Below, piece by piece: positions 1 to 36,009 of a DNA stretch of 36,009 bases. The notes under the pieces are model-generated. The model did no database searches and was not told the DNA's origin. It worked only from the letters and a program-made list of their open reading frames with translations. The stretch lies in contig NZ_JH165061.1 in assembly GCF_000227315.1 (NCBI RefSeq), positions 1,243,715-1,279,723 on the forward strand, in the 5' to 3' direction. The position numbers and the translations under genes are program-made. The stretch's first letter is position 1. The number at the start of each line of letters is the position of its first letter. Source of the DNA: Peptoniphilus indolicus ATCC 29427. Lineage in GTDB: Bacteria > Bacillota > Clostridia > Tissierellales > Peptoniphilaceae.

Positions 1-82
1 AATTGGAGGCATATACATTTCTTTAAGTGTAGTGCTAAGTATATTGGCAATAGTTTTAAGTCAGTATTTAGTTGGAAATTAA
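1..82 (+). CDS. C-terminal end of an unidentified membrane protein (partial)
   Basis: An open frame enters from the left edge in frame 2 and ends at TAA 80-82, giving 26 residues that begin IGGIYISLSVV and end SQYLVGN. The stretch is almost entirely hydrophobic and looks like the last transmembrane helix of an integral membrane protein. There is too little sequence to name a family. A terminator starts 13 bases after the stop, so this gene is the end of a separate upstream transcription unit and not part of the fatty-acid operon. Confidence 0.55.
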   Translation, partial: IGGIYISLSVVLSILAIVLSQYLVGN

Positions 83-95
83 AAGGTATTTTATT

Positions 96-120
96 AAAGG
101 CGATTAAATCGTCTTTTTTT
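96..120 (+). terminator. Rho-independent terminator before the fatty-acid operon
   Basis: The arms AAAGGCGAT (96-104) and ATCGTCTTT (108-116) pair over 9 bp with one G-T wobble around a TAA loop, and run into a tract of seven T (114-120). It ends the upstream unit and insulates the acpP promoter. Confidence 0.85.
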
Positions 121-142
121 GTAAAATAAAACTATTTAAAAA

Positions 143-158
143 ATTTGACATATCAATT
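143..158 (+). promoter_or_regulatory. Candidate FabT-type operator overlapping the -35 box
   Basis: The sequence ATTTGACATATCAATT is an imperfect palindrome with half sites TTTGA and TCAAT around a 4-base centre. It resembles the TTTGA/TCAAA palindromes bound by the MarR-family fatty-acid repressor FabT in streptococci. It covers the -35 hexamer, so a bound repressor would block RNA polymerase. A FabT-like protein is encoded at the far end of the same operon (10059-10529). The site is seen in the sequence; its use by that protein is inference. Confidence 0.55.
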
Positions 159-173
159 ATAGTGTAATAGAAT
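145..173 (+). promoter_or_regulatory. Promoter of the acc-fab operon
   Basis: A perfect -35 hexamer TTGACA (145-150) is separated by 17 bases from TAGAAT (168-173), a 5/6 match to the sigma-A -10 box. Transcription would start near 180, leaving a leader of about 35 bases before acpP. No other convincing promoter or terminator is seen until after the marR gene, so this promoter probably serves all 13 genes. Confidence 0.8.
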
Positions 174-214
174 TACTTACATAAAAAAATGAAATAAATT
201 TGGGGGATATAAAA

Positions 215-442
215 ATGACTTTTGAAGAATTAAAAAATTTAATTTGTGAGAATTTTGGAACTGAAATGGATCAAATAACAGAGGAAGCTAATTTACAAGA
301 TGACCTTGGATTAGATTCTCTAGACGCTGTAGAACTTTCAATGGCTATAGAAGAAAATTATAATGTTGAAATTCCGGATGAGGATTTTGCAAATTTTATA
401 ACTGTTGGAGATGTATTTAAGTATATTAACAGTAAAAACTAA
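215..442 (+). CDS. acpP: Acyl carrier protein
   Basis: This 75-residue acidic protein carries the growing acyl chain on a 4'-phosphopantetheine arm during type-II fatty-acid synthesis in the cytosol. The attachment serine is S35 in the signature LGLDSLDAVEL. Length and acidity are normal for the family. ATG 215 is chosen because the purine-rich GGGGGAT at 202-208 sits at proper Shine-Dalgarno distance; the in-frame TTG at 200 would overlap that site. It is the first gene of the operon, and its TAA stop overlaps the next ATG (TAATG), so accB translation is likely coupled to it. The protein also supplies acyl donors to phospholipid synthesis. The identification is firm. Confidence 0.96.
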   Translation: MTFEELKNLICENFGTEMDQITEEANLQDDLGLDSLDAVELSMAIEENYNVEIPDEDFANFITVGDVFKYINSKN

Positions 443-903
443 TGGAAAAGTACTTAGAACTTACTAAAAGTTTAATAAAAGAGTTTGATAACTCAAAAAG
501 TAGTTCTCTAGAAATGAAGATAGAGAATTATTCTTTGAGTTTAAGAAAAGAAGATTTCAGATATTATAAGACTGAAAATTTTGAATCTCAACAAGTTGAG
601 GTTAGCGGAGTAAATAATGTTGAACCTACTGTTGAGGTTATGGATAAAGAGAATAAAGGGGAAGAGATAAAATCACCTTTGGTGGGAGTATTTTATTCTT
701 CTAAAGACCCTGAGTCTAAACCTTTCGTATTTGAGGGTAAGCAAGTTAAAAAAGGAGATGTAATTTGTATTTTGGAATCTATGAAGATGATGAATGAAAT
801 TAAATCTCCTTTTGATGGAATTATAAAAAAAGTTTGTTGCAAGAATGAGGAACTTGTTGAATTTGAGCAAGTACTTTTTATCTTGGAGAAAATAAATGCT
901 TAA
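442..903 (+). CDS. accB: Biotin carboxyl carrier protein of acetyl-CoA carboxylase
   Basis: The 153-residue protein has a low-complexity N-terminal half and a C-terminal biotinyl domain (about residues 74-152). The biotin-accepting lysine is K115 in ESMKMMNEI, preceded by the usual hydrophobic strand VICIL. Carboxybiotin on this protein shuttles between AccC (biotin carboxylation) and AccDA (transfer to acetyl-CoA). The start ATG overlaps the acpP stop and has no clear Shine-Dalgarno site of its own, which points to translational coupling. The end overlaps accC by 8 bases. No biotin ligase gene is present in the window. Confidence 0.95.
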   Translation: MEKYLELTKSLIKEFDNSKSSSLEMKIENYSLSLRKEDFRYYKTENFESQQVEVSGVNNVEPTVEVMDKENKGEEIKSPLVGVFYSSKDPESKPFVFEGKQVKKGDVICILESMKMMNEIKSPFDGIIKKVCCKNEELVEFEQVLFILEKINA

Positions 904-2275
904 AAAATTATTGATAGCAAATCGTGGAGAAGTTGCACTAAATATTTTAAGAAATTGTAGAGAGTTGGGAATAGAAACAGTGGTTGTGTACTCAAATGTA
1001 GATAAAGAGCAACCAGCTGTCTATTTAGCTGACCAAGCTGTATGCATTGGAGCGGGGAAGAGTCAATCTTCATACTTAAATGAGTCTAATATTTTAATGG
1101 CTGCATTAGAAACAGGATGTGATTCAATACATCCTGGATACGGGTTTTTATCTGAAAAGGGAGATTTTGCAGATAAAGTTGAAAAATGTGGCTTGAAATT
1201 AGTTGGACCAAGTTCTAATGTAATGAAGACAATGGGAGAAAAGATATCTTCAAAAAATTTGATGATATCAAATGGAGTTCCAACTGTTCCGGGGTTTAAT
1301 GAGGAAATAAAAAGTGAAAAAGATTTAATTGATGCTGCCGAAAAAATAGGATTTCCAATTTTACTCAAGGCTTCTGCTGGTGGCGGAGGCAAGGGAATGA
1401 GAAAGGTTTCTAAAATTGAAGAGTTAGTTTCTGCATGGGAATTGACAAAGAGAGAAGCACAAGCATCATTTTCAAATGACACTATTTACATGGAAAAGTT
1501 TATTGAAAATCCAAGACACATAGAAGTGCAGATACTTGCTGATTCATATGGAAATGTAGTGCATCTTTTTGAAAGAGAGTGTAGTTTACAGAGAAACAAT
1601 CAAAAAATACTTGAAGAAGCACCGTGTATATTTCTAAGTGAAGATTTATTGGAAAGAATAAGAATGGCGGCTGTGAATTGTGCTAAGGCTTGCAAGTATG
1701 AGGGAGCGGGTACTGTAGAGTTCATAGTGGATAAAGATGAAAAATTTTATTTTATGGAAATGAACACAAGACTTCAAGTGGAACACGCAGTTACTGAGAT
1801 GATAACTGGAATTAACATAGTCAAGGAACAATTAAAGATTGCATCTGGGTTACCACTTTCTATCAAACAGAGTGATGTAAAAAAAGAAGGACACTCAATA
1901 GAAATAAGAGTTAATGCTCAAGATCCTTTAAATAGTTTTCAACCTCAATGTGGAGAAGTGAGTTTCTATTTACCGCCTGGGGGAATGGATACAAGGTTTG
2001 AATCTTCTCTATATAAGGGAGCTAAGATTTTACCTTTTTATGACCCAATGGTTGCCAAACTCATCGTAAAAGATAAGACACGCCTAGGCACTATAAAGAA
2101 AATGAGAAGAGCGATAGAAGAGACCATAATTGATGGAGTTAAAACAAATTTAGGTTTCCAATATGCTGTTTTGCACGACAAAGATTTTATAAGAGGCAGA
2201 ATTAATACAGGCTATTTAAGGGAAAAAGAAGAGTCATTAGTTGAGGCAATGAGAAGTATAGAAAAAGGTGAGTAG
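896..2275 (+). CDS. accC: Biotin carboxylase subunit of acetyl-CoA carboxylase
   Basis: The 459-residue ATP-grasp enzyme carboxylates the biotin on AccB using ATP and bicarbonate. Visible motifs are HPGYGFLSE at 79-87, the glycine-rich ATP lid GGGGKGMR at 162-169, and the catalytic EMNTRLQVEH at 288-297, all at the positions expected from E. coli AccC. The length is about 10 residues above the common 447-450, through a slightly longer C-terminus. The start lies inside the end of accB (8-base overlap) and the TAG stop abuts the accD ATG, so the three genes are tightly coupled. Confidence 0.97.
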   Translation: MLKKLLIANRGEVALNILRNCRELGIETVVVYSNVDKEQPAVYLADQAVCIGAGKSQSSYLNESNILMAALETGCDSIHPGYGFLSEKGDFADKVEKCGLKLVGPSSNVMKTMGEKISSKNLMISNGVPTVPGFNEEIKSEKDLIDAAEKIGFPILLKASAGGGGKGMRKVSKIEELVSAWELTKREAQASFSNDTIYMEKFIENPRHIEVQILADSYGNVVHLFERECSLQRNNQKILEEAPCIFLSEDLLERIRMAAVNCAKACKYEGAGTVEFIVDKDEKFYFMEMNTRLQVEHAVTEMITGINIVKEQLKIASGLPLSIKQSDVKKEGHSIEIRVNAQDPLNSFQPQCGEVSFYLPPGGMDTRFESSLYKGAKILPFYDPMVAKLIVKDKTRLGTIKKMRRAIEETIIDGVKTNLGFQYAVLHDKDFIRGRINTGYLREKEESLVEAMRSIEKGE

Positions 2276-3160
2276 ATGGGAAGTTTAAGTAAGAGGAAAA
2301 ATCTGCTTGATATTGTAAGAAAAGTTAGGATTCCTCATTCAAAAGATAAAAAAGTTGCTAAGGAAATTCCCGATTTATTCAAAGGTTGTAAAAAGTGCAA
2401 AAAAATAATTGAAATTGAAGATTTAAAATCAAACTTATATGTGTGTCCAAATTGTGGTCATCATTTAAAGATATTGGGTGAAGATAGATTTAAATATCTT
2501 TTTGATGAAGGATATGAAAATTTGAAATTCAATTCAAAACACAAAGACCCTATTTCTTTTCCTGATTACGATAAATTAAGAGAGGAACAGAGACATAAGT
2601 CTGGTTTAGAGGAAGCAATTTCTATAGCTAAAGGCACTATTAAAAATATTAAAGTTGTCATAGCTGTTCTTGAACAGGATTATTTAATGGGAAGCTTAGG
2701 AACTTTTGTTGGAGAAGAACTGACTTCTATGTTTGAATATGCAATGGCGGAAAAGTTGCCTGTAATAATTTTTTCGTCAAGCGGTGGAGCTAGAATGCAA
2801 GAAGGCATTTTTTCACTTATGCAAATGGCAAAGACAGCAGCCGTTATAAATGAATTTTCAAAAGAGGGATTGTTGTACATAAGTGTGCTCACTAATCCAA
2901 CAATGGGAGGGGTTAGTGCAAGTTTTGCAGGCTTAGGAGATATTATTATAGCTGAACCAAAAGCATTGATAGGTTTTGCTGGACCAAGAGTAATAGAGCA
3001 AACTGTTAGACAAAAATTACCTGAAGGTTTTCAAAGAGCTGAAAAACTTGAAGAATGTGGTTTTATAGATTTAATTTGTCCAAGAGATAGACAAAGAGAA
3101 GAAATTTATAAAATTTTAAAGTTACATGAAAAAACAGGAGCTAGTTATGAGCGTATATGA
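2276..3160 (+). CDS. accD: Acetyl-CoA carboxylase carboxyltransferase subunit beta
   Basis: The 294-residue protein begins with a basic tail and a four-cysteine zinc ribbon (C38, C41, C57, C60), then the crotonase-like carboxyltransferase domain with the SSGGARMQEG motif and the glycine-rich GGVSASFAGLGD segment. With AccA it moves the carboxyl group from biotin to acetyl-CoA to give malonyl-CoA. ATG follows directly on the accC stop. Its last 14 bases overlap the start of accA, and a good AGGAG for accA (3136-3140) lies within its coding sequence, as expected for subunits made in equal amounts. Confidence 0.96.
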   Translation: MGSLSKRKNLLDIVRKVRIPHSKDKKVAKEIPDLFKGCKKCKKIIEIEDLKSNLYVCPNCGHHLKILGEDRFKYLFDEGYENLKFNSKHKDPISFPDYDKLREEQRHKSGLEEAISIAKGTIKNIKVVIAVLEQDYLMGSLGTFVGEELTSMFEYAMAEKLPVIIFSSSGGARMQEGIFSLMQMAKTAAVINEFSKEGLLYISVLTNPTMGGVSASFAGLGDIIIAEPKALIGFAGPRVIEQTVRQKLPEGFQRAEKLEECGFIDLICPRDRQREEIYKILKLHEKTGASYERI

Positions 3161-3915
3161 AATTGTAAAAAAATGCCAGGTCCGATAAAAGAATTAGAAC
3201 TATAGAATTAGTGGAAAATATTTTTGAAGATATAGTCTATTTAAAAGGAGACCGTAGTTTTGGAGATTCTCGTTCTATTATAGGGGGCATTGGTAGTTTC
3301 GAAGATATTCCTATAACATTTATTGGAATAGAAAAGGGAAATGGTGTGGAAGATGGTGTCAAAAGAAATTTTGGTATGCCATTACCGGAGGGTTATCGTA
3401 AAAGTATGCGACTTATGCGCCAAGCAGAGAAGTTTAGAAGACCTATAATTACATTTGTAGATACTCCTGGAGCATATCCTGGGATTGACGCTGAAGAAAG
3501 AGGACAATTTGAAGCGATAGCAAGCAGTCTTAAATTGATGGCTTCGCTCACTGTGCCCGTAATTACATTTGTAATAGGTGAAGGAGGTTCAGGAGGGGCT
3601 CTTGCACTTTCAGTAGCAAATAAAATATATATGTTTGAAAATGCAATTTATTCTATTTTATCACCTGAAGGGTTTGCCACAATTCTATGGAAAAACGCAG
3701 CTCTTGCAGATAAAGCTTCTGAGATTATGAAGATAACTTCAAAAGATTTATATGAATTTGGAATAGTTGATGAAATTGTACGAGAAAGAAATAATATGCC
3801 TGATTATATGCAAATTAAAAAGCTGATAAGTGAAGAACTCAGCAGAACTAATTTTATGACAGCTGAGAATTTACAAAGAGAACGTTATGAAAAGTTCCGT
3901 ATGATAGGGAGATAA
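3147..3915 (+). CDS. accA: Acetyl-CoA carboxylase carboxyltransferase subunit alpha (one-base frameshift near the start)
   Basis: Partner of AccD in malonyl-CoA formation. The natural start is ATG 3147, with AGGAG 7 bases upstream, giving MSVYEIVKK and then a stop at 3186-3188. The continuing frame, from about 3175, reads ARSDKRIRTIELVENIF and then LKGDRSFGDSRSIIGGIG, a textbook AccA N-terminus. One base too many in or beside the A7 run at 3167-3173 explains the break. Further motifs are GAYPGIDAEERGQ and GEGGSGGALAL, the oxyanion-hole region of carboxyltransferases. The corrected protein is about 255 residues, normal for Firmicutes AccA. A shorter frame from GTG 3211 is open but lacks a ribosome site and the first 20 residues. 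Sequencing error is likelier than loss of an essential gene. Confidence 0.9.
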
Positions 3916-3916
3916 G

Positions 3917-4810
3917 ATGGGACTAAAATTTTTAGATATAAAAAAATTAGATTTAGAAAATAAAGTTGAAAATGAATATTTTACAAAGATTTTAGATACT
4001 TCTGATGAATGGATAAAGACTAGGACAGGAATATCGTCAAGATATTTTACAAAGATGTCTGTGGCTGAAATGGCTGTTGAATTAGCTAAGAAATTAGATT
4101 TTGATAGAGAGAATATTAAACTTGTTTTAGTTGCATCTTTTACATCAGAGAGAATTTTACCTTCGTTGGCAGGGTTTATAAATGAAAAACTTAATTTGAA
4201 TAAAGATTGTCTTTCTGCAGATATCAATATGGCTTGTACAGGATTTGTGGGGGCAATGGTATTAGCAGAAAGATTTTTAAGAGATGGGGAATGTGCGCTC
4301 TTAATAGCTGCTGAGAAAATATCAAGTGTTTTAGACTTTAATGACAGAACTACAGCTGTGTTATTTGGAGATGGTTGCGCCGGTGCAGTTGTTCAAAAAA
4401 ATAATAAGTTATGGGTAAGTGATGAAAAAACTTATGGAAATGAAAATGCATTAGCTATGGAAAAAGGAAATTTCGTTGAAATGCAAGGAAAAGAAGTATA
4501 TAGATTTGCAGTTGATAAGGTTCCAAGATCTATAGAGGCTCTATTTGAAAAGTTAAAAATTGAAAAAAAAGATATTGATTATATTTTTGCGCACCAAGCT
4601 AACAAGAGAATTTTAGAGCAAGTTTCACAAAAACTTAGTTTGGGAATGGATAAATTTAAAGTTAATGTGAATGAGTATGGAAATACTTCGGCAGCTTCAG
4701 TTCCAATTTTACTATCTGAAAATAAAGAGTGTTTAAAAGATGGGGATAAGTTAATTTTTTCAGCATTTGGAGCAGGTCTTAGCATCTGTTCAGTGCTAAT
4801 GGAGTGGTAA
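3917..4810 (+). CDS. fabH: 3-oxoacyl-ACP synthase III
   Basis: This enzyme condenses a short acyl-CoA with malonyl-ACP to start each fatty acid. The Cys-His-Asn triad is complete: C107 in NMACTGF, H226 in AHQANKR and N256 in EYGNTSAAS. The characteristic DTSDEWIKTRTGI is at 28-40. At 297 residues it is some 20-30 shorter than common FabH proteins, and the usual glycine-rich GTGSYLP stretch at the N-terminus is replaced by charged residues (DIKKLDL), so it is a divergent but catalytically complete member. It starts one base after the accA stop and ends one base before fabK. Confidence 0.93.
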   Translation: MGLKFLDIKKLDLENKVENEYFTKILDTSDEWIKTRTGISSRYFTKMSVAEMAVELAKKLDFDRENIKLVLVASFTSERILPSLAGFINEKLNLNKDCLSADINMACTGFVGAMVLAERFLRDGECALLIAAEKISSVLDFNDRTTAVLFGDGCAGAVVQKNNKLWVSDEKTYGNENALAMEKGNFVEMQGKEVYRFAVDKVPRSIEALFEKLKIEKKDIDYIFAHQANKRILEQVSQKLSLGMDKFKVNVNEYGNTSAASVPILLSENKECLKDGDKLIFSAFGAGLSICSVLMEW

Positions 4811-4811
4811 T

Positions 4812-5738
4812 TTGAATATAAATAAGTTATTAAATATAAAGTATCCTATATTACAAGGTGGAATGGCGCATGTTGCAACTGGAGAATTTGCAGCTTGTAT
4901 TTCAAATTCAGGAGCGATGGGAACTATAGGCTCAGGTGGTATGACTCCTGAGATACTTAGAAGGGAAATTGAAATATGCAAATCAAAAACGGATAAACCA
5001 TTTGCAGTAAATCTTATGATGTTAAGACCGGATATAGATGAAATGGTAGAGATTATAGTTGAGTCCGAAGTAAAAGTTGTAACTATAGGGGCGGGAAGTC
5101 CAAGTAAATATATGGAAACTTTTGACAAGGAAGGAATAACTGTCTTACCTGTAATATCTTCTCCTGTGCAAGCTAAGAGATTGTCTAAGTTTGGATTAAA
5201 TGGAATTATAGCTGAAGGAATGGAAGCAGGCGGTCATATTGGAGAGATGACATCAATGGTGCTTATTCCACAAGTAAAAGATGAGGTTGATATTCCAATT
5301 ATTGCGGCTGGGGGAATAGGTTCCGGGAAGCAAATGCTTGCGGCTGAAATCTTAGGCGCGATAGGAGTTCAAATAGGAACGGCATTTTTATTTACTGAGG
5401 AGTGCCCAATTCACGAAGAGTATAAGAGAGCGCTTATAAAATCAAGTTCATCGAAAGTAACTACGGTTGGTCATATAAATGGACTTCCAATGAGATTATT
5501 GAAAAATAATATGACAAGAGAATATAAGCAACTTGAAAAAAATGAATTTAACATAGACGTATTAGAGACATTTACTGTAGGAAGACTTAGAAGAGCTGTT
5601 GTTGATGGAGATGTAAAAGAGGGTTCTTTAATGACAGGATACACAGTTGGGCAATATGATAAATTGATGCCGGCAAAGGACTTAATTGAAAAGCTTATGA
5701 GCGAATATGAAGAGGCAAAGAAATGTCTATTAAAATAA
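4812..5738 (+). CDS. fabK: Enoyl-ACP reductase II (flavin-dependent)
   Basis: This 308-residue FMN TIM-barrel protein reduces enoyl-ACP with NAD(P)H in the last step of each elongation cycle. It shows the N-terminal IKYPILQGGMA motif, the phosphate-binding IIAAGGIGSG, VQIGTAFLFTEE, and the conserved histidine H142 in GMEAGGHIGE, matching the FabK catalytic histidine region. Its place between fabH and fabD supports FabK over nitronate monooxygenase. The start is TTG 4812, one base after the fabH stop, with GGAGTGG just upstream; no in-frame ATG gives the complete N-terminus. No FabI gene is seen. FabK-only organisms are known to tolerate triclosan. Confidence 0.93.
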   Translation: MNINKLLNIKYPILQGGMAHVATGEFAACISNSGAMGTIGSGGMTPEILRREIEICKSKTDKPFAVNLMMLRPDIDEMVEIIVESEVKVVTIGAGSPSKYMETFDKEGITVLPVISSPVQAKRLSKFGLNGIIAEGMEAGGHIGEMTSMVLIPQVKDEVDIPIIAAGGIGSGKQMLAAEILGAIGVQIGTAFLFTEECPIHEEYKRALIKSSSSKVTTVGHINGLPMRLLKNNMTREYKQLEKNEFNIDVLETFTVGRLRRAVVDGDVKEGSLMTGYTVGQYDKLMPAKDLIEKLMSEYEEAKKCLLK

Positions 5739-6766
5739 AAGATAAATTAATGAGCATACCAATAGTACAAGGGGGTATGGGCATAGGAATTTCAATGGGC
5801 GAGTTAGCGGGGACAGTTGCTGCTGAAGGTGGAATGGGAACAATATCTTTCGTTAACTGCGGATATATGGAAAGTGATTTTTTTAAAAATCCTATGGAAG
5901 CTAACAAGAGAAGTTTTTTAAGAGAAGTAAAAAAAGCAAAAGAAATTGCAAATGGCAAGGGCATTATTATGGTCAACATAATGCACGTGGTGAATAACTT
6001 TGAAAATTATTTGAAGTTTATAAACGAAACAGAAGTTGATGGTGTAGTAGTTGGCGCGGGATTGCCTCTTGAACTACCTGAGTTTATAGACAATAAGAAA
6101 ATAATAGCTCCGATTATATCTTCTGCAAGAGCTCTAAATATAATTATAAAAAAATGGCTGAAGAAATATAATAGAAAACCTGATTTTATAGTTTTTGAAG
6201 GGCCAGAAGCTGGAGGACACTTAGGGTTTAAAGTAGAAGATTTAAATACAGATATATTTAAAGAACTGAGTGAAATTTTAAAAGTAAAAAATCAATTTGA
6301 AGAACATATACCACTTTTTATAGGTGGTGGCTTTGGAACTAAAGAGCATTTTGAAAAAGCACTTGAAGAAGGTGCTGACGGAGTTCAAATAGGAACTGGA
6401 TTTTTGTTTACAGAAGAATCTTCGTTAGATAGAAGAGCTAAAGAAAATTTATTGAACTCACATAATCAAAACAAAGTTGGTGTAGAAGTAATAAAAAGTC
6501 CAGTTGGACTTCCAGCTAGAGCTATTGGTACAGAATTTGTTGAATATACTGTTAAAAATAGATTTCCTTCTAAGCACTGTGTGAATTGTATATCTACGTG
6601 TGAACCGGCAAGTACACCTTATTGCATAAATGAGGCTTTAATTAGAGCGGTTAAAGGTGATTTTAAAGAAGGATTATTTTTTTGTGGAACAGATATTAAA
6701 AATATAAAAAAAATATCATCTGTAAGAGAATATATAGCAAGTATACTTGGAGGGAAAGATGAGTAA
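5723..6766 (+). CDS. FabK-like / nitronate monooxygenase-family flavoprotein with C-terminal cysteine cluster
   Basis: The 347-residue protein belongs to the same FMN TIM-barrel family as the preceding FabK: PIVQGGMGIGIS at 13-24, GPEAGGHLGF with H166, FIGGGFGT at 199-206, and VQIGTGFLFTEE. It differs by insertions in the barrel and by a C-terminal extension carrying four cysteines, C286, C289, C293 and C301 (CX2CX3CX7C), which could bind a metal or an iron-sulfur cluster. It overlaps fabK by 16 bases and fabD by 8, so it is co-translated with true fatty-acid genes. It may be a second enoyl-ACP reductase, an oxidoreductase supporting FAS, or a nitronate monooxygenase. Family membership is clear; the substrate is unknown. 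Confidence 0.82.
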   Translation: MSIKIKDKLMSIPIVQGGMGIGISMGELAGTVAAEGGMGTISFVNCGYMESDFFKNPMEANKRSFLREVKKAKEIANGKGIIMVNIMHVVNNFENYLKFINETEVDGVVVGAGLPLELPEFIDNKKIIAPIISSARALNIIIKKWLKKYNRKPDFIVFEGPEAGGHLGFKVEDLNTDIFKELSEILKVKNQFEEHIPLFIGGGFGTKEHFEKALEEGADGVQIGTGFLFTEESSLDRRAKENLLNSHNQNKVGVEVIKSPVGLPARAIGTEFVEYTVKNRFPSKHCVNCISTCEPASTPYCINEALIRAVKGDFKEGLFFCGTDIKNIKKISSVREYIASILGGKDE

Positions 6767-7679
6767 AGTAGCAGTAGTATTTGGAGGACAGGGGTCTCAA
6801 TATAGTGGGATGGGAAAAAAGTTATTAGAAAACTATCCTGAAATTTCTAATATATATTCTATTTTGGGAAAAGAATTATCGGATATTTCTTTTAACGGAG
6901 ATATAGAAATTATTTCAAAGACAGACAATTTACAACCTATTATGTTGGCGTTTCAACTAAGTGTAGTTAAATTGATAAAAGAAAATTTAAATATCAGCGC
7001 AACTTGCGGGCTTAGTTTGGGAGAATATGGAGCATTGGTTTTAAGTGAAGTGATTGATGAGAAAGCAGCTTTGGAACTTGTAAAAGTTAGAGGCTTTGAA
7101 ATGAACTTGGCTTCTAATGAAGTTGAGAGTGGGATGTTGGCTGTGATGAATTCAAATGAAGATGATTTGAAAAACTTTATAAATAATAACGAGTTAAAAG
7201 ATAGAGTCTATGTAGCAAACATAAATAGCTCTAAACAAATTGTTATATCAGGAGAAAAAACTGGAATTCAAAAATTACAGATAATATTAAAAGAAAATGG
7301 AATAAAAGCTATTCCACTTAAAGTTAGTGGAGCATTTCACACTCCTTTTATGTATAGTGCGGCAAAAAATTATAAGCAGTTTCTTAAAAATGTTAAATTT
7401 AGCGAGCCAAAGATGGATTACTATCCTAATTTGAGTGGTGAAAAATATAACGGAGAAGAGATGGTAGATTTGTTGTGCGAACAAATAGTATCACCAGTTC
7501 TTTTATATAAGACTTTGAAAAATATGGTTGATGATGGAGTGGATACTTTTATCGAAATAGGTCCAGGAAGTGTAATTTCATCTATAGTAAAAAAAGAATT
7601 TAAGGGAATAGATGTACAGACGTTAAAAAATGACGATGAAATAATAAATTATATTGAGAGGTTTAAAAATGGAGAATAA
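6759..7679 (+). CDS. fabD: Malonyl-CoA:ACP acyltransferase
   Basis: The enzyme transfers malonyl from CoA to ACP. The catalytic serine is S86 in GLSLGEYGA and the histidine is H194 in SGAFHTPFM; the N-terminal FGGQGSQYSGMG is also typical. ATG 6759 gives 306 residues and has GGAGGG at 6749-6754; an upstream in-frame TTG at 6747 would overlap that ribosome site and is rejected. The start overlaps the end of the preceding flavoprotein by 8 bases, and the end overlaps fabG by 11. Confidence 0.95.
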   Translation: MSKVAVVFGGQGSQYSGMGKKLLENYPEISNIYSILGKELSDISFNGDIEIISKTDNLQPIMLAFQLSVVKLIKENLNISATCGLSLGEYGALVLSEVIDEKAALELVKVRGFEMNLASNEVESGMLAVMNSNEDDLKNFINNNELKDRVYVANINSSKQIVISGEKTGIQKLQIILKENGIKAIPLKVSGAFHTPFMYSAAKNYKQFLKNVKFSEPKMDYYPNLSGEKYNGEEMVDLLCEQIVSPVLLYKTLKNMVDDGVDTFIEIGPGSVISSIVKKEFKGIDVQTLKNDDEIINYIERFKNGE

Positions 7680-8400
7680 AAAATTTGCTCTTGTAACAGG
7701 CGCAACAGGTGGAATAGGAAGTGCAATAGCAAGAGAGTTAAAAAATAAAGGCTATTCTTTGATAATACATGGTAATTCAAACGTTGAAAAATTAGAAAAA
7801 CTAAAGTCAGAACTTGGAGAAGATGTATTCACAGTAGTAGGGGATTTATCTAAATTTGATATTTGTAAAAAAATCGTAGATAAATGTTTAGAGATAGCTG
7901 GCAGTATAGCTGTGTTGGTAAATAACGCAGGAATCACTAAAGACAATTTAATAATACGAATGACAGAAGAAGATTTTGTTGAAGTAATAGAAACTAATTT
8001 GAACAGTGCATTTTATCTAACTAAGTTATTGTGCAAATCAATGATAAGAAAAAAATTCGGAAGAATTATAAATATAACTTCGATTAGTGGAGTTCATGGA
8101 AATGTAGGACAGGCTAATTATTCATCTGCAAAAGCTGCAATGATAGGTCTCACTAAGTCAACAGCTAAAGAGTTAGCTTCTAAGAACGTGTTAGTAAATG
8201 CAATTGCTCCAGGATTTATTGAAACTAAGATGACAGATAAGTTGGGAGAAGATACAAAGGCGAAAATACTTACTGAAATACCACTTAGAAGAATTGGACA
8301 GCCTGAAGAAATTGCAAGTGTAGTCAGCTTTTTAGTATCGGATAGTGCAAATTACATAACCGGTCAAGTTATAAATGTTGATGGGGGAATGGGAATATGA
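7669..8400 (+). CDS. fabG: 3-oxoacyl-ACP reductase
   Basis: This short-chain dehydrogenase reduces 3-oxoacyl-ACP with NADPH. The Rossmann motif GATGGIG is at 11-17, NNAG at 85-88, and the catalytic S138, Y151 and K155 are in the standard arrangement. The length of 243 residues is normal. ATG 7669 is chosen because AGAGG lies just upstream; the TTG at 7654 is too far 5'. It overlaps fabD by 11 bases and fabF by 4 (ATGA), indicating coupled translation. Confidence 0.95.
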   Translation: MENKKFALVTGATGGIGSAIARELKNKGYSLIIHGNSNVEKLEKLKSELGEDVFTVVGDLSKFDICKKIVDKCLEIAGSIAVLVNNAGITKDNLIIRMTEEDFVEVIETNLNSAFYLTKLLCKSMIRKKFGRIINITSISGVHGNVGQANYSSAKAAMIGLTKSTAKELASKNVLVNAIAPGFIETKMTDKLGEDTKAKILTEIPLRRIGQPEEIASVVSFLVSDSANYITGQVINVDGGMGI

Positions 8401-9620
8401 GAAGAGTAGTTGTAACGGGAATAGGGGTTCTATGTCCGATAGGAGATGACCAAGTTTCTGTTTTAGAAAATGTTAAAAATAAAATATGTAGTATAGATAA
8501 AATAACACATTATGATACAATAGAGCGAGAGGTAAAACTTGCGGCGGAATTGAAAAATTTTAATGCAGATGAATACTTTGATAAGAGAGAACAAAAGAGG
8601 CTGGACAGAGTTAATCAACTTGGTATAGTCGCAGCTAGAAGAGCTTTAGAAAATGCTAAATTAACTGTTGAAGAAGTAGAGCAGATGAATGCGGGGGTGT
8701 ATGTTTCTTCCGGAATAGGTGGTTTGGGAACTATAGAAAAAGAACACGAAAGAGGAATGAAGAGAGGATTTGATAAAGTTAGTCCTTATTTTATTCCAAT
8801 GGCAATTTCAAATTTAACTGCATCAAACATTGCAATGGATATACACGCCCATGGTTCATGTCAATGTTTTGTTACAGCATGTGCAAGTTCAACTAATGCA
8901 ATAGGAGAAGCTTTTAGAAATATAAAAGATGGGTATGAAGATATTATATTTGCAGGTGGAAGTGAAGCGAGTATAACTGAACTTGGAATAGGTGGCTTTA
9001 CATCTATGAAAGCACTTTCTACATCACAAGACTGTGAAAAGGCTTCTATACCATTTGATAAAGACAGAAGCGGTTTTGTAATGGGAGAAGGTTCTGCAAT
9101 ATTAGTTTTAGAAGAATTAGAGCACGCTAAGAAGAGAAATGCAAATATTTTAGCTGAAATAGTAGGATATAGCACTAATTGTGATGCTTACCATATAACG
9201 TCTCCAGCTCCGAATGGAGAATATGCGGCTATGGCAATGGAACGAGCAATTAGAGAAGCAGGCATAGATAAAAAAGATGTTGATTATATAAATGCGCATG
9301 GCACTTCAACAGATTTGAACGACAAGTATGAAACTGCTGCTATAAAAAAGGTTTTTGGCGAAGACACTGATGTATTTGTTTCTTCATCTAAATCTCAAAT
9401 AGGACACTTACTTGGAGCTTCTGGAGCAGTTGAAACAGCTATAAGTATTTTTTCTATGAATGAAAACATTCTTCCACCTCTTGTAAATTACAAAAATTTA
9501 GACCCTGAATGTAATTTAAATTTTGTAACGGATATAAATGAGTATGAAACAAAATATATGTTGAAAAATTCTTTGGGATTTGGTGGACACAACGCCACTT
9601 TAGTTATAAAGAGGTATTAA
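8397..9620 (+). CDS. fabF: 3-oxoacyl-ACP synthase II
   Basis: This is the elongating condensing enzyme. The Cys-His-His triad is present: C162 in VTACASSTNAIG, H301 in NAHGTSTDLND and H337 in GHLLGASGAVE. The length of 407 residues is normal. The stretch before the active cysteine (IHAHGSCQCFVT) has two extra cysteines compared with common FabF proteins. It starts in an ATGA overlap with fabG and stops one base before fabZ. No fabB is seen, so this is probably the only elongating synthase of the operon. Confidence 0.95.
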   Translation: MRRVVVTGIGVLCPIGDDQVSVLENVKNKICSIDKITHYDTIEREVKLAAELKNFNADEYFDKREQKRLDRVNQLGIVAARRALENAKLTVEEVEQMNAGVYVSSGIGGLGTIEKEHERGMKRGFDKVSPYFIPMAISNLTASNIAMDIHAHGSCQCFVTACASSTNAIGEAFRNIKDGYEDIIFAGGSEASITELGIGGFTSMKALSTSQDCEKASIPFDKDRSGFVMGEGSAILVLEELEHAKKRNANILAEIVGYSTNCDAYHITSPAPNGEYAAMAMERAIREAGIDKKDVDYINAHGTSTDLNDKYETAAIKKVFGEDTDVFVSSSKSQIGHLLGASGAVETAISIFSMNENILPPLVNYKNLDPECNLNFVTDINEYETKYMLKNSLGFGGHNATLVIKRY

Positions 9621-9621
9621 A

Positions 9622-10041
9622 ATGAAACTAAATTTTGAAGAAGTAAAAAATATTTTGCCACATAGAGCACCTTTTTTAATGGTAGATAAAATAGTTGAGT
9701 TAGAAGAGGGCGAAAGTGCTGTAGGAATTAAGTGTGTTAGTGGGAATGAGCCATATTTTCAAGGGCATTTTCCAAACTATGCAGTGATGCCAGGGGTATT
9801 GCAAGTTGAAACGGTAGCTCAAGTTGGAGCAGTAGCTATTTTGATTAATGAACCAGGGAAAAACGCTTTTCTTGGTGGAATAAAAAAAGCTAGGTTTTAC
9901 AAGCAAATTGTTCCTGGAGATTTATTAGAAATTCATTGTAAAATAATAAATAAGAAAGGGAATGTAGGCTTTGGAGAAGGATACATAATTGTAGATGGCG
10001 AGAAAGCTATGAGTTGTGAGATTTCTTTTGCAATTGCCTAA
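9622..10041 (+). CDS. fabZ: 3-hydroxyacyl-ACP dehydratase
   Basis: A hot-dog-fold enzyme of 139 residues that dehydrates 3-hydroxyacyl-ACP to the trans-2-enoyl form. Visible signatures are PHRAPFLMVD at 13-22, catalytic H49 in GHFPNYAVMPG and E63 in LQVETVAQ. As no fabA or fabM is seen here, how unsaturated fatty acids are made cannot be read from this window. The gene follows fabF by one base and is separated by 17 bases from the regulator gene. Confidence 0.95.
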   Translation: MKLNFEEVKNILPHRAPFLMVDKIVELEEGESAVGIKCVSGNEPYFQGHFPNYAVMPGVLQVETVAQVGAVAILINEPGKNAFLGGIKKARFYKQIVPGDLLEIHCKIINKKGNVGFGEGYIIVDGEKAMSCEISFAIA

Positions 10042-10058
10042 AATATAGGGAGGCTATT

Positions 10059-10529
10059 ATGTTAAATGAAAAATTTTCAGAAGTTTATGATAAATTTAAG
10101 TTGAATTTGTATAAGAATATGTTCCGAAATTTGCAGGATAGAGAAGCAACATTAACTGCTACAGAAACATTTACAATTGAGGTTATACATGCACTAAAAA
10201 GACCAAGAGTGAGTGATTTAACTGAGTTTTTAGAAATGTCTCATCCTAATATTGCTTATAAAATAGCTTCCTTAGTTAAAAAGGGATATTTGAAAAAAAT
10301 TCAATCTGAAGAAGACAAGAGAGAATTTTATTTAGAAGTAACTCAAAAGTTTTATGATTATTATGAAATGAAAGAGGAATATATAAACATAGTCATGGAC
10401 AGACTAGAAGAGAGGATAAGCGAGGAAGATTCTAAAAAACTGGAAGCTCTTTTAACTATAATGAGCGAAGAGTTAATGCCTGAGGTAACAAATTTTATAG
10501 CAAAACATGAAAAAAATGATACAAAATAA
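10059..10529 (+). CDS. MarR-family regulator, probable FabT-like repressor of fatty-acid synthesis
   Basis: The 156-residue protein has a MarR-type winged helix: a helix-turn-helix at about 50-80 (VSDLTEFLEMSHPNIAYKI) followed by the wing LKKIQSEEDKREFYLEVT, flanked by long dimerisation helices. Spacing and wing resemble streptococcal FabT, which represses the fab genes when bound to long-chain acyl-ACP. Being last in the operon, with a palindrome at the operon promoter (143-158), suggests autoregulatory feedback. It has a good ribosome site (GGGAGG, 10047-10052) and may be translated independently. The MarR fold is clear; the FabT role is inference from context. Confidence 0.8.
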   Translation: MLNEKFSEVYDKFKLNLYKNMFRNLQDREATLTATETFTIEVIHALKRPRVSDLTEFLEMSHPNIAYKIASLVKKGYLKKIQSEEDKREFYLEVTQKFYDYYEMKEEYINIVMDRLEERISEEDSKKLEALLTIMSEELMPEVTNFIAKHEKNDTK

Positions 10530-10534
10530 AACAA

Positions 10535-10571
10535 AAAGGACATTTTAAATTTTACTTTTAAAGTGTCCTTT
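10535..10571. terminator. Bidirectional terminator between marR and galU
   Basis: The arms AAAGGACATTTTAAA (10535-10549) and TTTAAAGTGTCCTTT (10557-10571) pair over 15 bp with one wobble around a 7-base loop. A-rich sequence precedes and T-rich sequence follows, so it can end the fab operon on the plus strand and galU on the minus strand. Confidence 0.9.
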
Positions 10572-10595
10572 ATTTTATATTTGATTTAAATTAGT

Positions 10596-11449
10596 TTAAC
10601 ACTCTTTTAAAATATCGATTAGATATTCTTTAAATTCTTTACCAAAATCCTTATCTTTTAATGCATACTCAACTGTTGCTTTTAAATAGCCAATTTTTGA
10701 ACCAGTATCAAATCTTTTTCCGGTAATTTTTTGGCCCATTATCTTTTCATATTTTAATAGTTTCAAAAGTGCATCTGTGAGTTGAATTTCGCCGCCATAG
10801 CCTGGTTTTGTTTCTGAGATTAAATCAAATATTCTAGGGGTTATAACATATCTACCTATTATTGCAAGGTTTGATGGAGCGGATTCTATAGAAGGTTTTT
10901 CAACCATATCTACGATTTCATCATTGACAAGTTTAACAATACCATATTTATTTACATCATTCTTAGGGACTTCAAATAAACCTATTACACTTAAACCTGT
11001 TTTATTATACATTTCAATTAATCCCTTTGAAGCATTGTCATTTAAATCTATTATCTCATCTCCTAAGAGTAATAAAAATGGCTCATCAGAAACAAAAGAT
11101 TTTGCGCAATTTACAGCATGACCAAGTCCAAGAGCTTTATGCTGTCTTATGAAGTGTATCTTAGCAAGAGAATTTAATTCATTTATTTGTTCAAGTTCAT
11201 TAATTTTATTAGTAGATTTAAGTTTTTCTTCAAGTTCGATATTTGAATCAAAATAGTCTTCAATTGAATTTTTATTTCTTCCCAATATAATTAAAATCTC
11301 TTCTATACCAGCTTCAACAGCTTCACGAACTATGTATTCTATATTTGGAGTATCTATTATCGGCAACATTTCCTTTGGAACAGCTTTTGTGAAAGGTAGA
11401 AATCTAGTTCCCAAACCTGCCGCTGGAATTATAGCTTTTTTATTTTCAT
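10596..11449 (-). CDS. galU: UTP-glucose-1-phosphate uridylyltransferase (probable one-base frameshift at the N-terminus)
   Basis: The enzyme makes UDP-glucose from UTP and glucose-1-phosphate for glycolipids and cell-surface sugars. It carries GLGTRFLPFTKAVPKEMLPI, the nucleotide-binding signature of the family. As read, the frame is open from GTG 11456-11454, but that GTG is part of the Shine-Dalgarno sequence AGAGGTG (11460-11454). The properly spaced ATG (11449-11447) is out of frame and reaches a stop after six codons. Adding one A to the A6 run (T6 at 11436-11441 on the plus strand) makes this ATG read MKIKKAIIPAAGLGTRF, the classical GalU start. I therefore prefer 11449 as start with an indel; the corrected protein is about 284 residues, normal length. 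Confidence 0.92.
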
Positions 11450-11467
11450 AATTCACCTCTTAGGTTT

Positions 11468-11496
11468 ATAATACAACAAAGTATAAATCTTTTAAA
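11468..11496 (-). promoter_or_regulatory. galU promoter (minus strand)
   Basis: On the minus strand, TTTAAA (11496-11491) is separated by 17 bases from TATTAT (11473-11468). Transcription would start about 11461, right at the edge of the AGAGGTG ribosome site, giving a leader of roughly a dozen bases. The -35 match is 4/6, so the assignment is moderate. Confidence 0.55.
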
Positions 11497-11519
11497 GTTT
11501 TAAGAATTCATAGTATAAT
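11491..11519 (+). promoter_or_regulatory. Promoter of the HD hydrolase / two-component operon
   Basis: The same palindromic TTTAAA (11491-11496) is separated by 17 bases from a perfect TATAAT (11514-11519). Transcription would start near 11526, two bases before the GAGGTG ribosome site of the HD gene. It is back-to-back with the galU promoter and shares its -35 hexamer. Confidence 0.65.
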
Positions 11520-11540
11520 TAATAATAAGAGGTGAAAGAA

Positions 11541-12110
11541 ATGAGACCGACAAGAGAAAAAGCATTTAAGTTATTAAAAGAATATACAGAATCTGAAGCA
11601 TTGATAATGCATGCACTACAAGTAGAAGCTGCAATGATTGAATTTGGAAAAATGTTTGGAGAAGATGAGGAACTATATGGAATAGTTGGACTTCTTCACG
11701 ATATAGACTACGATAAATATCCAGATGAACATTTGAAATTAGCTCCAAAGATTTTAAAAGAAAATGATATAGACGAAGATATAATAAGAGCAGTTATGTC
11801 ACATGGATATGGAATGTGCACAGATGTTAAACCGGAATCAAATATGGAAAAATCAATTTATACAGTAGATGAATTAACGGGGATTATAAACGCTTGTTGT
11901 TTACTGCGCCCTTCTAAGTCAGTATTGGATTTAAATGTAAAATCAGTAAACAAAAAATTCAAAGATAAAAAATTTGCCGCAGGTTGCGATAGAGATGTAA
12001 TACTTAATGGGTGTGAGATGCTTGGCATGGATAAAAATGATGTAATTGAACATACTATTAAGGGACTTAAAGACAGAGCAGAGATAGTTGGATTAAAGGG
12101 TGAACTCTAA
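11541..12110 (+). CDS. HD-domain hydrolase (HDIG type), substrate unknown
   Basis: The 189-residue protein has an HD metal-binding core near the N-terminus: HALQVEAAM, then LLHDIDYDKYPDEH with the HD pair, and later a histidine in VMSHGYG. This pattern is that of small metal-dependent phosphohydrolases. The C-terminal part (LRPSKSVLDLNVKSVNKKF, then the AAGCDRD segment) matches hypothetical HDIG hydrolases of Clostridia as I remember them. ATG 11541 is chosen because GAGGTG (11528-11533) is its ribosome site; the in-frame GTG at 11532 is part of that site. It heads an operon with a two-component system, 9 bases before the response regulator. Its substrate cannot be told from sequence. Confidence 0.8.
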   Translation: MRPTREKAFKLLKEYTESEALIMHALQVEAAMIEFGKMFGEDEELYGIVGLLHDIDYDKYPDEHLKLAPKILKENDIDEDIIRAVMSHGYGMCTDVKPESNMEKSIYTVDELTGIINACCLLRPSKSVLDLNVKSVNKKFKDKKFAAGCDRDVILNGCEMLGMDKNDVIEHTIKGLKDRAEIVGLKGEL

Positions 12111-12119
12111 GGAGATACT

Positions 12120-12797
12120 ATGTTTAAAATTTTAGTTGTAGATGATGAACCTAAGATAAGAGAAGTTATAAGAACTTATGCAGAATTTGAAGGCCATACA
12201 GTAATTGAGGCTGAAGATGGTCTTGATGCTATTGACAAAGTCAAAGAACAAAGCTTTGATGTAATAGTAATGGATATAATGATGCCTAAATTAGACGGGT
12301 TTTCGAGTTATAAAGAAATAAGAAAAATAGCAGATATTCCGGTGCTTATGTTATCAGCAAGGGGAGAGGAATATGATAAGTTATTTGGATTTGAAATAGG
12401 TATTGATGATTATGTTGTAAAACCTTTCTCCCCAAAAGAATTAATGGCGAGGTTAAATGTAATAGTAAAAAGGCATCAAAAAACTGTTGAAAATGAAACT
12501 TTGGAATTTGAAGGATTAAAAATTGATTTAGACGGAAGAGATGTATATGTAAATTCAGAAAAAGTTGATTTAACACCTAAGGAATACGATCTTTTAGTTT
12601 ATTTAGCAGCTAATGAAAACATAGCATTGTCTAGAGATAAACTCTTATCAAAAGTATGGGGATATGATTTTTATGGAGATGATAGAACGGTAGATACTCA
12701 TATAAAAATGCTTAGAAACTCAATAAAAGAGTACAGAAAATTTATCATCACAGTGAGAGGAATGGGCTATAAATTTGATACGTCGAAATTTGAATAA
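12120..12797 (+). CDS. OmpR-family response regulator
   Basis: The 225-residue protein has a receiver domain (1-115) with acidic pocket D8, D9, phospho-acceptor D52 in VMDIMMPKLDG and K102 in VKPFSPKE. A winged-helix DNA-binding domain follows (about 128-222) with TPKEYDLLVYL, the WGYDFYGDDRTVDTHI recognition region and RGMGYKF. It is paired with the downstream histidine kinase, whose longest frame overlaps it. AAGGAG precedes the ATG. The family is clear; the regulated genes are unknown. Confidence 0.94.
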   Translation: MFKILVVDDEPKIREVIRTYAEFEGHTVIEAEDGLDAIDKVKEQSFDVIVMDIMMPKLDGFSSYKEIRKIADIPVLMLSARGEEYDKLFGFEIGIDDYVVKPFSPKELMARLNVIVKRHQKTVENETLEFEGLKIDLDGRDVYVNSEKVDLTPKEYDLLVYLAANENIALSRDKLLSKVWGYDFYGDDRTVDTHIKMLRNSIKEYRKFIITVRGMGYKFDTSKFE

Positions 12798-14199
12798 TAA
12801 AGTTTTAGATAAAAAGAGTATGATGTTCAATTTTTGGAAATATTTCATGCTTTTTGCAGCTTCTATTTTATTAGCTCTTTGGTTATTCCAGATAGTTTTT
12901 CTAAATAGGTTTTACGAAACAATGAAAATTAGAGAGGTAACTAAGACTGGTGATACATTAAAAAACGAGTTCAAAGATAAAAATTTTGAAAATATAATTT
13001 TAAACTATTCACAAAACAAAGGGATGAATATAGAAGTTATAGACGAGGAAGGATATTTAGTTTATCCTCTTAATTGGGTGGAAGTCATAATGAACCCAAG
13101 GGTGTTAGATGAGAAAGGATTTGAAGAATTTTTTGAAAATGTTGGACCTGGAAAGAAAATGTATAGGGTAACGTTGAAAAAATTTAAATACCTCGAGAAT
13201 TCGTCTATTGTATATGGAGGATATTTAGGGAAAGAAAGTGGCAAAGACCACTATATGCTTATTAAGACAAACTTGGAACCGGTAGACTCAGCTGTAGATA
13301 TATTGAAAAATATTTTGTTGATTGTATTGGGATTATCTTTTGCACTATCGGTTATACTATCTTATTTTATTTCAAAAAGGTTATCAAGACCGCTTGTTGA
13401 AATGTCAAAAACAGCTAGAAAACTTGGAAAGGGAAACTATGAAGTCAATTTTAAGTATGGCTATTATACAGAGATAAACGACCTTTCAAAAACACTAAAT
13501 TATGCAACTAATGAGTTGACTAAGACGATTGAAATGAGAAAAGATTTAATAGCAAATGTAAGTCACGATTTAAAGACTCCACTTACTGTAATAAAATCTT
13601 ATGCTGAAATGATAAGAGATATTTCTGGAAGAAATGAAGTGCTTAGAAATGAGCATATAGATATAATTATTTCAGAATCAGATAAATTAACTCAGTTGGT
13701 AAATGACTTGTTGGATATATCTAAAATTGAATCTTCACTAGAAAGTATAAAAATGGAAAGGGTTGATTTGATAAAATTATCTCACATTGTTGCAGAGAGA
13801 TTTGCTCTCCCAGAAGATGTAATAACTATAGAATCTAAAGGAGAATGTACTATATTTGCGGATAAGAGAAGGATAGAACAAGTTATATATAATTTTATAA
13901 GTAATGCTGTAAAATATACAAGAAAGGACAAAAAAATTGTAATCAAAATTTTTGAAGAAGATGACGAAGTTATTTTTAATTGCATAGATAATGGGGTTGG
14001 AATAGCAAAAGAAAATTTAGATTTAATTTGGGACAGATTTTATAGGATAAGAGATAATCACACTAGACCAAGGGTTGGAACCGGTTTAGGGCTTCATATT
14101 GTAAAAAGTATATTAGAAATACATCAATATAAATATGGAGTGGAGTCAGAGTTAAATAAAGGTTCAAATTTTTATTTTAGGGCAAAAAAATATAAATAA
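12775..14199 (+). CDS. Sensor histidine kinase
   Basis: Membrane kinase partner of the preceding regulator. In the longest frame (474 residues) it has one transmembrane helix at about 22-43, an extracellular sensor region of about 130 residues, a second helix at about 178-200, HAMP to about 250, the dimerisation box with H264 in NVSHDLKTPLT, then N-box NFISNAVKYT, G1 DNGVGIA (405-411) and G2 GTGLGLHIV (435-443). The start is uncertain: TTG 12775, TTG 12790 or ATG 12820. None has a strong ribosome site; ATG 12820 (MMFNFWKYFML) gives the most natural short cytoplasmic tail. The stimulus is unknown. A terminator follows. Confidence 0.9.
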   Translation: MIRRNLNNKVLDKKSMMFNFWKYFMLFAASILLALWLFQIVFLNRFYETMKIREVTKTGDTLKNEFKDKNFENIILNYSQNKGMNIEVIDEEGYLVYPLNWVEVIMNPRVLDEKGFEEFFENVGPGKKMYRVTLKKFKYLENSSIVYGGYLGKESGKDHYMLIKTNLEPVDSAVDILKNILLIVLGLSFALSVILSYFISKRLSRPLVEMSKTARKLGKGNYEVNFKYGYYTEINDLSKTLNYATNELTKTIEMRKDLIANVSHDLKTPLTVIKSYAEMIRDISGRNEVLRNEHIDIIISESDKLTQLVNDLLDISKIESSLESIKMERVDLIKLSHIVAERFALPEDVITIESKGECTIFADKRRIEQVIYNFISNAVKYTRKDKKIVIKIFEEDDEVIFNCIDNGVGIAKENLDLIWDRFYRIRDNHTRPRVGTGLGLHIVKSILEIHQYKYGVESELNKGSNFYFRAKKYK

Positions 14200-14212
14200 T
14201 TTTAAGCATATG

Positions 14213-14255
14213 AAAAGGCTAAAGGTCAATAAAAAGGACTTGAGGCCTTTTTTTT
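14213..14255 (+). terminator. Terminator after the two-component operon
   Basis: AAAAGGC (14213-14219) pairs with GCCTTTT (14245-14251); an inner AGGTC/GACTT stem extends the hairpin. It runs into a T tract of about eight. It separates the kinase gene from the dcw cluster. Confidence 0.8.
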
Positions 14256-14273
14256 ATTGTGCATAAAATAAGA

Positions 14274-14302
14274 TGGATATAAACAAAAAAATGATGTAGA
14301 AT
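14274..14302 (+). promoter_or_regulatory. Probable promoter of the mraZ (dcw) operon
   Basis: TGGATA (14274-14279) and TAGAAT (14297-14302) are spaced by 17 bases, placing the start near 14309, at the beginning of the MraZ-type repeats. A perfect TATAAT also lies at 14337-14342 inside the repeats but lacks a good -35, so which one is used is open. Confidence 0.45.
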
Positions 14303-14311
14303 AGAGGTAAG

Positions 14312-14344
14312 TGGAAGATAGTGGTTTGAAGTGGTATATAATGG
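14312..14344 (+). promoter_or_regulatory. MraZ box array: four TGG repeats at exact 10-base period
   Basis: TGG trinucleotides occur at 14312, 14322, 14332 and 14342, three of them as AGTGG and the last as AATGG. MraZ of other bacteria is known to bind short TGG-containing direct repeats, one per helical turn, upstream of its own gene. The array covers the likely transcription start, a TATAAT and the ribosome-binding region of mraZ, so binding could block both initiation and translation. Confidence 0.75.
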
Positions 14345-14350
14345 TGTGAA

Positions 14351-14782
14351 ATGTTAATAGGCGAATACAGACATACCTTGGATACAAAAGGAAGGGTTAT
14401 AATTCCTTCAAAGTTCCGAGATGAATTAAAAGACAATTTCATTATTACCAAAGGATTGGACAACTGCCTCTTTATTTATCCTCAAAGTGAGTGGATAAAA
14501 ATAGAAAATAAGTTGAAAGAATTGCCTTTGACAAACAGAGATGTTAGAAGTTTTGTGAGAACTTTTTATTCTGGTGCCATAGATGAGTCTTTGGACAAGC
14601 AAGGAAGAGTTGTAATACCACAGTCACTACGAGAACATGCTAGCATTGAAAAAGATGTTGTAATTATAGGAGTAAGTACACGTGTTGAAATATGGAGTAC
14701 GGAAAATTGGGATAATTACAATGATTCACTTGGGTTATCATATGAAGATATAGCTGAAAAAATGCAAGAATTGGGGATTTAA
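14351..14782 (+). CDS. mraZ: Transcriptional regulator MraZ
   Basis: The 143-residue protein has two AbrB-like halves, each with the DXXXR motif: DTKGR at 11-15 and DKQGR at 82-86. MraZ forms a ring that binds direct repeats before its own operon and tunes division and wall genes. The start MLIGEYRHTLD is the classical N-terminus. The ribosome site is weak (GGTGTG, part of the fourth operator repeat). It is the first gene of the dcw cluster and ends one base before rsmH. Confidence 0.96.
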   Translation: MLIGEYRHTLDTKGRVIIPSKFRDELKDNFIITKGLDNCLFIYPQSEWIKIENKLKELPLTNRDVRSFVRTFYSGAIDESLDKQGRVVIPQSLREHASIEKDVVIIGVSTRVEIWSTENWDNYNDSLGLSYEDIAEKMQELGI

Positions 14783-14783
14783 A

Positions 14784-15722
14784 ATGGTTGAATTTGCACA
14801 CAAGTCCGTTTTATTAAATGAGACGATAGATCTTTTGAATGTAAGAGAAGGTGGCATATATGTGGACGGCACTATAGGTGGAGCTGGGCACTCATGTGAA
14901 ATTCTTAAACGCATTGGAAACGATGGTCTACTAATAGGTATAGATCAAGATACCAATGCACTTAAAAAAGCTGATTCAGTGCTTAGTAGAATAGGTTCAA
15001 ACTATAAACTATTTCATTCCAATTATAAAAATTTTGAAGATATTTTAAATGAGTTAAACATAGATAAAGTTGATGGAATTCTATTGGATTTAGGCGTTTC
15101 TTCATACCAATTTGATGAAGGCAGTAGAGGTTTTTCTTATAATTATGATGCTAGATTGGATATGAGAATGGATACTACATCTAATTTAAGTGCTTGGGAA
15201 ATTGTAAATGAATATTCAAAAGAAGAACTTACTAATATAATAAAAGATTATTCTGAAGAAAGATTTGCATCTAAAATAGCGGATAATATAGTTAAAAAAA
15301 GAAATATAAAGTCAATAGATACAACTTTTGAATTAGTTGAGGTAATAAAAGAGGCGATACCTTTAAAATTTAGAGTAAAGGGTGGCCATCCTGCAAAGAA
15401 GACTTTTCAAGCTCTTAGAATTGAGACAAATGATGAACTTGGAGTGTTGAGAAGTGCATTAGATAGTATGATTAACAGATTGAATAAGAATGGAAGAATA
15501 GCAATAATATCTTTCCATTCTCTTGAAGATAGAATTGTAAAAGAAACTTTTAAATACAGATTTTTAGATTGTATATGTCCACCCGAAAGTCCTGTATGTA
15601 TTTGTGATAAAAAAAGAGATATTGAAATAATTACGAGAAAACCGGTAGTGGCTACTGAAAAAGAATTGAAAGAAAATAATAGAGCCCACAGTGCTAAGTT
15701 GAGGGTGGCAGAAAAAATATAG
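14784..15722 (+). CDS. rsmH: 16S rRNA (cytosine-1402 N4) methyltransferase
   Basis: The 312-residue SAM-dependent enzyme methylates C1402 of 16S rRNA in the ribosomal P site. Motifs include HKSVLLNE, the SAM-binding VDGTIGGAGHS, LLDLGVSSYQFD and the C-terminal ISFHSLEDRIVK. A cysteine-rich insert (CICPPESPVCICDKK) near the C-terminus is common in Firmicutes versions. It is in its normal place, immediately after mraZ. Confidence 0.96.
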   Translation: MVEFAHKSVLLNETIDLLNVREGGIYVDGTIGGAGHSCEILKRIGNDGLLIGIDQDTNALKKADSVLSRIGSNYKLFHSNYKNFEDILNELNIDKVDGILLDLGVSSYQFDEGSRGFSYNYDARLDMRMDTTSNLSAWEIVNEYSKEELTNIIKDYSEERFASKIADNIVKKRNIKSIDTTFELVEVIKEAIPLKFRVKGGHPAKKTFQALRIETNDELGVLRSALDSMINRLNKNGRIAIISFHSLEDRIVKETFKYRFLDCICPPESPVCICDKKRDIEIITRKPVVATEKELKENNRAHSAKLRVAEKI

Positions 15723-15735
15723 AGGTATTGTATAG

Positions 15736-16152
15736 ATGTCTGAGCAAAGAAAATTTAGACAAGTAAAATTGAATAGCAGACAATTAAAAGTCAAAAAGAG
15801 AAAAAATTTGGCAAAACCATTGTATATGACGATAGCTATTGTTATTATAATGTTCTTAGGGGTTTCTATAGCATATTCTCATTTATCAAGCATAGATAAA
15901 GATATAATTGCAAAAGAAAAAGAAATTTCTGATTTGAAAAAGACTAAATTAGCTTTGGAAGCAGAAGTTAAGAGTATAAAAAGTTCTACTGAAATACAAG
16001 ATGAAGCAATGTATAAATTAGGAATGGTATATCCATCGCAAGACCAAATTGTTTATGTAGATATAAGCGAAAATAAAAGACAGTTGGATGTGAATCATAA
16101 TGTTTTTTTGAGTCCAATTTTATCGGTGCTTAAATCCTTCACTAAGGATTAG
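15736..16152 (+). CDS. ftsL: Cell division protein FtsL
   Basis: The 138-residue protein has a very basic cytoplasmic tail (1-30), one transmembrane helix at about 31-49 and an extracellular coiled coil of charged heptads (about 53-85), followed by MYKLGMVYPSQDQIVYV, a motif typical of FtsL. It bridges FtsQ/DivIB and the FtsW-FtsI synthase at the septum. Sequence conservation of FtsL is low, so the call rests on topology and position between rsmH and ftsI. Confidence 0.88.
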   Translation: MSEQRKFRQVKLNSRQLKVKKRKNLAKPLYMTIAIVIIMFLGVSIAYSHLSSIDKDIIAKEKEISDLKKTKLALEAEVKSIKSSTEIQDEAMYKLGMVYPSQDQIVYVDISENKRQLDVNHNVFLSPILSVLKSFTKD

Positions 16153-16164
16153 GGGGAAATATAA

Positions 16165-18574
16165 TTGAAAGTAAATTTAAAAAGAGCTCGTGAGATAAAT
16201 AGTTCGCAAAAGAATGCGAATTTTAAGATAAGTTTGATTTTTCTCGGGATGGCTCTTTTCTTTTTTATAATAATAATTAGAATTCTGTACATAAATATAG
16301 TAAGAGGAGAAGAACTAACCAGAAAGGGATTAAATCAGCTAACGAGTACAGAAATAGTTCAGGCTGACAGAGGTATAATTTATGACAGAAATAATAAAGA
16401 GTTAGTAGTAAATATAACCAAGTCAAATGTATACTATAATATGGATTTTAAAAGAGGAGATACTTACTCAGATAAGGAAATAAAAGAAAAAAGAAAAAAT
16501 TGAAGAAGATTCTTTGGCTATTTCAAAAGTACTGAAAGTTCCTAAAGATGAAATAAAGAAAAAAATGGTTGGAGATAAGGTAGTACAAATTGTGTCTAAT
16601 ATAGATAGAGATACAGCAAGTGCATTAAGAGAACTCAAGATAGAAAAACTGTCTTTAGATGATGTGCCAAGGAGATTTTATCCTAATGGAAATATATTAT
16701 CTAAAGTTTTGGGGTTTGTAACTGATGATGGAAATGGACAATACGGTCTTGAATCTAGTTATGATGGAATAATGAGTGGAATAGCAGGGAAAAATATTTC
16801 TATAAAAGCTAACACTCGTATGCAAATCCCACTTACAGACGAAGAATCTTATGCTCCAAAAGAAGGTCAAAACTTAATTCTTACAATAGATGACAATATA
16901 CAAAAATTTGCTGAAGAAGCAGCTGAAAGATCGAGAATAAAGCATAATGCCGAAGAAGTCAATATAATAGTTCAGAGTACCAAGACCGGCGAAATTCTTG
17001 CCATGGCATCTTCACTAAGCTATGATGCGAACAACCCTAAATCTCCTGTTGGAGATGCTCAAAAGAAGGATTGGGATTTGCTTACTAAAGATGAAAAAGT
17101 CGTAGCTTGGTACAAAAACTGGACAAATTTCAATGTGAGCTCTCAGTATGAACCGGGTTCTACATTTAAATTGATAACTGCAGCAGCAGCACTTGAAGAA
17201 GCTACAACATATCCATTAAAAGAATATTATTGTCCTGGACAGATTAAATTTTTTGATAAAGTAATAAAATGCGCTTCAAAAAATAACGGCACTAAAACAA
17301 TGCAGCAAGCTGTAGTTGAATCATGCAATATTACACTTATGAAAATGGCAGAAGAATTAGGATCTGAAAAATTTTATAAGTATATAAAAGCATTTGGATT
17401 TGGAGAAAAGACAGGAATAGACCTTCCTGCAGAAGCAGTTGGCTCAATTCCAAATAATTATAAAGATATTTCAGAAATAAGACTTGCAACTATGAGTTAT
17501 GGGCATGGTATAGCTATAACTCCAATACAACTCATCAATTCTGTATCTGCAATAGCAAATGGAGGAGATTTAAAAGTTCCAAGAGTTGTAAAAAGACTAG
17601 AAGATAGAAATAGAAATGTTTTAAAGAAGTTTGATTCTGTTTCCAAGAGAAAGGTAATATCTTCTGAGACGTCGAAGACAATGTTGGATATCATGTATAA
17701 GGTTGTAGAAGATGGAACTGGTAAAAAGGCTAAGGTAGAAGGTTATAAAATTGGTGGTAAAACCGGTACAGCATATATACCTTCAAAAGCTGGAGGATAT
17801 GAAGATGAATACATTTCATCATTTATAGGAGTTGCTCCAGTAGATAACCCTGAAATAACAGTTCTTGTAATAGTTCAAAAACCTAAGGGGGATTTCTTTG
17901 CGGCAACAGTTGCCACTCCGGCAGCTAAAGAAGTTTTCAAAAATTCTTTAGAATATTTAGGGATAGAGAAGACTCAACCTATAGATAATAAAGATAAAAA
18001 AGACGATCCTATATTGATTCCAAATTTAAAAAATATGTTAGTAAGTGATGCTGGAAGAGAATTAGTAGATTTAGGATTTAAATTCAACACTAATCAAAAT
18101 TCTCTGTTTGATGCAAGTATAGTTTTAAAACAAGAACCAAAGGCAGGAACATTGGCAAAACCAGGAACTATCATAGATTTATATGTTTCTAATGACAAAG
18201 AAAAGTATATGCCTGATTTAATAGGTAAGAGCAAAGAAGAAATAGAGTTAGTTTTAAAAGCTATGGATGTAAGATATAATATAAAAGGGACTGGAGTTGT
18301 TTTAGGACAATCAGTATTTGCAGGAACAAAGTTAAAAACTGATAGTAAAATTGAATTTGAAATGAGTAATAGCGAAGAAAAGATAGACACTAAACTAAAA
18401 GATGAAGAAATTTCATCCAACTTAAAAGAAACAAGCAACAAAGATACAGAAATTAAAAATCGTGTTAAAGAAAAAGATGATAAATTAAATTCAAAAGTTA
18501 AGAAGACCAATGATTCAGAGAAGATAAAAAAATCTGAAAATAAAGATAATAAAACAGATAAATCTGTGAGGTAA
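16165..18574 (+). CDS. ftsI: Division-specific penicillin-binding protein 2 (FtsI / SpoVD type) with PASTA domains; one-base frameshift
   Basis: Septal peptidoglycan transpeptidase. The order is a basic tail, a transmembrane helix at about 21-45, the dimerisation domain, and the transpeptidase with STFK at nt 17159-17170, SCN at 17321-17329 and KTGT at 17759-17770, then two PASTA repeats (about nt 18010-18370) and a lysine- and glutamate-rich tail of about 70 residues. The start is TTG 16165 with AGGGGG upstream. The frame breaks at the A6-G-A6 stretch 16487-16499: one A too many. Reading on gives KIEEDSLAISKVLKVPK, which joins correctly. The corrected protein is about 802 residues. PASTA repeats are typical of Firmicutes PBP2B/SpoVD/PBP2x. 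Confidence 0.92.
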
Positions 18575-18579
18575 GTTAA

Positions 18580-19587
18580 ATGCAAAGTATCAAAAATAAC
18601 ATGTGGCTGATAGTAGTTTGTATTACAGTCGCAGCAGCTTTTCCAATTTGGGGAGCTATATCAATAGTAATTTCTCTTATATTAGGGTATTATTTAATAC
18701 CTATTTTAAGAAGTTTAAAGGCAGGTCAATCCATTAGAGAAGATGGACCTCAAACACATTTGGTAAAGAGTGGAACACCTACAATAGGTGGGGTGATTTT
18801 TTTATTCACCATAATTATAGTGAATGTACTGGCGAGAAATTTAAATCTAGACTCTTTAATGATTTTATTCTCAACATTGGCTTTTGGTGCGGTAGGGTTT
18901 ATAGATGACTATATAAAAGTTGTAAAAAAAAGAAATTTAGGACTTACAGCAAAACAAAAATTATTTTTGCAAATATTTGTGGCTTGCGTACTTTTAGCTT
19001 ATCAATATAGTGGCGAAGCAGGTTCTACAGATATAATAATTCCAATAAGCATGAGTAGAATAAATTTACCTGTATTTTTATATATACCATTTATAATATT
19101 TGTGGTTGTAGGTACTGTTAACTCAGTTAATTTAACAGATGGACTTGATGGACTTTCAAGTGGAGTTACTATAATTTGTATGACTTTCTTTGGAGTGGTT
19201 GCTTATAAGTTCCAAAATATGGGAATAGCCATGTTTTGTTTGATATTTGCAAGCGCACTGGTAGGATTTTTATTTTACAATAAATATCCGGCGAAGGTGT
19301 TTATGGGGGATACGGGTTCGCTAGCTCTAGGCGGAGCTGTAAGTGCAATAGCAATTTTATTGAACTTACCTTTGATTTTACCTATAGCAGGTGGAATATA
19401 CTTTATAGAAACTCTTTCTGTAATAATTCAAGTAGTTTCATTTAAGACAAGAGGAAAGAGAGTATTTTTGATGTCTCCATTACATCACCACTTCGAACAG
19501 TTGGTATGGAAAGAAACAAAAGTAGTTGCAGTATTCTGTGCAGTAGAATTACTTTTATGTGTAATTTCATATTTTATGATTTTTTAA
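18580..19587 (+). CDS. mraY: Phospho-N-acetylmuramoyl-pentapeptide transferase
   Basis: This integral membrane enzyme transfers phospho-MurNAc-pentapeptide from UDP to undecaprenyl phosphate, making lipid I. The 335 residues contain about ten transmembrane helices, the acidic motifs VGFIDDYIKVVKKRN and NLTDGLDGLSSG, KVFMGDTGSLALG, and the histidine motif PLHHHFE near the end. It starts 5 bases after ftsI, with GAGGT as ribosome site in the end of ftsI. The length is normal. Confidence 0.96.
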   Translation: MQSIKNNMWLIVVCITVAAAFPIWGAISIVISLILGYYLIPILRSLKAGQSIREDGPQTHLVKSGTPTIGGVIFLFTIIIVNVLARNLNLDSLMILFSTLAFGAVGFIDDYIKVVKKRNLGLTAKQKLFLQIFVACVLLAYQYSGEAGSTDIIIPISMSRINLPVFLYIPFIIFVVVGTVNSVNLTDGLDGLSSGVTIICMTFFGVVAYKFQNMGIAMFCLIFASALVGFLFYNKYPAKVFMGDTGSLALGGAVSAIAILLNLPLILPIAGGIYFIETLSVIIQVVSFKTRGKRVFLMSPLHHHFEQLVWKETKVVAVFCAVELLLCVISYFMIF

Positions 19588-19598
19588 TGAGGGTATAA

Positions 19599-20894
19599 AT
19601 GAAAAAAAATATATTAATACTAGGAATGGGCATAAGCGGGAAGGCAATATATAATGAATTGAAAAAAAAAGATATAAATATCTTTGTGCATGATGATAAC
19701 CAAGAAAATTTAAAAGGATATAGAGAAATTTTTGAATCTTTTGAAAAAGACAAAATAGAATTAGTTATAAAAAGTCCAGGTATTAAACCAACAAATGAAA
19801 TTTTAAATTTGGCAAGAAATAATGGTATAGAGATAATCACAGATTTAGAGTTGTTTTATGAGATGTCACATAAAGATATAATAGTTATAACAGGGACTAA
19901 TGGCAAAACCACAACAACATCTTTGATATCTAGCATATTAAGTCAAGATTACAATGCCAAAGCGGTTGGGAACATAGGTGTTGGCGTTATGGATGTAGTA
20001 GACGAAAAAATCGATTTTGCGGTTATAGAAGCTAGTTCATTTCAATTAAATGATGTGAAAACTTTTAGACCTAAAATTTCTGTGATTACAAACATAACTC
20101 CAGACCATTTAGATTGGCATGGAAATTTTGAAAATTATAGAGATGCCAAGTTAAATATATTAAAAAATCAAACGGAGAAAGATTTTGCAGTTTTAAATTA
20201 TACCGATGAAATTTTATCTAAAGTCTCTTCAAAAGCAAAAATATATTATTTTTCAATAGAAGATTCAGGGTTGAAGGGGGCTTTTATAAGAGAAGGACTT
20301 ATTTATTTTAGGGATGATGATGAAGAAATAGTATTTGATACAAGAGATTTAAAGCTTTTAGGAAACCATAATTTAGAAAATGTATTAGCTGCTGTGTGTG
20401 TTTCCAAAATTATAAAGGTAAAACCTGAATCTATAAAAAAAGCACTTAGTGAGTTTGGCGGAGTTGAACACAGACTTGAATTTGTAAAAGAAGTAAATGG
20501 AGTTAAGTATTTTAATGATTCAAAAGGAACGAATCCAGCATCAACAATAAAAGCTGTGGACTCGTTTGAAAACAACTTGTTATTAATTGCAGGTGGATAT
20601 CAAAAAAATGCTGATTATACAGAATTGCTTGAAATTGCAAAGGATAAACTAAAAGCTTTAATATTATTAGGTGAAACCAAGTATGATATAAAAAATACTG
20701 CTGATAAATTAGGGATAGAAAGTATAGTTGTAAATAATCTAGAAGAAGCCTTAAATCTATCTAAAGACATTTCTGTTATAGGAGACAATGTATTGTTAAG
20801 TCCGGCTTGTGCCTCGTGGGATATGTACAGTTCTTATGAAGAAAGAGGCAAACATTTTAAAGAGTTGGTGATGAATTTAAATGAAAAAATATAA
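19599..20894 (+). CDS. murD: UDP-N-acetylmuramoyl-L-alanine:D-glutamate ligase
   Basis: This cytosolic ATP-dependent ligase adds D-glutamate to UDP-MurNAc-L-Ala. The ATP loop GTNGKTTTTS is at 99-108, followed by NITPDHLDWHG, EHRLEFV and NDSKGTNPAST in family order. At 431 residues it is slightly shorter than E. coli MurD. It is preceded by GAGG and overlaps the ftsW start by 14 bases. The other Mur ligases (MurC, E, F) are not in this cluster. Confidence 0.96.
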   Translation: MKKNILILGMGISGKAIYNELKKKDINIFVHDDNQENLKGYREIFESFEKDKIELVIKSPGIKPTNEILNLARNNGIEIITDLELFYEMSHKDIIVITGTNGKTTTTSLISSILSQDYNAKAVGNIGVGVMDVVDEKIDFAVIEASSFQLNDVKTFRPKISVITNITPDHLDWHGNFENYRDAKLNILKNQTEKDFAVLNYTDEILSKVSSKAKIYYFSIEDSGLKGAFIREGLIYFRDDDEEIVFDTRDLKLLGNHNLENVLAAVCVSKIIKVKPESIKKALSEFGGVEHRLEFVKEVNGVKYFNDSKGTNPASTIKAVDSFENNLLLIAGGYQKNADYTELLEIAKDKLKALILLGETKYDIKNTADKLGIESIVVNNLEEALNLSKDISVIGDNVLLSPACASWDMYSSYEERGKHFKELVMNLNEKI

Positions 20895-21980
20895 AGAAGC
20901 TCTCAAGTCTTTGGACTTGGGTCTTTTTATAACGGCGCTTTTGTTGATAGGAATTGGGATTATATCTGTAATATCGGCATCATATCCGGTGGGGTCCAAA
21001 ACATTTGGAGATGGACTTTATTTTGGGAAAAGATATTTCACTTTTATGATAGTGGGATTTTTTGGGATGTTAGTAGCTTATAAATTTCCAAGAAAATTTT
21101 TTAAGCGATATTCTTTTATACTTTTTTGTGGAACAATAATTTTAGTATTGATGTTATTTATTCCTGAATTTACAAAGTCTTCCCGTGGTTCAGGCAGATG
21201 GCTTAACTTACCTTTTCTTCCATTAATACAACCATCAGACTTTGTAAAAATATCTTCGATATTATATATGGGTAAGATATTGGCTGAGAATAGATATAAA
21301 CTATATAAAAAAGAAATATTCTTTAAAATCATAGCAATAATTGGAATTGCAACTTTGCCGGTAATGTTAAAAGACTTGTCAACAGGATTTGTAATAGGAG
21401 CGACATTGATGCTTATGTATATAGTTGCAGGTATATCTATGCATCAATTTGTAACTTTATGTGGTATTGGAATTATTATTTTAATACCAATGGTATTTAA
21501 GTATGCATATAGATTGGAAAGAATTTTAGGTTTTTTAAATAGCAGCAAAGGTAGTTTGGACCAAAACTACCAAATAAATCAATCATTGTATGCAATTGCA
21601 ATGGGTGGTATTGGTGGAGTTGGATATTTTCATTCAAGGCAAAAATATTTTAATTTAGCTGAAGCTCATAATGACTTTATTTTTTCTGTAATATGTGAAG
21701 AATTTGGTATGATAGGTGGTATATTTGTAGTAGCTTTATTTTTATATTTATTTATAGAGGATTAAGGATTGCAAGTAGAACAAAAAATAATTATGATAAA
21801 TATGTAGCTGTTGGATTGACATCTTATATCGGGATGCAAGCCATTATTAATATATGCGTTGGAGTTGGGATATTTCCGGTAACGGGGATAACACTACCTT
21901 TTATTTCGTATGGAGGTACAGCGCTTATAATGGCAATGGTAGCAGTTGGATTTTTACTTAAAATATCAAAGGATGTGTAA
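20881..21980 (+). CDS. ftsW: Septal peptidoglycan polymerase FtsW; one-base frameshift
   Basis: This SEDS-family polytopic membrane glycosyltransferase polymerises lipid II at the septum with FtsI. The first part (to the stop at 21763-21765) shows [41 protein letters not shown] and [19 protein letters not shown]. The C-terminal part continues in another frame from about 21755 ([29 protein letters not shown]) to TAA 21978-21980. One missing base, plausibly a T from the T5 run at 21739-21743, restores about 366 residues, normal for FtsW. Both halves are well conserved, so this looks like a sequence error or very recent mutation. Confidence 0.9.
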
Positions 21981-21982
21981 TT

Positions 21983-23058
21983 TTGAAATATATACTTTCA
22001 GGAGGAGGAACCGGAGGTCACATATATCCGGCACTTGCCATAGCTGAAGAAATAAAAAAAGAGACTCTTCAAGTGAGATACTATATGTAGGGAAAATAGC
22101 AGGACTTGAAGAAGAGCTTGCTAAAAAAGCGGGACTTGATTTTAAAGGGGTCCATATAGAGGGGTTACCTAGGAAAAAGGTAAATATAAAAACTGCAATT
22201 ACCCTATTTAATCTTTTAAGAGGTTTGAGGGAGTGTGAGAAGATAATAAAGAACTTTAAACCCGACATTGTAATAGGAACTGGTGGGTATGTGTGCGCTC
22301 CTGTTGTCATGAAAGCTCAACAAAAGGGAATAAAGACAGTCATTCAGGAACAAAATGCCTATCCTGGAAAGACAAATAGATTTTTGGCGAGAAAAGCTTC
22401 TCTTTTGGCTTTAAGTTTCAAAGAAGCTGAAAAATATATAGATAATAAAAATATAATAATAACTGGGAATCCGGTAAGAGAAGACTTTACTTTAAAAACT
22501 CGTGAACAATCTAGAAAAGAATTGAATTTAAAACCTGATGAAGAATTGGTGTTATCTTTTGGTGGTAGTGGTGGACAAGAGTCTACTAATGATGCGATGC
22601 TTGAAATTTTAAAGAATGAATTGGATTTTAAGCTAGTTCATATAACAGGTAAACCACATTATGATGAATTTGCATCAAAGGTGACAAAAAATAGAAATGC
22701 AGAAATTTTAAATTATTCAGATGAAATTTCAAAGTATATTTTAGCAAGTGATTTAATAATAACAAGTTCTTCGGCAATGGCTTTAGCTGAGATATCACAA
22801 GTTGGTAGAGCTAGTATTTTAATACCAAAGGCATATACTGCGGGGAACCATCAATATCACAATGCTATGAGTTATAAAGATGCAGGGGCTTCCTTAGTTA
22901 TCTTGGAAGATGAATTAACAGGGGATAAACTTTTAAATTCTATAAATGAATTGTTAAACAATCCTCAAAAGAGAGAGGAAATGGCAGAAAACTCTAAAAA
23001 ACTAGGTAATTCAGGTGCTGTAACTAAATTAGTAGATGAAATGATTAAATTAATTTAA
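21983..23058 (+). CDS. murG: UDP-GlcNAc:lipid I N-acetylglucosaminyltransferase; one-base frameshift
   Basis: This membrane-associated glycosyltransferase makes lipid II from lipid I. The true start is TTG 21983, two bases after the ftsW stop, giving [25 protein letters not shown] with the donor-binding GGGTGGH at 7-13. The A7 run at 22054-22060 lacks one A; adding it continues as [20 protein letters not shown] and restores the enzyme to about 358 residues. Later motifs are [27 protein letters not shown] and [16 protein letters not shown]. An ATG frame from 22225 is open but lacks a third of the donor fold. The start is non-ATG, like several others here. Confidence 0.92.
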
Positions 23059-23075
23059 TTGGGAAGCGAAAATAT

Positions 23076-23852
23076 ATGAAGAGACAGGTAAGACTTGCAA
23101 AATATGAATATAGAAGAAAACGAAAAAGATTTATGAACAGACTTTTTTTATTTTCAGTTATAATTTTGATCGCAATTTTTACTTTAAATAAATTTGGGGT
23201 ATTTAATGTTATAAGTGTTAAAGTAGAGGGCGCCGAAAGACTAAAGTCTACAGAAGTTATAAAAGTTTCAGGAATAAAAGTTGGACAAAGTTATTTTTCT
23301 GTTTCGCCTAATAGTAGAGAGAGGGATTTAGAAAAAATACCTTTAGTAAAATCTGCAAAAATTAGTTTTAATTTTAAAAGAGAAGCTGTTATCAAACTTG
23401 AAGAAAGAATACCTAAATTTCAAATAGAAAATTTTTTGGAATACTATATGCTTGATGAAGATATGAAGATTATATCTAAAGAGAGTTCCAAAGCTGAAGT
23501 TCCAGAAATTAAAGACAATTTAAAGAAATTAAATTTAGGTGAAAAGATATACGAAGATGACAATAAAATTGAATTTTTTAAAGAACTTGTCAATCAACCT
23601 GTCTATTCAAAAATAGAAGATATAGATTTAAATGGGACCTATTCGTTGTTTACTAAAGATGGTATTCAAATTGTAATTGGGAAATTAGAAAATTTGGATT
23701 ACAAGTTTAGAATGCTTGAAGAAATTTTAAAAGATATAGAAGCAACTGGGAAAAATGCCAGAATAATTGAATTGGACAAGGAAGATCCAATAGTTATGGT
23801 GGATGATCATAATAGAGAAAATATTGAAGAAAATTTAGATGAAAGTCAATAA
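23076..23852 (+). CDS. ftsQ: Cell division protein FtsQ/DivIB
   Basis: The 258-residue bitopic protein has a strongly basic cytoplasmic tail (1-20), one transmembrane helix at about 21-39, then a POTRA domain (VISVKVEGAERLKSTEVIKVSGIKVG onward) and the beta domain with the VKSAKISF and VIKLEERIPKFQI segments. It ties FtsL and other division proteins together at the septum. The last third is less conserved. It lies between murG and ftsZ, the usual place for DivIB. The coding end takes part in a hairpin described separately. Confidence 0.9.
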   Translation: MKRQVRLAKYEYRRKRKRFMNRLFLFSVIILIAIFTLNKFGVFNVISVKVEGAERLKSTEVIKVSGIKVGQSYFSVSPNSRERDLEKIPLVKSAKISFNFKREAVIKLEERIPKFQIENFLEYYMLDEDMKIISKESSKAEVPEIKDNLKKLNLGEKIYEDDNKIEFFKELVNQPVYSKIEDIDLNGTYSLFTKDGIQIVIGKLENLDYKFRMLEEILKDIEATGKNARIIELDKEDPIVMVDDHNRENIEENLDESQ

Positions 23853-23865
23853 TTTTCTCTAAATA

Positions 23866-23894
23866 TTGACTATTTGAAGATTATTTCATAAAAT
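23866..23894 (+). promoter_or_regulatory. Internal promoter for ftsZ
   Basis: TTGACT (23866-23871) and TAAAAT (23889-23894) are 5/6 matches each, spaced by exactly 17 bases. Transcription would begin near 23901, about 37 bases before ftsZ. This would allow ftsZ to be expressed above the level of the rest of the cluster, as is usual in other bacteria. Confidence 0.7.
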
Positions 23895-23937
23895 ATAAAT
23901 AAGTTTATGATAAAGACGTTTTAATAGGAGGATGTGT

Positions 23938-25020
23938 ATGTTGGATTTCGATATGGACCATGACGAATTTGCAAAAATTAAAGTTGTGGGCGTAGGCGGC
24001 GGTGGAAACAACGCTGTAAACCGTATGATTAATGCGGGAGTAAAGGGTGTTGAATATATTGTAGCTAACACTGATAGACAAGCTTTAAAAAATGCATTAG
24101 CTGAAAATAAAATACAAATTGGAGAAAAATTAACAAAAGGACTAGGAGCCGGAGCTAACCCTGATGTTGGAGAATCGGCTGCAGAAGAGTCTAGAGATGA
24201 AATTAGAGAATCTTTAGAAGGAGCTGATATGGTATTTATAACTGCCGGAATGGGCGGTGGAACTGGTACAGGAGCTGCTCCTGTAATTGCAGATGTTGCA
24301 AAAGAAATGGGTCTTTTAACTGTTGGTGTAGTTACAAAACCATTTACATTTGAAGGACATAAGAGAGCAAAATCAGCAGAACGTGGAATTAATGCACTTA
24401 AGGGAGTTGTAGATACTCTTGTAATTATTCCAAACGATAGACTTTTATCTATTTCAGATAAAAAGACTAGCTTCTCAAAAGCATTTGAAATGGCAGATGA
24501 TATCTTAAAACAAGGTATTCAAGGTATATCTGATTTGATTTCAGTACCTAATCTAATTAACTTAGACTTTGCCGATGTTAAGACAATTATGTATGATAAG
24601 GGTGTAGCCCATATGGGTATTGGTATTGCTTCAGGAGACGACAGAGCTCAAGAAGCTGCTAAGATGGCAATTAATTCGCCACTTCTTGAAACTTCAATTC
24701 AAGGTGCAAAATCTGTACTTCTTAACATTACAGCAGGTAATGATTTAGGAATTTTTGAAGTTAATGAAGCAGCTGACTTAATACGTGATTGCGTAGATGA
24801 AGATGCTAACATAATCTTTGGTGCAGGAATTGATGAAACACTTAAAGATGCAGTTAAGATTACTGTAATAGCTACTGAGTTTGACCAATATAAAGAAGAA
24901 AAACCAAAGACATCTTCTTTATTTCCAAGAACTGAGCTTAAAAGAGAAACTGAAAAGGCTAGTGAAAAAGATAGTGGGGATCTTAAAATTCCACCATTTT
25001 TAAGAAATATAAGAAAGTAG
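23938..25020 (+). CDS. ftsZ: Cell division protein FtsZ
   Basis: This tubulin-like GTPase forms the division ring. The 360-residue protein shows [15 protein letters not shown] at 16-30, the tubulin signature GGGTGTG at 106-112, and a C-terminal tail ending [10 protein letters not shown], the peptide that binds FtsA/SepF-type anchors. The start chosen is ATG 23938, since the strong ribosome site AGGAGG ends at 23931; the ATG at 23932 directly abuts it and is too close. The linker before the tail is short. No FtsA or SepF gene is present in the window. A terminator follows immediately. Confidence 0.97.
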
Positions 25021-25021
25021 T

Positions 25022-25048
25022 ACCTCATCTTAGATGAGGTCTTTTTTT
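25022..25048 (+). terminator. Terminator after ftsZ
   Basis: ACCTCATC (25022-25029) and GATGAGGT (25033-25040) form an 8-bp perfect stem with a TTA loop, followed by a tract of seven T. It begins one base after the ftsZ stop. nrdR starts only 21 bases further on with no separate promoter visible, so some readthrough probably feeds it. Confidence 0.9.
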
Positions 25049-25069
25049 AAATAAATTCGGAGGTTAATT

Positions 25070-25528
25070 ATGAAGTGTCCACATTGCGGTTATGGCGATT
25101 CAAAAGTTTTAGATTCAAGGCCTACAGATGAAGGTAATGCAATAAGGAGAAGAAGAGAGTGCAATAAGTGTAAAAATAGGTTTACAACATATGAAAAAAT
25201 AGAAGAAACACCTATTATGGTAATTAAAAAAGATGGCACTCGCGAAACATTTGATGTATCAAAAATAATAAAGGGAATGATTAAGTCTGTAGAAAAAAGG
25301 CCTGTTTCTGTAGAAGATATTGAAAAAGCAGCATGGAACATTGAAAGAGAAGTAAATAGTTCATTTAAAGGAGAAATAACTTCGAATGAAATAGGTGATT
25401 TAGTAATGAGAGAGCTAAAAGATTTAGATGAGGTTTCCTATATAAGATTTGCATCTGTATATAGACAATTTAAAGATGTTGAGAGCTTTTTTATTGAGTT
25501 GGAGGAAATAATAAAGAATAGAAAGTGA
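25070..25528 (+). CDS. nrdR: Transcriptional repressor NrdR
   Basis: The 152-residue protein has a zinc ribbon (C3, C6, C31, C34) and an ATP-cone domain (about 49-139). NrdR senses ATP/dATP and represses ribonucleotide reductase genes. The sequence MKCPHCGYGDSKVLDSRP is the classical start, with CGGAGG as ribosome site. No ribonucleotide reductase gene or NrdR box is evident here. It lies downstream of ftsZ and overlaps rarA by one base. Confidence 0.96.
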   Translation: MKCPHCGYGDSKVLDSRPTDEGNAIRRRRECNKCKNRFTTYEKIEETPIMVIKKDGTRETFDVSKIIKGMIKSVEKRPVSVEDIEKAAWNIEREVNSSFKGEITSNEIGDLVMRELKDLDEVSYIRFASVYRQFKDVESFFIELEEIIKNRK

Positions 25529-26829
25529 TGGATTTATTTAGTTTAAATTTAGAAAACAATTTAGAAGATAAACAACCTTTAGCTTCAAAGATGAGACCTA
25601 AAAGATTAAAAGACTTTATAGGACAAAAACATTTAGTTGGAAAGGGGAAATATCTTGAAAGAGTAATAAAATCTGATAGAGTTCCATCTATAATATTTTA
25701 TGGGCCACCAGGAGTTGGCAAGACAACACTTGCAGAAATTATAGCCATAACTACAAATAAACAATTTTTGAGACTTTCAGCAGTTACTTCAAACTTGAAA
25801 GAATTGAGAGAAACTTTGGCTACAGCTGAAGACTCTCTAAAATTTGAAAACATTAACTCTATATTATTTATAGATGAAATACACAGATTCAATAAAACTC
25901 AGCAAGATGCGCTACTACCATTTGTTGAGAAAGGAATAATAACACTAATAGGAGCAACTACAGAAAATCCATATTTTGAAGTGAATAGAGCTTTGATATC
26001 CAGATGTCAAATTTTGAACTTAAATCCATTGTCAGTAGATGAAATCGAAGAGTTGATAAGAGCGACGTTAAAAAAAGAAAAAGCTTTCAATGGTCTTAAT
26101 CTAGAAATAGATGAAGAAGCGATAAAGTTTTTAGCTGAAGTCTGCTCAGGTGATGCAAGGCTTGCACTTAATTCTTTAGAAATAGCTGTATTTTCCACTG
26201 ATTCAGTAGATGGAATAGTTCATGTAACAGTTGAGGATGTTGAAAACTGTATTCAAAAGAAAAACTTAGTTTATGATAAAAATGGAAATAATCACTATGA
26301 TGTAATTTCTGCATTTATAAAATCTGTTAGAGGCTCAGACCCAGATGCAGCTATATTTTATCTGGCAAAGATGCTTGAATCAGGAGAAGACCCAAAATTT
26401 ATAGCTAGAAGGCTTATTATCTTAGCTTCAGAAGATATATCTAATGCGGATCCAATGGGTTTAGTCTTAGCTAATGCAGCTTTTGATGCAGTCAATGTGA
26501 TAGGAATGCCTGAATGTAGAATAAATTTAGCTCAAGTAACAACTTATCTTGCTTGTGCGCCTAAGTCGAATGCAGCTTATCTTGCAATAAATGAGGCGCT
26601 GGAAGATGTGAAAAAGGGCAATTATAGTGTACCTATGCATTTAAGAGACAGACATTCTCCAAATATAGATGAGAGCAAAAAATATATGTATCCACATAAT
26701 TATCCTAATGGATATGTTGAACAAAGATATCTTCCAGAAGAGATTAATAAAATTTATTATCGTCCAACAGAGCATGGATATGAAGAAAAATTTAATAGAT
26801 TTTTATCTAAAATCAGACATTATAAATAG
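25528..26829 (+). CDS. rarA: Replication-associated recombination protein RarA (MgsA)
   Basis: The 433-residue AAA+ ATPase acts at stalled replication forks. Walker A GPPGVGKTT is at 59-67, Walker B FIDEIHRF around 114-121, sensor-1 GATTEN, and the C-terminal tetramerisation region with KSVRGSDPDAAIFYLAKML and GMPECRINLAQ. ATG 25528 overlaps the nrdR stop by one base; an in-frame GTG lies one codon upstream. Length and motifs are normal. Confidence 0.95.
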   Translation: MDLFSLNLENNLEDKQPLASKMRPKRLKDFIGQKHLVGKGKYLERVIKSDRVPSIIFYGPPGVGKTTLAEIIAITTNKQFLRLSAVTSNLKELRETLATAEDSLKFENINSILFIDEIHRFNKTQQDALLPFVEKGIITLIGATTENPYFEVNRALISRCQILNLNPLSVDEIEELIRATLKKEKAFNGLNLEIDEEAIKFLAEVCSGDARLALNSLEIAVFSTDSVDGIVHVTVEDVENCIQKKNLVYDKNGNNHYDVISAFIKSVRGSDPDAAIFYLAKMLESGEDPKFIARRLIILASEDISNADPMGLVLANAAFDAVNVIGMPECRINLAQVTTYLACAPKSNAAYLAINEALEDVKKGNYSVPMHLRDRHSPNIDESKKYMYPHNYPNGYVEQRYLPEEINKIYYRPTEHGYEEKFNRFLSKIRHYK

Positions 26830-26837
26830 CCCTTAAA

Positions 26838-26866
26838 TTGACAAAATCACGGTATTTGTCTATAAT
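26838..26866 (+). promoter_or_regulatory. Consensus promoter of asnS-leuS
   Basis: TTGACA (26838-26843) and TATAAT (26861-26866) are both perfect sigma-A hexamers separated by exactly 17 bases, the strongest promoter in the window. It begins 9 bases after the rarA stop. The leader of about 20 bases is too short for a T-box, so regulation by uncharged tRNA at this site is unlikely. Confidence 0.93.
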
Positions 26867-26894
26867 GAAATACATTGTTACGATAGGAGGAAGT

Positions 26895-28279
26895 ATGAAA
26901 TTAACAGTTAGAGAAGTTTTAAAAACAGTAAAGATTATTTGAATAAAGAAATTGTAATTGAAGGTTGGATTAAGACAAGTAGAGCATCTAAAAATTTCGG
27001 TTTTATAGAACTGAATGACGGCTCATCTTTTTCAAGCCTTCAAATAGTTTATGGTGACGAAGTGGACAACTTCTCAGAAATTGAAAAGTATACTATCAGC
27101 TCTTCCTTAAAAATAGAAGGTACTGTAGTTGAAAGCCCAGGGTCAAAACAAAGTATAGAAGTACATGCTAAAAAAGTTACTCCTATTAGTATATCCGAAC
27201 CAACTTATCCACTTCAAAAGAAAAGACACACTGTGGAATATTTGAGAACTCAAGCACATTTAAGACCTAGAACAAATTTATTCAATGCAGTGTTTAGAGT
27301 TAGATCTATAATTGCATATGCAATTCATAAATTTTTCCAAGACAGAGGATTTGTGTACGTTCACACACCAATTATAACTGCATCAGATGCAGAAGGCGCT
27401 GGAGAAATGTTCCAAGTTACAACTTTAGATTTAAATGATGTTCCTAAGAAAGAAGGTAAAGTAGATTTTTCTGAAGATTTCTTTTCAAAAGCTACTAATT
27501 TAACTGTATCAGGTCAACTTGAAGCAGAAGTTTTTGCAGAAGCCTTTGGAAATGTATATACATTTGGGCCTACATTTAGAGCCGAAAATTCAAATACTCA
27601 AAGACACGCTGCAGAGTTTTGGATGATTGAGCCGGAAATTGCATTTGCTGATATTAACGTAAATATGGATATCGCTGAAGAAATGCTTAAATATATAATA
27701 AAATATGTTCTTGAAAATGCAGAAGAAGAAATGAATTTCTTTAATAGTTTTGTAGATAAGGGACTTTTAGAAAGACTGGACAATGTAGTCAACTCTGATT
27801 TTGGTAGAGTTACTTACACAGAAGCTATAGAAGTTCTTAAGAATTCAAAGACTGAGTTTAAATATCCTGTTGAATGGGGCGTTGATTTACAAACTGAACA
27901 CGAAAGATATTTAACAGAAGAAGTTTATAAAAAGCCTGTATTCGTTACAAACTACCCTAAGGAAATAAAAGCTTTCTATATGAAAGAAAATGAAGATAAG
28001 AAAACAGTAGCGGCAATGGACTTATTAGTTCCAGGAGTTGGAGAAATAATCGGGGGAAGCCAAAGAGAGGACAAGTTAGAAGTCCTAGAAGGAAAAATGA
28101 AATCTTTGGGAATGAATTTAGAAGACTATTATTGGTATCTAGACCTTAGAAGATATGGTTCAGTGCCTCACTCAGGATACGGATTAGGATTTGAAAGAGC
28201 AGTTATGTATATAACAGGAGTTAAGAATATAAGAGATGTCATACCATTCCCAAGAACGGTAGGAACAGCAGAATTTTAG
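26895..28279 (+). CDS. asnS: Asparaginyl-tRNA synthetase; one-base frameshift near the start
   Basis: This class II synthetase charges tRNA-Asn. ATG 26895, 4 bases after AGGAGG, gives [10 protein letters not shown] and then goes out of frame; the A5 run at 26921-26925 needs one more A to continue as [20 protein letters not shown], the usual AsnS start of the anticodon-binding OB fold. The rest is intact: [10 protein letters not shown], the class II core with [20 protein letters not shown] and the C-terminal [15 protein letters not shown] motif 3. The corrected protein is about 461 residues. The frame starting with TTG 26939 lacks the start region and a ribosome site. Confidence 0.94.
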
Positions 28280-28287
28280 GAGGAAAT

Positions 28288-30699
28288 ATGTCAGTTTATA
28301 ATCCAAAAGATATTGAAAAGAAATGGCAAGATTTTTGGGACGAACATGATACTTATGTAACAAAAAATGACTATGATAAAGAACCATTCTATGCATTGGT
28401 AGAGTTTCCTTATCCGTCAGGACAAGGACTACATGTAGGACATCCAAGACCTTACACAGCACTTGATATAGTTGCAAGAAAGAGAAGATATGAAGGTTAT
28501 AATGTACTTTATCCAATGGGATGGGATGCATTTGGACTTCCTACAGAAAACTATGCTATAAAGAATAAAATACATCCAGCAAAAGTTACAGCTGATAATG
28601 TTGCAAGATTTAAACAACAATTAAAATCTATAGGATTCTCATTTGATTGGTCTAGAGAAATCAACACAACTGACCCAGAATACTATAAATGGACACAATG
28701 GATATTCTTACAATTATACAAAAAAGGACTTGCTTATAAACATGAAATGCCTATAAACTGGTGTCCGTCATGTAAAGTAGGGCTTTCTAACGAAGAAGTT
28801 ATCGGAGGACATTGTGAGAGATGTGGAACTGAAGTAATAAGAAAAGTAAAAAGCCAATGGATGTTGAAAATCACAGAATATGCTGAAAGACTTATCAATG
28901 ATTTAGACGATGTAGATTACATTGAAAGAGTGAAAACTCAACAAAAAAATTGGATTGGTAGAAGTGAAGGAGCTGAGATCAAATTCCCATTAAAAGATTT
29001 GAATTATGAACTTGAAATATTCACTACAAGACCTGATACAATTTTTGGAGCAACATATATGGTTGTTGCACCAGAACATCCATTAATTGAAGAGTTCAAA
29101 GATAAATTAGAAAATATAGATGAAATAGAAGCTTATAAAGAAGAAGTTTCAAAGAAATCTGACTTTGAAAGAAGTGAATTAAACCAAGGTAAAACAGGTG
29201 TTGAATTAAAGGGAATAAAAGCTATAAATCCTATTTCAAACAGAGAAATACCTATTTGGATATCAGATTACGTGCTTATGACTTATGGAAGCGGAGCTAT
29301 AATGGCTGTTCCTGCACATGATACACGTGACTTTGAATTTGCTAAAAAATTCGGATTAGAAATAGTTCCGGTTATTGAAGGTGGAAATATTGAAGAAGAA
29401 GCTTTCGTAGATACTAACACTGGAATTATGATTAACTCAGGCTTTATGAATGGCTTAAATGTAAAAGAAGCAATTGAAGCCATGTTAAAACACGTCGAAG
29501 ATAAGGGTATAGGACATAGAAAAGTAAATTATAAGTTAAGAGATTGGGTATTTTCAAGACAACGCTATTGGGGAGAACCAATACCTCTAGTTTATTGTGA
29601 AGATTGTGGTTGGGTTCCAGTTCCGGAAGAAGAACTTCCTGTACTTTTACCGGAAGTAGAAAACTATGAACCGACAGATGATGGAGAAAGCCCTCTTTCA
29701 AACATAGATTCATGGGTTAATACTACTTGTCCGCATTGTGGAAAACCTGCAAAACGTGAAACAGATACTATGCCACAATGGGCTGGATCTTCTTGGTACT
29801 ATCTAAGATATACAGACCCTAAAAATGATAAATCATTGGCTGATCCTGAAGCTCTTAAATATTGGACTCCAGTTAATTGGTATAATGGCGGAATGGAACA
29901 TACAACGCTACACTTACTATATTCAAGATTCTGGCATAAATTCTTATATGATTTAGGAATTGTACCTACTAAAGAACCATATGCTAAGAGAACATCTCAT
30001 GGTATGATTCTTGGTGGTAATGGTGAAAAGATGTCTAAATCAAGAGGAAATGTAGTAAATCCTGATGAGATAGTTGACCAATATGGCGCAGATACTTTGA
30101 GAACTTATGAGATGTTCATAGGGGACTTTGAAAAGAATGCACCTTGGTCAGACAATGGGGTAAAAGGTTCTAGAAGATTTTTAGAAAGAGTTTGGAATCT
30201 TCAAGAGCTTTTGACAGACTTAGAAGAATACACACCTGAACTTGAAAAGTCAATTCATAAGACGATTAAGAAAGTATCAGAAGACTATGAACATCTAAAG
30301 GCAAACACTGCTATTGCGGCTCTTATGAGTCTAACTAATGAATTTAATAGTTTTGGTAAGATATCAAGAAAAGATTTTAGAACTTTCTTAATGTTGTTAA
30401 ATCCTGTTGCGCCACATATAACTGAAGAGTTATGGAGTGCAAATAAACTAGGCGGATATTTGAATGAGAGTAAATGGCCTATATATGATAAATCTAAAAC
30501 CGTTGATGACGAAATAGAAATACCTGTTCAATTCAATGGTAAAGTTAGATACACTGTAAAAATAACTCAGTATGCAACTCAAGATGAAGTAAAAAAAGTA
30601 GTTGAAGAAGATGAAAACTATAAGACACAAATAGAAGGAAAACAAGTGATAAAAGAAATCTATGTGCCTAAGAAAATATATAATATAGTTGTAAAATAA
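28288..30699 (+). CDS. leuS: Leucyl-tRNA synthetase
   Basis: This class I synthetase charges tRNA-Leu. The HIGH motif is HVGH at 49-52 and the KMSKS motif is at 581-585. The CP1 editing domain with [20 protein letters not shown] is present, as are zinc-like cysteine pairs (CPSCKVG and CERCG; CEDCGW and CPHCGKP). The 803-residue length is normal for bacterial LeuS. It starts 8 bases after asnS, with AGGAGG, and is co-transcribed with it. The gene is uninterrupted. Confidence 0.97.
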
Positions 30700-30735
30700 A
30701 ATATTGAGTTCTGCTTATTTGCAGGACCCATATTT
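30699..30735 (+). other. Imperfect hairpin at the leuS stop codon
   Basis: AAATAT (30699-30704) pairs with ATATTT (30730-30735), and GTTCTGC (30708-30714) pairs with GCAGGAC (30721-30727, one wobble) around a TTATTT loop, with a small internal loop between the stems. It lacks a following T tract, so it is not a typical terminator. It could protect the 3' end of the leuS message or slow polymerase. Confidence 0.45.
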
Positions 30736-30766
30736 AAATTTTAAATAATCTAAGTCTTGTTGCTAA

Positions 30767-30804
30767 AAAAAGTAAGAGGGTCTTTGAGATTCTCTTATTT
30801 TTTT
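30767..30804 (+). terminator. Terminator after asnS-leuS
   Basis: AAAGTAAGAG and CTCTTATTTT pair around an inner TCT-TTG-AGA hairpin, giving a long stem of about 16 bp including wobbles and ending in a tract of seven T. It closes the asnS-leuS unit. The 171-base gap between leuS and yicC holds this, the hairpin at the leuS stop and a promoter. Confidence 0.88.
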
Positions 30805-30821
30805 GTAACTTTATAACTAAT

Positions 30822-30851
30822 ATGGCATAAAAGTCTCATGTGAGTTATAAT
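30822..30851 (+). promoter_or_regulatory. Probable promoter of yicC-gmk-rpoZ-coaBC
   Basis: ATGGCA (30822-30827) and a perfect TATAAT (30846-30851) are separated by 18 bases. The start point would be about 30858, right before the GAGGTG ribosome site of yicC, a very short leader like that of the HD-hydrolase operon. Confidence 0.55.
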
Positions 30852-30870
30852 TGTTAAAATGAGGTGAACT

Positions 30871-31745
30871 ATGAGAAGTATGACCGGATACGGAGTTGGA
30901 AGAATTGAAAATGAAAACTACGATTTGAAAGTTGAAATAAGGTCGGTGAATAGTAGGTTTACTGATATAAATATACGACTTCCTAAAATTATATTTAATC
31001 TTGAAGAATCAGTTAGGAAGAGTATAAAAGAAAGAATTCAAGAGGGAAATTGGATGTTTATATAAATTTAAATATATATAATTCTGACAACATGAAAGTA
31101 AAGGCTAACTTAGAACTTGCAAGAAACTATCATAGTGCTTTAAGTTCCCTAAGTGAAGAATTTGACATTCAAAAACCTATTGGGCTTAGTGATTTATATT
31201 TAAGAGAAGGTGTACTTGAAGTACATCAAGTTGAAAATGACTCAACTTTCTACAAGGAATCTATTCTTGAAACGACCAAAATAGCAATAGATACTTTGAT
31301 AGAGATGAGAGAAGAAGAAGGAAAGAATTTAAAAGAGATACTTAAAAAAGATAAATCTATCCTTTATAAAATGGTTTGTGATGCAGAAGAAAGAGCGCCT
31401 AAAGTTATAGAAGAGAACTTAAAGAAAATTGAAGATAAAATAAAATCTATCATAAGTGAAGAAAAGTTAGACATTCAAAGGCTCACTACTGAAGTAACTA
31501 TAATGGCGGACAAGTTAGCAATAGATGAAGAAATAGGAAGGCTTTTTTCACATCTTTCACAATTTGATAGTATAATAGAATCTAATGAGCCGGTGGGTAG
31601 AAAACTCGACTTTTTAGTTCAAGAGATTAATAGAGAAATTAATACTATAGGGTCTAAATCTACAAATGTTGAAATTTTAAGTCTAGTAGTAGATATGAAA
31701 TCACAAGTAGAGAAATTAAGAGAACAAATTCAAAATATAGAATAG
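30871..31745 (+). CDS. yicC: YicC family endoribonuclease; one-base frameshift
   Basis: The YicC/YloC family was shown in other bacteria to be a divalent-metal-dependent endoribonuclease. The N-terminus MRSMTGYGVGRIENE is the family signature; ATG 30871 has GAGGTG 5 bases upstream. The frame breaks at the A3 run 31047-31049: as read it gives QEGNWMFI and a stop; with one extra A it reads QEGKLDVYINLNIYNSD and continues to TAG 31745. The corrected length is about 291 residues, normal. The C-terminal DUF1732 region (NREINTIGSKS) is intact. It heads the operon with gmk. Confidence 0.92.
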
Positions 31746-31759
31746 AGGGGAGTGGTCTT

Positions 31760-32383
31760 TTGTCAGCAGGATTTTTATTAGTATTATCAGGTCCTTCAGG
31801 TAGTGGTAAAGGAACAGTTAGTCAAGCTTTAATGGAGAAAAATGACAAGATATCTTTTTCAACATCAGTGACTACTAGGACACCTAGACCTAACGAAGTA
31901 AATGGAGAAAATTATTTCTTCACTACAATTGAAGAATTTGAAAACATGGTTGAGCAAGATGAATTATTAGAATATGCCTTTGTTCATACCAACTATTATG
32001 GAACTCCAAAAAAGTTTGTATTTGATGAAATAGAAAAGGGTGAAATTGTATTACTTGAAATAGATGTTCAAGGAGCTCTACAAATTAAGAAAAGATATAA
32101 GGAAGCTGTATTTATTTTTCTTTTACCACCAACAATGGATGAATTGAAGTCTAGACTTATAAAGAGAGATACGGAAACGGAAGAGGAAATTAATACACGT
32201 TTTAAAAATGCTTTTAAAGAACTTGACTTTGTTGGAGAATATGACTATTTTGTAGTTAATAATAAAGTTGAAAATGCAGTAAAAGATATAGAAAACATAA
32301 TTGAAGCTGAAAAGTTGAGGGTAAAACGTCATAAAGATATTAAAGCGGAAGTTATGTCAGAAAGAGGAGGAAATAAGGAATGA
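31760..32383 (+). CDS. gmk: Guanylate kinase
   Basis: This enzyme phosphorylates GMP to GDP with ATP. The P-loop GPSGSGKGT is at 11-19, then SVTTRTPRPNEVNGENYFF and the LLEIDVQGALQIK segment. The 207-residue length is normal. The start is TTG 31760, preceded by GAGGGGAG; the nearest in-frame ATG would remove the P-loop. It lies 14 bases after yicC with no remA-like gene between, and overlaps rpoZ by 4 bases (ATGA). Confidence 0.95.
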   Translation: MSAGFLLVLSGPSGSGKGTVSQALMEKNDKISFSTSVTTRTPRPNEVNGENYFFTTIEEFENMVEQDELLEYAFVHTNYYGTPKKFVFDEIEKGEIVLLEIDVQGALQIKKRYKEAVFIFLLPPTMDELKSRLIKRDTETEEEINTRFKNAFKELDFVGEYDYFVVNNKVENAVKDIENIIEAEKLRVKRHKDIKAEVMSERGGNKE

Positions 32384-32712
32384 ACATTCCTTCATTTAAT
32401 GAATTAAGAAAAATATCAAGCAGTAGATATGGACTTGTAATGTTAGTTTCTAAAAGGTCTAGAAAAATAGTGGATGGAAATGAACCACTAATAAAAACTG
32501 AACATGAAAAACCGGTTTCTATTGCAATAGAAGAAATTATAGATGGTGCTGTGAAATTTGGAAAACCAATGAGTGATAAAGAATATTCACAAAAAATAGC
32601 AGCGCAAAGAGAGGCTAAGTTAAATAGTCTAAAGAATAATGATGAATCAGATGTTGAAGCAAGTATAGAAATTGAAACAACTGGAGAAGATTTAATTGGA
32701 TCTCAAGGATAA
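32380..32712 (+). CDS. rpoZ: RNA polymerase omega subunit
   Basis: This small subunit helps assemble beta-prime into RNA polymerase. The 110-residue protein has the conserved N-terminal pattern SSRYGLVMLVSKRSRKI, then EKPVSIAIEEIIDGAV, and an acidic, unconserved C-terminal tail (about 88-110). It starts in an ATGA overlap with gmk, with AGAGGAGG upstream, and its last 17 bases overlap coaBC. Confidence 0.94.
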   Translation: MNIPSFNELRKISSSRYGLVMLVSKRSRKIVDGNEPLIKTEHEKPVSIAIEEIIDGAVKFGKPMSDKEYSQKIAAQREAKLNSLKNNDESDVEASIEIETTGEDLIGSQG

Positions 32713-33898
32713 AAATATATTATTAGGTGTGACTGGAGGGATTGCAGCATATAAATCTCCAGAAATAGTAAGCATATTAAAGAAAAATGGAGCTAATGTA
32801 AAAGTTGTAATGACGGAGTCCGCCATAGAGTTTGTAACTCCCCTAACTTTTCAGACAATGTCAAATAATGTTGTGCACTATAAGATGTTTGAACAATTAT
32901 CAAATATGGATGTAGAACATATATCTTTGGCAAAATGGGCAGATATGATTGTTGTTGCTCCTGCAAGTGCAAACACGATTGCAAAATTTGCTATGGGAAT
33001 GGCAGATAATTTATTGACTACTGTACTAAGTGCGAGTAGATCAAAAATTATGATAGTTCCAGCAATGAATACTTATATGTTAAATTCAGTAGCAAATGTT
33101 GAAAATATGAATAAATTAAAAAATCGTGGAGTAATTGTAACACAGACACTACACGATTTGCTTGCATGCAATGATATTGGCGATGGGAAGATGTTAGAAC
33201 CATCACAAATTGTAGACTTGATAGATTTTCATTTAACTGAGAAAGATTTAGAAGGATATAATTTTGTCATTACAGCAGGACCAACTCAAGAGTCTATAGA
33301 CCCAGTTAGATTTATATCAAATCATTCAAGTGGGAAAATGGGATATGAATTGGCGAAGGCAGCCACTAAAAGAGGTGCCAATGTAACTTTGATTTCAGGT
33401 CCTACAAATTTAACAATACCTAATGTTGATAAGTTTGTATCAGTACTTAGTACACAAGATATGTATAATGCAGTAGAGGAATATTTTAAAAAAACTGATG
33501 TGTTGATAAAAGCAGCAGCTCCGGCTGATTTTAAACCTAAAAATTATAGTCAAGAAAAGTTGAAAAAAACTGATGCGAACATGAATTCAATAGAGCTTGT
33601 TCCAAATACTGACATAGCGAAACATTTCGGGGCGATAAAAACGAAACAAGTTATAGTTGGGTTTGCAGCAGAGTCAAGAGATGAACTCAACTATGGATTA
33701 AAAAAATTAGAGTCTAAAAATTTTGATATGATTGTTATAAATAATATAACTCAAGAAAATGCGGGCTTTAAGAAAGATATAAATACCGTAAAAATAGTCG
33801 ATAGAAATAAAAATATTACTGAGCCGGGAACAATGCCTAAAGAGCAGCTTTCCCATGTGATATTAGACAAAGTATTAGAATTTTTAAAAGCAAGATAA
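32696..33898 (+). CDS. coaBC: Bifunctional phosphopantothenoylcysteine decarboxylase / phosphopantothenate-cysteine ligase
   Basis: The two middle steps of coenzyme A synthesis. The N-terminal CoaC flavoprotein has GVTGGIAAYK at 11-20, the active histidine H75 in EHISLAKWAD, PAMNTYM with N125, and the LACNDIGDGKM cysteine C158. The C-terminal CoaB domain begins near 185 with TAGPTQESIDPVRFISNHSS and includes the KAAAPADFKP motif. The 400-residue length is normal. The start is TTG 32696 within the end of rpoZ, with GGAGAAG upstream. CoA feeds acetyl-CoA and ACP used by the fab operon. Confidence 0.95.
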   Translation: MDLKDKNILLGVTGGIAAYKSPEIVSILKKNGANVKVVMTESAIEFVTPLTFQTMSNNVVHYKMFEQLSNMDVEHISLAKWADMIVVAPASANTIAKFAMGMADNLLTTVLSASRSKIMIVPAMNTYMLNSVANVENMNKLKNRGVIVTQTLHDLLACNDIGDGKMLEPSQIVDLIDFHLTEKDLEGYNFVITAGPTQESIDPVRFISNHSSGKMGYELAKAATKRGANVTLISGPTNLTIPNVDKFVSVLSTQDMYNAVEEYFKKTDVLIKAAAPADFKPKNYSQEKLKKTDANMNSIELVPNTDIAKHFGAIKTKQVIVGFAAESRDELNYGLKKLESKNFDMIVINNITQENAGFKKDINTVKIVDRNKNITEPGTMPKEQLSHVILDKVLEFLKAR

Positions 33899-33913
33899 TT
33901 TCTTGCTTTTTTT
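33886..33913 (+). terminator. Terminator overlapping the coaBC stop
   Basis: AAAAGCAAGA (33886-33895) and TCTTGCTTTT (33901-33910) form a perfect 10-bp stem with loop TAATT, followed by more T. The stem includes the last coaBC codons and the loop contains its stop. priA starts 18 bases later, so it may depend on readthrough. Confidence 0.85.
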
Positions 33914-33930
33914 ATGATGTTGAGGTTTAA

Positions 33931-36009
33931 ATGAAATTTGTAGAAGTTTTCATAAAGAATAATATATCCAAAATAGACATTTTGTATACATACTCCACTG
34001 ATTTTGATTTAAAACCGGGGATGAGAGTTTTAGTGCCATTTGGGCAAGGAAATTCAACAAAAGTTGCAATGGTTTTAAAAGTTTTAAATTCATGTGAGAG
34101 TGAATATAAAATAAAAAAGGTATTAAGACAAATCGATTATGAACCAATTTTAACGGAAGATTTGATTCAATTAGGGTTCTATATGAATGAAAGATATCTA
34201 ACAAGTTTTAACCGAAGTTTTGCTCCCATTATGCCTCCTGGAGATTTTAAAACAGTGAGGACAAAATTTAAAATACTCTCAAAAGAAGGTTTATCTGAAG
34301 AAGAGATATTAAAATTAGATGATTTAGAAAATCAGAGTAAAAATTTTATCTCTACGATGATAGAACTTAAAAAGATAAAAACTGAAGTCTTGGTTGATAC
34401 TGAAAGTGGAGTTAAAACTCAAATATTCATAGAGCTTGAAGAAGATTACTTGGATAAAATATCTGATGAGAATTTCAAACTCACAGACAAACAATCTGCA
34501 GTAATAAAATATCTATCTAAAAATGGAAGTGTAAAACAATCTGAGTTGTTAGCTGACTTGAAAATTTCAAATTCACCAGTAAAGTCATTACAGAGTAAAA
34601 ATTTAATAAGACTAGTTGATAGAGAAGTATATAGAGATTTAAGAAAATTTAAGGACTATAGAGCTCATACACTTAATATAGAGCAATTGAGTGCCGTGGA
34701 AGGTGTTTTAAGCACTAATAAGACTGTATCTCTTCTACATGGGATGACAGGAAGTGGGAAAACTGAAGTATATCTTAAATTAGCTGAGAATATTGTAAAG
34801 AGAAATGGACAAGTCATTATGTTAGTGCCTGAAATAGGGCTGACTCCTCAAATGATAGAAAGATTTTTAGGTAGATTTAAAGATAGAGTTGCAGTCATTC
34901 ATTCGAAATTATCAAGGGGGGAGAGATATGATGCGTGGCGTAAGATAAAGAATTCAGAAGTTGATATAGTTGTTGGTGCAAGGTCAGCGGTGTTCGCTCC
35001 GTTTGAAAATTTAAAGCTTATAATAATAGATGAAGAACACGACAACTCTTACAGATTTCATAATTCTCTTAGATATGACACGATTGAAATAGCTAAGAAG
35101 AGAATGGAGTTATTAAAAGGGAAAGTTGTTTTGGGAAGTGCGACTCCTGATGTAACAAGTTATTTTAAAGCTAAAGAAGGCGAATATAATTTACTAACTT
35201 TGAATAAAAGAGCTGTAACAGGGGCAAAGTTACCTGAAATAGAAATAGTAGATATGAGGGAAGAACTTTTAAATGGAAATATTTCTATTTTTAGTGAAAG
35301 TCTTAAAAGGAAACTTGAAAATACAATGAATCAAAACAAACAGGCAATACTATTTTTAAACAGACGTGGTTTTTCTCACTTCATATCTTGCAGAAGTTGT
35401 GGACATGTAATAAATTGTGATAACTGTGATATCTCAATGACATATCATAAATCGATTAATAGATTGAGATGTCATTATTGTGGAGAAACAAAGCCTGTTC
35501 CAAAAGTTTGCCCTAATTGTGGAAGTAAGTACATAAAGCAATTTGGAATAGGAACGCAAAAAGTTGAAGAAGAGTGTCAAAAGCTCTTTCCTGATAAAAA
35601 AATAATAAGAATGGATAGAGATACAACAACTAAGAAGGATTCATATGAATCTTTTTATAAAATGATGAAGAATGGAGAAGCTGATATTCTCATAGGAACT
35701 CAAATGTTGGCTAAAGGATTGGATTTTGAAAATGTAACTCTTGTTGGAGTTATAGCTGCTGATTTATCACTTCATATTTCAGATTATAAAGCTGAAGAAA
35801 GCACATTTGACCTTCTAACGCAAGTAGCAGGTAGGGCAGGCAGGTCAGTAGATCAAGGATATGTAGTAGTACAGACTTATTCACCTGATAATTATTCTAT
35901 AAAATATTCAGCAAGTTCTGATTATGGAGAATTTTATAAGAAAGAAATAGAAAATAGAAAATTGTATGATTATCCACCGTTTGTTGAAATGATAAATATA
36001 TATTTTTTA
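33931..36009 (+). CDS. priA: Primosomal replication helicase PriA (3' end outside the window)
   Basis: PriA restarts replication at collapsed forks and loads the replicative helicase. The frame is open for all 693 codons to the window edge. It shows the N-terminal 3'-end binding domain, Walker A GMTGSGKTEVY at 271-281, Walker B IIDEEHDNSY with DEEH at 367-370, the cysteine-rich zinc-binding insert between about 487 and 531 (CRSCGHVINCDNC ... CHYCG ... CPNCG), LIGTQMLAKGLDF and the arginine-finger QVAGRAGR. GAGG precedes ATG 33931. Compared with usual lengths, only some tens of residues should be missing at the right. Confidence 0.95.
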   Translation, partial: MKFVEVFIKNNISKIDILYTYSTDFDLKPGMRVLVPFGQGNSTKVAMVLKVLNSCESEYKIKKVLRQIDYEPILTEDLIQLGFYMNERYLTSFNRSFAPIMPPGDFKTVRTKFKILSKEGLSEEEILKLDDLENQSKNFISTMIELKKIKTEVLVDTESGVKTQIFIELEEDYLDKISDENFKLTDKQSAVIKYLSKNGSVKQSELLADLKISNSPVKSLQSKNLIRLVDREVYRDLRKFKDYRAHTLNIEQLSAVEGVLSTNKTVSLLHGMTGSGKTEVYLKLAENIVKRNGQVIMLVPEIGLTPQMIERFLGRFKDRVAVIHSKLSRGERYDAWRKIKNSEVDIVVGARSAVFAPFENLKLIIIDEEHDNSYRFHNSLRYDTIEIAKKRMELLKGKVVLGSATPDVTSYFKAKEGEYNLLTLNKRAVTGAKLPEIEIVDMREELLNGNISIFSESLKRKLENTMNQNKQAILFLNRRGFSHFISCRSCGHVINCDNCDISMTYHKSINRLRCHYCGETKPVPKVCPNCGSKYIKQFGIGTQKVEEECQKLFPDKKIIRMDRDTTTKKDSYESFYKMMKNGEADILIGTQMLAKGLDFENVTLVGVIAADLSLHISDYKAEESTFDLLTQVAGRAGRSVDQGYVVVQTYSPDNYSIKYSASSDYGEFYKKEIENRKLYDYPPFVEMINIYFL

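Follow-up and report, generated by a model that had tools for sequence, protein, structure and literature searches.

The closest described system is FabX (HP0773) of Helicobacter pylori, characterized in PMC8626469 as an acyl-ACP dehydrogenase/isomerase of unsaturated fatty acid (UFA) synthesis that contains FMN and a [4Fe-4S] cluster. According to that account, FabX dehydrogenates decanoyl-ACP with O2 as the electron acceptor, while the isomerization that it also carries out has no need of O2. The same paper places the Fe-S subdomain of FabX where the NAD(P)H-binding part of FabK (enoyl-ACP reductase II) would lie, and counts homologues with more than 50% identity in 1650 species of mostly anaerobic life (PMC8626469). 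Neisseria gonorrhoeae has a homologue, NGO1024, likewise of the nitronate monooxygenase (NMO) family and named UfaA in PMC4549310. In the comparison of PMC11300592, which also treats a FabX from Bacteroidales, the Neisseria protein is ∼36% identical to FabX and essential for anaerobic UFA synthesis, with an electron acceptor given there as unknown. The title of Isabella and Clark 2011 already proposes the UfaA route for obligate anaerobes that have no FabA; the role of FabX/UfaA is in this sense known (UfaA from 2011, FabX from 2016/2021). Fusobacterium nucleatum is an anaerobe that also uses FabK, and its FabX homologue, C4N14_08920, is described as keeping the cluster cysteines and the FMN residues, as lying in an operon with the hypothetical protein Fn0663 rather than in a fab operon, and as conferring partial resistance to a FabK inhibitor when overexpressed (PMC11091888). 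We liken UfaA and the Fusobacterium protein to our gene by these published descriptions, and our alignment and tree were built without their sequences. An anaerobic UFA route was first proposed in Clostridia; Clostridium acetobutylicum makes UFA, its only FabZ is reported to be without isomerase activity, and the enzyme that introduces the double bond was called ‘novel and unknown’ in 2009 (PMC2700279).

The gene studied here lies in a 36,009-nucleotide stretch of DNA from Peptoniphilus indolicus ATCC 29427, referred to below as the window; the source assembly is 95% complete and consists of 98 contigs. The gene, which we call fabX-like, is part of a 13-gene operon in the order acpP-accB-accC-accD-accA-fabH-fabK-X-fabD-fabG-fabF-fabZ-marR, where X is the fabX-like gene (Table 1). 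As a reading made from the window's letters and ORF list (the sequence-only reading) had noted, the ORF overlaps both of its neighbors, sharing 16 bases with the end of fabK and 8 bases with the start of fabD (ATGAGTAA), and these overlaps may couple the translation of fabK, X and fabD. The names accC, accD and accA are putative, given from the general character of their sequences together with gene order in relatives. The candidate promoter upstream of acpP ranks in the top three of the 44 promoter-like sites, and because that total is not above the 43.7 found in shuffled sequence, we argue for it from its position; terminator-like sites number 9, compared with 3.4 in shuffles.

Table 1. The acc-fab operon of the window and its elements (positions are those of the window)
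Feature	Position	Strand	Remark
Candidate sigma-70 promoter of the acc-fab operon, TTGACA-17-TAGAAT	145..173	+	11/12 consensus matches
acpP, acyl carrier protein	215..442	+	
accB, accC, accD, accA (acetyl-CoA carboxylase)	442..3915	+	accB by family model
fabH	3917..4810	+	family model
fabK, enoyl-ACP reductase, TTG start	4812..5738	+	TIGR03151 362.6 bits, cut-off 453
fabX/ufaA-like, ATG start, 347 aa	5723..6766	+	NMO-type barrel, FabX-type FMN contacts, C-terminal four-cysteine subdomain
Codon of H166	6218..6220	+	aligned with FabX catalytic His182
Codons of C286, C289, C293, C301	6578..6625	+	aligned with FabX [4Fe-4S] ligands
fabD	6759..7679	+	family model; ATG (6759) overlaps the fabX-like gene by 8 bases
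fabG, fabF, fabZ	7669..10041	+	family models
MarR-family regulator	10059..10529	+	best model FabT, far under its cut-off
Candidate terminator (hairpin-like), operon end	10535..10571	+	

The fabX-like protein matches the Pfam family NMO (PF03060, E 1.2e-39). Against the NCBIfam FabK model TIGR03151 it scored 92.9 bits, under the cut-off of 453.1, of which the window's clear FabK, with 362.6 bits, also falls short; the two neighboring proteins are 30% identical. Its best match in the PDB was H. pylori FabX (E 1e-57; 38% identity), compared with 4e-11 for FabK, and PDB proteins labeled as nitroalkane or 2-nitropropane dioxygenases, FabX entries excepted, reached 1e-09 or weaker. The FabX entries also bear the PDB name 2-nitropropane dioxygenase. 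An AlphaFold2 model built on a 44-row alignment (mean pLDDT 93) placed five FabX entries at the top of a Foldseek search with TM scores of 0.85–0.90, versus at most 0.73 for FabK (normalized to the query). In VIA-align 2 comparisons the model superposed on FabX with Z 46.3 and an rmsd of 2.0 over 338 residues, on the best FabK with Z 35.7 over 292 residues, and on PDB entries annotated as nitronate or nitroalkane oxidases with Z of at most 34; the C-terminal part of the protein aligns with the Fe-S subdomain of FabX. The fabX-like protein is therefore unlikely to be a second FabK, and still less likely to be a stray nitronate monooxygenase. For the latter only the Pfam name fits, with sequence and fold both nearer FabX, and here the sequence-only reading had judged correctly. 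We consider it likely that, among the flavoproteins of the NMO family, the gene product belongs with FabX and UfaA and functions in the UFA branch of fatty acid synthesis.

Aligned with H. pylori FabX (PDB 7e1q, 9lt5), the window protein has the same fold, FMN contacts, catalytic His/Ser pair, four cluster cysteines and basic ACP-binding residues. FabX His182 and Ser273 correspond to H166 and S259, both conserved in 84/84 rows (83 relatives plus the query; here and in the tree, L225, whose gene is cut by a contig end, and the split gene L227 were left aside). The FMN contacts N99, E175, Q240 and T243 of FabX are N85, E159, Q222 and T225 in the window protein. At the E175 and Q240 positions the residue is kept in all 84 rows and at the N99 position in 83, with one gap; the T243 position holds T or S in 16/16 rows (the query and 15 relatives). 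Of the ACP contacts, FabX K152 and R164 are matched by R136 and K148. The former position is R or K in 84/84 rows and V in the window FabK, while the latter is more varied (K/R 63, H 13, N 4, D 1, gap 3). The FabX tunnel residues G20, I21, V44, M87, I290, I302, L306 and F320 are kept or similar, and G50 and Y277 are replaced by N45 and a leucine. The loop with the tunnel residues F74/Y75 of FabX is absent from the window protein and is without counterpart in 16/16 rows. FabK shares the barrel fold, the FMN site and the catalytic His with its direct operon neighbor; it differs in having no cysteine tail, a His at the S259 position, and a V where FabX-type proteins have K/R.

The FabX cluster ligands C300, C304, C308 and C320 align with C286, C289, C293 and C301, spaced CX2CX3CX7C in the window protein as compared with CX3CX3CX11C in H. 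pylori FabX. By this alignment the four cysteines very probably hold a [4Fe-4S] cluster that closes the acyl tunnel. The four are present in 16/16 and 84/84 rows, and the motif recurs in 80/80 named loci, which are the best 80 of at least 581 confirmed matches. Variant tails are CX2CX4CX7C in L213, which keeps all four cysteines, and the shorter CX2CX3CX4C in L226 and L229; the truncated L225 gave no match to the motif pattern. The sequence-only reading had described the same tail, had suggested that it could carry a metal or Fe-S centre passing electrons to the flavin, and had tied its interpretation to conservation of the four cysteines in close homologues; the tail is as described, conservation is complete in the 84 rows, and the match with the FabX ligands makes a flavin-coupled Fe-S centre likely. 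The FabK-type barrel and histidine that it had recognized are there as well, given the NMO match and the aligned catalytic His. Its label of a second FabK does not hold, as the residues are instead of the FabX type (S259 for His, the basic helix residue R136, the Cys tail). Overall, that reading is supported in part: the role in UFA synthesis and the Fe-S centre that it had raised are likely, and it missed that the architecture is the known one of FabX/UfaA.

The window protein falls in a subclade of five rows that departs from its relatives in several respects. All five have G at the position of FabX R244, where 74 of the 79 other rows have R, and the subclade is without the CDA motif. The R244 position is among 12 positions conserved in ≥85% of the other rows at which at least 3 of the 5 subclade rows depart; at another of the 12, P264, the window protein has not changed from the residue usual in the other rows. 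The branch leading to the subclade is long (0.80), and its five ORFs are uninterrupted at 340–347 codons. The subclade also has a local FabK-like stretch, GVQIGT-FLFTEE, in which the fabK/X pair of the window has 35 of 45 bases in common (37 in L033 and 33 in L034, in contrast to 28 in L035). The likeness hints at exchange between the neighboring fabK and X genes, though four pairs are a small basis for any conclusion.

We looked for other genes in the genome that could account for the double bond. A single FabA/FabZ-type gene was found genome-wide in the 95% complete assembly, namely the operon fabZ, so that a FabN-like second FabZ was rejected. The only crotonase-family gene lies between a thiolase gene and a 3-hydroxybutyryl-CoA dehydrogenase gene in a butyrate-type cluster and has short-chain-enoyl-CoA hydratase as its best model, just below the cut-off; FabM elsewhere in the genome, as far as the crotonase-family search covers it, was rejected on these grounds. 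No FA_desaturase-family gene was found in the genome with that family's model, and such an enzyme was also rejected as the double-bond maker. The earlier observation that fabA and fabM are lacking thus extends to the genome as far as tested, and its companion, a role in making unsaturated fatty acids in their stead, is favored by the FabX-family placement.

We next turned to the distribution of the gene. Within the same family, a fabX-like gene was found in 8/25 genomes; a fabZ-type gene was present in 8/8 of these and absent in 16/17 of the others (Fisher 8e-6, genomes treated as independent), the exception, G015, being a 58-bit match. In the order outside the family, a fabX-like gene was found in 8/16 genomes (G039 contributes just a shorter match of 39%), and a fabZ-type gene in 8/8 genomes with and 7/8 without it, which makes the co-occurrence uninformative at that rank. 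In an even sample of 293 genomes of the class, 74 had a fabX-like gene at >200 bits, a hand count with the cut placed in the score gap that separates 256 from 131 bits; a further match of 210.7 bits is the second fragment of a split gene in G197. Four of the 74 (G106, G125, G126 and G194; 256–277 bits, frames of 319–329 aa) form a shorter, more distant group, to which L226 and L229 belong, and the other two, L228 and L230, are without an X-labeled match by the blastp rule. A fabZ-type gene, its presence in the 74 read from the table by eye, accompanied the fabX-like gene in 73/74 genomes, versus 146/219 genomes without a fabX-like gene, counts that take genomes as independent with no correction for kinship. 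The one exception, G145, has its fabX-like gene on a 5 kb contig. Since 146 of the 219 genomes without a fabX-like gene keep a fabZ-type gene, the fabX-like gene is not the sole solution in the class. Of the 219 genomes in the sample that have a fabZ-type gene, just 8 carry more than one gene of the FabA/FabZ type, so a single FabZ is by itself no pointer to a fabX-like gene. The abstract of Isabella and Clark is said to present UfaA as a widespread lineage.

As to linkage with fatty acid genes, all 8 genomes of the family with the gene, that of the window and seven others, have it between fabK and fabD, and in the order outside the family it is fab-linked in only 1/8 (L040). In the class sample, 70 regions were examined (the 74 minus G000 and G009, and minus L228 and L230); within ∼8 kb on each side, contig permitting, three or more kinds of fab/acc gene lay close by in 27/70, while 43/70 were unlinked by the same rule, some of them through contig ends. 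By a rough estimate for a 3 Mb genome, linkage by chance would occur in <1% per locus. Where linked, X may stand between fabK and fabD, precede fabH, lie at the acc end of the operon, stand between fabZ and fabH, or be divergent. Among the named loci, 43/80 were linked to three or more kinds of fab/acc gene (up to 9 kb, matches of ≥30% identity); these 80 are not a random sample because they are the best of at least 581 confirmed matches. In a quick tree of 86 rows with hand-set arrangement labels, the loci with fabK-X-fabD all fall to one side of an unstarred branch with support 76, counting L224, whose label was assumed since its contig stops short of the place expected for fabK. By the starred branches, the arrangement upstream of fabH must have changed at least 4 times, and the state linked or unlinked at least 8 times, suggesting that the fab association was gained or lost more than once. 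H. pylori FabX sits on a long branch in this tree, and its placement is unsure.

The host is probably an anaerobe, judging by its relatives and its butyrate-type genes, unlike the facultative anaerobe that carries UfaA. This sets the window gene, between fabK and fabD, apart from FabX, whose dehydrogenation needs O2 (PMC8626469): in an O2-free fermenter that reaction cannot be the route, which raises the question of what chemistry an enzyme of the FabX type would use there. By analogy with FabX, the window protein would be an acyl-ACP enzyme with FMN in its TIM barrel and a [4Fe-4S] cluster closing the acyl tunnel, and would place a cis-3 double bond in an acyl-ACP of about ten carbons (cis-3-decenoyl-ACP) without O2; FabF would then elongate the cis-3 acyl-ACP toward unsaturated fatty acids. 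The trans-2-decenoyl-ACP delivered by FabZ would be isomerized to the cis-3 form in a step that is redox-neutral overall and competes with FabK, and the ratio of FabK to FabX would set that of saturated to unsaturated fatty acids. We give roughly even chances to such an isomerization as the O2-free mode, and lean to it because FabK adjoins as a competing branch and because FabX overexpression in F. nucleatum is reported to relieve FabK inhibition in part, an effect more readily understood if FabX consumes enoyl-ACP. As a more tentative proposal, which we would put somewhat short of even, the FabX/UfaA fold may in strict-anaerobe Clostridia have become a redox-neutral trans-2/cis-3-enoyl-ACP isomerase with FabK-coupled translation, so that a single operon would govern the branch between saturated and unsaturated products; its [4Fe-4S] cluster would then have a structural role or poise the flavin and take no part in O2 chemistry. 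The 38% identity to FabX, the missing F74/Y75, the change of Y277 to L and the loss of R244 and of the CDA motif speak against the main reading, that of a FabX/UfaA-family enzyme of UFA synthesis.

The chief rival is true FabX-type backtracking, in which decanoyl-ACP is dehydrogenated and then isomerized with an acceptor other than O2; a ferredoxin, flavodoxin or quinone-like carrier would reoxidize FMN through the [4Fe-4S] cluster. We regard this, carrier included, as rather less likely than not, though not far behind isomerization. The catalytic and cluster residues of FabX are kept, and the Neisseria homologue, described as working anaerobically with an electron acceptor that is unknown (PMC11300592), favors dehydrogenation. 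Against backtracking, no electron-carrier gene was recognized in the window operon (accC, accD and accA unscanned; the relatives' operons were searched with window genes only, so that carrier genes there could be missed), the adjacent FabK, using NAD(P)H, would run the reaction backwards, and overexpression of FabX is reported to have relieved, not worsened, FabK inhibition in F. nucleatum (PMC11091888). That last result is also a point in favor of a second enoyl-ACP reductase, reduced via Fe-S by ferredoxin or similar and acting on trans-2-enoyl-ACP alongside FabK, as the sequence-only reading had offered among its options. The FabK-family fold and histidine that had suggested it are indeed shared, but fabK is adjacent and intact, a FabX-type Ser replaces the FabK His at S259, the Fe-S subdomain stands in FabX at the NAD(P)H site of FabK (PMC8626469), and the characterized relatives serve UFA synthesis; we think this option improbable.

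Similarly unlikely, in our view, is that the window subclade represents a redirected FabX, shifted in substrate or reaction, for example in chain length. The loss of R244 and the CDA motif, the locally FabK-like sequence, the 12 conserved positions at which at least 3/5 rows depart and the long branch would fit such a shift, while the retained cysteines, His, Ser and FMN contacts and the five uninterrupted ORFs argue against it. Least probable by far is a nitronate monooxygenase or other detoxifying flavoenzyme co-transcribed by chance. The generic Pfam name NMO would suit it, but such structures gave Z of at most 34 versus 46 for FabX, O2 would be required, and the gene is linked to fab genes in differing arrangements and co-occurs with fabZ; for the detoxifying role that had been floated earlier, we found nothing.

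Beyond the known role of the family, the remaining interest of this gene lies in its embedding in the operon, the census and the O2-free mechanism. A FabX/UfaA-type gene overlapping fabK and fabD is a sharp candidate for the double-bond step of UFA synthesis in Clostridia and, if it does encode a redox-neutral isomerase, would supply the UFA enzyme that has long been looked for in many Clostridia.

Loci of genera such as Blautia and Dorea, among the best 80 of at least 581 confirmed matches, also encode FabX-like proteins that carry the cysteine motif. Both are gut genera. Identity to FabX was 36–44% in the 16 rows measured, with Blautia and Dorea outside those rows. FabX has been promoted as an H. 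pylori-specific target with homologues that are rare in human-associated bacteria (PMC8626469, where only homologues above 50% identity were counted; PMC12079444), and homologues in gut genera may bear on the selectivity of FabX inhibitors. The missing F74/Y75 loop may, on the other hand, spare FabX-like homologues from such inhibitors.

Over a short segment of the FabX-like protein, GVQIGTGFLFT(E/K)ES, the window and four relatives' regions forming its subclade (L033, L034, L222 and L223) are nearer FabK's GVQIGTAFLFTEEC than are the other FabX-like proteins in our 84-row alignment, which mostly have TRF...ECD there. Because this segment is FabK-like and fabK and the FabX-like gene have 35/45 bases in common across it in the window, and 37/45 in L033, the two neighbouring paralogues may have undergone exchange in this subclade.

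The operon's fabK encodes a clear FabK, scoring 362.6 bits against an NCBIfam cut-off of 453.1, and therefore could not be named by that model alone. FabK is apparently absent from the genome of another relative, L192 (G310), as judged from the single match to the FabX-like protein found there in a search of our class-wide sample; its FabX-like gene is flanked by fabZ and fabH.

The fab operon ends with a MarR-family gene in the window and, among the 15 regions compared from relatives, in the seven that have the order fabK, FabX-like gene, fabD. The window's copy matches the FabT model weakly (42.8 bits versus 200, NCBIfam), and its product is possibly a FabT-like regulator.

The FabX-like proteins of L226, L229 and L047 are shorter (309–327 aa) and carry a CX2CX3CX4C tail. 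We grouped the weaker regions L228 and L230 with them; the genes of this group are distant from fab genes, and the short proteins possibly have another activity.

Features of the window discussed here
Feature	Position	Strand	Remark
fabK	4812-5738		
FabK-like segment	6380-6424		in FabX-like gene
MarR-family gene	10059-10529	+	last gene of fab operon
Division and cell-wall genes	14784-25020		ordinary, downstream of fab operon; MraW family, PASTA penicillin-binding protein, glycosyl transferase family 4, Mur ligase, FtsW/RodA family, glycosyltransferase 28, FtsQ-type POTRA, FtsZ
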